Source: Halorubrum sp. BOL3-1
GTDB lineage: Archaea > Halobacteriota > Halobacteria > Halobacteriales > Haloferacaceae
DNA length: 64,000 bases
Assembly (NCBI RefSeq): GCF_004114375.1
Contig: NZ_CP034692.1
Location: 2,914,001-2,978,000, forward strand
Direction of reading: 5' to 3'
Positions within the stretch are counted from its first letter, which is position 1. Each line of letters starts with the position of its first letter. Shown here one piece after another: positions 1 through 64,000 of this stretch. The notes beneath the pieces are model-generated. The model saw only the letters and a program-made list of their open reading frames with translations. It searched no databases and had not been told where the DNA came from. A program made the position numbers and the translations under genes.

Positions 1-1
1 C

Positions 2-511
2 GACTTCGGCGGCGACCCCGAGGCGGTCCGCCGGATAATCGACGCGGAGCCGGACGTGATCGCGCACAACGTCGAGACGGTCGAGCGGCTCCAGTGGCCG
101 GTCCGGGACCGCCGCGCGAACTACGAGCAGTCGCTCGCGGTCCTCGATCATGTCGACCGCGAGTCCGAGGTTCACACCAAGACGAGTCTCATGCTCGGCG
201 TCGGAGAGTACGACCACGAGGTGTACCGAACGCTCGGTGACCTCCGGGAAGTGGGCGTCGACGTGGTCACGTTCGGTCAGTACCTCCAGCCCTCGCGCTC
301 GCACCTCGACGTCTTCGAGTACGTCCACCCTGACGTCTTCGAGACGTGGCGGCGGGTGGCCGAGGCGGAGTTCGACTTCCTCTACTGCGCGTCGGGCGCC
401 ATGGTCCGGTCGTCGTACAAGGCCGGCGAGCTGTTCGTCGAGGCGCTCGTACGCGAGGGACGCTCGCCAGAGGACGCGCGGCGACGCGCACGGGCCGCGG
501 GCGGCGACTGA
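2..511 (+). CDS. lipA: Lipoyl synthase, C-terminal part
   Basis: Radical-SAM lipoyl synthase inserts sulfur into octanoyl groups on the lipoyl domains of 2-oxoacid dehydrogenases and GcvH. The reading frame is open from base 2 to a TGA at 509-511, so the N-terminus with the CxxxCxxC cluster lies outside the window. The visible part carries the family's ends: HNVETVERLQ, the KTSLMLGVGE stretch, TFGQYLQPSRSHL, and YCASGAMVRSSYKAGEL, whose serine near the end is the conserved R-S-S-Y cluster ligand. A T-rich stretch near 576-598 could end transcription. Identification is firm. Confidence 0.95.
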   Translation, partial: DFGGDPEAVRRIIDAEPDVIAHNVETVERLQWPVRDRRANYEQSLAVLDHVDRESEVHTKTSLMLGVGEYDHEVYRTLGDLREVGVDVVTFGQYLQPSRSHLDVFEYVHPDVFETWRRVAEAEFDFLYCASGAMVRSSYKAGELFVEALVREGRSPEDARRRARAAGGD

Positions 512-605
512 GGCGCGGATCCGGAACTCTGAGAGGCATATTCCGGAACGCGCCTCCTCCGACAGCTGTCAGGCGTTTTTGAGGTTTCGGCTTTTGTCCG
601 AACAG

Positions 606-654
606 CGAGTTATTTACCTCTCGGTGACTCACGCTGCGTTAGTGAGACGTACAC
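606..654 (+). promoter_or_regulatory. Putative promoter of livHMGF
   Basis: An AT-rich patch (GAGTTATTTACC, about 606-617) stands out from GC-rich surroundings some 40 bases before the livH ATG at 655. Its spacing fits an archaeal TATA box with a very short leader. Read from composition and spacing only. Confidence 0.35.
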
Positions 655-1776
655 ATGGGATTAACTGACTCGTCGGTCGTCGACTCCGCGCGGGCTCGAC
701 CGGGGCTTCTCTTCGTCGCCCTCCTCGCCGCCCTGCTGCTCGTCGACCTCGCGGCGAAACTCTCGGGGGTCGGTCTCGGCCCGATCGGGGGGTCGCTATC
801 CGTCGACCGGCTCGGATCGAACCTCTGGAACGGCGTCGTTATCGGCCTCGTGATCGGGCTGGCCGGTATCGGACTCTCGATGACGTACAGCATCCTCTCG
901 TTCGCCAACTTCTCGCACGGCGACCTCGTCAGCGCCGGCGCGTTCACGGGCTGGGGCGTGGCGTTCCTGATCGCCGGATTCGGTGACGCCTCGATCCGCG
1001 CACTAGTGACCGTCCGCGACGCGGGGAGCGCCTCGCCCGGCGACATCGGGGCGCACATCCTCACGACTCCCGGCGCGATCCTCGTCGGACTGGTCGTGGC
1101 GTTCGCCGTCACCGCACTGCTCGCGGTGGCGCTCGACCGGGCGTTCTACAAGCCGATGCGCGACCGCGACGGGATCGCGCTTCTCATCGCTTCCATCGGC
1201 GCGGCGCTGGTCGTCCGCTACCTGCTCCAGTTCGGCTACGGATCCGACCGGCGGGGCGTAACCGCCAGCGTCGACGCGTCGAACTTGGCGTTCGGTCCCC
1301 TCGGCGTGTCGGTGAACGCGCACGAACTCACCATCCTCGTCGCGGCGGTCGGACTGATGCTCGCGATGCACGCCATGCTTCAGCACACGAAGCTCGGGAC
1401 CGCGATGCGGGCGATGGCCGACAACAAGGACCTCGCGCTCATCACCGGGATCCCGGCCGAGCGCGTCGTCACCGCCACGTGGATCATCGGCGGGGGACTC
1501 GCGGGCGCCTCCGGCTACCTCTACGTCCTGCTCCGCGGCACGATCCAGTTCGACTTCGGCTGGCTCCTCCTCCTGCTCATCTTCGCGGCCGTCATCCTCG
1601 GCGGGATCGGCTCCGTCTACGGCGCCATCGTCGGCGGTCTCGTCATCGGCGTCGTGTTCACGACCTCGACGATATGGATTCCGTCGGACTTCAACCAGGC
1701 GGCGGCGTTCGCCGTGATGATCCTGATGCTGCTGCTTCGCCCCGAGGGGTTGTTCGGAGGTGTTTCGACCGCATGA
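655..1776 (+). CDS. livH: Branched-chain amino-acid ABC permease LivH
   Basis: Membrane permease of the LivH type, one half of the translocation channel of a branched-chain (or related) amino-acid importer. 373 residues, strongly hydrophobic, with about eight membrane segments and the family stretches LSMTYSILSFANFSHGDL (about residues 78-95), LGTAMRAMADN (the EAA-like loop) and GGIGSVYGAIVGGL near the end. It is somewhat longer than the usual 290-310 residues because of an N-terminal extension and a loop near residue 115. First gene of a translationally coupled operon: its TGA overlaps the livM ATG by four bases. Confidence 0.9.
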   Translation: MGLTDSSVVDSARARPGLLFVALLAALLLVDLAAKLSGVGLGPIGGSLSVDRLGSNLWNGVVIGLVIGLAGIGLSMTYSILSFANFSHGDLVSAGAFTGWGVAFLIAGFGDASIRALVTVRDAGSASPGDIGAHILTTPGAILVGLVVAFAVTALLAVALDRAFYKPMRDRDGIALLIASIGAALVVRYLLQFGYGSDRRGVTASVDASNLAFGPLGVSVNAHELTILVAAVGLMLAMHAMLQHTKLGTAMRAMADNKDLALITGIPAERVVTATWIIGGGLAGASGYLYVLLRGTIQFDFGWLLLLLIFAAVILGGIGSVYGAIVGGLVIGVVFTTSTIWIPSDFNQAAAFAVMILMLLLRPEGLFGGVSTA

Positions 1777-3104
1777 GCGGTCCGAACAACGCGGGCGACG
1801 GCGGGACTGCCGACCCGCCTGAGAGCGCCACGGCGGCGCTGATCGCGGCCGCCAAGGAGAGCGACTTCGCGCTCGTCGTCGGGACGCTGCTCGCGGTGTA
1901 CGCAGCCGCGACGCTCCTGACGTTCACCGACGGTCTCAACAGCGTCGTCGGACTGTTGGAGACCCTGACGTTCCTCGGTCTCGTCTACGCGCTCACCGCC
2001 CTCGCTTTGAACCTCCAGTGGGGGTACACCGGCCTGTTCAACATCGGTGTCGCCGGCTTCATGGCCGTCGGCGTCTACACGATGGGGATGGTCGTCCGGT
2101 CGCCGGACCCGGCCTTCGGTCCCCCCGGACTGGGGCTGCCGCTCCCGGTGGGGATCGTCGCGGGCATGGGGATGGCGGCGCTGCTCGGAGGCGTCGCCGC
2201 GCTGCCGGCGTTGCGGCTCAAGGCCGACTACCTCGCGATCGTGACGCTCGGTCTCTCCGAGATAATCCGGCTCTCGCTCCAGTCGAGCACCTTCGACACC
2301 TTCCTGCGCGACACGATCGGTGCCGGGACCGGCGGCGGTCGCGGGATGGGGATGCCGGACAACCCCGTCCGCGACCTGTTCTTGGTCGACGGGCAGGCGG
2401 GGAACCCGACCGCGCTCGGTGACCTCGTCTTCGGGGTCCTCGGTGCCGACGGTCTCGGGGTCTCCCACCCGATCCTCATCGGCTGGGGGTACATCGCCGT
2501 CCTCGCCGGCTTCCTCGTCGGCTTCTACCTCCTGCTCGAACGCCTCGGACGCTCGCCGTTCGGGCGGACGATGAAGGCGATCCGCGAGGACGAACTCGTC
2601 GCCAACTCGCTCGGCAAGGACGTGAACCTCGTGAAGGTCAAGGTGTTTGTCATCGGCTGCGCGCTGATGGGACTCGCCGGTATCCTCTGGTTCGGCAGCC
2701 AGGGCAACGTCTCCCCGACCCCGCAGTTCCGGCCGCTAATCACCTTCTACGTCTTCATCGCGGTGATCATCGGCGGCTCCGGGTCGAACACCGGCTCCGT
2801 CCTCGGCGGCATCGTCTTCGCCGCGGTGCTGTTCGAGGGACCGCGGCGGGTCGGCGGGGCCGTCCGCGGCCTCATCGACGCGGAGACGCCAGGCTCCTTC
2901 GCGGACGCCGTCGTCTCGCTGGACCCGGTGACGTTCCTCGCGTACGCGACCGACAACGTCGCGCCGCTCCAGTTCGTCTTCCTCGGACTCGTCTTGGTGT
3001 TCATCATCCGCTGGCGCCCGGAGGGGATCCTCGGAGACCGGATCGAGACGGCCGCGGCCGTCGACCTCTCCGAGCGGCCAGCCGGGGGTGAGTCCGATGA
3101 GTAG
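1773..3104 (+). CDS. livM: Branched-chain amino-acid ABC permease LivM
   Basis: Second permease subunit of the same importer. The start chosen is the ATG at 1773 inside ATGA overlapping livH; the frame is open further upstream but that part is antisense-like sequence over livH. 443 residues, multi-spanning, with the LivM features ALNLQWGYTGLFNIGVAGF, LKADYLAIVTLGLSEI, RTMKAIREDE and FIAVIIGGSGSNTGSVLGG. A hydrophilic periplasm-side loop around residues 170-220 is longer than in most bacterial homologues. It ends at a TAG, eight bases inside livG. Confidence 0.9.
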   Translation: MSGPNNAGDGGTADPPESATAALIAAAKESDFALVVGTLLAVYAAATLLTFTDGLNSVVGLLETLTFLGLVYALTALALNLQWGYTGLFNIGVAGFMAVGVYTMGMVVRSPDPAFGPPGLGLPLPVGIVAGMGMAALLGGVAALPALRLKADYLAIVTLGLSEIIRLSLQSSTFDTFLRDTIGAGTGGGRGMGMPDNPVRDLFLVDGQAGNPTALGDLVFGVLGADGLGVSHPILIGWGYIAVLAGFLVGFYLLLERLGRSPFGRTMKAIREDELVANSLGKDVNLVKVKVFVIGCALMGLAGILWFGSQGNVSPTPQFRPLITFYVFIAVIIGGSGSNTGSVLGGIVFAAVLFEGPRRVGGAVRGLIDAETPGSFADAVVSLDPVTFLAYATDNVAPLQFVFLGLVLVFIIRWRPEGILGDRIETAAAVDLSERPAGGESDE

Positions 3105-4029
3105 CGACGCCTCCGACGCGGACGAGGCCGCCGAGTCGGTCGACGTCCCCGACGCGAGCACCGTCGCCGACGCGGTGGACGCCCCGGAGCCGGCCGCCGC
3201 CGACGAACCGGAGGCGAACGACAGCGAGGTGGAGGAGGCGGCGAAACACGTCCCGTCCGGGATGCCGCCGCTCCGCGTGGAGGGGCTGGTGAAGCGGTTC
3301 GGCGGCGTCACCGCCGTCGACGGCGCCTCCTTCGAGGTCGAGTCCGGGTCGCTGACGGGACTCATCGGGCCGAACGGTGCCGGGAAGTCGACCACCTTCG
3401 ACTGTATCACCGGCGTCCACGAGCCGACCGCCGGGAGGGTGTACTTCGAGGGCGAAGACATCACGGGACGCAGACCGCACCAGATCGCGCGGAAGGGACT
3501 GGTCAGGACGTTCCAGATCGCCCGCGAACTCTCCGAGATGACCGTCTTGGAGAACCTCATGCTCGCGCCGCAGGGACAGATCGGTGAGTCTGCGATCCGC
3601 GCGGTGACCCCCGGACTCCGCGGCGCGGTGATCGAGGAGGAGACCGAGGTCCGCGAGCGCGCTTGGGAGACGCTGGAGTTCTTCGAGATAGACCACCTCG
3701 CGCACGAACACGCCGGGAACCTCTCCGGCGGCCAGCGGAAGCTGCTGGAGATGGCCCGCGCGCTGATGACCGACCCCGAGATGGTGTTGCTCGACGAGCC
3801 GCTCGCCGGGGTCAACCCCACGCTCGAAGAGAAGCTCTTGGACCGGATTCACGACCTGCGGGCGGACGGCTACACCTTCCTGCTCGTCGAACACGACATG
3901 GACATCATCATGAACAACTGCGAACGCGTCATCGTCATGCATCAGGGCAGCGTGCTCGCCGAGGGGACCGGCGACGAGATACGGAACGACGAGCGGGTCA
4001 TCGAGGCGTACCTAGGGGAGGACCTATGA
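3097..4029 (+). CDS. livG: Branched-chain amino-acid ABC ATPase LivG
   Basis: ATP-binding subunit: Walker A GPNGAGKST, the LivG stretch GLVRTFQIARELSEMTVLEN, signature LSGGQRKLLEMARALM, Walker B MVLLDEPLAGVNP and switch His in LLVEHDMD. The ATG at 3097 is preceded by GGGGGTGA and is preferred to a GTG at 3088. The first about 55 residues are an Ala/Asp/Glu-rich extension with no counterpart in the usual 250-residue LivG; its role is unknown. Overlaps livM by 8 bases and livF by 4. Confidence 0.9.
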   Translation: MSSDASDADEAAESVDVPDASTVADAVDAPEPAAADEPEANDSEVEEAAKHVPSGMPPLRVEGLVKRFGGVTAVDGASFEVESGSLTGLIGPNGAGKSTTFDCITGVHEPTAGRVYFEGEDITGRRPHQIARKGLVRTFQIARELSEMTVLENLMLAPQGQIGESAIRAVTPGLRGAVIEEETEVRERAWETLEFFEIDHLAHEHAGNLSGGQRKLLEMARALMTDPEMVLLDEPLAGVNPTLEEKLLDRIHDLRADGYTFLLVEHDMDIIMNNCERVIVMHQGSVLAEGTGDEIRNDERVIEAYLGEDL

Positions 4030-4775
4030 CCGCCGACGCCACCGCCGGAACGACCCACGCGATCGACGGCGACGCGATCTTGCGGATCCGCGGTCTGGAC
4101 GCCGGCTACGGCGACCTCCAGATCCTCTCGGACGTCGCCCTCGACGTCGACGACGGGGAGTACGTGACGATCGTCGGTCCCAACGGCGCCGGTAAGTCGA
4201 CGGTGATGAAGACCGTCTTCGGACTCACGACCCACATGGGCGGCACCGTCGAGCTCGAAGGCGAGCCGATCCACGGGCTCGCGCCCGAGCGGATCATCCG
4301 CGAGGGGATCGGGTTCGTTCCCCAGAACGGCAACGTCTTTCCGGGCCTGAGCGTCCGCGAGAACCTCGAGATGGGCGCGTACATCCTCGACGAGGTGCCC
4401 GAAGACCAGATCGAGACGATCTACGACCGGTTCCCGATCCTCCGGGAGCGCAGCGAGCAGAAGGCGGGAACGCTCTCGGGCGGCCAGCGGCAGATGGTGG
4501 CGATGGGGCGAGCGCTCATGCTCGACCCCGACCTCCTGTTGCTTGACGAGCCGTCGGCCGGACTCGCGCCCGACCTCGTCTCCGACATGTTCGACCGGAT
4601 CGACCGGATCAACGAGGACGGGACGGCCGTGCTGATGGTCGAACAGAACGCGAAGGAGGCGTTACGCCGCTGCGACCGCGGCTACGTGTTGGTGAGCGGC
4701 GAGAACCGCTACACCGACCGCGGCGACGTCCTGCTCTCAGACGAGGACGTGCGGCGCGACTTCCTCGGCGGGTGA
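4026..4775 (+). CDS. livF: Branched-chain amino-acid ABC ATPase LivF
   Basis: Second ATPase subunit, 249 residues. Walker A GPNGAGKST, LSGGQRQMVAMGRALM signature, Walker B LLLLDEPSAGLAP, and the LivF ending VMVEQNAKEALRRCDRGYVL. It begins at the ATG overlapping the livG stop (ATGA), so all four liv genes are coupled. No periplasmic-type substrate-binding protein gene follows, so LivJ/K must be elsewhere or upstream of the window, and substrate specificity cannot be read from this locus. Confidence 0.92.
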   Translation: MTADATAGTTHAIDGDAILRIRGLDAGYGDLQILSDVALDVDDGEYVTIVGPNGAGKSTVMKTVFGLTTHMGGTVELEGEPIHGLAPERIIREGIGFVPQNGNVFPGLSVRENLEMGAYILDEVPEDQIETIYDRFPILRERSEQKAGTLSGGQRQMVAMGRALMLDPDLLLLDEPSAGLAPDLVSDMFDRIDRINEDGTAVLMVEQNAKEALRRCDRGYVLVSGENRYTDRGDVLLSDEDVRRDFLGG

Positions 4776-4832
4776 GCGGCGTACTACCGAACGGGCGGTG
4801 ACCGATCGGCGGGTCCCTCCGCCGAGTCTCGA

Positions 4833-5921
4833 TTATTTCATTCGCCCCCACGCGAGGTGGAGGACGATGCCGACGACGAACGCGACGCCGAGGTTCGTCG
4901 CCACCGCGAGCAGGCCGATCCCGACCGAGAGCGCGCGGTTCCCCGAGTCGGTGACGTTGCGCGCGAGCGAGACGGCGACGACCGCGAGCAGGGCGCCGAG
5001 CATCGCCAGCGGGAAGGCGGCGATCAGCGCGGGCGTGGCGAACAGGGCGGCGACGAGGTACCCGGCGCCGAGGACGACGTTCGCGCCGCCGGTGCGCGCG
5101 CCGAACGCGTACTTGCCGGCCACGCCGTCGCAGCCGTGACACATCGGGATCCCGCCCAGCGGCACGGCGATCAGGTTCGTCACGCCCATGCTCGTCGACA
5201 GCTCGTCCGGCGTCACGTCGGCGTCGAACAGGTCGGCAAAGAGGAGGGAGGTCGCCAGCGCGGCGTTACCGATCGTCATCGCCAGCTGCGCGACCACGCC
5301 GTCGACGGTGGCGCGCGTGAGGGCCGCGCCGAACGCCGGCGTGGGCGGCGCGCCGGGCAGCCGCGGGGTCGGCACCCCGGCGACGACGAACGCGGTCGCG
5401 ACGCCGACGACGGCGACGGCTAACGCGCTCGCTTTCCCGCGACCCGCGAGCGCGAACGCGCCGGCGATGGCGACCCCGACGAGCGCCACCGCCGGGTCGT
5501 CGGTCGCGAGTCCCAGTCCCGTCTCTAGGAGGATTAGCCCCACCGCGAACTGTACCCCGCGGATCACCGGCTCCCCGATCCACCGCTCGACGTACGCGAG
5601 CGTCCCCGTGAGACCGATCGCGAGGAGGACGGCGCCGAGGATCGCGCCCGCGAGCGCGAGCTCGGCGTAGGTGAGCGCGCCGGCGATGGCCAGCGCGGCC
5701 AGCGCCTTCATCGGTTCGACCGACACCGGTAGCCCGTAGCGGACCCCCCAGACGAGTTGGAAGACGCCGAACGCGGCGAGCGCGTGCGGCAGCGACACGT
5801 CCGTCAGCAGCGCCAGCGCGACGACGAGCGGGACGACAGTAATCGAATCCCCTATCGCGCCGGTGACCGCCCTCGACCCGAAATCGACGGACCGACTTCT
5901 CTTCGAAGCGGATTCAGTCAC
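4833..5921 (-). CDS. MOT1-family molybdate transporter
   Basis: Multi-spanning permease of 362 residues. The pattern VPLGGIPMCHGCDGVAGKY followed by FGARTGG near residues 250-280 is the hallmark of the MOT1 (MFS_MOT1 / SulP-related) molybdate transporters of plants and archaea, and VSVEPMKALAALAIAGAL matches the first family repeat. Role by homology: uptake of molybdate, possibly tungstate or sulfate. This suits a genome with molybdopterin enzymes (formate dehydrogenase and an AOR-like protein later in the window). Convergent with livF; single gene. Confidence 0.8.
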   Translation of the reverse strand: MTESASKRSRSVDFGSRAVTGAIGDSITVVPLVVALALLTDVSLPHALAAFGVFQLVWGVRYGLPVSVEPMKALAALAIAGALTYAELALAGAILGAVLLAIGLTGTLAYVERWIGEPVIRGVQFAVGLILLETGLGLATDDPAVALVGVAIAGAFALAGRGKASALAVAVVGVATAFVVAGVPTPRLPGAPPTPAFGAALTRATVDGVVAQLAMTIGNAALATSLLFADLFDADVTPDELSTSMGVTNLIAVPLGGIPMCHGCDGVAGKYAFGARTGGANVVLGAGYLVAALFATPALIAAFPLAMLGALLAVVAVSLARNVTDSGNRALSVGIGLLAVATNLGVAFVVGIVLHLAWGRMK

Positions 5922-6027
5922 GAGATAACCGCCCTATCGGGCGAGAGCCCTTGAGCGTGTTCAGAAATTGATCGGAGTCACTCGATCGCTTCGACGAAAA
6001 CGATTCAGGTTTCTCGCGGCGCTTGAA

Positions 6028-6738
6028 CTACTCCTCGTCGAAGGCGGGGTCGTCCGCGTCGACCATCGGGCACTTCCGGACCCGAAACCGGGAGAAGTCG
6101 ACCGACTCGACGATCTCGGTCCCCTCGTGGGTACAAGCCGTCTCCGGGGGCGCAGAGAAGTGCGGGCACTGCTGGCAGTAGCTCCGCTTGTCGACCACGC
6201 GCTCGTCGCCGGCCGTCGCGGCGCCCGCTCCCGGCCCGCCGGGTCTCGTCGCCGCCTCCCCGATGTCGCCGGGGGCGCCCCCGGCGTCGGACTCGGTCGC
6301 GTCGGCGCCGAGAGACCTCTCCTCGTCGAGCGCCTCCCACACGTCCTCCTCGCCGACGTCACCGACCTCCATCGACTCGAAGGGGTCCTCGTCGGTCGCG
6401 TCGGCGCCCGTGTCGGCGTCTAACCCGGCGAACGGGTCGTCCGCGGGTGCGCTCACGTCGGGGTCAGCGCGTGACGACCCGTGAGCGCTCGCGTCGGAGT
6501 CCGCCTCGTCGACCCCCCCCTCGTCCAGCGCCGCGAAGGGGTCGTCGGCCTCGTCGGTGTCGGGCGCGGCGAGGGAATCATCGGCGTCGGACGCGTCGAG
6601 AGAATCGTCGGTCTCTGCCTCCGGTCCGTCATCGAAGAGTTCGTCTCCGAAGGGGTCGGCGTCCGGCGCGTCACCGTCGTCTGACCGGTCGCCGCCCTCC
6701 GGCGCATCGTTACCCTCCGACCGGTCACCGTCGCTCAT
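6028..6738 (-). CDS. Acidic protein with C-terminal zinc-binding cysteines
   Basis: 236 residues. Residues 1 to about 175 are very rich in Asp, Glu, Ser and Ala and look disordered, with repeated DPF motifs (DDPFAALDE, DDPFAGLDA, EDPFESMEV). The last 55 residues are compact and hold CQQCPHFSAPPETACTHEGT and RKCPMV, four cysteines and two histidines that could bind zinc. Function unknown. The start overlaps the preceding gene by four bases (ATGA type), so the two are co-transcribed. Confidence 0.75.
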   Translation of the reverse strand: MSDGDRSEGNDAPEGGDRSDDGDAPDADPFGDELFDDGPEAETDDSLDASDADDSLAAPDTDEADDPFAALDEGGVDEADSDASAHGSSRADPDVSAPADDPFAGLDADTGADATDEDPFESMEVGDVGEEDVWEALDEERSLGADATESDAGGAPGDIGEAATRPGGPGAGAATAGDERVVDKRSYCQQCPHFSAPPETACTHEGTEIVESVDFSRFRVRKCPMVDADDPAFDEE

Positions 6739-7643
6739 CGCCGGTCACCGTCGCTCGCGGCGGCGCTCGTCCGGTCGGTCGGTCGACTCGTCTCGTCGCG
6801 GTCGTCGGCCGCGACGTCGCCGTCGATAGCGGGGCGGTCCGCGACGAGCAGCCTCGACGTACCGAGGAAGCCGGTGTTCGGCTCCAGCTCCTCGAACCGG
6901 CGTCCGCAGTGCGGACACTCCGGCGTCGACAGCAGGCCGAGCTCCACGTCCCCACCGCAGTGGTCGCAGTCCGCGGCCCGCACGCCGTGCCGGTTCGCCG
7001 TCCGGGTCAGCGCGTCCACGCGCTCGCGGTCGGCGCGGTCGCGCTCGGCCGCGTCGAGCCGGCGCTTGAGCTTGACGACCGCGTTCGCGACCCGAGAGAG
7101 CTTGTCGTCGATCTCGCTCAGTTCGTCGGCGGAGATCCCGGCCACGTCGGACTCGACGCTCGCCACCCGCTCGTCGACCGCGTCGAGGCGGTCGTCGAGA
7201 CCGTCGAACCGCTCGTCGACGTGGTCGTCGAGGTCGTCAACGTGGTCCCCGAGGTCGTCGAGCCGGTCCGAGGAGGGGGCGTCGGCTATCGCCGCGTCGA
7301 GCCGGTCCGCCCGGGCGGCGACCGCTTCCAGTTCGTCTGCGAGTCCGTCGAGGCGCGCGGCGTCCGCCGCCCCGCCGTCGCCGTCCTCGCCGGCGTCCAG
7401 CGACTCCACCTCGCGGTAGAGGTCGATGAACCGCTCGCGGAGGTCGGTGACCTTTGCGTCCACGTCGTCGTCGAGGTCGTCGAGGCGCGACTCGACCGCA
7501 GCCACCTCGTCGGCGTCGGGGACGTCGATCCCCTCGGACTCCGCGAGCGCGACGAGCGCGCGCTTGAGGAGTTCCTCTCGGCTCACGCCCGCCTCCTCGG
7601 CGGCGGCGTCGAGGGCGGCGGCAGCCGGATCGAGGTCGCTCAT
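6735..7643 (-). CDS. Coiled-coil protein with zinc ribbon
   Basis: 302 residues. An N-terminal helical segment resembling a ribbon-helix-helix or CopG-like start (EEAGVSREELLKRALVALAE) is followed by a long heptad-patterned coiled coil (about 55-200, many DDLDDHVDER-type repeats) and a C-terminal zinc ribbon with CDHCGG and CPHCGRRFEEL. Known only as a conserved haloarchaeal type; function not established. An AT-rich TTACTTAAG-like box on the minus strand near 7684-7692 sits about 45 bases before the start. Confidence 0.75.
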   Translation of the reverse strand: MSDLDPAAAALDAAAEEAGVSREELLKRALVALAESEGIDVPDADEVAAVESRLDDLDDDVDAKVTDLRERFIDLYREVESLDAGEDGDGGAADAARLDGLADELEAVAARADRLDAAIADAPSSDRLDDLGDHVDDLDDHVDERFDGLDDRLDAVDERVASVESDVAGISADELSEIDDKLSRVANAVVKLKRRLDAAERDRADRERVDALTRTANRHGVRAADCDHCGGDVELGLLSTPECPHCGRRFEELEPNTGFLGTSRLLVADRPAIDGDVAADDRDETSRPTDRTSAAASDGDRR

Positions 7644-7748
7644 CGCGGGTCCTCCGTCATCTACGTGTCGTTGAGCGGCGAGGCTTAAGTAACCTGTCGC
7701 GGCGTTCTCCCGATCGATACTCGGCCGCGACGTCGACGCCCGCGGGCG

Positions 7749-8585
7749 CTACCGGATCTTGCGCACGTCGCTGATGTCGAACCCCCCCTCGTGGATCTCG
7801 GTCTCGAAGCGGACGATGTTCTCGGCCTCCAGCCGCGAGAGCACGCCGCGGAACTCGCGGACGAACATGGTCCGGGCGCGCTGTGACCCGCCGCTCTCCC
7901 ACGAGAACTGGAGGGTCCCGCCCGCGGCGTCCATCAGGGTGCCGAACTCGCGGTCGCGGAGCGCCTCGGTGTTCACCAGCACGAGCACCAGGGCGTCCCA
8001 CTCGTAGGCGGCCTTCTTCAGCCCCTTCATCACCATCGCGACGTCGCTCCAGTCGGTGTCGTCGGAGACCATCGAGACGAGGTCGGTGACGGAGTCGATA
8101 CAGACGAGACTCCGCTGGCCGTGTTCGGAGAGGTAGTCGCCGAACGCGGTGAGCACGTCCTCGTACTCGCCGCGCTCACCCAGCTCGGTGATCGAGGCCG
8201 TCGCCGTCTCGTACCAGTCCCGCGGCACCGGCGACAGCTGGAAGTACTCGGGCGAGAGGTCCCGGAAAGAGATCTCGTCGACAGCCGCGTCGACGATCTC
8301 GTCGGCCATCGTGTACTCCATCTCCCGGGTGATCGCGCCGGTGTCGGCGGTGAACGAGATGTAGTGGACCGACTCGGGCAGGGCGGCGTCGGCGTCGAGG
8401 TCGCCGTAGTACAGGTCGAACAGCTCCTCGTCGGCGCGCGCCAGCGCGTTCATCGCCGCGCTGGTGTAGCAGAACTCCCGGGCGCCGGCGCCCGCCTCGC
8501 CCGCGAGCAACACGACGCTTCCGGGGGGCGCGCCGCCGCCGAAGATAGAGTCGAGGCGCGCGACCCCGAACGGAAGACTCGACAT
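7749..8585 (-). CDS. KaiC/RAD55-like ATPase (HTR-like protein)
   Basis: 278 residues of the archaeal RecA-superfamily signal-transduction ATPases. It opens with the family motif GVARLDSIFGGGAPPGSVVLLAGE. The P-loop is degenerate (GEAGAGARE instead of GxxGxGKT/S): the lysine and Ser/Thr are missing, so ATP hydrolysis is doubtful. A Walker-B-like strand SLVCIDSVTDL is present near residue 160, and the C-terminal part looks like a winged helix (LSRLEAENIVRFE). Lies 3 bases after the next upstream gene on this strand. Confidence 0.75.
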   Translation of the reverse strand: MSSLPFGVARLDSIFGGGAPPGSVVLLAGEAGAGAREFCYTSAAMNALARADEELFDLYYGDLDADAALPESVHYISFTADTGAITREMEYTMADEIVDAAVDEISFRDLSPEYFQLSPVPRDWYETATASITELGERGEYEDVLTAFGDYLSEHGQRSLVCIDSVTDLVSMVSDDTDWSDVAMVMKGLKKAAYEWDALVLVLVNTEALRDREFGTLMDAAGGTLQFSWESGGSQRARTMFVREFRGVLSRLEAENIVRFETEIHEGGFDISDVRKIR

Positions 8586-8588
8586 GGC

Positions 8589-9671
8589 TTATGCCCCGTC
8601 GCCGCGCGGCTTAGTGTTACCCCTCTCCGTGTCGGCCGAGGGCGATCCGGCTCCGCCCCCGGCGACGATCCGCGCGCCCCCGTTCGCCGCCCGGACGACC
8701 GACACCGACCCGCCGACGCCGGCGTCGTCGAGCGCGTCCTCGCCGGCCTCGACCGCCGCGGCGGCCCGGCCCGCGTCGGTGACGCCGTAGACCGTCGGCC
8801 CCCACGAGGACTGGCCCGCACCGAACACCGGTGAGGCGCCCGACAGCGACGCGACGACCTCGCCCACCGGTGGCCGGTACACGCCGCCCTGCTCGTCGGC
8901 GTACCACGCGCCGTTGAGCCGGCCGATCTCCGCGACGGCCGCGCCGAACGCCTCCGCGTTCCCCGTCGCGATCGCCGGGAGGACCCGCCGGGTGACGATC
9001 CCGCCAATCCGGTCTGCGATCCCCGGACCCGCGCGCTCGACGGCGGTTCGCATCGCGTCGTCCTCGGCCGCCCCGCTCCGCCCGGCGTCCGCGTCCGGTT
9101 CGACGAGCAGGAACCGCCAGTCGTCGGGGACGGCGTGCCGAGCCGCCACCGGCGGGACCGTCCACTCCCCGTCCGCCGGGCGGTCGGTGGTGAAGCGCGC
9201 GGTCGGGTGACCGGCGTCGAGGACGAAGCCGCCGGACTCGAACGTCGCGACGCCGACGCCGGAGCGGCCGCCGCGGCCGAGCGCCGGAGCGCGCTCGCGC
9301 ACCCGAGCCGGCTCGCCGTAGGCGGTCGCGACGGCCGCGAGCGTCGCCGCCGCGAGCTGCGTCCCGCTGCCGAGACCGGCGTGTCGCGGGAGCGGCTTGC
9401 GGACCACGACGCGGGCGCCGTCGACGCCGAGCAGGTCGGTCGCCGCGGTCGCGTACCCGCGGACGTCGTCGCGAACGGCCTCGACCGAACCGGGTGACTC
9501 GGCGGCGGTCGACGGTCCGACCGTCACGTCGACCACCGAGTCGGGTTCCGCGTCGACGACGACCCGCGGCGCCGCGAGCCCGACGCCGAGGGCGCCGTAC
9601 AGCCGCTCGTGTGAGAGGCTGAGGTTACAGAAGCCGAAGTGGAGCCGCGCCCCGGAGCTCGCGCGTGCCAT
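8589..9671 (-). CDS. GHMP family protein, beta-RFAP synthase-like (MptG)
   Basis: 360 residues, start at the ATG at 9671 next to ARLHFGF. GHMP-superfamily pattern: KPLPRHAGLGSGTQLAAATLAA (glycine/serine-rich phosphate loop, about residues 100-120) and a C-terminal GAGQSSWGPTVYGV. It resembles beta-ribofuranosylaminobenzene 5'-phosphate synthase, the first committed step of methanopterin synthesis, which haloarchaea keep although they use folates; the true substrate here may be different. Divergent from hemC, with 168 bases between. Confidence 0.75.
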   Translation of the reverse strand: MARASSGARLHFGFCNLSLSHERLYGALGVGLAAPRVVVDAEPDSVVDVTVGPSTAAESPGSVEAVRDDVRGYATAATDLLGVDGARVVVRKPLPRHAGLGSGTQLAAATLAAVATAYGEPARVRERAPALGRGGRSGVGVATFESGGFVLDAGHPTARFTTDRPADGEWTVPPVAARHAVPDDWRFLLVEPDADAGRSGAAEDDAMRTAVERAGPGIADRIGGIVTRRVLPAIATGNAEAFGAAVAEIGRLNGAWYADEQGGVYRPPVGEVVASLSGASPVFGAGQSSWGPTVYGVTDAGRAAAAVEAGEDALDDAGVGGSVSVVRAANGGARIVAGGGAGSPSADTERGNTKPRGDGA

Positions 9672-9839
9672 TGTCGTCTCGGTGTTGCGACCGGCCGGAT
9701 AAAGGATGCGCGACCGTGGCGGGAGTTGCCTCGGACCGGGCGGAAGGGCGGGAGCAGGTCGGAACCCGCGCGTCGCCGTCGGCGTCGACGAGGCGGACGA
9801 ACTGGTGCGCTTTTGAACGCGGGGGACCTCGGTTCGCGT
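9672..9839. promoter_or_regulatory. Divergent promoter region mptG-like / hemC
   Basis: The 168-base gap separates two divergent genes and must hold both promoters. Candidate boxes: GGATAAAGG near 9699-9707 and the GCGCTTTTGAACGC stretch near 9806-9820, about 25-30 bases before the hemC ATG. No shared operator was seen. Confidence 0.35.
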
Positions 9840-11069
9840 ATGACCGAAACGCTCAGGCTCGCGACCCGCGGGTCGGACTTGGCCCTCCGACAGGCCGAGA
9901 CCGTCCGCGAGGCGCTGTCGAGCCGACGCCGCGACGTCGAACTCCGGCAGGTGGAGACGCGCGGCGACCAGATCCCCGACGAACTGATCCACCGCCTCGG
10001 GAAGACGGGCGCGTTCGTGCGCGCCCTCGACGAGGAGGTGCTCGCCGGCGACGCCGACCTCGCCGTCCACTCGCTGAAGGACCTCCCGACCGAGGAGATG
10101 GAGGACTTGGCCGTCGCGGGCGTCCCCGAGCGCGCCCCGTCCGGCGACGTGGTGGTCCAGCCGGAGGGAGTCGGAATCGAGGACCTCCCCGCCGGGTCGG
10201 TCGTCGGGACCGGCTCGCTCCGTCGCGGCGCACAGATCCGGGCGGCTCGCCCCGACCTCACCGTCGAGCCGGTCCGCGGCAACGTCGACACCCGGATAGA
10301 GAAGCTGCTCGCGCCGGGCCTCCAAGCGGAACACGAGCGCCGCCTGATCGCTTCCGGCGACTCCCGAGCGGCGACCGCAGAGGGGGCAGACGACGGCGGG
10401 GAATCGGATGACGGCGAGAGAGCGGACGACGGCGATAGAGCGGACGACGAGCCGAACTGGGACGCGCTCGGTAACGACGCCGACGACGCGGCCGACGCGG
10501 GAGACGAGGTCGACGAGGAGTTCGACCGGAGCGTCGAGGAGTGGTTCGACTCGCTGTCGGACCTCGAACGCGCGGCGATGGAGCGTCGAGTCGAGACCGA
10601 GTACGACGCCCTCGTCCTCGCGGAGGCGGGCCTGCGACGCTCGAACCTGTTCTACAAGGTGGAGACGACGCGGCTCCCGCGCGAGGAGTTCGTCCCCGCG
10701 GCCGGGCAGGGGGCCATCGCGGTCACCGCGAGCGACCCGGACGTGGTCGAGGCGGTCCGCGAGACGGTCGACCACCCGCGGACCCGCGTGGCCGTCACCG
10801 TCGAGCGGACGGTCCTCGGCGAACTCAACGGCGGCTGCGTCGCGCCGATCGGCGTCTCGGCGCTCGTCAAAGGCGAACACGTCCACGTCCGAGCGCGGGT
10901 GCTCTCGACGGACGGGACGGAGGAGGTGACCGACACCCGAGACCTGCCGATCCGCTCGCACGCGACGGCCGCCGCGGAGTTCGCCGCGGACCTCGCGGAC
11001 CGCGGCGCGGACGACCTGATCGCCGAGGCTCGCGCGGAGGCGGGAGTGGGGACGGGGACCGATGAGTGA
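9840..11069 (+). CDS. hemC: Hydroxymethylbilane synthase with acidic insert
   Basis: Porphobilinogen deaminase polymerises four porphobilinogens into hydroxymethylbilane. Conserved parts: LRLATRGSDLALRQAE at the N-terminus, AVHSLKDLPT (about 76-84), TGSLRRGAQI, PVRGNVDTR, and the dipyrromethane-cofactor cysteine in LNGGCVAPIG (Cys333). The protein has 409 residues instead of about 310, because roughly 95 residues (about 158-253), mostly Asp/Glu/Ala, are inserted between RGNVDTRIEKL and YDALVLAEAGL. First gene of the hemC-sumT-hemD operon; its end overlaps sumT by 8 bases. Confidence 0.92.
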   Translation: MTETLRLATRGSDLALRQAETVREALSSRRRDVELRQVETRGDQIPDELIHRLGKTGAFVRALDEEVLAGDADLAVHSLKDLPTEEMEDLAVAGVPERAPSGDVVVQPEGVGIEDLPAGSVVGTGSLRRGAQIRAARPDLTVEPVRGNVDTRIEKLLAPGLQAEHERRLIASGDSRAATAEGADDGGESDDGERADDGDRADDEPNWDALGNDADDAADAGDEVDEEFDRSVEEWFDSLSDLERAAMERRVETEYDALVLAEAGLRRSNLFYKVETTRLPREEFVPAAGQGAIAVTASDPDVVEAVRETVDHPRTRVAVTVERTVLGELNGGCVAPIGVSALVKGEHVHVRARVLSTDGTEEVTDTRDLPIRSHATAAAEFAADLADRGADDLIAEARAEAGVGTGTDE

Positions 11070-12006
11070 GGGCGGCGCCGGCGCGGGGACGGGAACCGGG
11101 CCGGCGGCAGGCGGCGACGAGCCGCCGACCCGCCGCCGCGACGACCCGGTCGGGACGGTCTTCCTCGTCGGCTCCGGGCCGGGCGACCCGGATCTGCTGA
11201 CAGTGAAGTCGAAGCGGCTGATCGAGTCGGCCGACGTGGTCCTCCACGACAAGCTCCCGGGACCGGAGATCCTCGGTGAGATCCCCGAGGCGAAGCGCGA
11301 GGACGTGGGGAAACGCGCCGGCGGCGAGTGGACGCCTCAGGAGTACACCAATCGCCGGATGGTCGAGCTGGCGGAGGCGGGGAACCGCGTCGTCCGACTG
11401 AAGGGTGGCGACCCGTTCGTCTTCGGGCGCGGCGGCGAGGAGGCTGAACACCTCGCGGCGGCCGGGATCCCTTTCGAGGTCGTCCCCGGCGTCACCTCCG
11501 CGATCGCCGGTCCCGCGGTCGCCGGGATACCCGTCACGCACCGCGACCACGCCTCGTCGGTCTCGTTCGTCACCGGCCACGAGGACCCGACGAAAGACGA
11601 GTCCGCGGTGAACTGGGACGCGCTCGCGGCGACCGGCGGGACGGTCGTCGTGCTGATGGGCGTCGGCAAGCTGCCGGCCTACGCCACCGAACTCCGCGAC
11701 GCCGGCCTCGACGGCGACACGCCCGTCGCCCTCGTCGAACGCGCCACCTGGCCCGACATGCGCGTCGCGACCGGCACGCTCGACACGATCGTCGACGCCC
11801 GCGACGAGGCGGGGATCGAGCCGCCCGCGATCACCGTGATCGGTGACGTGGCCGCGACCCGCGACCGCGTCGTGACCTTCCTCGAAAACGCCGGCTCCGC
11901 GCCGGTCAGGTCCGCGAGCGAGGACGACGGATCGGCGGAAAGAAGAGATGACGCCCCGGTAGAGGGGGAAGGCGACGCGCCGACCGACGGGGGTGACGAG
12001 GCGTGA
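11062..12006 (+). CDS. Uroporphyrinogen-III C-methyltransferase
   Basis: S-adenosylmethionine-dependent methyltransferase making precorrin-2 from uroporphyrinogen III (CobA/SumT type), leading to siroheme, cobalamin and heme in archaea. Family motifs: VGSGPGDPDLLTVKS, VVLHDKL, VRLKGGDPFVFGRGGEE and PGVTSAIAGPAVAGIPVTHR. About 25 extra Gly/Ala/Pro residues precede the domain and about 40 acidic residues follow it. No CysG-type dehydrogenase domain is fused. Coupled on both sides by overlapping start and stop codons. Confidence 0.92.
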   Translation: MSEGGAGAGTGTGPAAGGDEPPTRRRDDPVGTVFLVGSGPGDPDLLTVKSKRLIESADVVLHDKLPGPEILGEIPEAKREDVGKRAGGEWTPQEYTNRRMVELAEAGNRVVRLKGGDPFVFGRGGEEAEHLAAAGIPFEVVPGVTSAIAGPAVAGIPVTHRDHASSVSFVTGHEDPTKDESAVNWDALAATGGTVVVLMGVGKLPAYATELRDAGLDGDTPVALVERATWPDMRVATGTLDTIVDARDEAGIEPPAITVIGDVAATRDRVVTFLENAGSAPVRSASEDDGSAERRDDAPVEGEGDAPTDGGDEA

Positions 12007-12779
12007 GCGACGGCGGAGACCGGAGGCCTCGCGTGGCCGTCTTCCGTCCCGACGACGAGCGGATCGAGTCGGCCGTCGAGCTGCTCCGGTCGCTCGGTGC
12101 GGAGCCGACCGCTGACCCGATGCTCGAAGTCGAGCCGACGGGGGCCGTCCCCGACGACGCGCCGCTCGTCGTGCTCACGAGCAAGACCGGCGTCGAGCTG
12201 GCCGCCGAGGCGGGCTGGGAACCCGGTAACGCCGACCTCGCGGTCATCGGACCGGCGACGGCGGCGGCCGCCCGCGACGCGGGCTGGACCGTCGATATCG
12301 TCCCCGAGGAGTACACCTCCGCCGGCCTCGTCGCGGCGCTCGAACCCCGCGTCGCGGGCGAGTGCGTCGTCGTCGCCCGCTCCGATCACGGCAGCGACGT
12401 GCTCTTGGACGGTCTCCGCGAGGCCGGCGCCGACGTGAGCGAGACCGTGCTGTACCGGCTCTCGCGGCCGGCCGGTGCGGGGGACTCGGCTGAATTGATG
12501 GCGATCGACGAGCTCGACGCGGTCACGTTCACCTCCTCGCTGACGGTCGAGAACTTCCTCGCGGCGGCCGCGGACCGCGGCGTCAGCGACGAGGCGCGCG
12601 CCGGGCTGGCGGACGCGGTCGTCGGCGCTATCGGCCCGCCGACCGCGGAGACCGCCGCGGACCGCGGCGTCGACGTCGACGTCGTCCCGGACGAGGCGTC
12701 GTTCGAGGCGCTCGCGACCGCTGTCGTCGACGCGTTCGACGACGAGTCAGCGGACGGACCCGACGCCGACCGACGGTAA
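12003..12779 (+). CDS. hemD: Uroporphyrinogen-III synthase
   Basis: Closes hydroxymethylbilane to uroporphyrinogen III. 258 residues with the poorly conserved HemD fold: LVVLTSKTGVELAAEAGW, LAVIGPATAAAARDAGW, YRLSRPAG, VTFTSSLTVENFLAAA (family motif near residue 175) and GAIGPPTAETAADRGVDVD. Starts at GTG 12003, overlapping the sumT stop (GTGA). Its place after hemC and sumT makes the assignment secure. Confidence 0.88.
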   Translation: MSDGGDRRPRVAVFRPDDERIESAVELLRSLGAEPTADPMLEVEPTGAVPDDAPLVVLTSKTGVELAAEAGWEPGNADLAVIGPATAAAARDAGWTVDIVPEEYTSAGLVAALEPRVAGECVVVARSDHGSDVLLDGLREAGADVSETVLYRLSRPAGAGDSAELMAIDELDAVTFTSSLTVENFLAAAADRGVSDEARAGLADAVVGAIGPPTAETAADRGVDVDVVPDEASFEALATAVVDAFDDESADGPDADRR

Positions 12780-12984
12780 CTCGGTCTCCGTCCCGTCCCG
12801 TCGCTATCGGCCGAACCGCGTGTCGCGGGGTCGAAACATCTCCGAATCGACGGCCGATCTTCGCTTTCTCGAACGAGAGTGGGAGCTGTTCGGTCCGTCG
12901 ACGATCGTACGACGACGCTCGATTCGCGACCGTTCGCCCGATCCGTGTGTTCGCTACGGCGCCCACAAATACTATATCTGATAT

Positions 12985-13027
12985 TTTGGGACGCGGCTTT
13001 ATATTCAGGAGAGTGATACCAAAAGAC
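12985..13027 (+). promoter_or_regulatory. Putative promoter of the 13028 gene
   Basis: A run of AT-rich sequence (TACTATATCTGATATTTTGG then GGCTTTATATTC) precedes the ATG at 13028. The TTTATATT box at about 12997-13004 lies 24-31 bases upstream of the ATG, the spacing expected for a nearly leaderless transcript. Confidence 0.45.
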
Positions 13028-13432
13028 ATGGAACCGAGCGAGCGCTGGCTGCTGCGGGTCGAGGACGATGTCCTCGTCGTCGAGTTCCCCCACGGGACTG
13101 GACTGAGCCCCGCGGACGGCGAGGCGCTGCTCGATCGGTGGCGGAGCGCGGCCACCCCGGACGCCATCGAGGCCGTCGTGATCGTCGTGCGGACGAGCCG
13201 TCCGTGTTCGGACGCCGGGCGACGGGCGCTTCGGGAGTCCACGCAGATCGCGGTCGCCCGCGGCGTCGACCGGTTCGCCGTCGTCGGAGAGCGCTCGAAG
13301 CGGCGATTCCTCAAGCGGACGATAGACGTCGAGGACGTCGAGGTCGAGGCATTCAACGACCCGTCGGTCGCCGCGAAGTGGGCGGCGCCAGCCGACTCCG
13401 ACTCGTCGCCGTCGATCGAATTGACGCTGTGA
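13028..13432 (+). CDS. Small STAS/SpoIIAA-like protein
   Basis: 134 residues, start ATG at 13028. The order is strand-rich WLLRVEDDVLVVEFPHGT, a helix (SPADGEALLDRWRSA), a hydrophobic strand VVIVVRTSRPCSDAGRRAL and a second helix, then DRFAVVGERSKRRFLKRTID. This resembles the STAS/SEC14-like SpoIIAA fold seen in haloarchaeal hypothetical proteins. The assignment is by pattern only. Single gene with its own TATA-like promoter. Confidence 0.6.
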   Translation: MEPSERWLLRVEDDVLVVEFPHGTGLSPADGEALLDRWRSAATPDAIEAVVIVVRTSRPCSDAGRRALRESTQIAVARGVDRFAVVGERSKRRFLKRTIDVEDVEVEAFNDPSVAAKWAAPADSDSSPSIELTL

Positions 13433-13513
13433 GACCGCTCCGCCGCTACGTCTCCGCGCGTCTCTGACTCCCGCTTTTCCGGTTCGTCGCAGTCGGTTCG
13501 AGCCGACGGCGAC

Positions 13514-14842
13514 TCAGACGGACGCGTCCGTCTCGATCCCCGCCTCCTCGACGACGCGTTTCGCCTGCCGAGTGGCGCGCTCTCGGACCGCGTCGGCGTC
13601 GATTCCGACGTGTTCCCCGTCGGCGTAGCGCACCTCGCCGTCGACCATCGCGAAGACTACGTCGTCGCCGCGGGCGGCGTACACCAGGTGCGAGAGCGGG
13701 TCGTGAATCGGCGTCGCCCGGGTCAGGTCGGTCGTGAGACCGATCACGTCGGCGCGCTGCCCCTCCCGGAGAGTCCCGAGCCGGTCGAAGCCGGCCGCCC
13801 GAGCGCCGCCTTCCGTCGCCATCTCCAGCACGGTCGACGCCGGGAGGCGGGTCGGGTCGCGGGCGTCGACCTTCCCGAGGAGGCTCGCCTGCCGCATCTC
13901 GGTGAACGGATCGAGCGTGTTGTTACACGGCGGCCCGTCGTTACCGAGCGCGACCGTGACCCCGCGGTCGAGGTAGTCCTGGACCGGGGCGATCCCCGAG
14001 GCGAGCTTCATGTTTGAGGAGGGGCAGTGAGTGACGACCGTGTCGGTGTCCGCGAGTACCTCGCGCTCGCGCTCGTCCGTGTGGACGCAGTGCGCGAGCG
14101 TCACGTCCGGACCGGTCAGGCCCACCTCGTCGAGCCAGAGCACGTTCCGCCGCCCGGTGTCGGCCTCGACGGTCTCGATCTCCTCGACGTTCTCGCTGGC
14201 GTGGGTGTGGATCGTCACCCCGTCGTACCGGTCGGCCAGCTCCCGGCAGCCGCGCAGGCACTCTTCGGTACAGGTGACCGCGAACCGCGGCGTGACCGCG
14301 TACCGGACGCGACCGCCGGCCGCGCCGTGGTACTCCCGGATCAGGTCCTCGCTCGCCGCGAGCGCGGCGTCGGTCTCCTCTAAGAGTCCGTCGGGCGACG
14401 CCTTGTCCATCAGCACCTTCCCGAGCCGGGCGCGGATCCCGGTGTCTATCGCGGCCTCGAACGCCTCCGCGGCGTGGTTCACCGAGAGGTGGTCGACGAC
14501 GGTCGTCGTCCCGGATTCGAGACACTCCAGGTAGCCCAGCTCGGCCGCCGCCCGAGTCGCCTCGGCGTCCATCGCCGCCTCCATCGGCAACACGGCGTCG
14601 AACAGCCAGTCCAGCAGCGCGGTGTCGTCCGCGATCCCCCGGCCCAGCGACTGGACGGAGTGAACGTGGCCCCCGATGAGGCCGGGCGCGACGATGTCGA
14701 ACGCCCGGCGCTCGTGGTCGGGGTAGCGCTCGCGGAGGGCGGTCTCGTCGCCGACCGCGGCGATCGTTTCCCCCTCGACGACGACGGCGCCGTCGGGGAT
14801 GACGGTCTCTGAGTCGGCGAGGAGGGTTCCGGCGATCAGCAT
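13514..14842 (-). CDS. Amidohydrolase, probable nucleoside/SAH deaminase
   Basis: 442 residues of the TrzN/SAH-deaminase branch of metal-dependent amidohydrolases. Metal ligands: HVHS (first HxH), HTHASE with the second His about residue 210, AHCVH, and the Asp of ALGNDG. THCPSSNMKLASGIAP matches S-adenosylhomocysteine/methylthioadenosine deaminases and 5'-deoxyadenosine deaminase. Start at ATG 14842 (MLIAGTLLAD); a TTG at 14899 would add 19 unconserved residues. Substrate cannot be fixed from sequence alone. Confidence 0.8.
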   Translation of the reverse strand: MLIAGTLLADSETVIPDGAVVVEGETIAAVGDETALRERYPDHERRAFDIVAPGLIGGHVHSVQSLGRGIADDTALLDWLFDAVLPMEAAMDAEATRAAAELGYLECLESGTTTVVDHLSVNHAAEAFEAAIDTGIRARLGKVLMDKASPDGLLEETDAALAASEDLIREYHGAAGGRVRYAVTPRFAVTCTEECLRGCRELADRYDGVTIHTHASENVEEIETVEADTGRRNVLWLDEVGLTGPDVTLAHCVHTDEREREVLADTDTVVTHCPSSNMKLASGIAPVQDYLDRGVTVALGNDGPPCNNTLDPFTEMRQASLLGKVDARDPTRLPASTVLEMATEGGARAAGFDRLGTLREGQRADVIGLTTDLTRATPIHDPLSHLVYAARGDDVVFAMVDGEVRYADGEHVGIDADAVRERATRQAKRVVEEAGIETDASV

Positions 14843-15220
14843 GTCCGTTCGTTCCTGTCGGTCGACCCGTAAGACGCTGTCCGTTCGGGTGTCGATCAAC
14901 GCGCCGAGCTCTCAGTTAGCGTGATAATTTCACACATGAGCGGTGGCGCGCGCCTCCGAGCGCCCATCGGGCGCGAGGTGCGCGTGCGAGGGAGTCGCTG
15001 GTGGTCGAGCGAAGCGAAGACCGCCAGCGACGAGGCTGGGGAGGCGTGAGGTGCGGTTGCTGTACGGTGCGGGGCGGGCTTCGGCAGTGGTCGTGGTGAT
15101 CGCAGAGCCATACCCAGAGACACTGTCGCACAGCCGAGCGGCTGGGGCTTCGGCGGTCATCTCACCGGAACCGATCCCGGGTCAGCGAGCCGCTGGGGAC
15201 GCAGTCCTCCGTTCGTCCCC
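14843..15220. other. Intergenic stretch holding a hairpin-forming repeat
   Basis: 378 bases between two convergently placed minus-strand genes. No credible gene on either strand: open frames are arginine/alanine-rich shadows. An AT-rich box (GATAATTTCACACATGAG, about 14922-14939) opens it. It also holds the inverted repeat described at 14994-15031 and a G-rich tail (GAGGCTGGGGAGGCGTGAGG). Confidence 0.5.
14994..15031. repeat. Inverted repeat of a dispersed haloarchaeal motif
   Basis: Arms GTCGCTGGTGGTC (14994-15006) and GACCGCCAGCGAC (15019-15031) pair over 13 bases with one G:T wobble; the loop is GAGCGAAGCGAA. The following GAGGCTGGGGAGGCGTGAGG is, from memory, part of a sequence recurring in Halorubrum intergenic regions. 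Only one copy is present here, so the dispersed nature cannot be shown from this window. Confidence 0.5.
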
Positions 15221-15721
15221 TCAGTCCAGTCGCTTGTCGCGGAACGCGCGGATCACGTCCTGCCGGGCGATTATCCCGACGGTCCGCCCCTCGTCGTCGA
15301 CCACGGGAACGCGGTTGATGTCCGGGTCGTCACCGACGAGCAGGTCCAACACGGCGTCGACCCCCTCGTCGGGCGTCACCGTCGCCACGTCCCCGCTCAT
15401 CACCTCGGAGATCGGTCGGTCCGCGTTGCGGACCATGTCGACGCCGAGATCGAGGTCGGCCCACGGACGTTTCACCTGATACGAGAGCGTGTCCACGAAC
15501 GGCGGGAGTCCGATCGGGATCCACAGCGTCTCCTCCTCGGGCTCGAACAGGCCTACGAGGTCGGACTCGGTGACGACCCCGACCACCCGCTCGTCGCCGT
15601 CGACCACGGGGAAGCCGCTGAACTCGTACCGGGCGAACCGCTTGAACACGTCGGCCACATCGTCGTCGGGCGAGACCGTTTTCACGTCCGGTTCCATCAG
15701 GTCGCGGGCGGTCAGGGACAT
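15221..15721 (-). CDS. Two-CBS-domain protein
   Basis: 166 residues made of two CBS repeats: LMEPDVKTVSPDDDVADVF to VGVVTESDLVGLF (about 8-60) and VMSGDVATVTPDEGVDAVL to VGIIARQDVIRAF (about 106-160). CBS pairs bind adenine nucleotides and regulate partners. There is no attached catalytic domain and the neighbours give no partner. Middle segment with WIPIGLPPF is typical of stand-alone haloarchaeal CBS proteins. Confidence 0.88.
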   Translation of the reverse strand: MSLTARDLMEPDVKTVSPDDDVADVFKRFARYEFSGFPVVDGDERVVGVVTESDLVGLFEPEEETLWIPIGLPPFVDTLSYQVKRPWADLDLGVDMVRNADRPISEVMSGDVATVTPDEGVDAVLDLLVGDDPDINRVPVVDDEGRTVGIIARQDVIRAFRDKRLD

Positions 15722-15820
15722 ACCGGACGGTCACCGCGGGAGGCCGTAGGCGTTTCGCCCCGAGAGTCGCGACGGGGATCCGACGTAACGGACTTACGGA
15801 CCGGGAACGCAGTAGATCGC

Positions 15821-16315
15821 ATGTACCGCAACGGCCACGTCGGGGCGTCGCTCGTCGTCTACGCTCCGTTCGGGTTCCTCGTCACCGCGCTCGTCTCGGT
15901 CGAGGCCGGGGCGGTCGGTGCGCTCGGCGTGGCGTCGACGGCGATGGTACCCGACCTCGACGTGCGCGTCCCGTTCGTCAAACACCGAGGGATCACGCAC
16001 ACCGTCTGGTTCGCGCTGCTCGTCGGGGGCGTGTTCGGGACTGCCGGACTGGCTCTCGGTATCCAGAACGGCGCCGCGACCGCGCTGCTGTTCGGCGGCG
16101 TCGGATCCCTCTTCGGCGCGGTGACGACCGTCTCGCACCTCCTCGCCGACGCGCTCACACCCGTGGGGATCCGGCCGTACGCGCCCGTGCGAGACGACGA
16201 GTACACGCTCGATCTGTTCACGGCCGCGGATCCGGTCGCCAACTACGCGTTGTTGGGGCTGGGCGGCGTCGCCGCCGCGGTCGCGCTCGTCGCCGGCGAG
16301 GCGCTACCAGTCTGA
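15821..16315 (+). CDS. YdjM-like membrane-bound metal-dependent hydrolase
   Basis: 164 residues with four to five membrane segments and the YdjM/DUF457 signature histidines: YRNGHVGASL at the start, PDLDVRVPFVKHRGITHTV (about residues 45-64) and SHLLADALTPVGIRP. This family is described as inner-membrane metal-dependent hydrolases; the physiological substrate is unknown. Divergent from the CBS gene and tail-to-tail with the thioredoxin pseudogene. Confidence 0.85.
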   Translation: MYRNGHVGASLVVYAPFGFLVTALVSVEAGAVGALGVASTAMVPDLDVRVPFVKHRGITHTVWFALLVGGVFGTAGLALGIQNGAATALLFGGVGSLFGAVTTVSHLLADALTPVGIRPYAPVRDDEYTLDLFTAADPVANYALLGLGGVAAAVALVAGEALPV

Positions 16316-16346
16316 AGACGGGTTCCACTCGGAGTCGTCGAGGTCA

Positions 16347-16750
16347 TCAAGCCGTACAGGCTCTCTCCGTGTACGACTGGATGAGCGAGCGAAGGTCGTC
16401 CTCGCCCCGAAGACCGATAATCTCCTCGGCCTGCTCCCCGCCAGCGAACAGGACGAGCGTCGGGACGTCCCGGACGCCGTAGGCAGCGGCGAGATGTCGG
16501 CGTCGACGTCGACCTTGGCGACAGTCGCATCTGTGTCCGCGGCCAGACTCTCGACGATCGGTTCGAGCACCTAATGGGGGCCACACCAGTCGGCGTAGAA
16601 CCCTGTCAGGACGACTTCGCTCTCGGCGACGATGTCGTCGATTTTAGCTTCACTATCGACGTAGAGCGGCCCGTTCGCGGGAACGTTACCAGCGTCGGAT
16701 ACGGTATCAGTCGCCACCACCCGTCTCTGGGCACCAACCCCACACAAAAT
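16347..16750 (-). pseudogene. Broken thioredoxin gene
   Basis: On the minus strand, VVLTGFYADWCGPH (to 16574) is followed by an in-frame TAG and then VLEPIVESLAADTDATVAKV in the same frame. After DVDADIS the frame shifts, and LAAAYGVRDVPTLVLFAGGE plus EEIIGLRGEDDLRSLI continue in another frame to a stop at 16347. Together these are a complete thioredoxin. Damage is thus a stop just after the active site, a frameshift, and a His where the second cysteine of WCGPC should be. The N-terminal limit is approximate. Confidence 0.85.
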
Positions 16751-16868
16751 ATGTGCGATATACACAATAACACACAGATACAGCTGAGCGTAGTATCCGA
16801 GCAAACTACCGCGCAGTCACGAGAGGAAAATCGCCGCTATAACCACCGGTATGAGCGGAAAAGAGAGG

Positions 16869-17273
16869 TTAGCTTTCGGCAGCGGGAGCCGAGTTCTCGG
16901 GCTGTTCGTACTTGTTTTCGAACTCCTGGATAAGCCGGCCCATCTTGGCGTACCAGTCGTTGAGCATCCGCTGCATCTCGTCGGTGATCTTCGACGGGTC
17001 AGTCGGCGAGTAGACGTGGTAGTAGCCGCCTTGGTCGTAGTTGATCTGCTCTTTCTCGATGAACCCCGTCTGGAGCAGGCGCTGGACAGCCCGGTACGCG
17101 GTCGAGCGCTCTCGATCCACACGCTCGGCGAGGTCGTCAACGGTCAGCGGTTCCTCTGCCTCGACGAGCGCTTGGAAGCACTTTCTGTCGAGATCTTTGA
17201 GCCCGTGGAAGCACTCCGGCAGCCCCTCACAGTTCATGTCTTGACGGAGCTGTTCTGTCATCGAATCTGGCAT
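16869..17273 (-). CDS. Winged-helix transcriptional regulator
   Basis: 134 residues. The central segment LTVDDLAERVDRERSTAYRAVQRLLQTGFIEKE is a clear helix-turn-helix with wing (about residues 43-76), of the TrmB/MarR-like predicted regulators of haloarchaea. Cysteines near the N-terminus (MNCEGLPECF, about 13-22, and RKCF, about 30-33) could sense redox or sulfur state. It heads the sulfur island and is followed downstream by a dead thioredoxin, so it most plausibly controls the adjoining transport and sulfurtransfer genes. An alternative start is the ATG at 17261. Confidence 0.8.
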   Translation of the reverse strand: MPDSMTEQLRQDMNCEGLPECFHGLKDLDRKCFQALVEAEEPLTVDDLAERVDRERSTAYRAVQRLLQTGFIEKEQINYDQGGYYHVYSPTDPSKITDEMQRMLNDWYAKMGRLIQEFENKYEQPENSAPAAES

Positions 17274-17356
17274 CCTAATCGATACTATGTAGGCCCGCAG
17301 CTGTTAAAACACTTTTGTACGGATTATACAATTTTATAGTGTGCCGTCTAAAACAA
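17274..17356. promoter_or_regulatory. Operator/promoter region upstream of the HTH gene
   Basis: Between the regulator start (17273) and the end of the TauE gene lie GATACTATG at 17281-17289 and TTATACAATTTTATAGTGTG at 17323-17342. Both contain ATACTAT/ATAGTGT-type cores also found in front of other genes of this island (18666-18681, 23153-23183). Candidate autoregulatory sites. Confidence 0.4.
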
Positions 17357-18424
17357 TCAGTCTGCGGCCGTAGCGGTCTGGCGACGCGTCTTACGGAGCG
17401 AAGCGATCGTCGTGTAGAGGATCGCGAAGGCGACGACGACTGCCGCGCCGATGACGAGTACTAGTCCGAGTAACTCGAGCGTCGGGTTGCCGAGGTAGGA
17501 CCCGACCTCGCCGATACCCACCGCGACGGCACCGATCAACAGCATCCCGCCGAAATAAACCTTGATGCCGTCAGCGTCGACGACGGCGGTCGCAGCGGAC
17601 CCGATACGTGCACCGAGTGCGCTCCCGAACAGCAGCGGAGCGACGATACCGAGGTTCACGCCGCCGCCCTGTCCGTAGAGGTAACTCCCGAGGCCACCGG
17701 AGAAGACGATCTCGAAGAGGTCAGTACCGACGGCGACGGGCACCGGAACACCGATCGCGTAGATCATCGCCGGCATCCGAATAAAACCGCCACCGACGCC
17801 GAGGAAGCCCGACAGGAGGCCCGTCGCAAATGCGACGGCCGTAATGACCCACGCGGAAACACGGACGTCACCGCGAAGCGTCACCATCGGCGGAATCCGA
17901 ACAGTTCGCTGAATCGTCTTGGCGATTTGAGGTATCTCGTACTCGCTGAGGTCTTCGTCGGCTGCCTCGTGGTCAGTCCCACTCCCGCCATCACCGTTCA
18001 ACGCATCACGGGTCACCATCGCGCCGACACCGCCGAGCAGGACGACGTATGAGATACTGATAATTCCGCCAGCGAGCCCCAGTGATTCAAGATAGTAGAC
18101 GCTGGCGCGACCAGCTTCGATGCCGATAGTCGTCCCGGTGATCATGACCGCGCCGAGCTTGTAGTCGACCTGTCCGAGGTCGTGGTGTTTGAGGGTCGCG
18201 ATGACTGCCGTCCCGAAGACGAACGCCATCCCGCTGCCGACTGCGACAGGTGCCGGATAGTCCAGCATCAGCAGGGCGGGGGTAACAAGGAACGACCCGC
18301 CCATGCCGAAGAATCCGAACAGGACGCCGACAACGAGGCCGAATCCAACGAACAGCGCCAACATCTCGGGACTCGTCCCCAAGACCCCGCCCCCGTCCAG
18401 AAGGCTACTGAGCACTCGCTTCAC
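17357..18424 (-). CDS. TauE/SafE sulfite/organosulfonate exporter
   Basis: 355 residues, about eight membrane segments in two homologous halves: FGMGGSFLVTPALLMLDYPA (about 38-57) and GFLGVGGGFIRMPAMIYAIG (about 210-229), the G-x-GGG-F-[LI]-x-[TM]-P signature of the TauE/SafE family. A cytoplasmic loop around residues 140-170 is acidic. Likely exports sulfite, sulfolactate or another sulfur anion. Its start overlaps the end of the small membrane protein gene by 20 bases, so the two are translated together. Confidence 0.88.
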   Translation of the reverse strand: MKRVLSSLLDGGGVLGTSPEMLALFVGFGLVVGVLFGFFGMGGSFLVTPALLMLDYPAPVAVGSGMAFVFGTAVIATLKHHDLGQVDYKLGAVMITGTTIGIEAGRASVYYLESLGLAGGIISISYVVLLGGVGAMVTRDALNGDGGSGTDHEAADEDLSEYEIPQIAKTIQRTVRIPPMVTLRGDVRVSAWVITAVAFATGLLSGFLGVGGGFIRMPAMIYAIGVPVPVAVGTDLFEIVFSGGLGSYLYGQGGGVNLGIVAPLLFGSALGARIGSAATAVVDADGIKVYFGGMLLIGAVAVGIGEVGSYLGNPTLELLGLVLVIGAAVVVAFAILYTTIASLRKTRRQTATAAD

Positions 18425-18569
18425 CTCCCACCAGATGTTTCATCAGATAGGGTCCAAAGAGCCGTTCGAGACCACCGTAGCCAACGTACAGCACGATCGC
18501 TTCCAGTAGGATCGTGCCGATGAGTAGGGCCGTCTCCGGGTCCCACGTGGGGATCTCTAGTCCAGCCAT
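18405..18569 (-). CDS. Small membrane protein paired with TauE/SafE
   Basis: 54 residues from ATG 18569 (MAGLEIPTWDPETALLIG). One membrane helix (ALLIGTILLEAIVLYVGYGG) followed by an amphipathic tail, LERLFGPYLMKHLVGGE. Small proteins of this kind (DUF7512-like) sit before TauE genes in haloarchaea. It may be an accessory subunit. Extending upstream to 18626 would add a hydrophilic stretch with no support. Confidence 0.7.
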   Translation of the reverse strand: MAGLEIPTWDPETALLIGTILLEAIVLYVGYGGLERLFGPYLMKHLVGGEASAQ

Positions 18570-18649
18570 CGATTCTCTCTCCGACTTTCGAATTCGGCAA
18601 TTCGCTGTTGGCACATTTCTACTCAATTCTATCTACCGGCTTCGTTCCT

Positions 18650-18690
18650 ATAACAGTTTTGGGCTTACTATACAATACTATATTCCAGTA
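18650..18690. promoter_or_regulatory. AT-rich operator/promoter before the TauE unit
   Basis: CTTACTATACAATACTATATTCC at about 18664-18686 contains ATACAATACTAT, sharing ten bases (ACAATACTAT) with the site at 23173-23182. It lies roughly 100 bases before the ATG at 18569 on the minus strand and 140 bases before the stress-protein gene on the plus strand. Candidate binding site of the island's HTH regulator. Confidence 0.4.
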
Positions 18691-18824
18691 ACCTCGGTTG
18701 GAGTACCAATAAGTTATAAAGAACATATACTCCTCCATCAGCTCCAAAACAGACCGGAGTAAGTCCCGAGAGTAGACTGCCATTCTAGTTCTCCCAAACT
18801 GTGTTGTCTGTGCTCACCGAAGGT

Positions 18825-19676
18825 ATGGACATAAGGGCCCTGTGCGCGACCGACCTATCGGCTGCCAGTGAGGCTGCGATCGAGAACGAGACCTGTCTCA
18901 CGTGTCCGGGCCGTATTGGCGTCGACACGATTCATCTCGCGACAGTCGTTCCGGCGAACGTTCACTCCGGAATGCCCGGCGTGAACTTCGAGGACCGGCG
19001 CCGACAGGGATTGAACCAATACCGCCGGGTGATCGAAGCCGCAGGGTTCGACGTCGAGACGCACGTCGTCCGCGGAACTCCGTATCGACGAATCAACGGC
19101 ATCGCTGAGACCGTACACGCCGATCTATCGGTCGTGGGATCACGTGGGTAGAGTCCGCTGGAGAGCCGCGTTATCGGTTCGACCGCACGCAACCTCGCGC
19201 GGACAACTGTCGTGCCGTTATTGGTCAATCGCGTCGAGCGGGCAACGGACGACCCCGATGTCCTCCGAGAACATCTCTTTCAGCGGATCCTCTTCGCGAC
19301 GGACTTTTCCGAGAACGCCGACCGAGCGTTCGACGCCTTCTCATACCTCCGTCACGCGACCGACGAGGCAACACTCGTCCACGTTCGGTCGCCGAAAGAC
19401 GAAGGCGTCGATACCGACGTCAGCCCACGAGAACAGTTGGCCGAACACGCGAGTACGCTCGAAGACTGGGGTATCGAGACACGGATCGAGGTCCGACAAG
19501 GGGACCCAGCTGATGAAATCCTTGCCGTCGAAGCAGAAGTAACGCCGTCGACGACCCTCGTCGGGTCGAAGGGGCAAAGCCGCATCCGGCAGCTCCTGCT
19601 GGGTAGCGTCTCGGAAGAGATCGTCGCACAGGCGGCAGGAAACGTCTTCCTCGTCCCGCCGCCGCGGGCGGTCTGA
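18825..19676 (+). pseudogene. Tandem universal stress protein interrupted by TAG
   Basis: One reading frame encodes two UspA domains: MDIRALCATDLSAASEAAI to ADLSVVGSRG, then SPLESRVIGSTARNLARTTV and a second domain from RILFATDFSENADRAFDAF to LVGSKGQSRIRQLLLGS. A TAG at 19149-19151 falls inside the ATP-binding motif GSRGxSPLE, where family members usually have Gln, so a CAG-to-TAG change is the simplest explanation. Everything else is intact, so this is a recent nonsense mutation, or two polypeptides are made. Confidence 0.8.
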
Positions 19677-19689
19677 GAAAGACAGGCGA

Positions 19690-20877
19690 TTACAACAGTA
19701 GAACGCTCGCGGTGTACGCGACGCCAAAAGAGAGCACGAACGAGAGCACGAACGACCCTGCCCACGCTCCGAGTGTCATGCCTATTTTCCGGGCGTCGAC
19801 GGCGTTCCACCCGCCGACTGCCGCGCCACTCCCGATGATCGCGCTGACGACGATCTCGTTGAACGAGACGGGAACCCCTAGCAGGACGGCCAGCTGTGCG
19901 ATCAGGAACGACGGGACGAGCGCGGAGATGGCGCGTCGCGGCCCCAGCGACGAGTAGTCCTGCGCGAGCGACTTGATCATCCGGGGAGCCCCCATCCACG
20001 AACCCGCGAGCATCCCCAAGCCACCGCCGACCAGTACTGCAACCATCGACACCGTCTCGACATCCTTGAGGAGTGGAATCAGGGGCCCGACTGCGAGTCC
20101 GACCTGGCTACCGCCAGCGGAGAACGCCACGAGCGAGCCGAGCGCGAGCAGCACGCGCTGTAGCCCTCCATGTTGGTCCCGACCGACGTCCCACCAGACG
20201 ACGGCAGCGACACCCACGGCGACACCACCAGTCACGACGAACCCCGACGCACGGCCGTCGACTGCCAGTATCTGCTGTCCGACTTCTCGAAGGGTTCCCG
20301 CGGAGGTTTCCCCACCGAGAAAACCGAACTCGATGTTCACGAGAACAGCGCTGACCAGCCCGACGAGGACGGGGATACTGTACCGTTCAGGGACGTCAGG
20401 CCGCGGGAGGAGGCTCGCGATTGCGTACGCGATCCCGCCACCCACGAACGGCGTCAACACCCAGACGGCGGCGATCTGCTGATACTTCGACCAGACCGGC
20501 GTCCCACCGAGGGCGAGGCCGACACCGATGACGGCGCCGGTCACGGTGAACGCGGTCGCGATCGGATACCCGGTGACGATGCCGACCGCCATCAGGCCGG
20601 CACCCAACACCAGCACGAGGATGACCCCAGCGACGGGCATGCTCATCCCACCGACGAGTCCACTTCCAACGGCTTCCGAGACGTTCCCGCCCTGCGTGAC
20701 GGCGCCGACGAACCCGAAAACCCCGACCAGGAGCGCGGCTCGCATCGTCCCGATAGCGTTCGCTCCGACAGCAGGAGCGAACGGAGTGGCACCGCTCGAT
20801 CCGGCGCCGATGACCCACGCCATGAACAGACTGGCGAGCGCTGTAGCCACAAAGAGGGCGAAGAGAACGGGGTCCAT
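19690..20877 (-). CDS. PiT-fold anion permease, possibly sulfur anion (CysP-like)
   Basis: 395 residues from ATG 20877, ten to twelve membrane segments, related to the PiT inorganic phosphate transporters. The GANDxxNA signature of phosphate carriers is missing in both halves: the first reads GAGSSGATPFAPAVGANA (about 26-43), the second AGGSQVGLAVGPL. PiT-fold sulfate permeases such as CysP also lack it. Flanked by TauE and YeeE sulfur transporters, so a sulfate or thiosulfate role is more likely than phosphate. Lies 14 bases after the YeeE gene. Confidence 0.75.
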   Translation of the reverse strand: MDPVLFALFVATALASLFMAWVIGAGSSGATPFAPAVGANAIGTMRAALLVGVFGFVGAVTQGGNVSEAVGSGLVGGMSMPVAGVILVLVLGAGLMAVGIVTGYPIATAFTVTGAVIGVGLALGGTPVWSKYQQIAAVWVLTPFVGGGIAYAIASLLPRPDVPERYSIPVLVGLVSAVLVNIEFGFLGGETSAGTLREVGQQILAVDGRASGFVVTGGVAVGVAAVVWWDVGRDQHGGLQRVLLALGSLVAFSAGGSQVGLAVGPLIPLLKDVETVSMVAVLVGGGLGMLAGSWMGAPRMIKSLAQDYSSLGPRRAISALVPSFLIAQLAVLLGVPVSFNEIVVSAIIGSGAAVGGWNAVDARKIGMTLGAWAGSFVLSFVLSFGVAYTASVLLL

Positions 20878-20891
20878 GAAAGAAAGTAAAG

Positions 20892-21350
20892 TTAGTCGGC
20901 GCCCGCCGGGACGGTGTCGCCGGTCCGGCTGCGGCTGCGCCAGTAGCCCTGAGCGTACGCGCCGACGAACATCCCGCCGAGCGCCCACAGGATCGTGATG
21001 TTCCCGACGCCGAGGCTCGCGTACGCAGCCCCGGGACAGATGCCGGAGAGCCCCCAACCGACGCCGAAGACGGCGCCGCCGGCGAGGACGTTCCGGTCGA
21101 ACGGCTTCAGCCGCCGCTCGTAGGGGTTGCCGGTGAGCGGCGCGGCGTCTCGAATCCGGGGGAGTAGCGCGAACGCCACCCCGGAGACGATGGCGGCGCC
21201 GAACATCACGAACGGCAGGCCGAGGTCGTCGAACTTGAGGAAGTTCAGCACGACCTCCGGACGCGCCATGTGGCTGAACCCGAGCCCGAACCCGAAGACC
21301 AGCCCGCCGACGAAGATCAGCGGTTTGAACAGGGGATGTCTATCCGCCAT
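20892..21350 (-). CDS. YeeE/YedE (TsuA-type) transporter, second half
   Basis: 152 residues, four to five membrane helices, with the sulfur-transport motif GWGLSGICPGAAYASLG (about residues 95-111), whose cysteine is part of the thiosulfate path in TsuA. The start ATG at 21350 shares one base with the stop of the preceding gene (TAATG). In single-chain TsuA both halves are fused; here they are separate coupled genes and must assemble as a pair. Confidence 0.85.
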   Translation of the reverse strand: MADRHPLFKPLIFVGGLVFGFGLGFSHMARPEVVLNFLKFDDLGLPFVMFGAAIVSGVAFALLPRIRDAAPLTGNPYERRLKPFDRNVLAGGAVFGVGWGLSGICPGAAYASLGVGNITILWALGGMFVGAYAQGYWRSRSRTGDTVPAGAD

Positions 21351-21907
21351 TACGGGCTCACCCCTAATGCGGCGACGACCTGTGCCGTCCCGATCGCGAC
21401 CGTCAGGAACGTCAGCACGCCCACGAGTGAGGTCTTCGACGCCGAGCCGACGCCACAGACGCCGTGGCCGGACGTACAGCCCTTGCCGACCCTGGTCCCG
21501 ATGCCGACGAGGATCCCGCCGAGGAACAGCCGCCACGGCTGGACGTCAGTCGTCCAGAGCGTGACGCCGGCGACCTCGTACAACTGTCCTGTGGTCCCGG
21601 GCTCGTACAGAGAGGTCGTGACCACGCCGGACTGGACCGTCGCGGCGAAGGCCAGTCCGCCGAGGATGATGCCGGCGGTAAACACGAGCCGCCAGTCCCG
21701 CGAGGCGACGTACTGCCGGAACCGCGACTGGCCGGACACGTACGAGAGCGTCGACTCCAGGAACGTACTCGCCCCGGCGGGGATGCCCGTCCCGACGTAG
21801 ATCAGGACGGTGCCGAGTCCGACGAGTAGCCCACCGACGGCGTATCGGCTGATCCCGTTGGGGAACAGCTCGGCGACGAGTTGGAGCGGGACTGGATCAA
21901 TTACCAT
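21350..21907 (-). CDS. YeeE/YedE (TsuA-type) transporter, first half
   Basis: 185 residues, five to six membrane helices. The signature GTRVGKGCTSGHGVCG near residue 140 carries the conserved cysteines of the YeeE family, which carry thiosulfate by transient S-S hydrogen bonding. Located 8 bases after the rhodanese-dioxygenase gene, in one operon with it, the second YeeE half and the PiT-fold permease. Predicted job: import of thiosulfate or persulfide-level sulfur. Confidence 0.85.
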   Translation of the reverse strand: MVIDPVPLQLVAELFPNGISRYAVGGLLVGLGTVLIYVGTGIPAGASTFLESTLSYVSGQSRFRQYVASRDWRLVFTAGIILGGLAFAATVQSGVVTTSLYEPGTTGQLYEVAGVTLWTTDVQPWRLFLGGILVGIGTRVGKGCTSGHGVCGVGSASKTSLVGVLTFLTVAIGTAQVVAALGVSP

Positions 21908-21915
21908 TGGCGTCG

Positions 21916-23109
21916 TCAGTCACCCGCGAGCGACTCTTGACTCGCCGCGCAGTTGTTGGGGCCGAGTTCGAGCGTGAACGCTTCCTCGTCGTCGACGGTG
22001 TTCTGCCCGAGGTTCGTCGCGATAATGTCCTCGTAGTTGGCCGGCCGCGGAGGCATGTCCGAGAGGATCAGGTCGACGAACTCGTCCTCGTCCATCGTGA
22101 GCGCGTCCATCTCCGCGACGAGGTCACCGACGGGTGCGGTGTAGGTGCCGTCATCGGCGGGCTCGGCGGCGTCGCTGAAGTGTGCGCCCCCAACCAGGGT
22201 GTCGTCGGGCAACGCCAGGACGCGCTCTCGGAGCGACTCGTAGAGCATGCGCGCGGCGTCGGGCGCGCCCTCGTCGCCCTCCTCGAGGTCGGGGCGGGCG
22301 ACGCTCTCGACGAACAGTCCGTCGCCGGTCGCGAGCAGACTCCCGTCGACGAGGTAGGAGGTCATCCCCGTGGTGTGGCCGGGCGTGTGAACGGTCTCGA
22401 TGGTGGCGTCGCCGATCTGGAAGGTGTCGCCGTCAGCGGCGTTCGCCAGGTCGTCGGCGTACGTGACGCCGCGGTCGACGGCCGCGTTCGGGATGACGCC
22501 CTCGACGCCCGCGTCGTCGAGATCACGCACGCCGGAGATGTGGTCGGCGTGGACGTGGGTGTCCAGCGCGTACTTCAGGTCGACACCGAGGTCGTCGGCG
22601 TCGGCGAGGTAGCGGTCGGTGAACGCCCGCAGCGGGTCGATGATCGCGGCCTCACCGTCGTCGTAGAGGAAGTAGCCGAGACAGCCGGAAGAGGGACGCT
22701 GGTACTGGAGGAGCGTGCCGGCGCCGTCGTAGTCGGTGACTTCGACGGTTTCGTAGATGCTCGCCCAGCCGTTCATGCCGTCTTCGAGGTGGTCGACCTC
22801 GTAGTCGCGCTCGACGAGCGTGCCCGCGACGTACTCGCTGGCGCCGCCCTTCGCGCACAGGACGGTCACCTCGCGGTCGTCGGGAATACGGTCGAGAACG
22901 TCGTCGTCGATCTCGTCGTCGAGGAACTCGAAGTAGGGGACGTTGATCGACGTGACGTTCTCGCCGTCGATACGCCACTCCTCGTAGTCGGAACCCATCC
23001 GCGTGTCGAGGAGCGTCACGTCGTCACCGGCGTCGATGCGGTCCTTCAGCGTTTCCGGCTCGACCGAAGCGACATCGACGTCGGGGGTCGGGAAGTCATC
23101 AGCGTTCAT
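21916..23109 (-). CDS. Rhodanese–persulfide dioxygenase-type MBL fusion
   Basis: 397 residues. Residues about 14-115 are a rhodanese domain (DVTLLDTRMGSDYEEWRI; active-site loop CAKGGAS). Residues about 135-330 are a metallo-beta-lactamase fold of the ETHE1/persulfide dioxygenase type, with ALDTHVHADHISG (HxHxDH), TPGHTTGMTSY and VGGAHFSD. Rhodanese would move sulfane sulfur to a thiol and the dioxygenase domain would oxidise the persulfide to sulfite, which the TauE exporter could remove. First gene of the minus-strand operon. Confidence 0.85.
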   Translation of the reverse strand: MNADDFPTPDVDVASVEPETLKDRIDAGDDVTLLDTRMGSDYEEWRIDGENVTSINVPYFEFLDDEIDDDVLDRIPDDREVTVLCAKGGASEYVAGTLVERDYEVDHLEDGMNGWASIYETVEVTDYDGAGTLLQYQRPSSGCLGYFLYDDGEAAIIDPLRAFTDRYLADADDLGVDLKYALDTHVHADHISGVRDLDDAGVEGVIPNAAVDRGVTYADDLANAADGDTFQIGDATIETVHTPGHTTGMTSYLVDGSLLATGDGLFVESVARPDLEEGDEGAPDAARMLYESLRERVLALPDDTLVGGAHFSDAAEPADDGTYTAPVGDLVAEMDALTMDEDEFVDLILSDMPPRPANYEDIIATNLGQNTVDDEEAFTLELGPNNCAASQESLAGD

Positions 23110-23152
23110 GTTGTACAGTCTCTCTTACCGGTTGAGTACACAAAAGCATTCT

Positions 23153-23183
23153 CATAGTATTTCCTCTATTAGACAATACTATG
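23153..23183. promoter_or_regulatory. Perfect 9-bp inverted repeat, candidate operator
   Basis: CATAGTATT (23153-23161) and AATACTATG (23175-23183) are perfect inverted copies separated by 13 bases. They lie between the divergent rhodanese-dioxygenase gene (start 23109) and tusA (start 23354). The same AATACTAT core occurs before the TauE unit and the HTH regulator. Arm spacing (about 22 bases centre to centre) suits a dimeric winged-helix protein. Confidence 0.5.
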
Positions 23184-23353
23184 TCGACGGGAGAAACGCT
23201 TCATTCTGGAAGACGGCTAAGGACAACGATTAAAAACCGCCCGAGTTACGTCCTGAATCAGAGATAGTTTATAGTAGTCACAAGGACCAACAAGGTTTTA
23301 TTTACGCGCTAGATATTGTGCGTTAGCTCCAATACAGACGGGGCAGATAACCA

Positions 23354-23599
23354 ATGAGTGCCGAATACGACATCGCGGAGACGCTCGACGTGAAAGGCGC
23401 ATCGTGCCCGATGCCTGTGGTGAAGACGAAAGGTGCCATCGACGACCTCGCAGCCGGCGAAGTCCTCGAAGTACTGGCCACTGACCCCGGCAGCATGAGC
23501 GACATCGACGGCTGGGCGGCCGGCACTGAAGGAGTCGGACTCGTCGATCAGGAGGAAGGCGACGACGTGTACAAACACTACGTGCGCAAGACGGAGTGA
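23354..23599 (+). CDS. TusA-family sulfur carrier
   Basis: 81 residues, the TusA/SirA fold with the sulfur-carrying cysteine in LDVKGASCPMPVVKTKGAI (CPMP at about residues 19-22). TusA proteins relay persulfide sulfur between rhodaneses and DsrE-type acceptors. The next gene encodes a DsrE2-type protein, so the pair forms a sulfur relay. Preceded by AT-rich sequence (GGTTTTATTTACGCG, about 23294-23308) that may be its promoter. Confidence 0.9.
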   Translation: MSAEYDIAETLDVKGASCPMPVVKTKGAIDDLAAGEVLEVLATDPGSMSDIDGWAAGTEGVGLVDQEEGDDVYKHYVRKTE

Positions 23600-23601
23600 C
23601 G

Positions 23602-24174
23602 ATGAGCACGGACACACCCGACGCGTCGGCCGACGACGCGCCCTCGCGTGCGGAGCTTGCTGCCCGCGTCGACGAACTCGAGGACGCGCTCGCCGACGCC
23701 ACCGGCGAGGACGACTCCAAGAAGATGAGCATCATCGCGACGAAGGGGACGCTCGACATGGCGTACCCGCCGCTCATCCTCGCCAGCACCGCCGCCGCGT
23801 TCGGCTACGAGGTGACCGTCTTCCACACGTTCTGGGGGCTGGAGATCCTCCACGAGGAGCGCTCGAAGAACCTCAAGCTGAGCTCCGTTGGCAATCCCAA
23901 CATGCCGGTCCCGAACGCGGTCGCGGCGCTCCCGGGCATGGACCGCGTGACGACGAAGATGATGGAGCGGAAAATCGACGACAACGACACCGCGAGTATC
24001 GAGGAACTGCTCGGGACGAGCCTCGACATGGGCGTAGAGTTCCAAGCCTGCCAGATGACTATCGACCTGATGGACTACGACGAGGACGACTTCTACGACG
24101 GCGTCACCACTGGTGTCGGCGCCGCGACGGCGCTTCAGGACATGGCCGACGCCGACATCCAGCTTCTCGTCTGA
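23602..24174 (+). CDS. DsrE2/DrsH-like sulfur acceptor
   Basis: 190 residues. After an acidic helical leader (about 1-38) comes the DsrE/DsrF-like fold: MSIIATKGTLDMAYPPLILA, YEVTVFHTFWGLEILH and GVEFQACQMTIDLM, where the cysteine is the predicted persulfide site. ATG at 23602 is 2 bases after the tusA stop; a GTG at 23596 overlapping tusA is an alternative start. Works with TusA in sulfur trafficking and thiosulfate metabolism. Confidence 0.88.
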   Translation: MSTDTPDASADDAPSRAELAARVDELEDALADATGEDDSKKMSIIATKGTLDMAYPPLILASTAAAFGYEVTVFHTFWGLEILHEERSKNLKLSSVGNPNMPVPNAVAALPGMDRVTTKMMERKIDDNDTASIEELLGTSLDMGVEFQACQMTIDLMDYDEDDFYDGVTTGVGAATALQDMADADIQLLV

Positions 24175-24343
24175 GCGTCGTCGGTCCGACGCGCTCCCCC
24201 CGCCGACCTCGACCGCCGGAGGTTCGCTCCGCCGCCGACGGTCACCGCTTTTCCCCTTCTGATCGTAAGCGTGGCGGCCACACCGCCACCGAACGTCCAG
24301 CGATGACGACTGCCGGAACGGGTGGTTCGGTCGGCCTCCGGTG

Positions 24344-24558
24344 GGTCGCATTAAGTTAGTGGGGAGTTCGGTCGCAATCTTGCGATTTGAAGCAAACCTA
24401 TGACGAGATCTCGTTCAGAACTGATCCACTGAACAGCCGGTTTTTGACGACCTCTGCGAAATTATTGCTTCTCTGATTATTATGAGGGGATAAACAGTGT
24501 ATCATCGATTGAGTCGATCAGCTCGCTGCCCGCGAATTCTGCTTAACTTAACGCGACC
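24344..24558 (-). repeat. Left 215-bp boundary repeat (degenerate copy)
   Basis: Begins GGTCGCATTAAGTTAG and ends CTTAACTTAACGCGACC, so its ends are inverted copies. Read on the minus strand it matches the element at 40704-40918 along its length, with the same 215-base size. The right copy has an open frame ending RQRPNSPLT; here the same frame is interrupted by several stops but still ends RLRPNSPLT. The two copies are inverted relative to each other and enclose 16.1 kb. Confidence 0.75.
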
Positions 24559-24559
24559 T

Positions 24560-24735
24560 ATTTTTGAAGTCCAACTTTCTTGAACCACCTTTTTAAGAGA
24601 AACCTGATCCCAGCTGAGTCGTGCCTCTTCGAAACTGACCAGAACTGACGGACTCTCACCAGTAATCCTCTACGCAAGAGCATCACAGAGACCATGTGGT
24701 TCTGGGGAATCACGTCCGTTTAGTGTAGGAAACGC
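24560..24735 (-). pseudogene. Unknown gene fragment cut by the left repeat
   Basis: On the minus strand a coding-like frame reads RDSPEPHGLCDALA, TAG, RITGESPSVLVSFEEARL, SWDQVSLKKVVQESWTSK and then runs into the 215-bp repeat. Composition and phrasing look like a real protein, and the TAG falls where a Gln would fit, but I do not recognise the family. It appears to be the remains of a gene interrupted by the boundary element. Confidence 0.4.
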
Positions 24736-24781
24736 GCACCTGCGCATATCTGTGGCTATTTATATATAGTAGCCCTCTGAC

Positions 24782-24908
24782 TGCTGTGTTGAATAGCGGT
24801 CTCTAAGCCACGGTGAGACGATATTGATCTTGAAACCACTAGATTCAGCCGCCAACAAGCCAAATCAGATCTCGACCACCTCAACTAACACCGCTATTCA
24901 ACAGAGCA
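24782..24908. mobile_element. 127-bp MITE, copy 1
   Basis: Ends TGCTGTGTTGAATAGCGG and CCGCTATTCAACAGAGCA are inverted repeats. It shares these ends with the IS at 24917-25845 and is an inverted, diverged copy of the 127-bp element at 25854-25980. It is followed directly by GAATAAAT; the left flank CCTCTGAC does not match, so this copy lacks its own target duplication. No coding capacity; it would move with transposase supplied in trans. Confidence 0.75.
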
Positions 24909-24916
24909 GAATAAAT

Positions 24917-25845
24917 TGCTCTGTTGAATAGACGTTGAGTCACGGTTACAGCGACTCACACAGTGGTTCTATGTTGCTGATGGCGAACATCAGGACAATT
25001 TCACGGAACTGTCGATACCAGCTCAGCGCTCGCACGGCATCGCCGAGCGAGCGCTTCGTTGTCGAGTAGGATGTTTCGGCCATCCACCGCTGAGCGTAGC
25101 CGTTTGCTCGGTTGAGCGCGTTGTTCGCAGCTGCTTTCGCTGACGAACCACGGTAGTGGACGAGGTACTCAACGTCATGTGCGGCGATTTCGTACTCGGT
25201 ATGCCAGTCTTGGAAGCCGTTATCGGCGGCGACGGACTGCAGGTCGTCCGCGTTTCGGCGGACGACCTGCGGTCCGGTCTTTGTATCATGCTTCCACCGT
25301 GCTGCGATGTGAACATCGAGAACAGCAAGTGATTCCACATCAGTCAATGTCGTCGCTTTGAGCGTCTGTATTGTTCGTCCTGCCCGCTGGCGGAAGTACG
25401 ATGACGCACGTCGGCGGTCGAAAAACGTGCTGTCGAGCGCAGCGTGGCCAGACTGCGGGTGCTGCTGCGCGGAAACGCGCAGCAGCGCCCGCCACACCCA
25501 CATTTTCAGCCGATCAAACGACTTGTAGATCGTCGTATGATCGGGGAGATCGTCCTGATCTAAGTTGAGCGCATCACGAACCTCGGCCATGTACTTCAGC
25601 CGATTCGGCGTTTCACGGTAGCTGCGCTCGTCTTCGACCCGAAAACAGTGTAAAACGACGTGAACCCAGCGGGCGAACCCGCCGCTGGCGGGCTCGCCCG
25701 CGTGCTTCCCTAACGCTTGTTTAGCTAGGTCACGACACTGCTCAATGAAGTCGAGGATGTCGATCTCCATGGTAGGTTCGATTTTCTCGGCTTCACCCTT
25801 CTAAACCGGTGATATCGGCTAATAAGATCGCTCTTCAACAGAGCA
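24917..25845 (-). mobile_element. IS5-like insertion sequence, 929 bp
   Basis: Left end TGCTCTGTTGAATAG, right end inverted (CTCTTCAACAGAGCA). Both flanks carry GAATAAAT (24909-24916 and 25846-25853), an 8-base target duplication as expected for IS5/ISH1-type elements. It contains one intact transposase gene on the minus strand and is sandwiched between two MITEs with the same ends. Confidence 0.85.
24946..25770 (-). CDS. IS5-family DDE transposase
   Basis: 274 residues, intact. Catalytic residues of the DDE domain appear in AALDSTFFDRR (Asp), AADNGFQDW (Asp) and MAETSYSTTKRSLG (Glu with the following K/R). The N-terminal part (SYRETPNRLKYMAEVRDAL) is the helical DNA-binding region of haloarchaeal IS5 relatives. 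Related in its last 30 residues to the transposase at 31597-32427 (KRSLG then VRA and W-x-R-x-FREI). Confidence 0.88.
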   Translation of the reverse strand: MEIDILDFIEQCRDLAKQALGKHAGEPASGGFARWVHVVLHCFRVEDERSYRETPNRLKYMAEVRDALNLDQDDLPDHTTIYKSFDRLKMWVWRALLRVSAQQHPQSGHAALDSTFFDRRRASSYFRQRAGRTIQTLKATTLTDVESLAVLDVHIAARWKHDTKTGPQVVRRNADDLQSVAADNGFQDWHTEYEIAAHDVEYLVHYRGSSAKAAANNALNRANGYAQRWMAETSYSTTKRSLGDAVRALSWYRQFREIVLMFAISNIEPLCESL

Positions 25846-25853
25846 GAATAAAT

Positions 25854-25980
25854 TGCTCTGTTGAATAGCGGTGTTGGTTGAGGTGGTCAAAATCTGAGTC
25901 GGCTTGTTAGCACCCGAATCTGGCGATCTCAATATCGCTATCGTCTCACCGTGGCTTAGAGACCGCTATTCAACACAGCA
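25854..25980. mobile_element. 127-bp MITE, copy 2
   Basis: Starts TGCTCTGTTGAATAGCGG, ends CCGCTATTCAACACAGCA, inverted relative to copy 1 and of exactly the same length. Flanked by GAATAAAT on both sides (25846-25853, shared with the IS, and 25981-25988), so this copy has a true 8-base target duplication. Non-coding. Confidence 0.78.
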
Positions 25981-26061
25981 GAATAAATGATAGTGTAGCC
26001 GTCTGTTTTCTATTTTTATTATTTCAGACAAATGTATCTGTGCGTGACCGAAGTTACGGGA

Positions 26062-26105
26062 GTACAAAGAGAAAGTCTCACGCTTCAGCGCGGGGAGGAT
26101 GTCAA
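26062..26105 (+). repeat. Possible solo IS200/IS605 right end
   Basis: AAAGTCTCACGCTTCAGCGC followed by GGGGAGGATGTCAA resembles, from memory, the hairpin and terminal GGATGTCAA of haloarchaeal IS200/IS605 (TnpB) elements. The hairpin CGCTTCAGCG is visible. No tnpA or tnpB gene is adjacent. The terminal TCA doubles as the stop codon (TGA on the minus strand) of the next gene. Confidence 0.3.
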
Positions 26106-26452
26106 TCCGGAGCGTATTCTTCGTGAATCTGATCCATGCGAGCTGCCATTACGAAATCAGTCTTATGTAGTCCATCAATTTTGTGGGTCCACATTTCAAC
26201 TTTTACTTCCCCCCATTGAAGTTGTATGTCCGGGTGATGCCACTCCTCTTCGGCAAGCTCTCCGATTTCGTACGTGAACTCAAGTGCATCACGGAAATCC
26301 TCGAACGGATACTCTCCTTCCAGATGATGATTGTCTATAACTTCCCAGACATTATTAATTTTATTGAGGTACTTGATATACTCTTTCTCTATGAGTGGCT
26401 CGTCATCTGATGTACAGGCCTCACACGGTTCCTCGGCAAGTGATGATGCCAT
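26102..26452 (-). CDS. Pterin-4a-carbinolamine dehydratase-like protein
   Basis: 116 residues from ATG 26452. The dehydratase signature is clear: [40 protein letters not shown] (about residues 65-95), with the paired histidines of the active site. Known role is recycling tetrahydrobiopterin after aromatic amino-acid hydroxylation, or acting as DcoH-like or RuBisCO assembly relatives. No hydroxylase is nearby. AT-rich codon use unlike the chromosome suggests it came with the mobile block. A pair of cysteines (PCEAC) near the N-terminus is unusual. Confidence 0.75.
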
Positions 26453-26708
26453 ATATACGTATTTGATGGATAGTACTTGGGTCTTCCTCTCATACACCAG
26501 CCGTCAACAATAGGGCAAAACTACCGTACGGAGCCAAAATAGATTGACCTTGACAAATTATTACTCATATTTTAAACATCACTCCGGTTTAATACGAGTG
26601 TTCAGCAGTCAGGCGCTGAGCTCAACGTTTCGTATCGATTACAGCGAATAGATATGAAGTCTAAACGATTTTGAGACGCGACCATACTATTACACCTCCG
26701 ATAGAAGA

Positions 26709-28397
26709 TCAGCTCTCGCAGGCCTTACATTCGAGAAGATTTCGGCTGAACTTCTGTGCGGCATTCACACTCTTCTGGTAGTAGAGACTCTTCACCCCTT
26801 TCTCCCATGCTTTGATGTAGAGCTGGTTGATTTCCTTTGTGCTGACTTCACTTGGATCGATCGAGACGTTGATACTCTGTGCCTGATCGATGTGCTCCTG
26901 TCTCTGTGCTGCTTGGTTGATGATAGCCATCTGTGGGATTTCGGCCATGGTCTTGAAGACCTCTTTTTCTTCATCGGTCAGGCAGTCGAGATGCTGTGCG
27001 CTACCATCCTGATTTGCGATACTGTCCCAGACCTCTCTGTTGTCTTTGCCCCGCTCCTTCAGGATTGCTTCGAGGAACCGATTCTTCTGCGTTGACTTGA
27101 GCTTCGCGCCATCTCTCACGAAGTAGTTCGCCTTCAGCGGTTCGATACTTGGGCTCACCTGCCCTAAGATGACGCTGCTCGACTTGGTAGGGGCAACACT
27201 CATCGTAGTCGTGTTCCGCCGTCCGTATCCTTCGAGCATCTCTGGCTCACCAAATTCATCGGCGAGCCGCTCACTCTCTGCGTAGCTCTTCTCTTTGATC
27301 GTCCGGAACACGTTCTCATTCTTTTGCATCGCCTCCATACTATCGAACGGGATCATGTTGCTTTGGAGATAGCTGTGCCACCCGAGGACACCGATTCCGA
27401 TAGCTCGATGCCTCTTGGCAAACTGTACAGCTCGCTCCATGAACTGCGTCCCTTCCGTTTTCTGGATGAACTCCTCCATCACGGCGTCGAGGAAGCGAGT
27501 CAACGTCTCGACTGCGTCCGTATCTTTCCACTCGTCGTAGTGGAGCGCGTTCATACTCGAGAGGCAGCAGACGAAGCTCTCATCCGGGTTGGCGGGAAGA
27601 GCTATTTCCGTACACAGATTAGACGCATTGATCTGGTAGTCTTTGTCTTTGTAGACCTGCGGCCTCCCGTCGTTCATATTCCCCCTGAAGATGATGTACG
27701 GGACGCCGATATTGATTCGCATCTCGATGATCTTCGCCCATTTCTCTCGCTTTTCGCTATCGCCGTCAATCATCGCCTGGAACCACTCGTCACCGATGAT
27801 GACTCCGTAGTAGATATCCTGTACCGGGTCACCTTCGGTCTTGATGTTGAGCCATTCGTCGAGGTCGCCGTGCTCGATGTCGATGTAGCCCGCGAACTGG
27901 CCTCTCCGAGTTTCACCCTGACTCACGACGTTGATCGCGGTGTCGAAGAGTTCCGTGAAACTATAACTCCCGTTACTCTTTCCGTTGTTCGTGATCGGGC
28001 TGCCTCTTGGACGTATTTCACCGAAGTATCCGCTCGTGCCGCCGCCTAGCTTCGTCATTTCACCCACTTCGGCGTGGGTGTATAGGATACTCTCCATGCT
28101 GTCCTCGATGTAGCTGCCGAAGCAGCTGATAGGGAGACCTCTGTCCAGCCCGAAGTTTGCCCAGATCGGGCTGGCGAGGCTGTAGTACCCTCGGCTCATA
28201 TACTCGTAGAACCGGTCTGCGAAGCCGTCTTCGTCGAGGATTTCTTCGGCGTTCTCTGCGATCTGTCTGATCCGTTCCTTCGGATCAACACCCTCGAGCA
28301 GGTATCCCTCTTGGAGGAACTCGACGCTGTCGTCGTTCAACCAGTAGAACGGTTCTTGATGCTGCTCTTCGACGTTCGCGAGTTCTGTTTGCGGCAT
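26709..28397 (-). CDS. nrdA: Class I ribonucleotide reductase large subunit
   Basis: 562 residues. Reduces ribonucleotides to deoxyribonucleotides using the radical from NrdB. Seen: first redox cysteine in PISCFGSY (Cys92), NLCTEIALP with active-site Cys262 and Glu264, second redox cysteine in FVCCLSSMN (277/278), radical-relay tyrosines LYYQKS (539-540), and C-terminal shuttle CKAC (557-560). The catalytic domain starts almost at once, so there is no N-terminal ATP cone; overall dATP inhibition is not expected. Lies 2 bases after nrdB. Typical haloarchaea rely on a class II enzyme, so this copy is probably plasmid- or virus-derived. Confidence 0.92.
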   Translation of the reverse strand: MPQTELANVEEQHQEPFYWLNDDSVEFLQEGYLLEGVDPKERIRQIAENAEEILDEDGFADRFYEYMSRGYYSLASPIWANFGLDRGLPISCFGSYIEDSMESILYTHAEVGEMTKLGGGTSGYFGEIRPRGSPITNNGKSNGSYSFTELFDTAINVVSQGETRRGQFAGYIDIEHGDLDEWLNIKTEGDPVQDIYYGVIIGDEWFQAMIDGDSEKREKWAKIIEMRINIGVPYIIFRGNMNDGRPQVYKDKDYQINASNLCTEIALPANPDESFVCCLSSMNALHYDEWKDTDAVETLTRFLDAVMEEFIQKTEGTQFMERAVQFAKRHRAIGIGVLGWHSYLQSNMIPFDSMEAMQKNENVFRTIKEKSYAESERLADEFGEPEMLEGYGRRNTTTMSVAPTKSSSVILGQVSPSIEPLKANYFVRDGAKLKSTQKNRFLEAILKERGKDNREVWDSIANQDGSAQHLDCLTDEEKEVFKTMAEIPQMAIINQAAQRQEHIDQAQSINVSIDPSEVSTKEINQLYIKAWEKGVKSLYYQKSVNAAQKFSRNLLECKACES

Positions 28398-28399
28398 TG

Positions 28400-29410
28400 T
28401 TAGAACATCTCCTCTGCCGTGACGCTTTGCGTGTGCTTGTTGTACGTGGTCGACCGCTTGCTGAAGAAGTCGTTGTCCTTGGTCATCATAATATCTTCAT
28501 CGAACCACCGGGTCTCTTCGAGCAGCTCGTCATCGGTCTCGAACACTGGGTCCACGTCGACGTTTTCCAGACTTTGATTGAACCGGTCCTTCAGGAACTC
28601 ATCAACGTGCTCTCGGGGGAGAAACTCTAGCTCGCCGTCCTCGAAGATCCAATCGAGGATGTCCATCTCAGCCTCGTAGGCCTGTTGACAGGCCTCTTGG
28701 ACGTCCGCTTCGAGTTCATCATCGAACATCTCCGGGTTCTCTTCTTTGATCGTCTCGACCAATTCGACTCCGAACAGCCCGTGGATCTGTTCTTCCTTGC
28801 TGGTTGCTTCGACAGCGTTCGCGATCCCCTTGAACTTCTTCTCGTGCTTGTCGAAGCTCGTCATTATCAGGAACTGGCTGAAGAGTGAGACGTGCTCGAC
28901 AAACGTACTGAACAGGAGGATATTTTTCACATACTCCTGTTTGTCATTCTCTTCGTTGGTTTCTAGACACCGGTCAAGGTACTCGATTCTGTTTTTGACA
29001 GCAGGAACCTCAGTCACCTGCTCGAAGTCGTCTTCGATTCCGAGGATCTCAAGCAGGTGGCTGTAGGCGTCCATGTGTCGCACTTCGCTCTCCGCGAAAG
29101 TCATACCTACATTGCCGACCTCTGCTTTTGGCATCTCTTCGTAGATATCTGACCAGAAGGTTTTCACCTGCACCTCGATCTGTGCGATAGCCAGCATTGT
29201 CCGCTTAATAACGGTCTTTTCGGCAGGGGTCGTGTTAACCTTGAAATCCTGGACATCGCCCGAGAAGTTGAATTCCGTATGAACCCAGTAACTGTTGCGT
29301 ATCGCATCAGTGTAGTCACGGAAGTCGCCGTACTCGTACGGTTTCAGCTGTGTTCGTTCGGAGAAGATGTCGGACTCTACTTCTCCGCTCGTGGTTTCAT
29401 TCTTACTCAT
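28400..29410 (-). CDS. nrdB: Class I ribonucleotide reductase small subunit
   Basis: 336 residues from ATG 29410. Ferritin-like radical generator. Metal ligands appear as AQIEVQVKTFW (first carboxylate, about Glu79), FAESEVRHMDAYSHLL (ExxH about 109-112, and radical Tyr four residues after the His, about 116), FVEHVSLFSQ (about Glu172) and KEEQIHG (about Glu207 and His210). The presence of the tyrosine points to a conventional tyrosyl-radical type (Ia/Ib-like). The C-terminus ends TAEEMF, a plausible docking tail for NrdA. Confidence 0.92.
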   Translation of the reverse strand: MSKNETTSGEVESDIFSERTQLKPYEYGDFRDYTDAIRNSYWVHTEFNFSGDVQDFKVNTTPAEKTVIKRTMLAIAQIEVQVKTFWSDIYEEMPKAEVGNVGMTFAESEVRHMDAYSHLLEILGIEDDFEQVTEVPAVKNRIEYLDRCLETNEENDKQEYVKNILLFSTFVEHVSLFSQFLIMTSFDKHEKKFKGIANAVEATSKEEQIHGLFGVELVETIKEENPEMFDDELEADVQEACQQAYEAEMDILDWIFEDGELEFLPREHVDEFLKDRFNQSLENVDVDPVFETDDELLEETRWFDEDIMMTKDNDFFSKRSTTYNKHTQSVTAEEMF

Positions 29411-29438
29411 TAGTACGTCTGTTTCGTGTGCGTTTGTG

Positions 29439-29927
29439 TCATTGTGATTTGTTCGGGTCTTCAAAATCGTCTAGCTCCGCATCTAAGACCGCATCAAGCT
29501 CTTTTAGGAATTCTTGCGGCTCAGAAAATGATTTATAAACTGAGACAAATCGGATGTAGGCTACCTGATCAAGTGTCCGAAGGTTCTCAGAGACAAGATC
29601 GCCGATCAGACTCGACGAGATAATCCGTTCGTCTCTGGCCCGCAGTTCTGCCTCGACTGTCTCCAGCAGTTCTGCGACTTGCTCGTCTGTTATTGGTCGT
29701 TTCTCTACGGCTCGAATGATGCCGTTACGGAGTTTCCGCTTGTCGTATGGCTCAATCTCTCCGTTCCGCTTTTTCACTTGGAGCGAGTCCCATTCTGGGC
29801 GCTCGTATGTGGTAAATCGGAACGAACAACGGCAGCATTCGCGCCGCCGCCGCACAGTATCTCCACTCGCGTTTGAGCCTGTATCGAGGACACGTGTGCG
29901 GTCGTTATCGCAGTCTGGGCAGTTCAT
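29439..29927 (-). CDS. nrdR: Transcriptional repressor NrdR
   Basis: 162 residues. N-terminal zinc ribbon MNCPDCDNDRTRVLDTG with the second pair in CCRCSFRFTTYERPE, then an ATP-cone domain (VKKRNGEIEPYDKRKLRNGI and the following helices to about residue 135). NrdR senses ATP/dATP and represses nrd genes. It is the first gene of nrdR-nrdB-nrdA (28 bases before nrdB), so it likely represses itself and the reductase. The cone absent from NrdA is found here instead. Confidence 0.92.
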   Translation of the reverse strand: MNCPDCDNDRTRVLDTGSNASGDTVRRRRECCRCSFRFTTYERPEWDSLQVKKRNGEIEPYDKRKLRNGIIRAVEKRPITDEQVAELLETVEAELRARDERIISSSLIGDLVSENLRTLDQVAYIRFVSVYKSFSEPQEFLKELDAVLDAELDDFEDPNKSQ

Positions 29928-30154
29928 GTATTTGATTGTCGGATTCCTTTGTCGAACCCTACCGTATATGTGGGATAGTCAGTTTCACCACAATATATGC
30001 TATGCCGAAGCCAGTATTAAATACTACTGGTCCGATTGTACTAGTACAAGTAGATTTGTTTCTGAGGTTGTGAGACTCTCACCGGCCACAGATGTCGGAC
30101 GCTGATTACCTCACCGGGCCCACACGCCATCGTCGAAGTCGATAGCGTCGTTCC
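29928..30154 (-). promoter_or_regulatory. nrd operon promoter with possible NrdR boxes
   Basis: AT-rich leader before nrdR. ACCGTATATGTGG (29961-29973) and ACAATATATGCTA (29990-30002) share TATATG and are 29 bases apart, loosely like paired NrdR boxes (consensus ACACTATATCT), though classical spacing is nearer 31. A further TATTAAATACTA (30014-30025) could be TATA sequence. Weakly supported. Confidence 0.3.
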
Positions 30155-31221
30155 GAGGGTGTCATAGAACGATTAGCACACTAAAGAGCAGGGTGAACGC
30201 TGAGGTGGATGAGTTCAGCGACCCCGTAAAATGATCCTTCGGTAGAGTCGTTGTTCAATGTCGTGGAGACGGAAACGCTGGCGTTGTTTGAGCATCTCTC
30301 CTTCGAGTTTCTCGAGGAGTTCGACGTGTTCGCCCCGGCGGAGACGGAGAGAACACGAGATCATGAACCACCAGAGCTGATGCGTGGCTTTCTCCACTGC
30401 TACTACAAGGACATCTGCGGCATTCGTCCCGTTGAACGAGAACTTCGAAACACGGTTGCTTGGCTTAGCTGTGGCTTCGATCGACCGCCGTCGAGAGATG
30501 CGGTCGGTCGATTTCTCACCGGCCTCGAACACGTCGTCGACGATATCTTCACCCGTCTCGTCGAGCAGGCCGCGGCGGGCGGCCTGCTCGACTTGACCTA
30601 CTGTATCGATTCAACCGACGTGAGGGTGATACCAGCCGATCCAGACGCGTCGAAGCGCTACGATCCAACCGAGGACGGGTACTACTACCGCTACGGCTGT
30701 ACGATCATCTCGACTGGACAAAAGACCCGATTACAGCTGAGTTCACCGAGAGCAAACAAGCACCGGAAGAGACGGCGATGCGCGTCACACGTGACGCGCT
30801 CGGCGTTGAGCAACCGGTCTGGATGATCGGTGACAGCGCCTACGATACGCTCGACTGGCGCGACCACCTGCTGACCGCAGGGGTCGTGCCAGTCGTTCCG
30901 TACAACGCACGAAACACCGACGACCCGAAAGACATCGAGTACAAGGTCGAAGACCGCATCGAAAAACACAGCGAGGACGTACAGCTGAAGCGATCAACGC
31001 TAGACGAGACGTACAACCGGCGAAGTGCCGTCGAACGAACCAACGAATCAGTCAAGGACTGCGGCCTCGGGCGAACGCACGCCCGAGGCCGCGTTCACGC
31101 ACGAGCACAAGTATTCCTCGGGCTGTGCCTTCGTCTCGTCGTCGCAATCACCAACTATGAACGTGGAGACAATCCGGGAAGTACCGTGATTATGGTGTGA
31201 GAACTCTTCTATGACACCCTC
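30155..31221 (+). mobile_element. Insertion sequence with 15-bp perfect terminal repeats
   Basis: GAGGGTGTCATAGAA at 30155-30169 and its exact inverse complement at 31207-31221 bound one transposase reading region. Flanks (CGTTCC and TCATCA) show no clear target duplication. Size 1067 bp. The gene inside is frameshifted. Confidence 0.8.
30251..31200 (+). pseudogene. Frameshifted DDE transposase
   Basis: Frame 1 runs from MFNVVETETLALFEHLSFEF to CTIISTGQKT; frame 2 continues from about 30730, with TESKQAPEETAMRVTRDALG, to the stop at 31200. Together they give a full haloarchaeal IS4/IS5-type transposase with CIDSTDVRVIP (Asp), MIGDSAYDTLDW (Asp) and RRSAVERTNESVKD (Glu). The shift falls near 30722-30740. 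Either inactivated, or expressed by frameshifting; no slippery heptamer stands out, so I favour inactivation. Confidence 0.8.
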
Positions 31222-31519
31222 TCATCAATTGAAGGAGCAATTAGCGTGTTGAGGCTCCCATCAAGCACTTGCTGTACAGCATTCTGGACCACATTCGTTA
31301 TTTGTAGATGATACTTCTAAGAATGATATTCTAGAATATGATTACTCAGAGTATTTTATCTCATACCCACAGACTGGGATGTATGATAGACTTCGTGAAT
31401 CGGCCGGAGGAACTGGATCGGTTTCACAGCTTGTTCGACTCAGAGAGCGCTGAACTCGCCGTCATATACGGCCGGCGACGTCTTGGGAAAACGCGACTCG
31501 TTAGGAAAGCGCTTGATGG

Positions 31520-32459
31520 GGCTGTGTTGAATCGCCATACGGCGGCAGGGTAGGTCGCTAAATCAAAGGAGCTGAAGCGGGAAACTGCGGTTGTCTATGA
31601 CGCAAATCTCCCGCTTCATCGGGGAAGTTGTGCCGGTTGCTCAAAGAGTTACTGGCGATGGAGGCGAATCCGCCGCCCCGGAAGGCGGCGGCGGATTCGC
31701 CGACTACGCACTCGTTTCCCTCCACTGTCTGCGAATTTACCTCGACACATCCTATCGGATGACAATCGACCTACTCAAAGAGATGCCACAAATAATTGGG
31801 GAGATCGGCCTTGACGCGGCCGATCTCCCCGTGCCGTCCACGTTGTGTAAGGCGTTCGACCGGATCAGTATGAGCGTCTGTCGAGTGCTGCTGCGCCAGT
31901 CGGCGCAGCTGCACGATCTCTCCGAACACGCCGCGATCGACGCCACATTCTACGAACGCTCAGCAGCGAGCCGCCACTACTGCCAGCGAATCAGCTACCA
32001 CGTTCAGAAGCTGAAAGTCACGAAACTCGTCGATACAGCGTCTCAAGCTGTCCTTGACGTTCACTGCTCAACCAACCGGGAAGGAAGTGACGCAGATCTC
32101 GCTGAGCAGATCGCCCGCCGGAACGCGGGCGATCTGCGGTCTCTCGCTGCCGATAAGGGCTACGACAAGCAATCGCTCCGCGAAGGATTACGCGATCTCA
32201 GTATCAGACCGCTGATCAAGCACCGCATCTTCGCACCGTACGACCACGCACACAACGCCAGAATCGACGATAACCGCTACAATCAGCGCTCTATGACCGA
32301 AACCGTGAACTCGGCTATGAAGCGCTCGCTCGGCTTCGCCGTGCGAGCGCGGTCGTGGTTCCGCGAGTTCCGTGAGATCGCTCTGATGTGTATGGTCTAC
32401 AACATCAAGCGCTTTGTCAAACAGTGAATCTCTACGCCTTACAGCGATTCAACACAGCC
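31520..32459 (+). mobile_element. IS5-like insertion sequence, 940 bp
   Basis: Ends GGCTGTGTTGAATCGC and its inverse (GCGATTCAACACAGCC). Flanked by CTTGATGG at 31512-31519 and 32460-32467, a perfect 8-base target duplication inside the ATPase gene. Ends resemble those of the 24917 IS and the MITEs (TGTTGAATNG), so they belong to related groups. Confidence 0.9.
31597..32427 (+). CDS. IS5-family DDE transposase
   Basis: 276 residues from ATG 31597 (MTQISRFIGEVV), intact. Catalytic residues in AAIDATFYERS, AADKGYDKQ and MTETVNSAMKRSLG. A short internal inverted sequence (GGCGGATTC around 31660-31700) encodes the GGESAAPEGGGGF loop. The perfect target duplication around it implies a recent insertion. 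Confidence 0.9.
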   Translation: MTQISRFIGEVVPVAQRVTGDGGESAAPEGGGGFADYALVSLHCLRIYLDTSYRMTIDLLKEMPQIIGEIGLDAADLPVPSTLCKAFDRISMSVCRVLLRQSAQLHDLSEHAAIDATFYERSAASRHYCQRISYHVQKLKVTKLVDTASQAVLDVHCSTNREGSDADLAEQIARRNAGDLRSLAADKGYDKQSLREGLRDLSIRPLIKHRIFAPYDHAHNARIDDNRYNQRSMTETVNSAMKRSLGFAVRARSWFREFREIALMCMVYNIKRFVKQ

Positions 32460-33860
32460 CTTGATGGACAAAAGGACGCAGTCTTTTATCAGGCCCGGCA
32501 AGAGGCGCGAGAGCTCCGACGAGAACAGTTTGTGGAGGCGGCAGCTGACACGTTTCCCGGTATCGAGAGCATTTGCCCCGATTGGGAGCGACTGTTCAGG
32601 TATCTGGCCGAACAGGGTGTAATCGTCGTCCTTGGCGAGTTTCCGTACCTGATCGAACAGGACGAGAGTCTTCCGTCTGTGTTACAGGCGTTATTCGACA
32701 ACGAGTTCGCCGAGTCGGAGACAACGTTCGTGGTTGTCGGATCGTCGATCAGCATGATGGAAGAGGCGACACTGCTTGGAGATAGCCCGCTGTACGGACG
32801 GACGTCACTCACGCTCGACATCCGTGAACTCTCTTTTGACGCCGTCACAGAGTTCCTGCCAGACCGTACGACGGCAGACGACGCTGTCCGCGCATGGAGC
32901 GTATTCGGTGGCGTTCCGTACTACCCTGAGGAACTCGACGCTGACCGATCGCTCGGTGAGAACATTCAGCGGACGGTGTTGACTCATCACGGCTCGCTCG
33001 GAAACGAACCAGAGCACGTCCTCCGAATGGAACTGCGGGAACCGACGCGCTACTTCTCGATCCTCGAAGCGATCGCGGGCGGAGCGACCGGTCGAAACGA
33101 GATCGCGGGCGTGACAGGCATCGACTACAATCAGCTATCGACGTACTTGGACCGCCTCTCTCGGCTTCGGCTCATCGAACGGCACGTGCCGGTGACTGAG
33201 AGCGCCGAACGATCAAAGCGGAGTCAGTATCGGCTGCGTGACCCGCTCTTCCGGTTCTGGTTCCGGTTCCTGTACGGGAGTACGGACCGGTATGATCATT
33301 TCGGCGAGAACGCGTACGAGCGGCTGGTCGAGCCGGGGCTGGCCGATTTCGTCGCTCCCGCATTCGAGTAACTGTGTTGTGAGGCCCTGTGGACGCTGTA
33401 CGATGAGACGCCGATCACCGATGTCGGACAGTGGTGGTATCAGGACCACGAGATTGATGTCGTCGGACTCACCGACACCGAGACGCTTGTTGTCGGCGAG
33501 TGTAAGTACCAAGAATCGCAACTCGACTACAGCGCACTCAATACACTAGAACGACATGTCGAAGAACTCCGGTGGCAGCCGTCCGGGAGTGACACGCGGG
33601 CCGTCAAATACGCGTTGTTCTCTCGGATCGAGTTTACGAATACGGTTCGCGAGGCTGCCGCCGATCGAGATGATTTGCGTCTGTATACGATCGATGACAT
33701 CGTCGCCGCACTCGGCGGGTAACAGCTGTGTGGCACAATAATTAACACACCTGTTCGACCGCGAGAGTGAGATCTTCAAACCAGAGAACAGGTCAAGCCA
33801 TAGACCAGCAAATATTCCACCTGCGACACGGAAACCCCGGGGAAAACCTTGATGAAGTAT

Positions 33861-33876
33861 CGTATACGACGTATAC
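33861..33876 (+). promoter_or_regulatory. Putative VapB operator
   Basis: CGTATACGACGTATAC contains the palindrome GTATAC twice, 9 bases apart, ending two bases before the vapB ATG at 33879. Antitoxins of this kind usually autoregulate by binding palindromes overlapping their start. Confidence 0.4.
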
Positions 33877-33878
33877 AC

Positions 33879-34127
33879 ATGAGTACGAAGAGCGTCCGGC
33901 TCGATGAAGATGTCTACGAGCGGATTAAAAGCGAGAAACGTCCCGACGAGACGTTTTCAGAAGCCATCGACCGTCTCACCGGGGGTGCGTCACTGCTCGA
34001 TCTCGTCGGGATCCTCTCCGATGAGGAAGCCACGGAGCTCCGAGCAGTGATCGACGGGACCGACGAGGACGCGGTCGACGAGATTGATGAGGTAGTCGAA
34101 CGGTTCGAGGACAGCAGTGATTCTTGA
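33879..34127 (+). CDS. VapB-type antitoxin
   Basis: 82 residues from ATG 33879. N-terminal MSTKSVRLDEDVYERIKSEK followed by RPDETFSEAIDRLTGG is a ribbon-helix-helix-like DNA-binding element typical of haloarchaeal VapB antitoxins; the acidic C-terminal tail would wrap the toxin. It overlaps the PIN-domain toxin gene by 11 bases, the normal arrangement for translational coupling. Confidence 0.85.
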   Translation: MSTKSVRLDEDVYERIKSEKRPDETFSEAIDRLTGGASLLDLVGILSDEEATELRAVIDGTDEDAVDEIDEVVERFEDSSDS

Positions 34128-34509
34128 TTCCTCGTTTCTGATCGACTTGATGAACGCCGACGAGGACGCGATAACGGTCGCGAACGATCTTGAGTCTACG
34201 GACGAACCCCAGCGCGTTCCCGCACAGGTCGTCTACGAACTGTACGTTGGCGTGGGTTATACCGAGCAGACTCACGATGAGGTCGGAAAGATTCAATCCG
34301 TGCTCAATTCTCGGCCCATTGTTCCTCTCACCGACGAAATCGCGCGCCACGCAGGCCGTATCGATGGACAACTCCGTCGTGAAGGAGACCGAGTAGGACA
34401 AGGTGACATCAAGATCGCGGCGACTGCGCTCCGTCATGATGAGCCGGTCGTTACAGGGAATCCCAAAGACTTCAACCGAATCTCCGAGTTGATCGTTCGA
34501 GACTACTGA
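34117..34509 (+). CDS. VapC toxin, PIN-domain ribonuclease
   Basis: 130 residues from GTG 34117. PIN-domain acidic residues are visible: LDSSFLIDLM (Asp4), VVYELYVGV (Glu, about 41), GDIKIAATAL (Asp, about 98) and TGNPKDFNRI (about 114-123). VapC toxins cleave tRNA or rRNA. All catalytic positions are kept, so the pair is probably active and may stabilise the mobile block. Confidence 0.88.
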   Translation: MILDSSFLIDLMNADEDAITVANDLESTDEPQRVPAQVVYELYVGVGYTEQTHDEVGKIQSVLNSRPIVPLTDEIARHAGRIDGQLRREGDRVGQGDIKIAATALRHDEPVVTGNPKDFNRISELIVRDY

Positions 34510-34571
34510 AAACGCCGAGAGCGTCGCGTAGGTATCAGGAATCGCCGCTCAACTACAGTACACTGACTAAC

Positions 34572-34721
34572 ATGCCCGACGACATCAGCAACACCCGCTC
34601 CGGCGACGAGAGGATCGTGACGGACGACGCCGAAACCGAGGCGGGCTTCCTCGAGGATCGCGACCCCGAGGACTACCCCTCAGTGCTCCAGATCACGTCT
34701 GACCCTGTCAGCGTCAGATGA
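34572..34721 (+). CDS. Small acidic hypothetical protein
   Basis: 49 codons from ATG 34572: MPDDISNTRSGDERIVTDDA and onward to a TGA at 34719. GC-rich third positions and acidic composition look like real haloarchaeal coding sequence, unlike its AT-rich surroundings, but it may be the start of a longer gene that was truncated. Family not recognised. Confidence 0.4.
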   Translation: MPDDISNTRSGDERIVTDDAETEAGFLEDRDPEDYPSVLQITSDPVSVR

Positions 34722-34826
34722 ATGAAAGAGACGACATCGTGAATTGCCTAGGGGTCAAACCCCGAAGCACTCTGGGTTTAATTCTGTAGAACTGTTTTTA
34801 CGATAGTATTCGACTATGTTATAGAA

Positions 34827-34952
34827 TGCTCTGTTGAATAGCGTCCTCTGAGTTATGTTGAGGAACACCTGATTTGAGATCTGACTCCTTGGCTGCTCAA
34901 AAGATGGCTCAGATCGAACTGGTCTACACAGTTATCGCTGTTCAACAGAGCA
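34827..34952. mobile_element. 126-bp MITE, copy 3
   Basis: Ends TGCTCTGTTGAATAGCG and CGCTGTTCAACAGAGCA; flanked by TTATAGAA on both sides (34819-34826, 34953-34960), an 8-base target duplication. The interior is diverged from copies 1 and 2 but length and ends agree. Non-coding. Confidence 0.8.
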
Positions 34953-35039
34953 TTATAGAACAGAGTCAAAAATCTGTGCCAGCGTCACAGTATAAAAGAG
35001 CGCTACCGTAGTCGACAAGTCTTCCAGCAATTGCGGACA

Positions 35040-35665
35040 CACCCGGGGGTGTGTGTATCGAACAACTGCCAATACAATCGGCGCCAGTTCAGTGTCTGCT
35101 GCTCGTTGAGCCAACTTTTCGCAAGCTCGTTGAACTCAACCGATTCGAATCGAGAAACAGCCTCCAGCACCTCGATCGCTGTCGATGGCTCGACACGGAG
35201 TTCAAACGTATAGGCTTCACCACCGACCGATCCCGAGGCAGATTTCGTGCCCGAATAATACTCAGCATATCAAGCTCGATGAGATGATCACGCATTCGGC
35301 GTTGGGCCAACCGGTCAGCACCAATATGGTCGGAAAGAGAGGCATAGACATCATAGACGTCGCGGGTCCGAATCCCGGAGTAGCCTCCAAGTTCGAGAAT
35401 TGTCACCGGTGCTAGCGCGAGGTGACCCTGGGTCGTGAGCTGTTCCATCCCTTCGATGACGAGCTCTCGCTCAGCTTCGCTTTGAGCGGCTCGGACATAT
35501 TCTTCCCCAACTCGCGTATCACCCTCAGATTCAGCCATCGCAACGGCTTTCCGGAGGTACTTGATTGCTTGACGAGCATTTTCTTTGTCCTGAGCAGCGT
35601 ACGCAGCACAGAGTGGAATCACGCCGTCAGTTAGAATATCTGACTCTATACGAAGAAGCGTACAA
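35040..35665 (-). pseudogene. Truncated Orc1/Cdc6 gene, C-terminal part
   Basis: Minus-strand ESDILTDGVIPLCAAYAAQD to ELGGYSGIRTRDVYDVYASL and LIELDMLSIIR is the C-terminal region of an archaeal Orc1/Cdc6 (end of AAA+ lid plus winged helix). Near 35250 the frame shifts, and GTKSASGSVGGEAYTFELRV plus EPSTAIEVLEAVSRFESVEF continue. The AAA+ ATPase core is missing; the sequence stops abruptly at a transposase remnant. A second initiator, now dead. Confidence 0.75.
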
Positions 35666-36261
35666 TCAGTTCGATCAACGTCGATTTGTTCGAACGGTTT
35701 GGCAAGCGAGCCATCGTCGTCATCCAGGTCGACGAATCTGGCAAAGTCTGTTCAGGCTACAAAGGCCAAGAGCCGCGGCGGAACAGCCGTTCTCGCGGCG
35801 GCTCGTCCCAAACCGGTCGGTCACGCTGGCGAGGACGCCACGATGACCAACTGACGCTCGTCGCCGCGTGCCGCGACTCACTTCGTGTGATACGTGGACA
35901 GCGTGGCATCGACTACGAAGGCGATCTTGATCCAGTAATTCAGGAGGCTGAAGACCTCTCCTAGCCGCTGGGAGAGGTCTGGACAGACAGTCTCCAAGCA
36001 TACCGCCAGATGGATCGTGATCACCGAACGGTCGTCCACAAAATGCGGTATGTATCGCCCGACGGCGTCCACATCAATCAGGCTGAGTGCCTATTTTCTC
36101 TCGTTCAAGCGTGGCTCCGGAAGTTCCGCGGCCTGTCCAAGCAGGGCTTGGAACAGGCCGCTCACACGTTTGGCCTCATCAGATCGTTGAACCTCACCGG
36201 CGCATCCATCGATATCACCATCAATTGCCTTGTTATGGGAGCTTTCCGCAGTTCTACATAG
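35666..36261 (+). pseudogene. IS1595/ISH4-like transposase remnant
   Basis: A single frame reads FERFGKRAIVVIQVDESGKV, then degraded sequence to IDYEGDLDPVIQEAEDLS, a TAG at 35962-35964, PLGEVWTDSLQAYRQMDRD, RYVSPDGVHINQAECLFSLV and AWLRKFRGLSKQGLEQAAHT. HINQAECLFSLVQ and LRKFRGLSKQ are characteristic of IS1595-type haloarchaeal transposases. N-terminal zinc-binding part and terminal repeats are missing. Confidence 0.65.
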
Positions 36262-36344
36262 GAGCGCCAAAATTTAACCAACACTGGCGGTTGGTAGGTC
36301 CTACCTGTTGGTTAAGGCCGGCTCGAATGGCGTCAAACCCACAC

Positions 36345-36863
36345 ACCCCTCTATCGATGTGTTCCATCAAACTGCTGGCTAGCAAAAATGGGTATCGAAC
36401 TGTATGTGTCTGTCATGAGACGGAGATAACCGGTGGTAAATCGTCTAAGAGATACGATACGCGGGTTAGAATGATACACAGGATATCGTTGGTCTTTGGG
36501 CATTAGAATACCGTTGGCTCGAACACATCGAACACATCGATAGAGGGGTGTGTGTGTGTTGTGTATAATAAGAGAAAGAGAAGAGAGAAGAAGAGGTAGC
36601 GAAACGAGGATAGCTACTACGAGCTTTTAGACGATCTCCGTCAGTTTCAGCGTTTCACGGGTGAATTGCCATCGACGGCATCTATCTCACCCCCACCCCG
36701 TGAAGACATCGAACACATCGATAGAGGGGTGTGTGTCTTCCCGGCTTCACTGTGCGCACACATCGTCAGTCGTCCCTCATATCCTGAGCAACGACTGATA
36801 ATACTGCCGTCTATACCGGTGTGAATTCTCATAACGGACAATTACACTTCGATAGAGGTGGGG
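36345..36863. repeat. Origin iterons upstream of orc1/cdc6
   Basis: 20-base repeat ACACCCCTCTATCGATGTGT. Copies: 36345-36364 forward; 36532-36551 and 36713-36732 reverse, both exact; 36844-36863 reverse, degenerate (ACACTTCGATAGAGGTGGGG). An extra half copy, ACACATCG, lies at 36523-36530. The repeat itself has ACAC/GTGT ends and an ATCGAT core. The last copy ends 35 bases before the orc ATG and may allow autoregulation. Confidence 0.85.
36566..36600 (+). other. Purine tract, candidate DNA-unwinding element
   Basis: GTATAATA followed by a 27-base uninterrupted purine run (36570-36596) lies between iterons at 36532 and 36713. Such asymmetric, AT-containing stretches often mark the unwinding region of an origin. 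Position inside the iteron cluster supports this; there is no direct evidence. Confidence 0.4.
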
Positions 36864-36897
36864 AAACTTTTTGAAACAAGCCGCTGTGGGTCAGTGT

Positions 36898-38358
36898 ATG
36901 GGTATTGACGACTCCGATGATTCTAACAGACCGGGATCCCCGGAGGAGGACGTGACGGCTCAAACCGATCTTTCGAGCGCAACGGATCTTGGCGAAGCAG
37001 ACACTTCCCCCGCAACACCCGTCTCTGAATCAGGTCACTCGGCTGGTCAGCCTGAGGACGACTCACCGCAGTCAATCGAGGATATGCTCCTCGAGTTCGA
37101 CGAACAGCAGGGGCTAATCCGTGATCGGTCGCTACTCGATCCGAACTTCGTCGTTGAAGAGGATCGTATCGTCGGCCGTGACGAACAGCTCCAAGAGGTC
37201 ACGAAGATGCTCCGGGTTGCGCTCGGTGACAACCGGCCACCAAATCTCTTTCTCTACGGGCCGTCCGGGACCGGAAAATCGCTCATCACGAAGGCAGTAT
37301 GTAACAATATCAGCCGGATCTGTGACTCCCGTGATATTCGATTTGGTACAATTGAGGTGAACTGCCAAGACCTGGACACGCTCGGCGTCGCCGTGTACGA
37401 ACTCGCACAACAGGCCGCCGATAAAGCCGGTGTCGATGTCGAGGTTCCGAAACACGGTGTCGCGACGAAAGAAAAATGGGACGAACTCTATCGGATCGTC
37501 AACACCCATTTCGACTCGGCCGTGTTCGTCCTCGACGAGCTAGACATGCTCGTTGGCCGGCGAGACAAACAAGAACCCGCGTTTTCGCGGCTGCTGTATC
37601 AGCTCTCGCGGGCCGGTGCCAACGACGAACTGACCGCGTACATCTCAGTCGTCGCGATCTCGAACGACACGAAGATGATGGAGTCTGTCGGGAGTCGAGC
37701 AGTCAGTTCGTTCACGCCCGAAGACGTCCACTTTGACGATTACGACGCTGATCAGCTTCAGTCGATCCTCCGACGTCGCGAAGATGCGTTCCACGACGAT
37801 GTCGTCGACGACGACGTCATCCCGCTTGCTGCCGCGTTCGCAGCCCAAACCCACGGCGACGCACGAAAGGCGATCGACCTCATGCGTGTGGCCGGTGAAC
37901 TCGCCGAACGTGAAGGCGACTCACGGGTCCAAGAAGAACACGTCCGAGAAGCACAAGCGAAGGTCGAAAAGAATCGCGTGTTAGAGGTTGTCCGTGGGAT
38001 CAGCACCCAAAAGAAGCTCTGTTTGTACGCAACGGCTGCCTTCGCCACCCAAACGACCGATGGGACAGCGCGGAGTACGACCGGATACCGGGTATACCAG
38101 TATCTGACAGACGCGATTGACGCGGATCAGTACCACCAGGAGACGTACGTGAACAAGATGAAAGAGCTCACGACGTACTCGCTTGTCGACTTTGAACGTC
38201 GGAGCCATGGCCCTAGTTCGGGGATGTTCCTCGAATTCCAATTTGCTGAGCGGCCAGATACGATTCTGGAGACCCTCCGTGAAGACTCACGTATTGAGAT
38301 GGTCTCTGAAAGTGAGGTCGAATCTGTCGTCAAAGCCCAGATCCGGAACCAAACGTAA
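36898..38358 (+). CDS. Orc1/Cdc6 replication initiator
   Basis: 486 residues from ATG 36898. Residues 1 to about 60 are an acidic, Ser/Thr/Pro-rich extension. AAA+ motifs: Walker A YGPSGTGKS (about 120-128), Walker B FVLDELDML (about 210-218), sensor-1 region VVAISNDTKMM, and sensor-2 stretch THGDARKAIDLMRVAGELAE. The winged-helix domain spans about 360-486 (STTGYRVYQYLTDAI, LTTYSLVDFERR). Flanked by nine iterons, so it is the initiator of this replicon. Divergent in style from chromosomal Orc1, closer to plasmid-borne types. Confidence 0.93.
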   Translation: MGIDDSDDSNRPGSPEEDVTAQTDLSSATDLGEADTSPATPVSESGHSAGQPEDDSPQSIEDMLLEFDEQQGLIRDRSLLDPNFVVEEDRIVGRDEQLQEVTKMLRVALGDNRPPNLFLYGPSGTGKSLITKAVCNNISRICDSRDIRFGTIEVNCQDLDTLGVAVYELAQQAADKAGVDVEVPKHGVATKEKWDELYRIVNTHFDSAVFVLDELDMLVGRRDKQEPAFSRLLYQLSRAGANDELTAYISVVAISNDTKMMESVGSRAVSSFTPEDVHFDDYDADQLQSILRRREDAFHDDVVDDDVIPLAAAFAAQTHGDARKAIDLMRVAGELAEREGDSRVQEEHVREAQAKVEKNRVLEVVRGISTQKKLCLYATAAFATQTTDGTARSTTGYRVYQYLTDAIDADQYHQETYVNKMKELTTYSLVDFERRSHGPSSGMFLEFQFAERPDTILETLREDSRIEMVSESEVESVVKAQIRNQT

Positions 38359-38394
38359 CCAAATCAACGGGTTTTGGTATCGTAATCGGAGTAG

Positions 38395-38728
38395 ACACCC
38401 CTCTATCGATGTGTATTAGATGTCTGGTATCAACCCACAATCTCTGGGATTGGTAGCTCGATTTCTCTACTCGACCTACGGTTCGGCTGACCGGAAGGGA
38501 CACCCCTCTATCGATGTGTGATCGCGGCTGAGAGTCACTTAGATAGCTCTTTTCTGGAGCTACTCATTAACGGTACCACCTTGGTTAACACCCCAAATGT
38601 CCAGTATTCAATTGGTTTATACCCGACACCCCTCTATCGATGTGTTTTGAAACGCCCTACTTGAATACACCCCTTTATCGATGTGTTTACGGAGCCCACA
38701 CATTGGACACACTCCTCTATCGAAGTGT
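38395..38728 (+). repeat. Origin iterons downstream of orc1/cdc6
   Basis: Five forward copies of ACACCCCTCTATCGATGTGT: 38395-38414, 38500-38519 and 38626-38645 exact; 38667-38686 with one change (CTTTATC); 38709-38728 with two changes. Start-to-start distances are 105, 126, 41 and 42 bases, all close to multiples of 10.5, so the sites face the same side of the helix. No gene lies in this 400-base stretch. Confidence 0.88.
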
Positions 38729-38776
38729 ACGAACGAGCATCGGGTACCTCTCGGTATCAGCGAGGACCCTCAATGA

Positions 38777-39100
38777 CTATTCGTCTGCGTTGACCGGCCC
38801 CTTATATTTGGATGTCACCGAGTCTCCTTCTCGCCACTGCCAGTAGTAGTAACGGTTGTCATTGATTTCCTTGATCGTTACCGTCGCCCTCGAGGGGACG
38901 TCATCCGGGAAGTCGTCGGGGCGCTCGTCGCTCTTGTCTCCCTCTGGCTCTTCTTCGAGAGGAGCCTCGCAAGCTTTGTACTCTGTGAGTTCCTCGGCGT
39001 AGCGTGCGACGTGCTGGAGCTGATCTGAGGAGTAGTCGCTGAGTATCTTGACGATGTCTGTCGGGAGCTCCGCCGGTGGCGTCGGTGGCTTGTCGGACAT
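38777..39100 (-). CDS. DUF6788-like hypothetical plasmid protein
   Basis: 107 residues. An N-terminal helix (DIVKILSDYSSDQLQHVARYAEE), an acidic linker, then the compact end VTIKEINDNRYYYWQWREG with SKYKGPV. The YxYWQWREG..SKYKG pattern recalls short haloarchaeal proteins (DUF6788 type) found near plasmid and viral replication or recombination genes. Function unknown. Immediately after the last iteron, convergent with orc. Confidence 0.6.
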   Translation of the reverse strand: MSDKPPTPPAELPTDIVKILSDYSSDQLQHVARYAEELTEYKACEAPLEEEPEGDKSDERPDDFPDDVPSRATVTIKEINDNRYYYWQWREGDSVTSKYKGPVNADE

Positions 39101-39400
39101 CAGAGTTCGTCTCGTGTTAACGAAAAAGGCCTACAACGGTAGATTTGTTGGTTAATCAGACTCCAACTCACTACCTATTGAAGAGTACGAATAGCAAACC
39201 ATCGGTGTTTGTATTGGATTCTCTCGAATCTTGGATTCGCCTACCGATACACCCCGACCCGCACCCAAATCGACCCCTCTCTACCCTTTTTTACATGGTT
39301 TCTTGTAGGCTCAACCAGTAAGGACTACGATATGTCTCGACGACTATCCCGAGCGCGAAGACCGAAGCGCGTCTAGCTCAACCAGACCGAAGCCAACAAC
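39101..39400. other. AT-rich intergenic stretch
   Basis: About 300 bases with no credible gene on either strand. It contains a T-rich tract CCCTTTTTTACATGGTTTCTTG (about 39282-39303), which may end transcription, and pyrimidine-rich CCCGACCCGCACCC. It leads into the integrase remnant. Confidence 0.35.
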
Positions 39401-39720
39401 GAGGTCGGAGCTCTAATCGCTGAGGCGTAGCCTCCCCAACAGGTGATCGCCTTTCGACTCGGCGCGCAGGCCGGCCTCCGACGCGAAGAAACTGCGAGCG
39501 TCAGGGCGAACGACTTCACCCACGCTCCCGACGGGTTCCTCCGTGTTTGGAACGACTACGCGAACGCGGGAAGTATCGCGAGACACCGATCCCCGAAGAA
39601 CTTGCCAGGTCGGTACTGACGGTCTCCTACGACCGCGCTCCCGACGAACCGATCGTTGATGTCGAGCCGACCTCGATCTATCGGTGGGTGAAGCGTGCTG
39701 ATGTTCCCGATGATCGTTTC
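39400..39720 (+). pseudogene. Tyrosine integrase remnant
   Basis: EVGALIAEA, TAG, PPQQVIAFRLGAQAGLRREE and TASVRANDFTHAPDGFLRVW are in one frame; after NDYANAG the frame shifts to KYRETPIPEELARSV and ends near VEPTSIYRWVKRA. AFRLGAQAGLRREE carries the first catalytic Arg of haloarchaeal XerD-like tyrosine recombinases, and KYRETPIP is the usual following beta-hairpin. The C-terminal catalytic half with the Tyr is absent. It may be the original integrase of the block. Confidence 0.65.
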
Positions 39721-39968
39721 GGTTGCCGTTCGGTTACCGTCGAGCCAGAGCAGCGTCGTCGCGTCTCCAGTCGGGCTCCACATCAGTAACTCGGCGCGCG
39801 TAACGGGTGTCCCATCGATAATCTTCTGATGAAGGGGATGAATCAGCTGCTCCGGATAGCGGACCGAGAATTGGATACGCTTCATACTGCCGTTATGAAA
39901 CGTTTGCCGACGCCACATATCAATCCGTGTCTCTTTCTCGTGTAACTGGTAGGATCTGTGCGACCAAT

Positions 39969-40703
39969 TCATTGATACGCCTCCAAGATGTCAGGGACAC
40001 ATTCCACGAGTGTCTGGAGGTGGTCTGTGTCGTGAATCTCGTGTAACTGTGGTTCGGGAGCCGAGCTTCAAGACTGCGAACGTCTTCGAGTGGGACGTTA
40101 GTGTCGTCTTCCCCGTGCCAGAAATGAGTCCCGATGTCAATCTGCTTGAAGTCGATCCTCCAGTTCTTCCCGACGTTGCTGAGCTCGGCCACCGCGCCAC
40201 TCCGATGACGGGCGAACGCTTCGAGGAAATCTGCCTTGACGATTTCCGCGACGTCGTCAGGAACTGACTCTGCGCTGTCCCCTGTGGTGTACTGATCGAC
40301 GACGAATGCCGGATCAAGGTGAGCCGTAAGCCACGACTGGCCTCGAAACAGGCTGCGGAGGACGAACTGCGCCTTTGTCGCCGTGCCGGTGAGAAAGCGC
40401 TGTATCGGGGGTGTGTTCTCACTGATGTCGGGCGGTGTTGTACCCGCGACGATATCGATACGATCGAGACGATCCACATGTGTCGATGCGGTTGCGAGCG
40501 CGTTCGCGCTGCCGCCAGAAAAGGCGATAAGCCCCGAAATCTGTACACCAGCGTCGTCAAGGACGGTATCCACGACTTCCCCAGCATCACGGATAGAGCG
40601 ATCAGGCCACGGCGAGGAGCGACCGTATCCAGGGCGGTCTGGTACGAGCATCCGGACGTCAGCCCGTTCTGTGACAGTGTAAAAAAGCTCGCCGAGCAGG
40701 CGA
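39969..40703 (-). pseudogene. Alpha/beta hydrolase truncated by the right repeat
   Basis: Minus-strand frame GELFYTVTERADVRMLVPDR to PGYGRSSPWPDRSIRDAGEV, nucleophile elbow IAFSGGSANAL and HFWHGEDDTNVPLEDVRSLE is a typical alpha/beta hydrolase. Near 40066 the frame shifts to PEPQLHEIHDTDHLQTLVEC and VPDILEAYQ with a stop at 39969-39971. The N-terminus is cut at about 40703 by the 215-bp element. HDTDH carries the expected catalytic His. Confidence 0.8.
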
Positions 40704-40918
40704 GGTCGCGTTAAGTTAAGCAGAATTCACTGACAGCGAGTTGATCGAGCCGATTGGTGAGACACCGCTTATTCCTCTCAAATTATTGGATAAGCAATAC
40801 TTCCGTGGAGACTATCAAAAACTGGCCGTTCAGCGGATCTGTTGTGAACGAGATCTCGTTTTTGACTTACTCCGAACCGCCAGACAGCGACCGAACTCAC
40901 CACTAACTTAACGCCACC
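40704..40918 (+). repeat. Right 215-bp boundary repeat (less degraded copy)
   Basis: Starts GGTCGCGTTAAGTTAAGC, ends CTAACTTAACGCCACC; ends are inverted repeats. An open frame inside reads EFTDSELIEPIGETPLIPLK, then LLDKQYFRGDYQKLAVQRIC and RTARQRPNSPLT with a TAA in the terminal repeat. That is the look of the C-terminal end of a transposase kept in a MITE-like deletion derivative. Inverted partner at 24344-24558. Confidence 0.78.
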
Positions 40919-41283
40919 CGAGATTGTGGACATCCGTTTTCAGCAGGAAGTCGGCCTAGAGCGGATCGCCGAGTTCGTCGCCGAGTACGAGGGGACCGGC
41001 GTGTAGGGTGCCCTCAAGAGGCCGTCTTCGATGTCCTCTGCTGTATCACCGTCTTTCCCGGGTCCGCGAACGGGTCGACGGAAAAAAGGAGGTCTTCCGC
41101 GACTGTTCCACCCTGCCCGAGGGAGCGACGACCGAGGACTTCACGTTCCACATCCACTCGGACATCGGTGAGAGGCTCTTTCACCGCACCGACTGCCGGA
41201 GCGGTCAGCAGGTCGGGAAGGGCAACGAGCTGACTCACCGCGACGTGATCGAACTGATCTTGACAAAACAGGTGGCTCCGTAG
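40919..41283 (+). pseudogene. C-terminal remnant of a YchF/TGS-domain GTPase
   Basis: PEIVDIRFQQEVGLERIAEF and VAEYEGTGV are followed by a TAG, then by EAVFDVLCCITVFPGSANGS in a shifted frame, and KKEVFRDCSTLPEGATTEDF, HIHSDIGERLFHRTDCRSGQ and VGKGNELTHRDVIELI in a third. The last part is a TGS domain as at the end of haloarchaeal YchF-like GTPases. N-terminal GTPase part is absent; the fragment begins at the right boundary repeat. Confidence 0.65.
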
Positions 41284-41322
41284 GTCAGCAGACGGCGCGT
41301 AGATCAGCGGACTGCCCGTATA

Positions 41323-43179
41323 TCAGTGGCCGTCCGAGTGTTCCGGGACTGCTTCCCCCACCGGCGTCTCTCCGTCTGGAAGCTCAGACAGTCCGAGTCG
41401 GTCAAGCAGTTGCGTTGTCGGCCGTCCCTCTCGGTCCCAATCGCGGTACGCGTAGTACCGATCGAGGAGCGTCTCGAACGCGTCGGGATCCAGTCCACCC
41501 TCCCCTCCGTCGTCCGCCTCAGTCGTCAGTGCGTCGGGGAGCGCGTCGTCGTCGCGGTCGAACCCCTCCCGGAGGTTGAATAGCCGCACGAGCGTCCACA
41601 CGCGCTCCCCGAGGAGCCGGATATCGTCAGGGTCCCGCTCGTCGCCGAGCGCGGCAAACCACTCTATGCCCGCCTCCGGACCGAAAACGTCCGCGAGAAA
41701 GTCGTCGGCGACGAGACACCAGAGCGCCGCCCGGCGGTCCTGTTCGTCGGCGACGACGGCGGCCCGCTGCTCGGGGGTCCACCTCGGGTCCGCCACGGCC
41801 TCGACCTCGACCGGGCGAGCGCGTCGATGGCAGCCGCCGCGGTCGCTCGTCGCGAACGCGAGCCCCATCGTTTCGGCGCCACGCGGGTCGTAGGAGCCCA
41901 AATCCATCCCCTTGACCGTCGGTATCAGGTCAGCACCGCCGAACCGCTCGGCGGCGGCTTCGACGCCGTCGGCCAAGGCGTCACCGAGCGACGTCGACCG
42001 GCGAGCAATCTCCTCGATCACCGTTCTCGCGGCGGTCTTGTCGCCGAAGGAGAGGTCGCGGTCGATCAGCCCCGCATCACTCGCACGGACCGCCCACGCG
42101 ATCGCGTTACCCGCGGAGATGACGTCGAGGCCGAGTCGGTCGCACGCCCCCCCGAGGGTGACGACCGCGTCGAAGTCGTCGATCCCGAGGCCGGCACCCA
42201 GAGCGATCGGAGTCCCGCCACGAGGGACGGTGTCCGTCCCGGGGGCGACGTCGTCGCGGTCGTCCTCGTCCTCGCTGCCGTCCCCGTCATCGGGGCCGGT
42301 CCCGTTACCGCTCGAAGAGACTCGAAAGCCGCCCGGAACCGAGTCGTCGGGCCGCTCCCGTTCCTCGGAACGGCCCGCCGCCTGATCGACGCCGATCTCG
42401 TCGGTCCCTTCGAAGCGGCGGCTCTGCCACCCGCGAGTCGGGAGGACGCCGGTCTCGTTCGCGAACTCGACCGTTTCCAGCGTGTCGCTGGCGGCGAGCC
42501 ACCGACCGGTGTCGCTGTCGGCGAACCGCTCCTCGTACCGGTCCCGGAGGTCGCGTAGTGCCGGCGGAATATCCGGGGCCGGATCGCGGACGACGACGGC
42601 CTTGAGCTTCTTCGCGCCCATTACCGCCCCCGCGCCCCCGCGCCCGGCGTGGTGGTCTCCGCCGTCGGAGGCGATCGTCGCGTATCGCACCCGTGCCTCG
42701 CCAGCCGGACCGATACAGGCGACGCCGGCGTCGGGAAACCGCTCGTCGGTCTCGGCCGCGTCGAGCCCGGCGAGGTCGGCCGCGGGCTCGATCGCAGCCT
42801 CGCCGTCGGCGATCGAGAGGACGACCGGTTCGTCGGCCGCACCGCGGACGACGACGCCCAGGTGGTCTCCGAGCGCTCCGGCCAGCCGGTTCGCGAACGA
42901 TCCGCCTCCGTAGGAGTCGAGAAACGCCCCTGTGAGGGGAGACTTCGTGATCGCCGCGTAGCGTGGTTCCCCGGGGAGCGAGGCCGTCAGCGGTCCGGTC
43001 ATGAACGCGAGCCGGTTCGCCGGCGACTCCGGATCGATCCCGGGTTCCATCTCGTAGAGGTATCGCGCGCCGAGCCCCTTCCCACCGACGTACATCGCGA
43101 GCCACTCGTCGGGGACCCGTTCGCTCCGGACGCGCTCGGCGGAGAGGTCAACGCGAAGGACCCGGTCGGGAACGCTCAT
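41323..43179 (-). CDS. Aldehyde ferredoxin oxidoreductase-like protein without FeS cysteines
   Basis: 618 residues from ATG 43179. AOR family: VLRVDLSAERVRSERVPDEW, YVGGKGLGARYLYE, GPLTASLPGEPRYAAITKSP and GGRGGAGAVMGAKKLKAVVV match the tungstopterin-binding N-terminal domain. After LPTRGWQSRRFEGTDEIG, where AORs carry the CxxCxxxC cluster motif, there is instead a Gly/Asp/Ser-rich linker (about residues 275-325) with no cysteines. A later cysteine in ALWCLVADDFL matches the fourth ligand position. The [4Fe-4S] cluster is therefore probably absent. Confidence 0.8.
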   Translation of the reverse strand: MSVPDRVLRVDLSAERVRSERVPDEWLAMYVGGKGLGARYLYEMEPGIDPESPANRLAFMTGPLTASLPGEPRYAAITKSPLTGAFLDSYGGGSFANRLAGALGDHLGVVVRGAADEPVVLSIADGEAAIEPAADLAGLDAAETDERFPDAGVACIGPAGEARVRYATIASDGGDHHAGRGGAGAVMGAKKLKAVVVRDPAPDIPPALRDLRDRYEERFADSDTGRWLAASDTLETVEFANETGVLPTRGWQSRRFEGTDEIGVDQAAGRSEERERPDDSVPGGFRVSSSGNGTGPDDGDGSEDEDDRDDVAPGTDTVPRGGTPIALGAGLGIDDFDAVVTLGGACDRLGLDVISAGNAIAWAVRASDAGLIDRDLSFGDKTAARTVIEEIARRSTSLGDALADGVEAAAERFGGADLIPTVKGMDLGSYDPRGAETMGLAFATSDRGGCHRRARPVEVEAVADPRWTPEQRAAVVADEQDRRAALWCLVADDFLADVFGPEAGIEWFAALGDERDPDDIRLLGERVWTLVRLFNLREGFDRDDDALPDALTTEADDGGEGGLDPDAFETLLDRYYAYRDWDREGRPTTQLLDRLGLSELPDGETPVGEAVPEHSDGH

Positions 43180-43274
43180 CACCTCATCCCTCGCGGTCGA
43201 GCCGGATTAAACCACACGCCGAGGCGCGACCCGATCCGTCGCCACGATCGACGCGCTTTCGACGCCGGAGACGG
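43180..43274. promoter_or_regulatory. Divergent promoter region AOR-like / yqeC
   Basis: 95 bases between divergent starts at 43179 and 43275. GGATTAAACC (about 43202-43211) is a possible box for the minus-strand gene about 25 bases before its ATG. Nothing distinct was seen for yqeC. Confidence 0.3.
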
Positions 43275-44018
43275 ATGGGATCGGATATGAACGAGCTCGT
43301 GGAGGCGCTCGCCACGGCCGACGGAACGACTTGTCTCGTCGGTGCGGGCGGAAAGAAGACGACGCTGTACGAGCTTGCGGACCGGCTCGATCGGGCGATC
43401 CTCACAGCGACGGTGCGGATCCCGATATTCGACCGGAAGGTCGCCGCAGTTCGGGTAACGAGCGATCCGATCGCCGCGCTCAAAGACGCGGACGACAACC
43501 AGTTTCCGCTCGGACTGGTTCCGGAGCGCGAGCGCGACGACCGGTACCGGGGGTACGAACCCGCGATCGTCGACGGCCTCGCGAGCGCTCACGACGGACC
43601 GGTCCTGGTGAAAGCCGACGGGGCTCGGACACGACTCCTGAAGGCGCCGAACGACCGCGAGCCGCAGATACCTCCCGAAGCGGACACCGTGGTTCCGGTG
43701 GCGAGCGTCGGGGCGGTCGGCAAATCGTTGTCCTCGGAGGTCGTCCACCGGCCCGAGCGCGTCGCGGCGATCACCGACGCCGAGATCGGCGACGAGATTA
43801 CCCCGAAACTGGTCGGACGCGTCCTCGCCGACGAGCGTGGCGGATTAAAAGGGATCCCGGCGGACGCGAGGCCGATCCCGCTAATAAACGCGGTCGACGA
43901 CGCAACCGACGAGACGGTCGCGCGGGAGATCGCGGCAGTCGTTCACGACCGTGCCGACGTGCCGCTGGTCGTCCTCGCGCGGATGATCGAGGGGGAAATC
44001 GTCGACGTCCTCGAATGA
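43275..44018 (+). CDS. yqeC: YqeC-like molybdenum/selenium hydroxylase accessory protein
   Basis: 247 residues. P-loop-like CLVGAGGKKTTLYELAD (about 20-36), VLVKADGARTRLLKAPNDRE (about 108-127) and the ending PLVVLARMIEGEIVDVLE match YqeC, an accessory factor known near selenium-dependent molybdenum hydroxylases in bacteria. No selenium genes are visible here. The divergent AOR-like gene suggests a joint role with a tungsten or molybdenum enzyme. ATG 43287 is an alternative start. Confidence 0.75.
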   Translation: MGSDMNELVEALATADGTTCLVGAGGKKTTLYELADRLDRAILTATVRIPIFDRKVAAVRVTSDPIAALKDADDNQFPLGLVPERERDDRYRGYEPAIVDGLASAHDGPVLVKADGARTRLLKAPNDREPQIPPEADTVVPVASVGAVGKSLSSEVVHRPERVAAITDAEIGDEITPKLVGRVLADERGGLKGIPADARPIPLINAVDDATDETVAREIAAVVHDRADVPLVVLARMIEGEIVDVLE

Positions 44019-44151
44019 GGGGCGACCGGTATTGCGGCCGCTTCCGGCGGGGAATTTATGAGTGTCAGTATTGCTGGAGCGTGGAGCAGGTCGTCGTTCC
44101 CGTCGCACAACATAAAAAATCTAATCGATCCGAAAGAACGGGATCGTGCCC

Positions 44152-45534
44152 CTAGTTGTCCGATTCAGCCTCCTGCTTCGCGCTGAGTTTTGCCTGTTCG
44201 CGGGCGCTCGGGTTGACAGACTCCTTGAACGGGATCTCCGCGGCGCTGGCGAACACCGGCTCGCCGGGCTCCTCGGCGTACTCGTCGGGCAGATGGACCT
44301 CGAACTCCAAATCGAGGTTCTCGTCGTACACCGAGTCGTCCAGCGGGACGTCGGTTTCGGCTTCGATCATCTCGGCGGGCACGAACCCCATTCCGATGTT
44401 GGTCTCGAGTTCGGGGTTGTACCACGGCGATGTCAGGTAGCCGACCTCGTCGCCGCTTTCGGGATCGGAGATGAGCCAGAAGTCCGATGCGTAATCGTGG
44501 ATCGGCTCACCGGCCATCTTCATCCCGATCATCTTGTGATTGAACGGGTAGTCGCCGTTCTCGATTTGCGCTTTCTGCTCTTCGAGCGCCTCCTTGCCGA
44601 TGTAGTCGACGTCCTTGTCGTCGGGGACGTGGTAGCCGAGATTCACCTGGAACGGAGACGTCTCGTGGTCGAGGTCCTGCCCCCACGACATGATGCCCGC
44701 GGCGATCCGGCGGTGGTGACCGGGAGCGATCTGCATGCCGCCGTGGTCGATGACGCTCTCGTGCACCGGGTCCCAGACCCGCTCAGCGTACTTCGAGGCC
44801 TCCTTCACGTAGATCTCGAAGCCCTTTTCGCCGGAGAAGCCGGTCTGGCTGATGAGCACGTCGACCCCGTTGACCTGCGACTCCATCAGACCGTAGTAGG
44901 GGATCTCGCTGACCTCCTCGCCGACGACGTCAACCATCACGTCCTCGGAGAGCGGCCCCTGGATCTGCATCGGAGCGACGTCGATCTCGTCGATCTCGAC
45001 GTCGAAGTCCATACCGACGTTGACGCCCTGTATCCACTGCATCAGCGTGTTGTCCGAAATGGAGAACCAGAACTCGTCCTCGGCCGGCCGGAGGAGCACC
45101 GGGTCGTTCAACACGCCGCCGTCCTCGTTACAGAGGATGACGTACTTGCCGTCCATCGCGTCCATGGAACTCACGTCGCGGGTGACGACGTGGTTGGTAA
45201 GCGCCTCGGCGTCGGGGCCCTTCACACGGATCTGGCGCTCGACGGCGACGTCCCAGATGGTCACGTCGTTGGTCAGCGCCTCGTACTCGGCCATGGCGCC
45301 CCCGTCTTCCGGTTCGACCAGCCCGCGTGGGTGGTAGAGGCGGTTGTAGACGGTACACCGCCAGGCGCCGTTCTCGTTGAACGACTTGTCGAAGAACGGC
45401 GACTTGCGGACGCGCGTCGAGACGAGCATCTCAATCCCCGGATCTCCGGTCTGCCTGAGGTTTCGGGGGAGCGTACGATCTGACTGGTCAACACTTGGGC
45501 AATTTGGATGTTCCTGCTCGTGAACCATTCTCAT
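44152..45534 (-). CDS. DmdA/GcvT-like THF-dependent demethylase
   Basis: 460 residues of the GcvT superfamily. Features shared with DMSP demethylase DmdA: RKSPFFDKSFNENGAWRCTV, YNRLYHPRG, LTNDVTIWDVAVERQIRVKG, VTRDVSSMDAMDGKYVILC, GGVLNDPVLLRPAEDEFWFS, IQGPLSEDVM, SQTGFSGEKGFEIYV and GIMSWGQDLDHETSPFQVN. The family moves methyl or methylene groups from substrate to tetrahydrofolate. Glycine-cleavage partners are absent but THF enzymes abound nearby. The ATG at 45534 is about 25 bases after a TATA box; 45429 (MLVSTRVRKS) is the alternative start. Confidence 0.78.
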   Translation of the reverse strand: MRMVHEQEHPNCPSVDQSDRTLPRNLRQTGDPGIEMLVSTRVRKSPFFDKSFNENGAWRCTVYNRLYHPRGLVEPEDGGAMAEYEALTNDVTIWDVAVERQIRVKGPDAEALTNHVVTRDVSSMDAMDGKYVILCNEDGGVLNDPVLLRPAEDEFWFSISDNTLMQWIQGVNVGMDFDVEIDEIDVAPMQIQGPLSEDVMVDVVGEEVSEIPYYGLMESQVNGVDVLISQTGFSGEKGFEIYVKEASKYAERVWDPVHESVIDHGGMQIAPGHHRRIAAGIMSWGQDLDHETSPFQVNLGYHVPDDKDVDYIGKEALEEQKAQIENGDYPFNHKMIGMKMAGEPIHDYASDFWLISDPESGDEVGYLTSPWYNPELETNIGMGFVPAEMIEAETDVPLDDSVYDENLDLEFEVHLPDEYAEEPGEPVFASAAEIPFKESVNPSAREQAKLSAKQEAESDN

Positions 45535-45551
45535 AAACAGTGCCCGTAGTA

Positions 45552-45563
45552 GGATATAAAAAT
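45552..45563 (-). promoter_or_regulatory. TATA box of the DmdA-like gene
   Basis: ATTTTTATATCC on the minus strand (45563 to 45552) is the strongest AT box in the region. Its centre is about 25 bases upstream of the ATG at 45534, the spacing for a leaderless haloarchaeal transcript. Confidence 0.5.
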
Positions 45564-45698
45564 AGGTACGAAAAACTCCCCATCTTTATTACCACACCCG
45601 TCTCGGTGGCGGTCATCGAAGACCAAGAGATGAATCACGGCTCATCGACCTAACGGGTGAAAACTGCGGGGCTCAGCGCTCGAGCAGCCGGCCGCCGC

Positions 45699-46358
45699 TC
45701 ACTGTTCGGGGCCTTCCGTGGCGATCGTCGCCGCGACGAGGTTGCGCATACCACGTCGTAAGCGACCGCTCACCGCCGTCGACGACAGCCCAAGCTCGTC
45801 GGCCAGTTCGTCGAGCGACATCTCGCGCGGTTCGAGGAAGTACCCCTCCTCGTAAGCGGTGAGCAGCGTCGTCCGCTGCTCGTCGGTGAGTCCGTAAGAC
45901 GGCCCGGAGTCCGTGGTCTCGTTGTCGTGGATTTCGACGATATCGAGTCGCATCCCGTTTTCTCTTGCGTGTTCCCAGACGGTACTGAGAGCCGCCCTGT
46001 CGGGGAGAAGTAGCCGCACCAACCAGCCGTTCCGCTTCGATTCGGTGTGGATGAGGAACCCGTTGGCGTCCGAGACGGCGGTGCTGATGAGCTTCGTTTC
46101 CGGCGTGTGTTCGATGTAGTAGACGCCGCCCTCACCGGTCCACTCGACGAGTTTGTACTCGTTGATGGTCGGATCATCGTTTAGTGCCCGCTCGAGGGCG
46201 CCGCGGTCGTCGTAGTCGACGAGGAACGGGAACTCCGAGGACCCGGGGTCCGTGGTCCCCTGCGTGACGACTTCGATATCCACCCCGTCGAGTCGCTCCA
46301 GCGTGGGCACCAGCGCGAGCCGTTCGTGTTCGACGTGAATCGTGACAATGATAGACAT
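45699..46358 (-). CDS. Bat-type HTH_10 transcriptional regulator
   Basis: 219 residues. The C-terminus YGLTDEQRTTLLTAYEEGYF, LEPREMSLDELADELGLSST and AVSGRLRRGMRNLV is the bacterio-opsin-activator (HTH_10) domain; residues 1-145 form the less conserved sensory part typical of this family (HVEHERLALVPTLERL, LVRLLLPDRAALSTVWEHAR). Located just upstream of the DmdA-like gene in the same direction, it is the natural candidate regulator. Its own AT-rich promoter region is near 46435-46465. Confidence 0.85.
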   Translation of the reverse strand: MSIIVTIHVEHERLALVPTLERLDGVDIEVVTQGTTDPGSSEFPFLVDYDDRGALERALNDDPTINEYKLVEWTGEGGVYYIEHTPETKLISTAVSDANGFLIHTESKRNGWLVRLLLPDRAALSTVWEHARENGMRLDIVEIHDNETTDSGPSYGLTDEQRTTLLTAYEEGYFLEPREMSLDELADELGLSSTAVSGRLRRGMRNLVAATIATEGPEQ

Positions 46359-46509
46359 GCTGGGGCTTAAATGATCGCGCGCCGAGCGACCGCCACATTC
46401 GGAATCCGAAGGCCGTGTCGCGACACTGCGAACGATGTATCTAATATGTTCGTTGGATATAAATCGTGTTGCTTCCGGATTCGCCCCCGTCCGATCTCCG
46501 CGGTTCCGA

Positions 46510-48960
46510 CTACTCCGCCGACCCGTCTTCGGCGGGTGGATCGGCGGCCAGCTCGGCGGTCCGCACCGCCGCGACGTTCTCCTCGACGTCGTGTACCCGA
46601 ACGATGTCTACCCCTCGGTCGACCGCTAGCGACGTCGCCGCGAGAGTCGCGGGAAGGCGGTCGTCGGAGGTCTCGCGCCCGGCGAGACCGAACATCGACT
46701 TGCGTGAGTGGCCGACGAGCACCGGACAGCCGAGCGCGCGGAACTCGTCGACCCGGCCCAGGAGTTCGAAGCTCTCGGCGGCGGACTTCCCGAAGCCGAT
46801 TCCCGGGTCAACGACGATCTGCGAGCGGTCTAACCCGGCCTTCTCCGCTAAGAGCACCCGTTCGGAGAGCGCCTCCAGCGTGTCGCGAACGACGTCGTCG
46901 TACTCCACATCGGCGTCCGGGTCGACCGGCGTCTCGATCGAGTGCATCACGACGACCGGGACGTCGTGTTCGGCGGCGACCAGCCGCATCTCCGGGTCTT
47001 CGAGCCCCGAGACGTCGTTAAGTATGTCGGCGCCGACCGAAAGCGCCGCCCGCGCTACCGCGGCTTTCCGCGTGTCGATCGAGACGAGGGCGTCGAGGTC
47101 GGACAGCGCCTCGACGACCGAGCGCACGCGTTCGACCTCTTCGTCGACCGGCACGGGATCGGCGCCCGGCCGGGTGGACTCTCCGCCGACGTCAACGATG
47201 TCGGCACCGGCCTCGACCATCGCCTCCGCGCGGTCGACGGCGTCCTCGCGGGCCTCGAAGCGTCCGCCGTCGTGAAACGAGTCCGGCGTGACGTTCAACA
47301 CGCCCATGACGGCGGTTCCGGACGCCCACGGATAGGGGGCCTCCGGTCCCGTCTCGGATGTGTCTCCGGGGTCTAGGGTCTCTCGCAGCTCGTCGCTCAC
47401 GACTCCGAGCCCGTGAGGCCCGTCGTCGAGCCTGTCGAACGCCTGCCGGAACTGCCTGACCGTCCCCATCAGCACCGCGTCGACTGGCTCGCGCCCCCGC
47501 GTGGAGAACCCGGAGAGGGCACACTGGCCGCCGACCGATAGGAACGCTCGCCTGAGGTGACCGGCCTGTCGAGGCGGAAGGCGAGTCGTGACGACCCGGG
47601 TCACCCCGTCCTCACGCGTCCGGCGAACCCCGTCGGCGTCCACGTCAGCGGCTTCGAGGACCGCGTCGGCAGTTTCGAGATCACCGACGCGCCGGGGGAC
47701 GCCCAATCGTGACCACCGAGGGCGGGCATCCGCGACGACCCGCAGCGACCCACAGATCAGTACGGCGTCGGCCGCGTCGGCGGCCGAAACCGCGGCGTCG
47801 ACGGCGTCGGCGACGGAGCCTCGCGCGGTGACGTCGGCGGCGCCGCCGAACGACGACGCGAGTACCCCGGCCGTCTCCGCCCGGTCGAGGTCCGGACGGC
47901 AGGTGTGGATATAGTCGGCGTCCGGCAGCGCCGCCACCATCTCCGAGAGGTCCTTGTCGGACATCGCGCCGAAGACGAGATGGAGCGAGTCAAACTCGAA
48001 CGTCGAGAGCGTCCCGGCCAGCGCCTCGCAACTTCCCGGATTATGTGCGCCGTCCAGCACGACGAGCGGATCCCGCTCCATCACCTCGAAGCGGCCCGGC
48101 CAGTGTGCGTTCCGGAGGCCGCGCTCGATGGCAGCGGGGGAGACCGCGTCGAACTGCCGGGCCAGCGCCGCGGCGACGCCGGCGTTGCGGACCTGGTGCT
48201 CGCCCAACACCGGGAGGTACGTCCCCGTCGACCAGTCGTCGGACGCCAGCCCGACCGCCTGTTCGAGACCCTCGCGGCCGCGGTTCGTCACCCGGAGGTC
48301 GGCGTCGTCGGTCTCGCCGATCACGTAAGTGTCGGCGACGGACTCGACGGCCGACAGCGCCGACCCGGTCGCGGCGGTGACGAGCGGCGCGTCAGCGGGG
48401 GCGACGGCGGCCAGGTCGCGTGCGATTTCCCCGACGGTGTCACCGAGCATCTCCGTGTGTTCAAGCGAGACGCTCGTGACCGCTGCGGCGTCGGTACTGA
48501 GCGCGCTCGTCGCGTCGTAGCGGCCGCCGATACCGACCTCGAGCACGGCGACGTCCGCGTCCGCGCGGGCGAACGACCAGACGGCAAGCGCCGTGAGGGC
48601 CTCGAAGAACGTCGGCGGGTCGCCCGCGGTCGCCCGGTCGTTCACGTGCGACTCCACGCGCTCGACGAACTCGGAGACGGCCCGTTTAGAGACCCGCCGA
48701 CCGTTGATGTGGACCCGCTCCCTGACGTCGTTCAGGTGGGGAGACGTGTAGAGACCGACGTCGTACCCGGCCTGCCGCAGCACGCTCTCGACCATCCGAG
48801 CGGTGCTCCCCTTCCCGTTCGACCCCGCCACCTGGATCACCCGTAGCCCCTCTTCGGGCCCGTCGAGGTGCGCAAGCAGGTCCTGCGTCGACTCGATACC
48901 CTCGGCCGGCGGGTACCGACGGAGGTCGAAGAGGAAATCCGCTGCCTCGTGGTATCTCAT
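46510..48960 (-). CDS. folCP: Folylpolyglutamate synthase–dihydropteroate synthase fusion
   Basis: 816 residues from ATG 48960 (MRYHEAADFLFDLRR). Residues about 1-420 are FolC/MurE-type ligase: VIQVAGSNGKGSTARMVESV, TSPHLNDVRERV, VLEVGIGGRYDATS and LDGAHNPGS. Residues about 540-800 are FolP: MGVLNVTPDSFHDGG, DIVDVGGESTRPGA, DILNDVSGLEDPE and VGHSRKSMFG. Haloarchaea are known for this fusion, which joins dihydropteroate formation to glutamylation. The segment between (about 430-540) is a less conserved linker. Confidence 0.93.
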   Translation of the reverse strand: MRYHEAADFLFDLRRYPPAEGIESTQDLLAHLDGPEEGLRVIQVAGSNGKGSTARMVESVLRQAGYDVGLYTSPHLNDVRERVHINGRRVSKRAVSEFVERVESHVNDRATAGDPPTFFEALTALAVWSFARADADVAVLEVGIGGRYDATSALSTDAAAVTSVSLEHTEMLGDTVGEIARDLAAVAPADAPLVTAATGSALSAVESVADTYVIGETDDADLRVTNRGREGLEQAVGLASDDWSTGTYLPVLGEHQVRNAGVAAALARQFDAVSPAAIERGLRNAHWPGRFEVMERDPLVVLDGAHNPGSCEALAGTLSTFEFDSLHLVFGAMSDKDLSEMVAALPDADYIHTCRPDLDRAETAGVLASSFGGAADVTARGSVADAVDAAVSAADAADAVLICGSLRVVADARPRWSRLGVPRRVGDLETADAVLEAADVDADGVRRTREDGVTRVVTTRLPPRQAGHLRRAFLSVGGQCALSGFSTRGREPVDAVLMGTVRQFRQAFDRLDDGPHGLGVVSDELRETLDPGDTSETGPEAPYPWASGTAVMGVLNVTPDSFHDGGRFEAREDAVDRAEAMVEAGADIVDVGGESTRPGADPVPVDEEVERVRSVVEALSDLDALVSIDTRKAAVARAALSVGADILNDVSGLEDPEMRLVAAEHDVPVVVMHSIETPVDPDADVEYDDVVRDTLEALSERVLLAEKAGLDRSQIVVDPGIGFGKSAAESFELLGRVDEFRALGCPVLVGHSRKSMFGLAGRETSDDRLPATLAATSLAVDRGVDIVRVHDVEENVAAVRTAELAADPPAEDGSAE

Positions 48961-49453
48961 ATCATGCCGAGTGGGGCGAACGGTTAATGCGTTTTTCCCC
49001 GGCCGCGGTCGGAGCCGCTTGGACGGGACGGTCCGGAGACAGTAATTTCGGACTGTGAGGCCCACAAAGCCGGAAATGGCGAAGATCACGACTGACCGAC
49101 AGCCGGCGAACGGCCGCTGCCGGAACGGCCGAAGGCCGTCGGGGACGGCGGGAGAACGAGACCCAGTCGTCGGACGTTCTGTCGTTTAATTGTCTATTCG
49201 TGGAACCGATCCTCCATCGGTCACTGAACTGGTATATCCGGATGCGAGGCATTCGGGGGGACCGCCGCCGTAGTAGCGAGAGCGTGGCATGCGAGAGATC
49301 ATGGCGAGCGAGAGACGGTGGGTCAAGAACCGGCGACCGTCCCGACGGTCGGACGGACAGGGGCAACATATCACGATCGTTGTTGATCGTTCAGCCGGCG
49401 CCCGTCGGAACCGACCGGCCCCAGACAAAACGAAACCGATCGGACGTGTGCCC
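48961..49453. other. Intergenic stretch without recognisable features
   Basis: 493 bases between folCP (minus) and the SnoaL-like gene (plus). Only low-quality arginine-rich frames. CGTTTAATTGTCTATTCG (about 49183-49200) is a possible promoter element. CGATCGTTGTTGATCG (49374-49389) is a small inverted repeat 65 bases before the SnoaL-like start. Confidence 0.4.
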
Positions 49454-49816
49454 ATGTCAGAAACCGAACTCCCCGACAGAGAACTGGTTCGCGACTGTCT
49501 GACGGCGTTCAACGAACAGGACAGAGACCTGATGACCGAGCTGCTCGCCGCCGAGGTCATCGAGCACGGAATCCGCGACGAACACCGCGGGGTCGAAGAG
49601 ATACTGGAGTCCCTCGACGCCCACTTCGAGACGTTTCCCGACTACGGCGGGACTACGGAGGCGATAGTGGCCGAGGACGACCTCGTCACCGTACGACACT
49701 CTGCCACCGAGACCCACACGAGACACTACCGCGATATCGAGCCGACCGGCCACACGGTCGAGTGGGGCGGTATTGCGATATACCGCGTCGAGGACGGCGA
49801 AATAGCCGAAATCTGA
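49454..49816 (+). CDS. SnoaL/NTF2-like protein
   Basis: 120 residues from ATG 49454. ELVRDCLTAFNEQDRDLMTE, LLAAEVIEHGIRDEHRGVEE, FPDYGGTTEAIVAEDDLVTV and VEWGGIAIYRVEDGEIAE follow the cone-shaped NTF2 fold of SnoaL-like cyclases (ester cyclase type). Such proteins bind small hydrophobic ligands; substrate unknown. The frame is open further upstream but that part is arginine-rich and unconserved. Confidence 0.8.
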   Translation: MSETELPDRELVRDCLTAFNEQDRDLMTELLAAEVIEHGIRDEHRGVEEILESLDAHFETFPDYGGTTEAIVAEDDLVTVRHSATETHTRHYRDIEPTGHTVEWGGIAIYRVEDGEIAEI

Positions 49817-50018
49817 ATCGAGGAGGACCGGCTCGGACTGCTAGAACAGCTCGAAGTCGTCGACCCGCCCGCTCACCTCCGCGTCTGAGGACAGCGCCCG
49901 TCGCCTGCGCCTCGATCGGTCCGGAGTACGCGGCTCGAGACGAACGACCGGAACCGCTTCGCCGTCCCCTCCTCTGCGAGGGGCGACGATCGGCCCCGGC
50001 GGGTCGCCGTCGGTCGGG

Positions 50019-50912
50019 CTACGGGAGCTCGACGTCGACGCCCGACTGGAGGCTGGCGGCCTTCGTCGTGTTGTACATGAGCATCGCGATAGTGAGCGGG
50101 CCGACGCCGCCGGGAACCGGCGTGATGGCCGACGCCTTTCGTTTCGCGCTCTCGAACTCGACGTCGCCGACCAGTTCGTATCCTTTCTCGGTATCGGCGT
50201 CGACCCGATTGACGCCGACGTCGATGACGACGGCGCCCTCTGCGAGCATCGATCCGTCGATCATCTCCGGAACGCCCGCGGCGGCGATGACGATGTCGGC
50301 GGCCCGGGTCTTCGCCGCCAGATCGGCGGTTCGGGAGTGACACACCGTCGTCGTGGCGTTGCCGTCCGGCGCCTTCTGTAGCAACAGGTTCGCCATCGGC
50401 TTGCCGACGATGTCCGACCGGCCGACGACGACGGCGTCTTTCCCCTCGGTGTCGACATCGGCGGCCGCGAGGAGTTTCTGTACGCCGTGGGGCGTACACG
50501 GCTTGTAACGCGCGTCACCGGCAACTAACCGACCGACGTTCTCAGGATGGAAGCCGTCGACGTCTTTCATCGGGTCGATACACCGGAGGATCCGCCGAGT
50601 GTCGACGTGATCGGGAACCGGCATCTGGACCAAGATCCCGTGGACCGAAGGGTCCTCGTTCAGTTCCTCGACTCGGTCGAAGAGCCGTTCGGCGGGCGCG
50701 TCGGCGTCGATCTCGTGATGGTAGCTTTCGATGCCGAGATCCTCGCAGGCCCGCTGTTTCATCGAGACGTACGTCTCGCTCGCCCCGTCGTCGCTCATCA
50801 GCACCGTCGCCAACCCCGGTGTGACCCCCGTGTTCGCGAGGGTCGTCACGCAGTCGCCGACGTCGGCCCGGATCCGATCTCCGATCTCGTTCCCGTCGAT
50901 TATCGTTGTCAT
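50019..50912 (-). CDS. folD: Methylene-THF dehydrogenase/cyclohydrolase
   Basis: 297 residues from ATG 50912. Interconverts methylene-, methenyl- and 10-formyl-THF with NADP. Motifs: SETYVSMKQRACEDLGI (catalytic Lys in YVxxK), HGILVQMPVPDHV, PMKDVDGFHPENVGRL, PCTPHGV, VVVGRSDIVGKPMANLL and TPVPGGVGPLTIAMLM. All family landmarks are intact. Together with fhs, fdhA and metF it completes a THF one-carbon route in this region. Confidence 0.95.
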   Translation of the reverse strand: MTTIIDGNEIGDRIRADVGDCVTTLANTGVTPGLATVLMSDDGASETYVSMKQRACEDLGIESYHHEIDADAPAERLFDRVEELNEDPSVHGILVQMPVPDHVDTRRILRCIDPMKDVDGFHPENVGRLVAGDARYKPCTPHGVQKLLAAADVDTEGKDAVVVGRSDIVGKPMANLLLQKAPDGNATTTVCHSRTADLAAKTRAADIVIAAAGVPEMIDGSMLAEGAVVIDVGVNRVDADTEKGYELVGDVEFESAKRKASAITPVPGGVGPLTIAMLMYNTTKAASLQSGVDVELP

Positions 50913-51194
50913 GGTGATGTCTTCGTGGTCGGTTGCGGCCGGAGCACACCGACGGAACGCTTCGGCTCCCGCCGAGACGCGGTTTCCCGCTATACTGATT
51001 CCCCCGGACGTATAGTCGGAGACGGGGAATAGTACGGGTATTGAAACCCCACCGGGTTCCACATCGGTTGTGTGACAATTTATGTTTCAACTGCGAGGAT
51101 CACCATCTAACGGAATGTTTTTATTGAGACATTAGCTATCTGAGACAACAGTTTCGAGCGACCGATCACGGTCCCCGAGAGATGATCACCCCGA
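50913..51194. promoter_or_regulatory. Divergent promoter region folD / pabB
   Basis: 282 bases. GACAATTTATGTTTC (51072-51086) and GGAATGTTTTTATTGAG (51112-51128) are AT-rich boxes suited to the plus-strand gene at 51195 or a distal start; TATACTGATTCCCC near 50990 may serve folD. No open frame of interest. Confidence 0.35.
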
Positions 51195-52706
51195 ATGAAC
51201 GACCCAATAGTCGTCACGGAGAAGGAATCGTTCGTCGACACGGCCGCGACCGCTCCGAGCGGTGCACGTATTCCGGTCGAGGTGCGGGTCACCGTCTCGG
51301 ACCCGTTCGAGTCGTACAGGCGGGTACGAGACCCGGACGGCGACGGCGTATTCCTGGAAACCACCGGCGGACAGTCTGGCTGGGGCTACTTCGCAATCGA
51401 CCCGGTCGAACGGGTTCAGGTGGGCGCGGAGGCGCCGTCGCTTGACGGGACCAGTCCCAGCGTCGAGGCCATCGACGCCCTGATCGACCGCCAACAGTTG
51501 GTTCGCGGCGACTGCGACGTGCCGTACCCCTGCGGCGCGTTCGGTTGGCTCTCGTACGACATCGCCCGGGAGCTGGAGGACCTGCCGACGACGACGGTGT
51601 CGGACGGGTTGCCTCGGCTGCAACTCGGCGTGTTCGACCGGGTCGCCGCGTGGGAGGAGCCGCGCGGTGACGAGGCGACTCGGCTGCGTGTGACCGCGTG
51701 CCCGGCCGTCGACGGATCGCCCGCGGAGGTCTACGAGGCCGGCCGGGACCGAGCGCTCGCGCTCGCCGAGGCGGCACTACTCGGCGACGGTCGGACCGCT
51801 CCGCTGACGACCCCCGACCGACGAGCGACGTTCGAGAGCGAGTGCGGTCGAGACGAGTTCGCCGATCGGGTGCGGGCGGTCAAAGAACACATCCGAGACG
51901 GAGACACCTTCCAAGCGAACATCTCTCACCGGCTGGTCGCGCCGGTGACGGTCAATCCGGTCGACGCGTACGCGGCGCTGCGCCGGGTCAACCCCGCTCC
52001 CTACTCGTCGTTCATTGAGTTCCCGGGAGTCGACCTGGTGAGCGCGAGCCCCGAACTCCTGATCGACGTGGAGGGCGACCGCCTGCTTACCGAACCGATC
52101 GCCGGCACGCGACCGCGCGGCGAGACCGCCGCGGCCGATACCGACCTTGAGGCGGACCTCCTGTCCGACGGGAAAGAGCGCGCGGAACACGCGATGTTGG
52201 TCGACCTCGAACGCAACGACCTCGGCAAGGTCAGCGAGTACGGCACCGTCGACGTCCGGGAGTACCGTCGAGTCGACCGATACTCGGAGGTGATGCACCT
52301 GGTCAGTCTCGTCGAAGGGCGGCGTCGCACCGACTGCTCGGTCGCCGACACGGTCGCCGCGGTGTTCCCGGGCGGCACGGTCACCGGTGCGCCGAAACCG
52401 CGGACGATGGAGATCATCGACGAGATGGAGGCGACTCGGCGGGGGCCCTACACCGGCTCGATCGGCGTCTTCGGCTTCGACGACCGAGCGACGCTCAACA
52501 TCGTCATCCGCACCCTCGTCCGGCGCGGCGGGGAGTACCGGTTGCGGGTCGGCGCCGGCGTCGTCCACGACTCCGTTCCGGAGTCTGAGTACGAGGAGAC
52601 CTTGGATAAGGCCCGCGCGCTGGTGACGGCGGTCGACGAGGCGCTCGGAGAGCGGGGAGCCCTCGAGGTCGACGCCGCGAGCGACCCGCTGGAGGGCGGC
52701 CGATGA
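51195..52706 (+). CDS. pabB: Chorismate-utilising synthase component I (PabB/TrpE-like)
   Basis: 503 residues. Chorismate-binding domain: [87 protein letters not shown] and [11 protein letters not shown]. Neighbouring folate genes favour aminodeoxychorismate synthase (PabB). However, PIAGT is the form typical of anthranilate synthase, whereas E. coli-type PabB has PIKGT with an active-site lysine. The symbol is therefore tentative. Coupled to the amidotransferase gene by a 4-base overlap. Confidence 0.75.
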
Positions 52707-53347
52707 TACTCGTCATCGACAACTACGACTCGTTCGCGTACAACCTCGTCCAGTACGTCGGCGAGTTCGACGACGTCATCGTCGAGCGAAACGACGCGGT
52801 CGACGTCGCCGACGTCCGCGACCTCGATCCCGACGGCATCGTCGTCTCGCCGGGTCCCGGGACGCCCGAGGCCGCCGGCGTCTCGGTCCCCGTCTTCGAG
52901 GAACTCTCGTACCCGACGTTGGGCGTCTGTCTGGGCCACCAAGCGCTGTGTGCTGCCAACGGGGCCGCCGTCGGCCACGCCCCCGAGGTGATCCACGGAA
53001 AGCCGTCGCTGGTCCGTCACGACCGCGCGGGCCTCTACGACGGAGTGGACGACCCGTTCGAGGTAGGCCGCTACCACTCGCTGGCCGTCGAGCGCGACGA
53101 CCTGCCCGACGACCTCGAGGAGACCGCCCACACCATCGTCGAGGGACGGACGGAAGGAGCGGACGGTTCGGACGGGGCAAACGGGGCAGGCCGTTCGGAC
53201 GGGGCGGACGGCGACGCCGGCATCGTGATGGGCGTCCGCCACAGAGAGCGGCCGCACGTCGGCGTACAGTTCCACCCGGAGAGCATCCTCACGAGTCCGG
53301 GAAAGCGCATCGTCGAGAACTTCTGTGCGAGCGTCGCCGACCGCTGA
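52703..53347 (+). CDS. pabA: Glutamine amidotransferase subunit (PabA/TrpG-like)
   Basis: 214 residues. Supplies ammonia from glutamine to component I. Motifs: [34 protein letters not shown], catalytic Cys in [10 protein letters not shown] (about 76), YHSLAV, and [16 protein letters not shown] with the His-Glu pair. An insert of Gly/Ser/Asp repeats ([19 protein letters not shown], about 153-171) lies before [10 protein letters not shown]. PabA and TrpG cannot be told apart by sequence; named after its partner. Confidence 0.82.
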
Positions 53348-53362
53348 GACCCCCGCTCGCGT

Positions 53363-55213
53363 TCACTCCTCGTCCGACGGGTCCAACTCGGGACGGGCCT
53401 GAACATCGGGGAGCCGCTTCCGGACGTGGCCGATGACGGAGGTGTGTCCCCCCTCGTGTCGGTAGAACGTGACGGTGAGTCCGATCAGCGCCACGAGCGA
53501 CAGGACGGCGAACGGGCCGCCGGTCAGGACGGCCAGCGCCTGGAGCGTCCCGGCGCCGCCGGCGAGCAGCGCGGCGACGGCGACGCTCCCCTGTAGCACC
53601 CCCCAGAAGACGATGCTCGCGCTCGACGGTGCGACCCCCCGCTCGGCCGCCAGCGTCGAGACGACGAGCGTCGACGTGTCCGCCGACGTCGCCATGAACA
53701 TGATGATGAGCGCCAGAAAGAGGAACATCAGGAGCTGGCCGAGCGGGAGCGCCTCGAACAGCGGGAACCCGGCGACGGATTCGGCGCTGTCGTACGACGA
53801 CATGACCGCCAGAACGTCCGCCTGCCCGGTGTGCTGGACGAAAAGTGACGTGCCGCCCAGGATCAGGAACCAGACCATCGTCGCGGCGGACGTGGCGACG
53901 ACGCTGACGAACACCACCGTTCTGACGCGCCGTCCGCGGGAGAGGGCAGCGATGAACAGGCCGGCGAACGGCGCCCACGAGAACCACCACGACCAGTTCC
54001 AGACGGTCCAGTCGGCGACCCACTGCCCGTCGAGGTAGACGCTCAGCGGGACGAAGTTGACCGCGTAGTTCCCGAGGGCCCGCGTTCCGCGCTCGAGGAC
54101 GAACGACCCCGGCCCGACGGCGACGACGAGCGCGGCGAAGAGGACGAAGAGCAGCATCGTCACGCCCGAGATGCGACGGATACCGCGGTGGACGCCGCTC
54201 ACCGCCGATACGGTGTAGATCAGGGTGAGTCCGCCCACGAACAACACCGGACCCAACGTCCCCGCCGTAACGCCCCACTGGAAGTTCGTACCCGTGAGGA
54301 ACTGCTCGCTCACCAGCGCGACGGACGTCGCGATGCCGCCGATGATCGCGAACACCGCGAGCGTGTCCACGAGCCTGCTCCACGGCGAGTCCAACCGCTC
54401 GACGCCGAGGAAGGGTGCCAGGATCGTCGAGACGCGCAGCGGGGCGCCCCTGTTGAAAACGAAGTAGGCGATGGGTACCCCGATGACGGCGTAGGCGCTC
54501 CAGGCCGACAGCCCCCAGTGGAACAGGGCGTACGTCAGCGCGCCGCCGATCGCGGCGTTCGACTCCGGCGCGGCGTCGACGTACGGCGGCGGGGTCTGGT
54601 AGTGGAACAGCGCCTCGGCCGGTCCCCAGAACACCACGCCCGCGGCGATCCCGGCGGTGAAGACGAGCGTGAAGTACGTCGGCAGGGTGTAGGACGGCTC
54701 GACGTCGGGGCCGCCGAGTTTGACCCCGCCCCAAGGGCCGAGGAGGAGGAAGAGACAGTAGCAGACCGACACGAAGACCGCACCGAGGAAGACCGGACCG
54801 CCGGCACCGAGCACCGCGTCGGTCACCCCGTCGACGACGAGCGAGACGGAGTCGGGAAAGGCCGCCTGTAGGAGGAAGAACAGCGCGAACAGGACGACGG
54901 CCGGCACCAGCGTCGCCAGTTCCTGTCGGTCGAGGAACCCGCGTAGCATCTCTCGCACGCCGCGACGGCGGACCCGCAACAGGTAGGACTCCGGCGACGT
55001 TCCCTCGTCGTCGGACGAGTAGGGGAGAACGGCGAGGTAACCGAGCCCGGAGCTGAAAAACACCAAGGCGACCGTCAGCCACGCCTCGCCGGAGACGGTT
55101 TCACCGATAAACTCAGGAAAAAAGAATCCGGCGAGCACGATGCCCCCGGAGACGGCACACAGCGGCACGAGGACGGTCCCGGCGAATCCTCCGCTTTGGC
55201 TCCCGGTGCTCAT
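53363..55213 (-). CDS. BCCT-family betaine/carnitine/choline (or DMSP) transporter
   Basis: 616 residues, twelve predicted membrane helices. BCCT landmarks: TAGIAAGVVFWGPAEALFHY (the glycine helix and FWG.AE motif), FHWGLSAWSAYAVIGVPIAY, and WNWSWWFSWAPFAGLFIA, where the tryptophans of the quaternary-amine aromatic box reside. Long acidic tail. Takes up glycine betaine, choline, carnitine or dimethylsulfoniopropionate with sodium or protons. In this neighbourhood it could feed methylated osmolytes to the DmdA-like demethylase. Confidence 0.9.
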   Translation of the reverse strand: MSTGSQSGGFAGTVLVPLCAVSGGIVLAGFFFPEFIGETVSGEAWLTVALVFFSSGLGYLAVLPYSSDDEGTSPESYLLRVRRRGVREMLRGFLDRQELATLVPAVVLFALFFLLQAAFPDSVSLVVDGVTDAVLGAGGPVFLGAVFVSVCYCLFLLLGPWGGVKLGGPDVEPSYTLPTYFTLVFTAGIAAGVVFWGPAEALFHYQTPPPYVDAAPESNAAIGGALTYALFHWGLSAWSAYAVIGVPIAYFVFNRGAPLRVSTILAPFLGVERLDSPWSRLVDTLAVFAIIGGIATSVALVSEQFLTGTNFQWGVTAGTLGPVLFVGGLTLIYTVSAVSGVHRGIRRISGVTMLLFVLFAALVVAVGPGSFVLERGTRALGNYAVNFVPLSVYLDGQWVADWTVWNWSWWFSWAPFAGLFIAALSRGRRVRTVVFVSVVATSAATMVWFLILGGTSLFVQHTGQADVLAVMSSYDSAESVAGFPLFEALPLGQLLMFLFLALIIMFMATSADTSTLVVSTLAAERGVAPSSASIVFWGVLQGSVAVAALLAGGAGTLQALAVLTGGPFAVLSLVALIGLTVTFYRHEGGHTSVIGHVRKRLPDVQARPELDPSDEE

Positions 55214-55285
55214 ACAGACAGGTGTTAGCGGATCGCATACATAAAGGTGTACTGTAGGCGGAGAGCGTTCGACTGCGAACCGGGG

Positions 55286-56521
55286 CTACTCGTCGCCGGG
55301 TTCGCCGCCGAGCTCGTCCAACAGCGAGCGCGAGTCGCGGCCGAGCACCGACCGTCCGAGGAGCCGTCCGCCGATCTCGAGCGGGTTGATGGTGTCGTCG
55401 GCGCCGACCGATTCGAGCTTCTCGACGTTCTGCGCCTCGTTGGCGGCCGCGACGATTCGGACGTCCGGGTTGACGTTCCGCGTCGCGAGTACCGCGAGGA
55501 CGTCCCGAGCGTCGTCGTCACTGCCGACGACGACCCCGCGGGCGGCGTCGATCCGGGCGTCGCGTAACACCGACTCGTCGGTCGGGTCGTCGGTGAGGAC
55601 GTTCACCCCCTCGGTGTTGAGCCGTGAGGCAATCTCCTGATCGGGTGTGATCACCACCAGTTCCGTCTCCGTGTCGAGTTCTTCGAGGAGCGATTCCGTT
55701 ACGTCGCCGTACCCGAGGACCACGACGTGGTCCTCGAGGAGTGTGAGTTCCGATGCGGTCATGTTTCCGAAGGCCGCGGCCATTCGCGACTCGATCGCCG
55801 GACCGATGAGCGCGCCCACCGCGACGGTGAAGGCGCCGGTACCGAACAGGATGACGGACAGCGAGAACCACTTGGATATCCCCGTGGTCGGGGTGATGTC
55901 GCCGTAGCCGACGGTCGCGATGGTGACGACGACGTAGTAGAGCGCGTCGCCCCACGTCGAGATGCCGGTAAAATCGTCCCGCAACCCGTAGGATCCGACC
56001 GTTCCGTACACGACGACGCCGAAGATGGCGGACAGCGACGCGATCTGTAGCGGCGAGAGGTCGAACGACTGCTGGAACTGGTCGCGGTTCCGGAGGTGGA
56101 GCGGGAAGGTGACCCCGATGAGTACCAACAGCGGTACGTCGGTCGGCCGTAGCGTCGTCAGCGGTAACACCGCCAGTGCCGGGACGACGACCGCGGCGAC
56201 GAGCCAAGCGACGCGTTTCCGGCGCTGGAGGCCGACCGCGAGGAAGCCTAAGACGAAGGCGAACAGGACGCCGCCGAACCGCGCCAGGAGCACCGCCAGC
56301 GGCGTCGGCAGCAGGTCGGCCAGCGGTCCCGCCAGGGTCACCGACGATCGGCTGAGGTTCGACAGTCCCGTCACGAACGACACCAGCGTGAGGACGGCGG
56401 TCAGGGACACTGTCGACTTCGCGCCCGAGAACTCCCGCCATTCGACGAGTGATATCCTCTCGGCGGGGTAGAATATCTCCTTGATGGCCCGCTGGACCGG
56501 GCCGCCGGATGAGTCGGGCAC
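55286..56521 (-). CDS. Potassium channel with RCK (TrkA-N) domain
   Basis: 411 residues from GTG 56521 (followed by PDSSGGPVQRAIKEIF). Several N-terminal helices (about 20-130), pore helix and selectivity filter YYVVVTIATVGYGDITPTTG (about 215-234), then helix and a Rossmann RCK domain: VVVLGYGDVTESLLEEL, VITPDQEIASRL and ARGVVVGSDDDARDVLAVLA. A two-helix Kch/MthK-like pore after extra helices. Start is tentative; sequence upstream is probably the promoter region shared with RidA. Confidence 0.8.
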   Translation of the reverse strand: MPDSSGGPVQRAIKEIFYPAERISLVEWREFSGAKSTVSLTAVLTLVSFVTGLSNLSRSSVTLAGPLADLLPTPLAVLLARFGGVLFAFVLGFLAVGLQRRKRVAWLVAAVVVPALAVLPLTTLRPTDVPLLVLIGVTFPLHLRNRDQFQQSFDLSPLQIASLSAIFGVVVYGTVGSYGLRDDFTGISTWGDALYYVVVTIATVGYGDITPTTGISKWFSLSVILFGTGAFTVAVGALIGPAIESRMAAAFGNMTASELTLLEDHVVVLGYGDVTESLLEELDTETELVVITPDQEIASRLNTEGVNVLTDDPTDESVLRDARIDAARGVVVGSDDDARDVLAVLATRNVNPDVRIVAAANEAQNVEKLESVGADDTINPLEIGGRLLGRSVLGRDSRSLLDELGGEPGDE

Positions 56522-56695
56522 CGGGATTCGGTTCTCAGACTCCGTACAAAAAACGCTCGCCGAAAAGGAGACCGACCGGCGGACCGGCGACCGGTCGACC
56601 GACCGGGCCGACCGCCGTCGCGTCGTCGGATCGAGCCGACCGTTCCACGACAGATACGGAAGCCGACAGGTCGTGTCGGCGGCGGAGACCACGGC

Positions 56696-56704
56696 CGGAT
56701 TTAT
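56696..56704 (+). promoter_or_regulatory. TATA box of the RidA gene
   Basis: GGATTTATACAGG around 56696-56708 holds TTTATA about 27 bases upstream of the GTG at 56730, the position expected for a leaderless transcript. This supports the GTG start. Confidence 0.45.
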
Positions 56705-56729
56705 ACAGGATCCACGGGTACGGTCGGAC

Positions 56730-57110
56730 GTGAAACGCGCTATCAGCACCGACGACGCGCCCGCAGCGGTCGGAGCGTACAGTCAGGCGACCACGAACGG
56801 CGATCTCCTCATCACAGCGGGCCAGCTCCCGCTCACTGTCGACGGCGACCTGCTCGACGAGGAACCGGTCGCCGAACAGACGCGACAGTGTCTCGAGAAC
56901 GTCGCGGCGATACTCGCGTCCGAGGGACTCACGCTCGATGACGTGCTCAAGACGACCGTGTTCCTCGACAACATCGACGACTTCGACGAGTTCAACGAGG
57001 CGTACTCCGAGTTCTTCGACGAGGAGCCGCCGGCCAGAAGCGCCGTCGGTGTCGGGGCCGTGCCGAAGGGCGCGGCGGTCGAGATCGAGGCGATCGCGAC
57101 GACGGAGTGA
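56730..57110 (+). CDS. RidA-family enamine/imine deaminase
   Basis: 126 residues from GTG 56730 (KRAISTDDAPAAVGAYSQAT). RidA hydrolyses reactive enamines/imines such as 2-aminoacrylate to ketoacids. Conserved: GAYSQAT, LLITAGQLPL, EQTRQCLENVAAILASEGL, VLKTTVFLDNIDDFDEFNEA, RSAVGVGAVPKGAAVEIEAI (Arg and Glu of the active site). No ATG fits; a TATA box upstream backs the GTG. Confidence 0.9.
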   Translation: MKRAISTDDAPAAVGAYSQATTNGDLLITAGQLPLTVDGDLLDEEPVAEQTRQCLENVAAILASEGLTLDDVLKTTVFLDNIDDFDEFNEAYSEFFDEEPPARSAVGVGAVPKGAAVEIEAIATTE

Positions 57111-57202
57111 AGCCGACGGACCCCCGCGGCGACCCCGTGGTCGACGGACTCGGCGTCGTCAGCCGTCGGGGGCGGCGTCGTTAGTCTCCGGGGGCGGCGT
57201 CG

Positions 57203-59356
57203 TCAGTCGTCGGCGGGCGCGGCGTCCGACGGCTCGACGGAGACCTCGATCTCGGCTGCTGCGGCCTTGTACTCGGGGATCTTCGCCCGCTCGTCGAGGA
57301 CGTTGTTCGTGAGGACGTTCGCCGACGCCGCCGCGAAGTGCGGCGTCGTCCAGACGACGCCCTCCTTGATCTCGTCGGTCACGTCCGCGCGGACCCGGAT
57401 CTCTCCACGACGCGACTTGAGCGTCACGTAGTCGCCGTCCTCGATCCCGTACCGCTCGGCGTCGTTCGGGTGGACGTCGACGAAGTTCTCCGGGTGCTGG
57501 CGGGACAGCGTGGGCGACCGCCGACTCATCGTTCCCGTGTTGTAGTGTTCCTCCAGCCGGCCGGTGGTGAGCACCAGCGGGTACTCCTCGTCTGGGACCT
57601 CCTTGGGCGGCTGGTGTCGGACCCCCTCGATCTTGCCGAGGCCGTTCTCGGTGTCGAACGAGTCCTCGTACAGGAAGGGATCGCCCTCGTCGCCCGGCTC
57701 GTAACAGGGCCAGTGGACGCCCTCCTCGCCGAGCAGGTCGTAGGTCATGCCGTGGTAGATCGGACACACCTGCCGCAGTTCTTCGAAGACCTCCTCCGGG
57801 TCGTCAAAGTCGAAACCGTCGGGGTCGCCCCCGTTCGCTCCCTCTCCGAACAGGCGCGTGCCGACCTCACAGAGGATGTCGAGGTCGTGTTTGGTGTTCT
57901 CGTGTACTTTGTGGGCCGGTCGCATTCGCTGAACGCGGCGGTCGGTGTTGGTGACGGTCCCGCCGCGCTCGGCCCACGTCGTTGCTGGGAGGACGACATC
58001 GGCGAGCTCGGCGGTCTCCGTCATAAAGATGTCCTGTACGCAGAGGAACCCGAGTTCGTCCTCGATTCGCTCTTCGACCTCGTTGGCGTCGGGTTCGCTC
58101 ATCACAGGGTTTTCTCCCATGATGTACAGCCCGTGGACGGTGTCGCCGATAGAGTTCGATATCTCGACGTTCGTGAGGCCGGGCTCCGGCGGAACATCGA
58201 AGCCCCACACCTCCTCGACCGACTCCCGGGCCTCGTCGTCGTCGACCAGCTGGTAGCCGGGGAGGACGTTCGGCATCGTTCCCACGTCGCTGGCCCCCTG
58301 CACGTTGTTCTGGCCGCGCAGCGGGTTCACGCCAGTGCCCGGCCGCCCGACGTTGCCCGTCATCAACCCGAGGTTGATCTCGTTTTGGACGTTGTCGACG
58401 CCGCAGGTGTGCTGGGACATCCCCATCCCGGTGAAGATGGCCGCGTTGTTGGCCATCGCGTACTTCTCGGCGGCGAGCTCGATGTCCTCGAGCGGGACGC
58501 CGCACTCCTCGGCGGCGGCCTCCTTGTCGAACCCCTCTAGGGTCTCCCTGAGGTGCTCGAAGCCCTCGGTGCGCTCGTCGATGAACGCCTCGTCGATCCA
58601 GCCCGCCTCGGGGTTCGCCTCGTGTTTCTCGAGGACCGTCTTGATGACGACGTTCAGGAGCGGGATGTCGGTCCCCGGCTTGGGCTGGAGGTGCATGTGG
58701 CGGTCGGTCTCGTCGATCTGGAACGACCGCGTCGTCTTGTTGGCGTGGGGGTCGACCTGGATCACCGTCGCGCCCTCCAGGACCGCCTGCCGGAAGTACT
58801 GGCTGTTGGCGATGGGATGCTGTTCGCCGGGGTTCGCGCCCTGGATCCAGAAGACATCGGCGGCCTCCTCGAGGTCGGCCATCGAGTTCGTCATCGCGCC
58901 CGCCCCGAGGCTGGTCCGGAGCGCCCACACTGTCGAGGCGTGACACATCCGCGTACAGTTGTCGACGTTGTTCGTCCCGTAGCGGCGGGCGAGCTTCTGG
59001 ATGAGGTAGTTCTCCTCGTTCATCGTCTTCGAAGAGCCGAAGAATCCCATCGCGTCCGGACTGTACTCGTCGCGGACGCGCTCGAGCTCGTCGACGACGT
59101 ACGAGTACGCCTCCTCCCAGGTGGCCTCCCGGAACTCGCCGTCCTCCTTGATGAGCGGGTCGGTCAGCCGATCCTCGTGGTTTACGACCTCCGTGGCGGC
59201 ACCGCCCTTGATACAGATGCTACCCTCGTTGACCGGGGCGTCCGCCCACGGCATGAACTGTACGTCTCCCGGCTCGTCGCCCTCGCGGACCTTGATCCCG
59301 CAGCCGACGCCACAGTACGGACAGATCGTCTTGACCGGTTCGTCGTCAGTCGACAT
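57203..59356 (-). CDS. fdhA: Formate dehydrogenase alpha subunit
   Basis: 717 residues. Molybdopterin oxidoreductase: [4Fe-4S] cysteines 12, 15, 19 and 48 (TICPYCGVGCG; GSICIKGG), molybdenum/tungsten ligand Cys138 in NCTRMCHAST, GANPGEQHP, GMGMSQHTCGVDN, LRGQNNVQGASDVGTMPN and TGRLEEHYNTGTMSRRSP in the C-terminal cofactor domain. The cysteine replaces the selenocysteine of some homologues. Shorter than NuoG-type fusions, with no extra ferredoxin domain. No beta subunit is adjacent, so the electron acceptor is unclear. Expected to oxidise formate from the THF pathway. Confidence 0.9.
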   Translation of the reverse strand: MSTDDEPVKTICPYCGVGCGIKVREGDEPGDVQFMPWADAPVNEGSICIKGGAATEVVNHEDRLTDPLIKEDGEFREATWEEAYSYVVDELERVRDEYSPDAMGFFGSSKTMNEENYLIQKLARRYGTNNVDNCTRMCHASTVWALRTSLGAGAMTNSMADLEEAADVFWIQGANPGEQHPIANSQYFRQAVLEGATVIQVDPHANKTTRSFQIDETDRHMHLQPKPGTDIPLLNVVIKTVLEKHEANPEAGWIDEAFIDERTEGFEHLRETLEGFDKEAAAEECGVPLEDIELAAEKYAMANNAAIFTGMGMSQHTCGVDNVQNEINLGLMTGNVGRPGTGVNPLRGQNNVQGASDVGTMPNVLPGYQLVDDDEARESVEEVWGFDVPPEPGLTNVEISNSIGDTVHGLYIMGENPVMSEPDANEVEERIEDELGFLCVQDIFMTETAELADVVLPATTWAERGGTVTNTDRRVQRMRPAHKVHENTKHDLDILCEVGTRLFGEGANGGDPDGFDFDDPEEVFEELRQVCPIYHGMTYDLLGEEGVHWPCYEPGDEGDPFLYEDSFDTENGLGKIEGVRHQPPKEVPDEEYPLVLTTGRLEEHYNTGTMSRRSPTLSRQHPENFVDVHPNDAERYGIEDGDYVTLKSRRGEIRVRADVTDEIKEGVVWTTPHFAAASANVLTNNVLDERAKIPEYKAAAAEIEVSVEPSDAAPADD

Positions 59357-59546
59357 GCGGTATCGCCTCGTGTTTGTGAATCATCACATAACGCTTTGGA
59401 CGGCGACGATCATGAATCTTTATTCTGTTGTCTGAATCTCCAATGAGACGGACGTTCGCGACGGATCCGAACCCAGAATGTTAGTCGCTCGATAGGTTGT
59501 GTCGAGGACCGGAGCCACTTTTGTCGCGTCGGACGATGGAGGGAAC

Positions 59547-60116
59547 ATGGATCTCACGCCTGCGGTCGTCGAGACGGCACGAGAGGAGTACCCCGATCGG
59601 CAACCGCTCTCGGCGGTCGAAACTGAGCACCTCGAGCTGCTGCCGGCGGCCTTCGAGAGCGGCGACTTCGGCTGGCGGGACGCCGAATGGGTCGTCCAGT
59701 GGTACTACCGGCGGTTCCTCGGTGAGGTCTCGGACGACCGGCGGCGCGCCGCAGAGGACGCGTACGCCGAGAACGACGCCGAAGCCGTTCGGGACGCCAT
59801 CGCGGCCGCCGCCGCGGCCGAGGATGCGGCCGAAGGACTGGAACGCCTGACGGCGCTTTCGGGCGTCGGCGTCGCGGTCGGGTCTGCGTTCCTGCAGTTC
59901 CTCGACCCCGAGGCGTACGTCGTCGTCGGCCGACGCGAGTGGCGGACGCTCCGCGCCGCCGGCGAACTCGACGCGGCGTATCCCGACCCGCCGACGACGC
60001 GGGAGTACGAGCAGTACCTGGAAACCTGCCGGAGGGTCGCCGAGCGCTGTGGCTGTTCGCTCGTCGACCTCTACTGCGCGCTGTGGGTTCTGGGTGCCGA
60101 CCGCACGGCGGAGTGA
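59547..60116 (+). CDS. Conserved haloarchaeal protein, helix-hairpin-helix-like
   Basis: 189 residues from ATG 59547. Mostly helical. The segment LERLTALSGVGVAVGSAFLQ followed by FLDPEAYVVVGRREWRTLR resembles the helix-hairpin-helix plus adjoining region of base-excision glycosylase folds, but there is no catalytic Lys/Asp pair that I can identify. Function unknown. Divergent from fdhA. Its last codons are duplicated just downstream (60106-60153). Confidence 0.7.
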   Translation: MDLTPAVVETAREEYPDRQPLSAVETEHLELLPAAFESGDFGWRDAEWVVQWYYRRFLGEVSDDRRRAAEDAYAENDAEAVRDAIAAAAAAEDAAEGLERLTALSGVGVAVGSAFLQFLDPEAYVVVGRREWRTLRAAGELDAAYPDPPTTREYEQYLETCRRVAERCGCSLVDLYCALWVLGADRTAE

Positions 60117-60153
60117 TCGACGGGGACTGCGCGGCGGAGTGATCGACGGGGAC
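60106..60153 (+). repeat. 22-bp direct repeat at a gene end
   Basis: CGGCGGAGTGATCGACGGGG plus AC occurs at 60106-60127 and again at 60132-60153, 26 bases apart, spanning the stop codon of the preceding gene. It probably arose by slippage. Confidence 0.7.
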
Positions 60154-60216
60154 CCGCCGGGGGGATCGCGCGTCGTCTCCGGAGTCGACTGGCCGGTGGC
60201 GGCCAGCCGAGCCGAC

Positions 60217-61935
60217 TTAGAACAGCCCGCTGATGTTGCCGTCGTCGTCGATGTCCATGTCGGCGGCGGCGGGGTCGGCCGGGAGGCCGGGCATGGTCAG
60301 CGCGTCGGCGGTCAGCGCGACGATGAAGCCGGCGCCCGCGGAGGGGTACACCTCGCTGATCTCCAACTCCCAGCCGGTCGGCGCTCCCTTCCTGCTCGCG
60401 TCGTCGCTGAGCGAGTGGAACGTCTTGGACATACAGACCGGCACGTCGTCGAATCCGAGGCCGTTCATGCGCTCGATGTCGTCCAACGCGCCGCCGGTGA
60501 ACTTGACGCCGTCCGCGCCGTAGATCTCCGTGGCGACGGTCTCGATCTTCTCTTTGATCGGGGCCTCTTGATCGTAGAGGAACTCGAAGTCGTCCTCGTC
60601 GCTCGCCTCAACGGCGTCGATGACGTTTTCACCGAGGTCGACGCCGCCCTCGCTGCCCTTCTCGAACACCTCGGACTCGGCCACTCGTACCCCGAGGTCC
60701 TGCTCGCAGTGGTCGATCACCGTCCGGACCTCCTCGTCGGTGTCGTCCGGGAACCGGTTGACCGCGACGACGACCGGGACGCCGAACTGCTGGAGGTTCG
60801 AGACGTGTTTGTCCAAGTTCTCGAACCCACGTTCGATGGCCTCGATACCGGCGTCGTCGATGGCGTCGAAGTCCGCCGGCCACATCCCCTCGCCGTGGTA
60901 CTTCAGCGCCCGGACCGACGACACCATGACGACCGCGTTCGGCGTCATATCCCCGAGCCGGCACACGATGTTCATGAACTTCTCGGCGCCCAGATCGGAG
61001 CCGAAGCCGGCCTCGGTGACCAGGTAGTCGCCCATCCCGAACGCCGCCTTGTCCGCGATGAGGGAGTTCGTACCGTGCGCGATGTTGGCGAACGGGCCGC
61101 CGTGGATGAACGCGGGCGTCCCCTCGATGGTCTGGACGACGTTGGGCTTGATCGCGTCTCGGAGCAGCATCGTGGCCGGGCCGGTCGCGTCAATGTCGTC
61201 GACCGTGACCGGGTCGCCGTCCTCGTCGTACGCGAGGATGATGCGGCTGATGCGCTCCTTGAGGTCGCCCAGGCCGTTCGCCATACAGAGCGCGGCCATG
61301 AGTTCTGAGGCGGCAGTCAGTAGGAAGTTATCCTCACGGGGTGTTCCCCCGCTCTTACCGCCGAGACCGACCACTAGGCTCCGGAGCGCGCGATCGTTCA
61401 TGTCGATGGCCCGGGGCCACCGGACATCGGTGACATCGACGTCGAAGTCCTCGTCGCCCGTCAGCTTCGCGTCGAGCATCGCCGAGATGAGGTTGTGCGC
61501 CGAGGTGAGCGCGTGTAGGTCGCCGGTGAAGTGCAGGTTGATGTCCTCCATCGGAAGCACCTGCGAACGCCCCCCGCCGGCGGCGCCGCCCTTGACGCCG
61601 AACACCGGCCCGAGCGAGGGTTCGCGGATCGCGATCATCGCTTCCTCGCCGAGATGATTCAGGCTCTGTCCCAGTCCGACGGTCGTGACCGTCTTGCCCT
61701 CCCCCTTCGGGGTCGGCGTCATCCCGGTGACGAGCACGAGGTTGTTCTCGCGCTCCTCGGCCTCGTCTCGGAGCCGGTCGATGGCGTGGTGTTTGACCTT
61801 CGCCGTGTACTCGCCGAAGTACTGGAGGTCGTCGAGGCCGAGGCCCCACGGCTCGACCAGCTCCCAGATCGGCTCCATCTCGGTCGACTGCGCGATGTCG
61901 TAGTCCGTCGGTATCGGCTCACCAGTGTCCGTCAT
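60217..61935 (-). CDS. fhs: Formate–tetrahydrofolate ligase
   Basis: 572 residues. Interconverts formate, ATP and THF with 10-formyl-THF. P-loop TPTPKGEGKTVTTVGL (about 72-87), REPSLGPVFGVKGGAAGGG, INLHFTGDLHALTSAHNLI, RDNFLL-like REDNFLLTAASELMA, VTEAGFGSDLGAEKFMNI and VVVAVNRFPDDTDEEV are all standard. In archaea this enzyme is patchy and was probably acquired from bacteria. In the catabolic direction it yields ATP and formate for FdhA. Confidence 0.95.
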   Translation of the reverse strand: MTDTGEPIPTDYDIAQSTEMEPIWELVEPWGLGLDDLQYFGEYTAKVKHHAIDRLRDEAEERENNLVLVTGMTPTPKGEGKTVTTVGLGQSLNHLGEEAMIAIREPSLGPVFGVKGGAAGGGRSQVLPMEDINLHFTGDLHALTSAHNLISAMLDAKLTGDEDFDVDVTDVRWPRAIDMNDRALRSLVVGLGGKSGGTPREDNFLLTAASELMAALCMANGLGDLKERISRIILAYDEDGDPVTVDDIDATGPATMLLRDAIKPNVVQTIEGTPAFIHGGPFANIAHGTNSLIADKAAFGMGDYLVTEAGFGSDLGAEKFMNIVCRLGDMTPNAVVMVSSVRALKYHGEGMWPADFDAIDDAGIEAIERGFENLDKHVSNLQQFGVPVVVAVNRFPDDTDEEVRTVIDHCEQDLGVRVAESEVFEKGSEGGVDLGENVIDAVEASDEDDFEFLYDQEAPIKEKIETVATEIYGADGVKFTGGALDDIERMNGLGFDDVPVCMSKTFHSLSDDASRKGAPTGWELEISEVYPSAGAGFIVALTADALTMPGLPADPAAADMDIDDDGNISGLF

Positions 61936-62074
61936 GATGGCTTACACGTCTCCATATCACCGTATGAAAGTTAGCATATTTGATAAAAAGCGGATAGGAT
62001 GTGTTTACATCGCCCGACGCGTTCCCGATCGGATGAAACCTCTCTGATGAGATGAGCTTTGATCCCAGAGGGAC

Positions 62075-62446
62075 TCACCACAGGTCCGCGGCGTCGCGGA
62101 TCGCGTCCCGCGCCTGCTTCGCACAGTCCCGCTTGCCGCGGCCGAAGTGTAGGGTGTTCTCGTCGACCGGTGTCGAGAGGAGTCCGCCCTCAGCGTTCTC
62201 GACGCCGTCCTGTTCGACCTGGAGATAGCTGATGACGAGTCGTCCCTCGTAGGTGACGCCGCGAACGTCATCGGGCGGGATCTCTTTTCCGGGGAACTTA
62301 GAGCGACCCGGACGCTCGATCCGGATCCGATCGTCGTGGACGTACAGCGTTCCGTCCTGGAACCCGCAGGAGACGAGGGGCTCCGACTCGGGTGTGTCTT
62401 CGTTCGCCGGGTCCGGTCCGTCGGAGGAGCCCGGAATATCGACCAT
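62075..62446 (-). CDS. Small hypothetical protein, possible PH-like fold
   Basis: 123 residues. After an acidic leader (1-25) come short strands: GTLYVHDDRIRIERP, KEIPPDDVRGVTYEGRLVIS and LLSTPVDENTLHFGRG, then a C-terminal helix KRDCAKQARDAIRDAADLW. This strand-then-helix order resembles bacterial pleckstrin-homology-like domains. Not a known family to me; no functional clue from neighbours. Confidence 0.6.
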   Translation of the reverse strand: MVDIPGSSDGPDPANEDTPESEPLVSCGFQDGTLYVHDDRIRIERPGRSKFPGKEIPPDDVRGVTYEGRLVISYLQVEQDGVENAEGGLLSTPVDENTLHFGRGKRDCAKQARDAIRDAADLW

Positions 62447-62559
62447 CGCGTTGACTTCCGCACAGAACGGCGAAAAAGGTGTTCATGCGACGAGACGTGC
62501 GGACCGGACGACGCGATGGAAACGCGCCCCGTACCCGTGAATGTCATTAACAAACGAAA

Positions 62560-62602
62560 TAAATCTACGAGATACGAAAAGATATTTTCAAAATATTCAA
62601 TA
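62560..62602 (+). promoter_or_regulatory. AT-rich promoter before the 62626 gene
   Basis: CGAAATAAATC and AAAAGATATTTTCAAAATATTC contain the short inverted repeat GATATTTTCAAAATATTC (62580-62597; pairing GAATATTTTGAAAATATC with near identity). It stands 28 bases before the ATG at 62626. Confidence 0.4.
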
Positions 62603-62625
62603 CCCCTCGGCTCCGACATAGATAC

Positions 62626-62799
62626 ATGAGAGAGTCTACGGGCGAAAGCCGACAGGACGACGCCGAAGACAAGTTCGTGAACTACATGCCCGGCATGCCA
62701 AAACTGTCGAATGAGCCCGGTCGAATCGAGCGGTTCCTGACGCGGCTGTTCCGCCGCCGCGGCCCACTTCGGGCCACGCTCCGCGGACGAGACGAGTAG
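62626..62799 (+). CDS. Small basic-tailed hypothetical protein
   Basis: 57 codons from ATG 62626 to TAG: MRESTGESRQDDAEDKFVNY, MPGMPKLSNEPGRIERFLTR and LFRRRGPLRATLRGRDE. Acidic start and very basic C-terminus, no membrane helix. It follows an AT-rich tract (ATATTTTCAAAATATTCAAT, about 62582-62601) that would suit a promoter with TATA about 30 bases ahead. Unknown function. Confidence 0.5.
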   Translation: MRESTGESRQDDAEDKFVNYMPGMPKLSNEPGRIERFLTRLFRRRGPLRATLRGRDE

Positions 62800-62882
62800 A
62801 ACCGGCGGCGGCCCGCCCGCGGAAAGGTTTATTTACGGATACCGCTATCTCCGCATATCCGCGTGGACCGAAGCGGGATACC

Positions 62883-63176
62883 ATGTCACTCATTACCGTC
62901 GGAGGCCGAGACTGTAAACGGTGCGGACACGAGGTAGAGAGCGGCCGCGACACGTGTCCGAGCTGTCATTTTAACCCGAAATCGAAGGGACTCAGGGTCG
63001 CCCTCACGCTGTTGATGGCCGTTATCGTCCTGATGACTGCAGTGTTACTGCTCCCGTTCCTGTCGCTGCTGTTCGTCAGACTCGCGGGACTCGCGTTCGT
63101 TCTCTCGCTGCTCGTGTTCGCCGTCTCGTTCGCCTCGACGCCGTACCGCTTCGGGTCCCTGTTCCGCTGGTTTTGA
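62883..63176 (+). CDS. Zinc-ribbon membrane protein
   Basis: 97 residues. Zinc ribbon DCKRCGHEVESGRDTCPSCH (two CxxC pairs, about 10-29) followed by two membrane helices (RVALTLLMAVIVLMTAVLLL and FVRLAGLAFVLSLLVFAVSF). Zinc-ribbon plus transmembrane proteins of this size are common and uncharacterised in haloarchaea. GGTTTATTTACGG at 62826-62838 is a likely promoter, about 50 bases upstream. Confidence 0.75.
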   Translation: MSLITVGGRDCKRCGHEVESGRDTCPSCHFNPKSKGLRVALTLLMAVIVLMTAVLLLPFLSLLFVRLAGLAFVLSLLVFAVSFASTPYRFGSLFRWF

Positions 63177-63339
63177 TCCCGCGTCGGGAACCCGTCGTCC
63201 GAGACCGTTCCCGCCACGTGTCTGCCCGGTAAAATCGTCCCCGGAGCTTCCCGTGCCGCAGGTGGGAGAGTCGCTCCGAGCCGACGGCGATAGCGCTAGC
63301 GAGGGCCGGACGGACGATGAACGCGACCGAGAACCAGTA

Positions 63340-64000
63340 TCAGTCGAGTCGGTCGTTGCGCCACGATTCGGTGTCAGGGGTCTGGTTGAAGGTGTAGATG
63401 TGAATCCCCCTGATGTTGTAGTAGTCGTCTGCGGCGTACGGCGCGAGCCCGTCGATGAGGTCGTCCGGCTTGTACACGCCCCGCGATCCGACGAGCTGTT
63501 TGACGAAGCCGAGTATGCCGGTCGTCTTCCGGAGGAACTTGATCGAGTCGCCAACGCCGACCTTCTGCGAGATCTCCATCAGCCGCTGGTAGTTCATCAC
63601 GCCGGGAATACCGATCTCGATCGGGAGGTCGACGCCGTCGTCGCGGATGTCGTCGATCCATTCGAGGACGGTGTCGGGGTCGTAACAGAGCTGCGTGACG
63701 ATGTAGGTCGCGTACGGGCTCTTGCGTGCCATCGCGTCCGACAGGGTTTCCGCGTTCAGGAAGTCGTGCCCCTCGGGATACCCGGTGATGCCCACTTCCT
63801 CGAAGGAGTGGCCCAGTTCGTCGAGGGCGACCAGCAGGCCGTGTGCGGACTCGAACTCGCCGGCGGGCTCCTCGCGGTCGCCGCCCGGAACGAAGATGTC
63901 GGTGACTCCGGCGTCGGTGAGGCGCTCGGCGATCTCGTCGAGGTGGTCGCGGTCCCTGACGTAGCGCGCGGCGATGTGGGGCGAGACCTCGTATCCGAGT
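63340..64000 (-). CDS. metF: Methylenetetrahydrofolate reductase, 5'-truncated by window
   Basis: The frame is open from the stop at 63340 to the window edge, about 220 codons. SPHIAARYVRDRDHLDEIAE, FVPGGDREEPAGEF, GITGYPEGHDFLNAETLSDA, YIVTQLCYDPDTVLEWIDDI, LPIEIGIPGVMNYQRLMEIS and a C-terminal DDYYNIRGIHIYTFNQTPDT are MetF features (TIM barrel, FAD-binding). Connects methylene- and methyl-THF; in a demethylation pathway it would run toward methylene-THF. The N-terminus is outside the window. Confidence 0.9.
   Translation of the reverse strand, partial: LGYEVSPHIAARYVRDRDHLDEIAERLTDAGVTDIFVPGGDREEPAGEFESAHGLLVALDELGHSFEEVGITGYPEGHDFLNAETLSDAMARKSPYATYIVTQLCYDPDTVLEWIDDIRDDGVDLPIEIGIPGVMNYQRLMEISQKVGVGDSIKFLRKTTGILGFVKQLVGSRGVYKPDDLIDGLAPYAADDYYNIRGIHIYTFNQTPDTESWRNDRLD

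Follow-up and report, generated by a model that had tools for sequence, protein, structure and literature searches.

A probable Orc1/Cdc6-dependent replication origin of a haloarchaeal megaplasmid family in a low-GC chromosomal island, with facing boxes mostly spaced near whole helical turns

The window, a 64-kb stretch of the Halorubrum sp. BOL3-1 genome, covers positions 2,914,001-2,978,000 of the 3,374,117-base contig C3, and the locus described here is therefore on a chromosome-size replicon. Eight copies of the 20-mer ACACCCCTCTATCGATGTGT with 0-2 mismatches surround an intact orc1/cdc6 gene, where 0.01 copies would be expected in shuffled sequence of the 64-kb window, and the rest of the 3.67-Mb genome contains a single further copy, with 1 mismatch, on contig C2. 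An earlier note on this DNA counted nine copies around orc1/cdc6, but the ninth counts only as a degenerate box with 4 mismatches. The upstream order given in that note, one forward copy followed by reverse copies of which the last precedes the initiator, was found again with this degenerate box as the last, and the start distances of the downstream copies (105, 126, 41 and 42) were the same on recounting. All core boxes of the locus match the 20-mer exactly. The features are as follows, in window coordinates.

36343-36362, forward strand: core box of the simple form, left half of the convergent pair, found in the 20-mer scan and conserved in position among relatives
36521-36555, reverse strand: first reverse box, in the extended 35-nt form (core 36532-36551), right half of the convergent pair
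36552-36604, no strand assigned: AT-rich then purine-rich tract adjoining the first reverse box, conserved in relatives
36690-36699, no strand assigned: C-rich motif CCCCCACCCC directly ahead of the second reverse box, conserved in relatives
36702-36736, reverse strand: second reverse box, in the extended 35-nt form (core 36713-36732)
36844-36863, reverse strand: degenerate promoter-proximal box ACACTTCGATAGAGGTGGGG, with 4 mismatches over the 20-mer
36864-36872: BRE/TATA of orc, AAACTTTTT, directly abutted by the degenerate box
36898-38358, forward strand: orc1/cdc6 initiator gene, 486 aa from the conserved ATG, in a frame open from TTG at 36871
38395-38414, forward strand: downstream array box 1
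38500-38519, forward strand: downstream array box 2
38626-38645, forward strand: downstream array box 3
38667-38686, forward strand: downstream array box 4, 1 mismatch
38709-38728, forward strand: downstream array box 5, 2 mismatches
38777-39100, reverse strand: conserved 107-aa gene, convergent with orc and downstream of the array in many relatives

The initiator gene is intact according to a domain search, which identified AAA+, Cdc6 lid and C-terminal winged helix domains, and the protein matches the solved archaeal Orc1/Cdc6 structures 2v1u and 2qby. The ATG at 36898 is a likelier start than the TTG at 36871 because a conserved TATA box is found ~28 bp ahead of the ATG, and the transcript is probably leaderless. 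Alignment of the sequence ahead of the ATG revealed the same succession in nearly all alignable loci, namely ACAC[T/A]TCGATAGNGGT, GGGGAAC, TTTTT, ~26 bases and the ATG, and the first of these elements is a weak copy of the box, directly next to the BRE and TATA. The placement of the box at 36844-36863 by the BRE/TATA suggests a site for autoregulation of orc. A near-perfect box is also found ~50 bp ahead of the orc start in nearly all of the 61 loci (L068, L221-L280) of a second origin family of the same genome (Orc at C3:400555, box GTTTCCGGTGAAA), and with promoter-proximal boxes in both families autoregulation is a reasonable proposal. No Pfam or NCBIfam family was matched by the 107-aa gene at 38777-39100. 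A truncated second orc1/cdc6, predicting the lid and winged helix only, is located beside the intact origin at 35089-35622 on the reverse strand.

Both upstream reverse boxes are 35-nt elements with the structure ACACAC-[box]-TCGATGTNTT, the opposite strand of which ends in the G-rich sequence GAGGGGTGTGTGTGT, which has GT repeats and a short run of G but no long G stretch. The repeat had been described as lacking the usual long ORB form with a G-string, which is correct for the short simple boxes but not for the upstream reverse copies, as these are longer and have a G-rich end. The tract at 36552-36604, where the AT fraction is 0.60-0.66 and the purine fraction up to 0.84 in relatives, is the best candidate for an unwinding element. 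Only one forward box is present upstream in the window, where relatives usually carry two. A remnant of an IS at 35725-36266 (79-89% identity) adjoins the site of the missing second forward box, and a remnant of the same type is also near the origin in four other loci (L012, L013, L020 and L048). Just beyond both ends of the origin are sequences of the TGTTGGTTAA type, one at 36277-36317, where it is palindromic, and one at about 39149-39158.

A strong match to the Orc was detected in 110 of 391 genomes of the class, and the 20-mer with at most 1 mismatch in 103, while the reversed-pattern control gave zero matches in the haloarchaeal genomes scanned for the 20-mer. The search of plasmids and genomes that the earlier note had proposed therefore did find the repeats near related orc genes. 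Among plasmid records, 412 include an Orc match (39 of them at 80-90% identity) and those that are annotated are mostly orc1/cdc6 initiators. The Orc family is mainly on plasmid-size contigs, and no relative was found in the viral contigs searched. The 20-mer boxes flank orc in essentially every relative of at least 78% identity, and a sister group at 67% has diverged boxes, mostly with 3-5 mismatches. The core of the box is almost invariant among 457 copies. In 93 distinct loci the usual layout consists of two forward boxes, two reverse boxes and the degenerate reverse box, followed by orc and then by two to six forward boxes.

As the same boxes flank close relatives of the Orc in about 90 loci, mostly on plasmids, the region is best assigned to the Orc/ORB-type origins, a known kind, in agreement with the Orc1/Cdc6-type origin first proposed for it. 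The locus is very probably a complete replication origin that depends on Orc1/Cdc6 and belongs to a megaplasmid family widespread among haloarchaea. It is located in a low-GC island on the main chromosome, and the 20-mer repeats are probable docking sites of its Orc. In haloarchaea, ORBs and Orc are linked by family (Wu 2012, PMC3528665), and pHLAC01 (Hrr. lacusprofundi) and pL131 (N. pharaonis), both analysed in that study, carry the same Orc family as the window. The origin system is thus already known in kind, its Orc family being on replicons analysed in 2012 (PMC3528665). What was suggested to be a distinct plasmid origin class belongs with the many Orc/ORB families described in haloarchaea (PMC3528665), and is carried here by a chromosome-size contig of 3.37 Mb instead of a plasmid. 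Like the families of Wu 2012 (PMC3528665), the window has orc flanked by inverted family-specific boxes and extended boxes with a G-rich end, and these families are likewise mostly extrachromosomal with transposases nearby. The window differs from them in its short simple boxes without the long G-string, and the integral-turn pair, the promoter-embedded degenerate box and the in-place inversion of the core are absent from the main text of that paper.

At oriC2-cdc6E of Haloarcula hispanica, too, boxes flank the initiator gene on both sides and a separate array follows directly downstream of it (PMC3936714). There, oriC2 is repressed, probably by titration, by the ORB-rich region oriC2D that lies downstream of cdc6E (Wu 2014, PMC3936714); oriC2D has no origin activity, lowers the activity of oriC2, and is deletable only once oriC2 is gone. 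The likeness is one of layout; the two differ in that oriC2D has 11 boxes in 722 bp (PMC3936714) and the window array five in about 335 bp.

Taken together, these elements could operate as follows. The Orc of the locus would bind its own boxes of all classes, the observation being that boxes and Orc family travel together. Orc on the pair 36343(+)/36532(-), whose members face the same side of the helix at a distance of 18 turns, and on the second extended box at 36713 would form an initiation complex, and this complex would open the AT/purine-rich tract at 36552-36604 so that MCM could be loaded. Orc bound to the degenerate box at 36844-36863 would repress its own leaderless transcript, and the five downstream boxes would hold initiation back by titrating Orc, in the manner of oriC2D of Haloarcula hispanica. 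The promoter box and the downstream array would then be the outline of a two-part control circuit combining autoregulation with titration. Bacterial iteron plasmid origins likewise carry multiple initiator sites close to the initiator gene, and autoregulation and titration are possible there too. However, their initiator is a bacterial Rep protein where that of the window is an Orc1/Cdc6 AAA+ protein, and tandem array phasing is not conserved in the window family.

The island that carries the origin is bounded as follows.

24343-40919, no strand assigned: low-GC island, with a GC fraction of mostly 0.49-0.57, compared with 0.60-0.73 in the surroundings
24343-24559 and 40703-40919: inverted 217-bp MITE-like copies at the island edges, 77% alike, with ends GTTAAGTTA/TAACTTAAC

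The 217-bp MITE-like element is present in five copies in the genome, and others were found at 90-91% in two related genomes. Identification of the two edge copies as terminal repeats of one large transposon was dropped, as they are two diverged copies of this five-copy element. The island also includes genes for the large and small subunits of a class I ribonucleotide reductase and NrdR (26709-29927, reverse strand), which are enclosed by IS5-family transposase genes at 24946-25770 and 31591-32427, as well as a VapBC pair. When the flanking genes were used to look for an empty site, they were not neighbours in the relatives checked (e.g. Hrr. lacusprofundi) and no clean empty site was found, the comparison being complicated by one flank gene that is present in three near-identical copies. 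The metallo-beta-lactamase/rhodanese gene at 21916-23109 on the reverse strand is one of three nearly identical copies on its contig (96-100% identity). Elsewhere on C3, at about 3.03-3.29 Mb, a low-GC block of roughly 260 kb (mostly 0.54-0.62) is perhaps an integrated megaplasmid.

The view that chromosomes can take up plasmid origins is well established (PMC3528665, PMC4441112). Across 800 kb around the locus the GC skew is flat, without a turn in the 400 kb on either side of the origin, and is thus uninformative on firing; given the absence of a turn, the origin may be dormant or newly acquired. A plasmid origin brought in by the island that no longer fires, its boxes persisting through recent acquisition while oriC1-type origins do the work, is a reading with a probability not far short of even. 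It would account for the foreign-looking GC and the flat skew, and for the loss of one forward box beside the IS remnant and the truncated orc copy at 35089-35622, and predicted origins without autonomous replication are known in H. hispanica (PMC3528665). Against this reading, neither the orc gene, which has all its domains, nor its promoter is damaged, the core boxes are all exact, and the distance within the core pair is exactly 18.0 turns.

The spacing of this convergent pair, one of several box spacings examined, was taken from the last forward box to the first facing reverse box. In the window, the pair 36343(+)/36532(-) has a spacing of 189 bp, or 18.0 turns. Across 81 loci, 89% of the convergent spacings are within a quarter turn of an integer, compared with 50% expected (R10.5=0.58, mean phase -0.3 bp), and the values are mostly 173-181, 186-191, 196-202, 207-212, 220, 228-233, 247-250 and 259, with gaps between. 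With each distinct length counted once, the best period in the range 6 to 16 was 10.50, and R10.5 was reached by none of 20,000 random sets. On the same basis, no significant period was found for the reverse-reverse, forward-forward, forward-to-second-reverse or downstream spacings. The idea of helical phasing put forward in the earlier note was hence right in kind, but across species the phasing belongs to the convergent pair upstream of orc and not to the downstream array. No description of helical phasing of archaeal ORB pairs was found in the literature searched, which included the main text of PMC3528665.

We put the chance that this integral-turn constraint is real at even or somewhat better. 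The stronger proposal, that facing Orc boxes must sit integral turns apart (16 to 25 are seen), which would point to a stereospecific Orc-DNA-Orc complex looping or wrapping ~150-240 bp and to a core that can flip with its function kept, stands at about even chances. How archaeal Orc molecules at separate boxes cooperate in opening the origin is not a settled question, and the core spacings of about 95 homologous origins, which range from 167 to 297 bp and are mostly near whole turns, provide indirect evidence of contact between Orc molecules on facing boxes.

Integral spacing could also be an accident of shared ancestry and few indels, without selection, a possibility of clearly less than even probability. 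Many loci share spacings of 187-189 or 198-201 by descent, and collapsing all convergent spacings to clusters left n=10 with p=0.10. Simulation of indels on the Orc tree gave 0/400 at rates matching the number of distinct lengths, but p of 0.015-0.07 at slower rates and higher values at the slowest, and the slower simulations with p of 0.07 or more are compatible with an accident. On the other hand, further clusters are found at about 179, 210, 220, 230 and 250, and the spacings outside the two commonest clusters are within a quarter turn in 22 of 28 cases (p=0.002). The two halves of the Orc tree agree when taken separately (p=0.001 and 0.012), as do 14 further plasmid loci fetched after the rule had been formed, 13 of which are within a quarter turn, with nine sharing the common 197-200 class. 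The other spacings of the same loci have no period, which again argues for a constraint on the convergent pair itself. In the second origin family, the convergent pair of many of the 61 loci is tight, with a constant spacing of 56-57 bp; this layout differs, and the family is therefore neither for nor against the generality of the integral-turn rule.

Some loci have the middle extended box on the forward strand, and their core interval can be matched to relatives only after reverse complementation. Inverted cores were detected by pairwise scoring against shuffles in L016 relative to L013 (z=13.5), in L133 relative to L042, L033, L044 and L045 (z 13-24), and in L028, L119 and L132 relative to L135 and L043 (z about 6-10). 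No inverted core was found by blastn at a length of at least 100 bp, a method that is blind to them because the spacers diverge fast. The core upstream of orc has flipped independently in at least three lineages, with the ends at the inverted boxes. The flipped layout, with the spacings kept, is what would result if the outer inverted boxes recombined with each other. Such cores bear on the question of how important the polarity of an origin is.

Phasing of the five downstream boxes of the window is significant for a period of 10.5 bp (R=0.96, p=0.002) and remains so when the period is left free (p=0.007), in line with the claim that these boxes share one helix face. However, conserved helical phasing of the downstream array was rejected. 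Among 33 loci with arrays of at least 4 copies, p was <0.05 in 7 and <0.01 in 2, and with near-identical relatives collapsed R10.5 for the first and second downstream spacings was 0.14-0.27, which is not significant. The second spacing varies among relatives, the closest included (126, 127, 128, 131 and 141), and spacings near 41 bp recur in many relatives without periodicity. A cluster of boxes directly 3′ of orc is also present in most relatives and, by analogy with oriC2D, the five boxes most likely titrate Orc. That they are instead a second phased platform for initiation or loading is improbable, since, although the window boxes are on one helix face (R=0.96) and box distances of ~41 bp recur in many relatives, the phase is lost even in the closest relatives (second spacing 126-141) and the comparable oriC2D is by itself incapable of autonomous replication (PMC3936714).

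Boxes without an adjacent Orc of the family were also detected, one on C2 (L007, C2:42669), four in L165 and two in L166, and these orphans may be remnants of origins that were lost. The genome of the window has further orc genes (L070, L071 and L073), each flanked on both sides by a distinct box family of its own, and two-sided boxes are thus ordinary in this genome. In L073, the downstream boxes are exactly 49 bp apart.

Follow-up and report, generated by a model that had tools for sequence, protein, structure and literature searches.

The gene at positions 41323..43179 on the minus strand of the window (the whole stretch of 64,000 nucleotides from Halorubrum sp. BOL3-1 that was analysed here) encodes a 618-amino-acid protein that is a WOR by descent and fold, yet fails the cluster and catalytic features of the family. 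It belongs to a haloarchaeal clade in which the [4Fe-4S] ligands and the active-site glutamate were lost on a single ancestral branch, whereas several cofactor-facing residues are invariant, and the clade gene accompanies the genes for YqeC and formate dehydrogenase (FDH) across haloarchaeal genomes. A WOR that lacks the cluster, keeps its cofactor-facing residues, and is linked to both YqeC and FDH can reasonably be proposed to handle the FDH cofactor.

A WOR fold without cluster ligands or catalytic glutamate

The open reading frame runs through 618 codons with no internal stop, an in-frame GTG at 43182 providing an alternative start. Its product matched AFOR_N (4.9e-62, 209.7 bits) and AFOR_C (8.2e-88, 295.6 bits), both above the Pfam gathering scores, and no other Pfam domain at E ≤ 0.001, so that the assignment to the AOR family made in an earlier, sequence-only reading of this DNA was borne out. 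The solved chains nearest in sequence were also WORs, including 1aor and the Haloferax volcanii WOR83 (9q1t). The predicted structure (mean pLDDT 84.3, pTM 0.87, with pLDDT < 50 at residues 251–264 and 291–321) has the three-domain WOR fold, with TM-scores on the query of 0.82–0.83 and Z-scores of 42.6–43.6 against 1b25, 9mqx, and 1aor. VIA Z-scores against WOR chains were 36–44, with an rmsd of 3.0–3.4 Å over 552–571 residues, and the structure-search matches ranked beneath the WOR chains were weak.

We take the cluster ligands of WORs to be Cys288, Cys291, Cys295, and Cys494 (Pfu numbering), and their pterin motifs to lie around Asp338–Asp343 and Asp489–Cys494. Orthologues were compared in an alignment with 75 rows for the clade and 11 for others, from which proteins shorter than 540 amino acids, identical copies, L004 (the same gene as L003), and the broken half L096_2207 were omitted; the model alignments A1 and A2 held 57 and 42 sequences. 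The triad Cys288, Cys291, and Cys295 was absent from 75 of 75 orthologues but present in all four sister haloarchaeal WORs and in 22 of 22 other WORs. In the window translation, CxxCxxxC is indeed gone after LPTRGWQSRRF, as had been noticed from the letters alone. The fourth ligand position, Cys494, is occupied by Asp in 74 orthologues and by Val in one, and the active-site Glu311-Tyr312-Glu313 has become Arg-Gly-Ala/Gly/Ser, with Ala (52), Gly (14), or Ser (9 of 75) at the position of Glu313. In the window copy, these replacements, seen in both the alignment and a column scan, are Asp492 (41704..41706, minus strand) and Arg320-Gly321-Gly322 (42214..42222, minus strand). At Asp489, in the second pterin motif, 74 of 75 orthologues have Trp, which is less telling because this position varies in other WORs too. 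The sequence-only reading had held that all pterin-domain landmarks remain; the changes at Cys494, Glu313, and Asp489 contradict this, and with the Fe-S-side pterin motif (Asp489...Cys494) altered, bis-pterin binding may be impaired. The column scan returned 17 columns that were conserved at ≥80% in the 22 other WORs and at <10% in the clade. Seven of these were Cys288, Cys291, Cys295, Glu311, Tyr312, Glu313, and Cys494, and the four sisters all carry the ancestral residue at all seven.

The cofactor-site residues described for WorL are Thr243, Glu313, Tyr427, and His448 (PMC13328260). In the clade, Thr243, Asp343, Tyr427, and His448 are invariant in all 75 orthologues, the last being His451 in the window copy according to the alignment (41827..41829, minus strand), and Arg76 is retained in 68.

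In the window copy, CxxCxxxC and the residues that follow it, up to the Arg at the Glu311 position, are replaced by residues 278–320 (42220..42348, minus strand), a Gly/Asp/Ser/Glu-rich stretch that overlaps one of the two low-confidence parts of the model. The acidic linker that the first reading described is therefore present here, but as a general replacement of the cluster motif it was rejected. The distance from the former Cys288 to PRG is 42 residues in the window and reaches 63 at the longest, whereas it is exactly 19 in 48 of 75 orthologues, typically as PGGFRV..GESVPRG. Because the long acidic versions occur mainly in Halorubrum, and because this site is modelled in the compact orthologue L055 (mean pLDDT 81.1) as a short, low-confidence hairpin at most, the long stretch is a short loop that expanded in particular lineages, mainly in Halorubrum. 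Such expansions are common in acidic haloarchaeal proteins.

Single origin and selection on the remainder

We searched 391 genomes of the class for homologues and scanned genome_contigs once, which identified a large haloarchaeal orthologue group with approximately 52–81% identity to the window protein, the closest relatives being those of Halorubrum. Haloarchaeal orthologues of at least 50% identity lacked CxxCxxxC, whereas matches at 31–33% identity contained it, and two further WOR genes in the window's genome, at C3:2696825 and C3:454095, also retain the motif (CSSCAFAC and CHSCPVAC). In the tree, which included 22 of the 75 clade members and has long branches elsewhere and an uneven letter make-up, the cluster-less proteins formed one clade, set on a long stem and supported at 100/100. 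Pairwise dN/dS within the clade was approximately 0.2 (0.152/0.646 for the window copy versus Halorubrum lipolyticum). Together, the ancestral residues of the sisters, the fully supported branch, and the low dN/dS show that the loss of the redox centre took place on a single ancestral branch and that the remainder has stayed under purifying selection. The sequence-only reading had proposed examining whether loss of the Cys triad marks a conserved subfamily, and it does so throughout this clade. A frameshift, mis-assembly, or decaying gene, which the low-complexity insert exactly at the motif site might call to mind, was rejected as virtually impossible, since no orthologue has the motif and most carry a short conserved replacement, and since the clade is fully supported with low dN/dS. 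Some copies of the clade gene appear to be interrupted by a split frame or one in-frame stop (L091, L094, L096, G132, G364, and G134), through either decay or sequencing error.

Beyond the haloarchaea, no cluster-less relative was found in a small sample (L101, L103, L105–L110, and L152–L160), all members of which have CxxCxxxC. The reading of loci L111–L140 covered 19 of 30, on one strand only. The sister WORs (L146–L149) show 39–42% identity over the whole length, and DSYSGG and HHAGRGG are common to both groups. Tyr for Asn93 and His for Ala183 were consequently rejected as marks of cluster loss, because the cluster-bearing sisters already have these motifs. Unlike the clade, the sisters retain CxxCxxxC, PEYE, and Cys494, and their neighbours, as far as examined, encode an aldo-keto reductase, a PAPS reductase domain, an amidase, and others, with YqeC and FDH not among them. 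The cluster-bearing sister gene lies between genes for a PAPS-reductase-domain protein and an aldo-keto reductase at L147:4251–8184 and also in L146 and L149, which is a different, conserved setting.

A 2026 classification of 4,064 WorL sequences reported that the cofactor and cluster residues vary very little (PMC13328260). Against this reported near-invariance stands a whole WOR clade without [4Fe-4S] ligands, which goes unmentioned in the sections of that paper compared here. Among the papers listed by our literature searches, none described the cluster-less clade or YqeC alongside haloarchaeal FDH.

Association with YqeC and formate dehydrogenase

In the window, the divergent neighbour of the clade gene encodes YqeC (43275..44018, plus strand; TIGR03172, 161 bits, cut-off 73). 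The FDH alpha subunit (57203..59356, minus strand; TIGR01591, 735 bits in the genome search, cut-off 666) is encoded 14 kb from the clade gene, inside a one-carbon group that we treat as context only. This group consists of genes for a GcvT/DmdA-like aminomethyltransferase-family protein (44152..45534, minus strand), a FolC-FolP fusion (46510..49089, minus strand), a FolD-like methylene-THF dehydrogenase/cyclohydrolase (50019..51062, minus strand), chorismate-binding and glutamine-amidotransferase proteins, and a formate-tetrahydrofolate ligase (60217..61935, minus strand). A gene for an OGG-like putative 8-oxoguanine glycosylase (59499–60116) adjoins that for FDH.

The neighbourhoods were examined in 70 stretches (69 genome_contigs loci and the window) with tblastn at 1e-20, a threshold that may admit other Mo oxidoreductases. 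By this measure, YqeC was encoded near the clade gene in 41 of 70 loci, an FDH alpha-like protein in 40, and at least one of the two in 61; of the nine loci with neither, several are short contigs. In L083 and L066, the FDH-like neighbour scored above the TIGR01591 cut-off, whereas that in L053 is a divergent Tat-type form (451 bits, cut-off 666). In a hand count of the 41 first-batch genomes with a listed position, 31 had YqeC ≤5 kb from the clade gene. MobA-like, MoaA, NarJ/TorD-type chaperone, FdhB-like, NuoF-like, and HdrA-like proteins were also recurrent near the clade gene, as was an NrfD-like protein, which was named by eye and has no Pfam match.

Several further families recur at these loci. 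A 711-residue HdrA-like Fe-S protein with Fer4 and FlpD (L064:14155–16290 and 17 other loci, cluster c3) is encoded beside Tat-type FDH in many haloarchaea. A family of 185–336 residues with no Pfam match recurs beside FDH in 12 of 70 loci (cluster c8), and a DUF7124 protein is encoded directly after the clade gene (L053:14573–15481; cluster c5, 17 of 70 loci, median distance 0) and may be co-transcribed with it.

Co-occurrence was counted over whole genomes. Clade-positive genomes were chosen by E-value (<1e-150, or split matches of approximately 1e-94 to 1e-116) rather than by an individual reading of the triad, with four left out. The clade-negative set, taken from genomes listed by the homologue search, comprised 19 that had only other WORs and 19 without any match, those with in-between E-values being set aside; its counts come from a repeat search in which every candidate was scored. 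None of the counts are corrected for phylogeny or for the choice of genomes. YqeC was detected in all 122 clade-positive genomes (42/42 and 80/80) versus 16 of 38 clade-negative genomes, with a Fisher p of 4e-17 that ignores both phylogeny and genome choice. An FDH alpha subunit above the TIGR01591 cut-off occurred in 116 of the 122 (42/42 and 74/80) versus 21 of 38. Six clade-positive genomes thus seemed to lack FDH, an impression that was rejected when a divergent Tat-type FDH-like subunit was found in all six, this form having been searched for in the clade-positive set only. In four of them (G010, G099, G120, and G234), the Tat-type FDH-like gene lies near the clade gene together with those for YqeC, a TorD-like protein, and an HdrA-like protein. 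At L164, another ORF masked the clade gene in the gene map, and the clade gene was placed via the orthologue locus L075 and the match position in G234.

Strict dependence of FDH on the clade protein was rejected on the same counts, because FDH is present in those 21 clade-negative genomes. Fourteen of the 38 have both FDH and YqeC above cut-off with no clade protein, seven more have FDH with no YqeC above cut-off, and some of the clade-negative FDHs score like those of clade-positive genomes. Since FDH and YqeC occur together without it, the clade protein is not generally required and can be no more than one solution among several. FDH-alpha-like genes were also observed in tandem pairs, of which one member exceeds the TIGR01591 cut-off and the other falls far short of it (G080:C4, G330:C3, G363:C96, G181:C2, G149:C11, G283:C23, and G121:C24); some of the pairs are in genomes with no YqeC or clade gene, and a different enzyme is perhaps involved.

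A possible role in FDH cofactor supply

In E. coli, FdhD sulfurates the FDH cofactor and has also been proposed to carry it (PMC10609526). The same 2023 review points out that halobacteria often have FDH with fdhD absent and asks how, and by which proteins, cofactor insertion and sulfuration then proceed. Our searches agree with this absence: two FdhD models gave no match in 80 haloarchaea, with positive results in 8 of 14 control genomes, and the FdhD-NarQ domain (PF02634) had no match in G000 at E ≤ 0.01.

For YqeC, the constant partner, an accessory function in selenium-dependent Mo hydroxylases has been proposed (PMC2276186); deleting it in C. difficile produced no clear phenotype (PMC11448449). 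A selenium role for the clade-linked YqeC is unlikely, because true SelD is missing in 75 of 80 genomes; in G000, the best match scored 67.2 bits against a cut-off of 125. The five genomes with true SelD (G016, G051, G053, G083, and G084) each have two YqeC copies, one adjoining SelD and the other adjoining the clade gene, which probably reflects a split into selenium and non-selenium YqeC. The presence of YqeC in many SelD-less haloarchaea suggests that it has a job without selenium.

We tentatively favour, at somewhat short of an even chance, a decommissioned WOR that serves the FDH cofactor together with YqeC where FdhD is absent. With all four [4Fe-4S] ligands and Glu-Tyr-Glu lost, the ancestral WOR would have left redox service on one branch, keeping its fold and part of its cofactor pocket (Thr243, Asp343, Tyr427, His448, and mostly Arg76). 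The protein is predicted still to bind a Mo/W-pyranopterin cofactor or one of its intermediates, and would perform no aldehyde chemistry; with YqeC, it might hold, modify (e.g. sulfurate), or pass this cofactor to FDH without FdhD. Of the ideas raised in the sequence-only reading, a regulatory or cofactor-carrying paralogue agrees best with the clade-wide loss of the ligands and Glu, the invariant pocket residues, and the tracking of YqeC and FDH, although both binding and role are putative. The broader proposition, that haloarchaea swapped FdhD for a cofactor module composed of a WOR without cluster or catalytic Glu, as a putative Mo/W-pterin carrier, and a selenium-independent YqeC, is possible but rather unlikely.

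The conserved pocket also bears on what else the protein could be. A cofactor-free pseudoenzyme, in which the WOR fold would serve as a scaffold or regulatory subunit for FDH, its chaperone, or YqeC with no metal or pterin, would account for the loss of all cluster ligands, the catalytic Glu, and the second pterin motif, and for the same YqeC/FDH gene linkage. We nevertheless consider it unlikely, because a mere scaffold has no need of cofactor-facing Thr243, Asp343, Tyr427, and His448, which are invariant. Invariant His448, Tyr427, and Thr243 in the pocket, and the one-carbon genes around the window copy, would suit a non-redox Mo/W enzyme whose reaction (hydration, lyase, or transfer) involves no net electron transfer, perhaps in the adjoining one-carbon pathway. 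This is improbable, given that the active-site Glu is gone and that one-carbon genes are close by at some loci only (8 of 70 for formate-THF ligase), the constant companions being YqeC and FDH. The sequence-only reading had also raised another electron path, whereby a redox enzyme would pass pterin electrons directly to a partner such as FDH subunits or the nearby HdrA-like or ferredoxin-like proteins; HdrA-like and Fe-S proteins are found close to the gene in 18 and 7 of 70 loci, respectively. That suggestion has become very doubtful, because Glu311-Tyr312-Glu313 was lost together with the cluster; the Fe-S neighbours, moreover, are missing at most loci, and the FDH gene sets account for them.

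The cluster-less WOR and YqeC are two candidates for cofactor handling in fdhD-less halobacteria, both of which could be deleted in a tractable haloarchaeon, and YqeC gains a selenium-independent setting.

The clade can be compared with three known systems. Like the WOR-family enzymes (P. furiosus AOR, 1aor, and FOR, 1b25; H. volcanii WOR83, 9q1t), its members have both AFOR domains, the whole fold, and Thr243, Tyr427, His448, and Asp343; unlike them, they have no [4Fe-4S] ligands, no Glu313, and no Cys494, and are constantly linked to YqeC and FDH. With the YqeC/SelD selenium-cofactor trait (Haft and Self 2008), the clade shares YqeC (TIGR03172) as the constant partner, whereas just 5 of 80 genomes have true SelD above the cut-off. 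FdhD, finally, is unrelated to the clade protein in sequence, the latter matching only AFOR domains; the likeness would lie solely in the proposed job, the supply of a prepared cofactor to FDH (for the role of FdhD, see PMC10609526).
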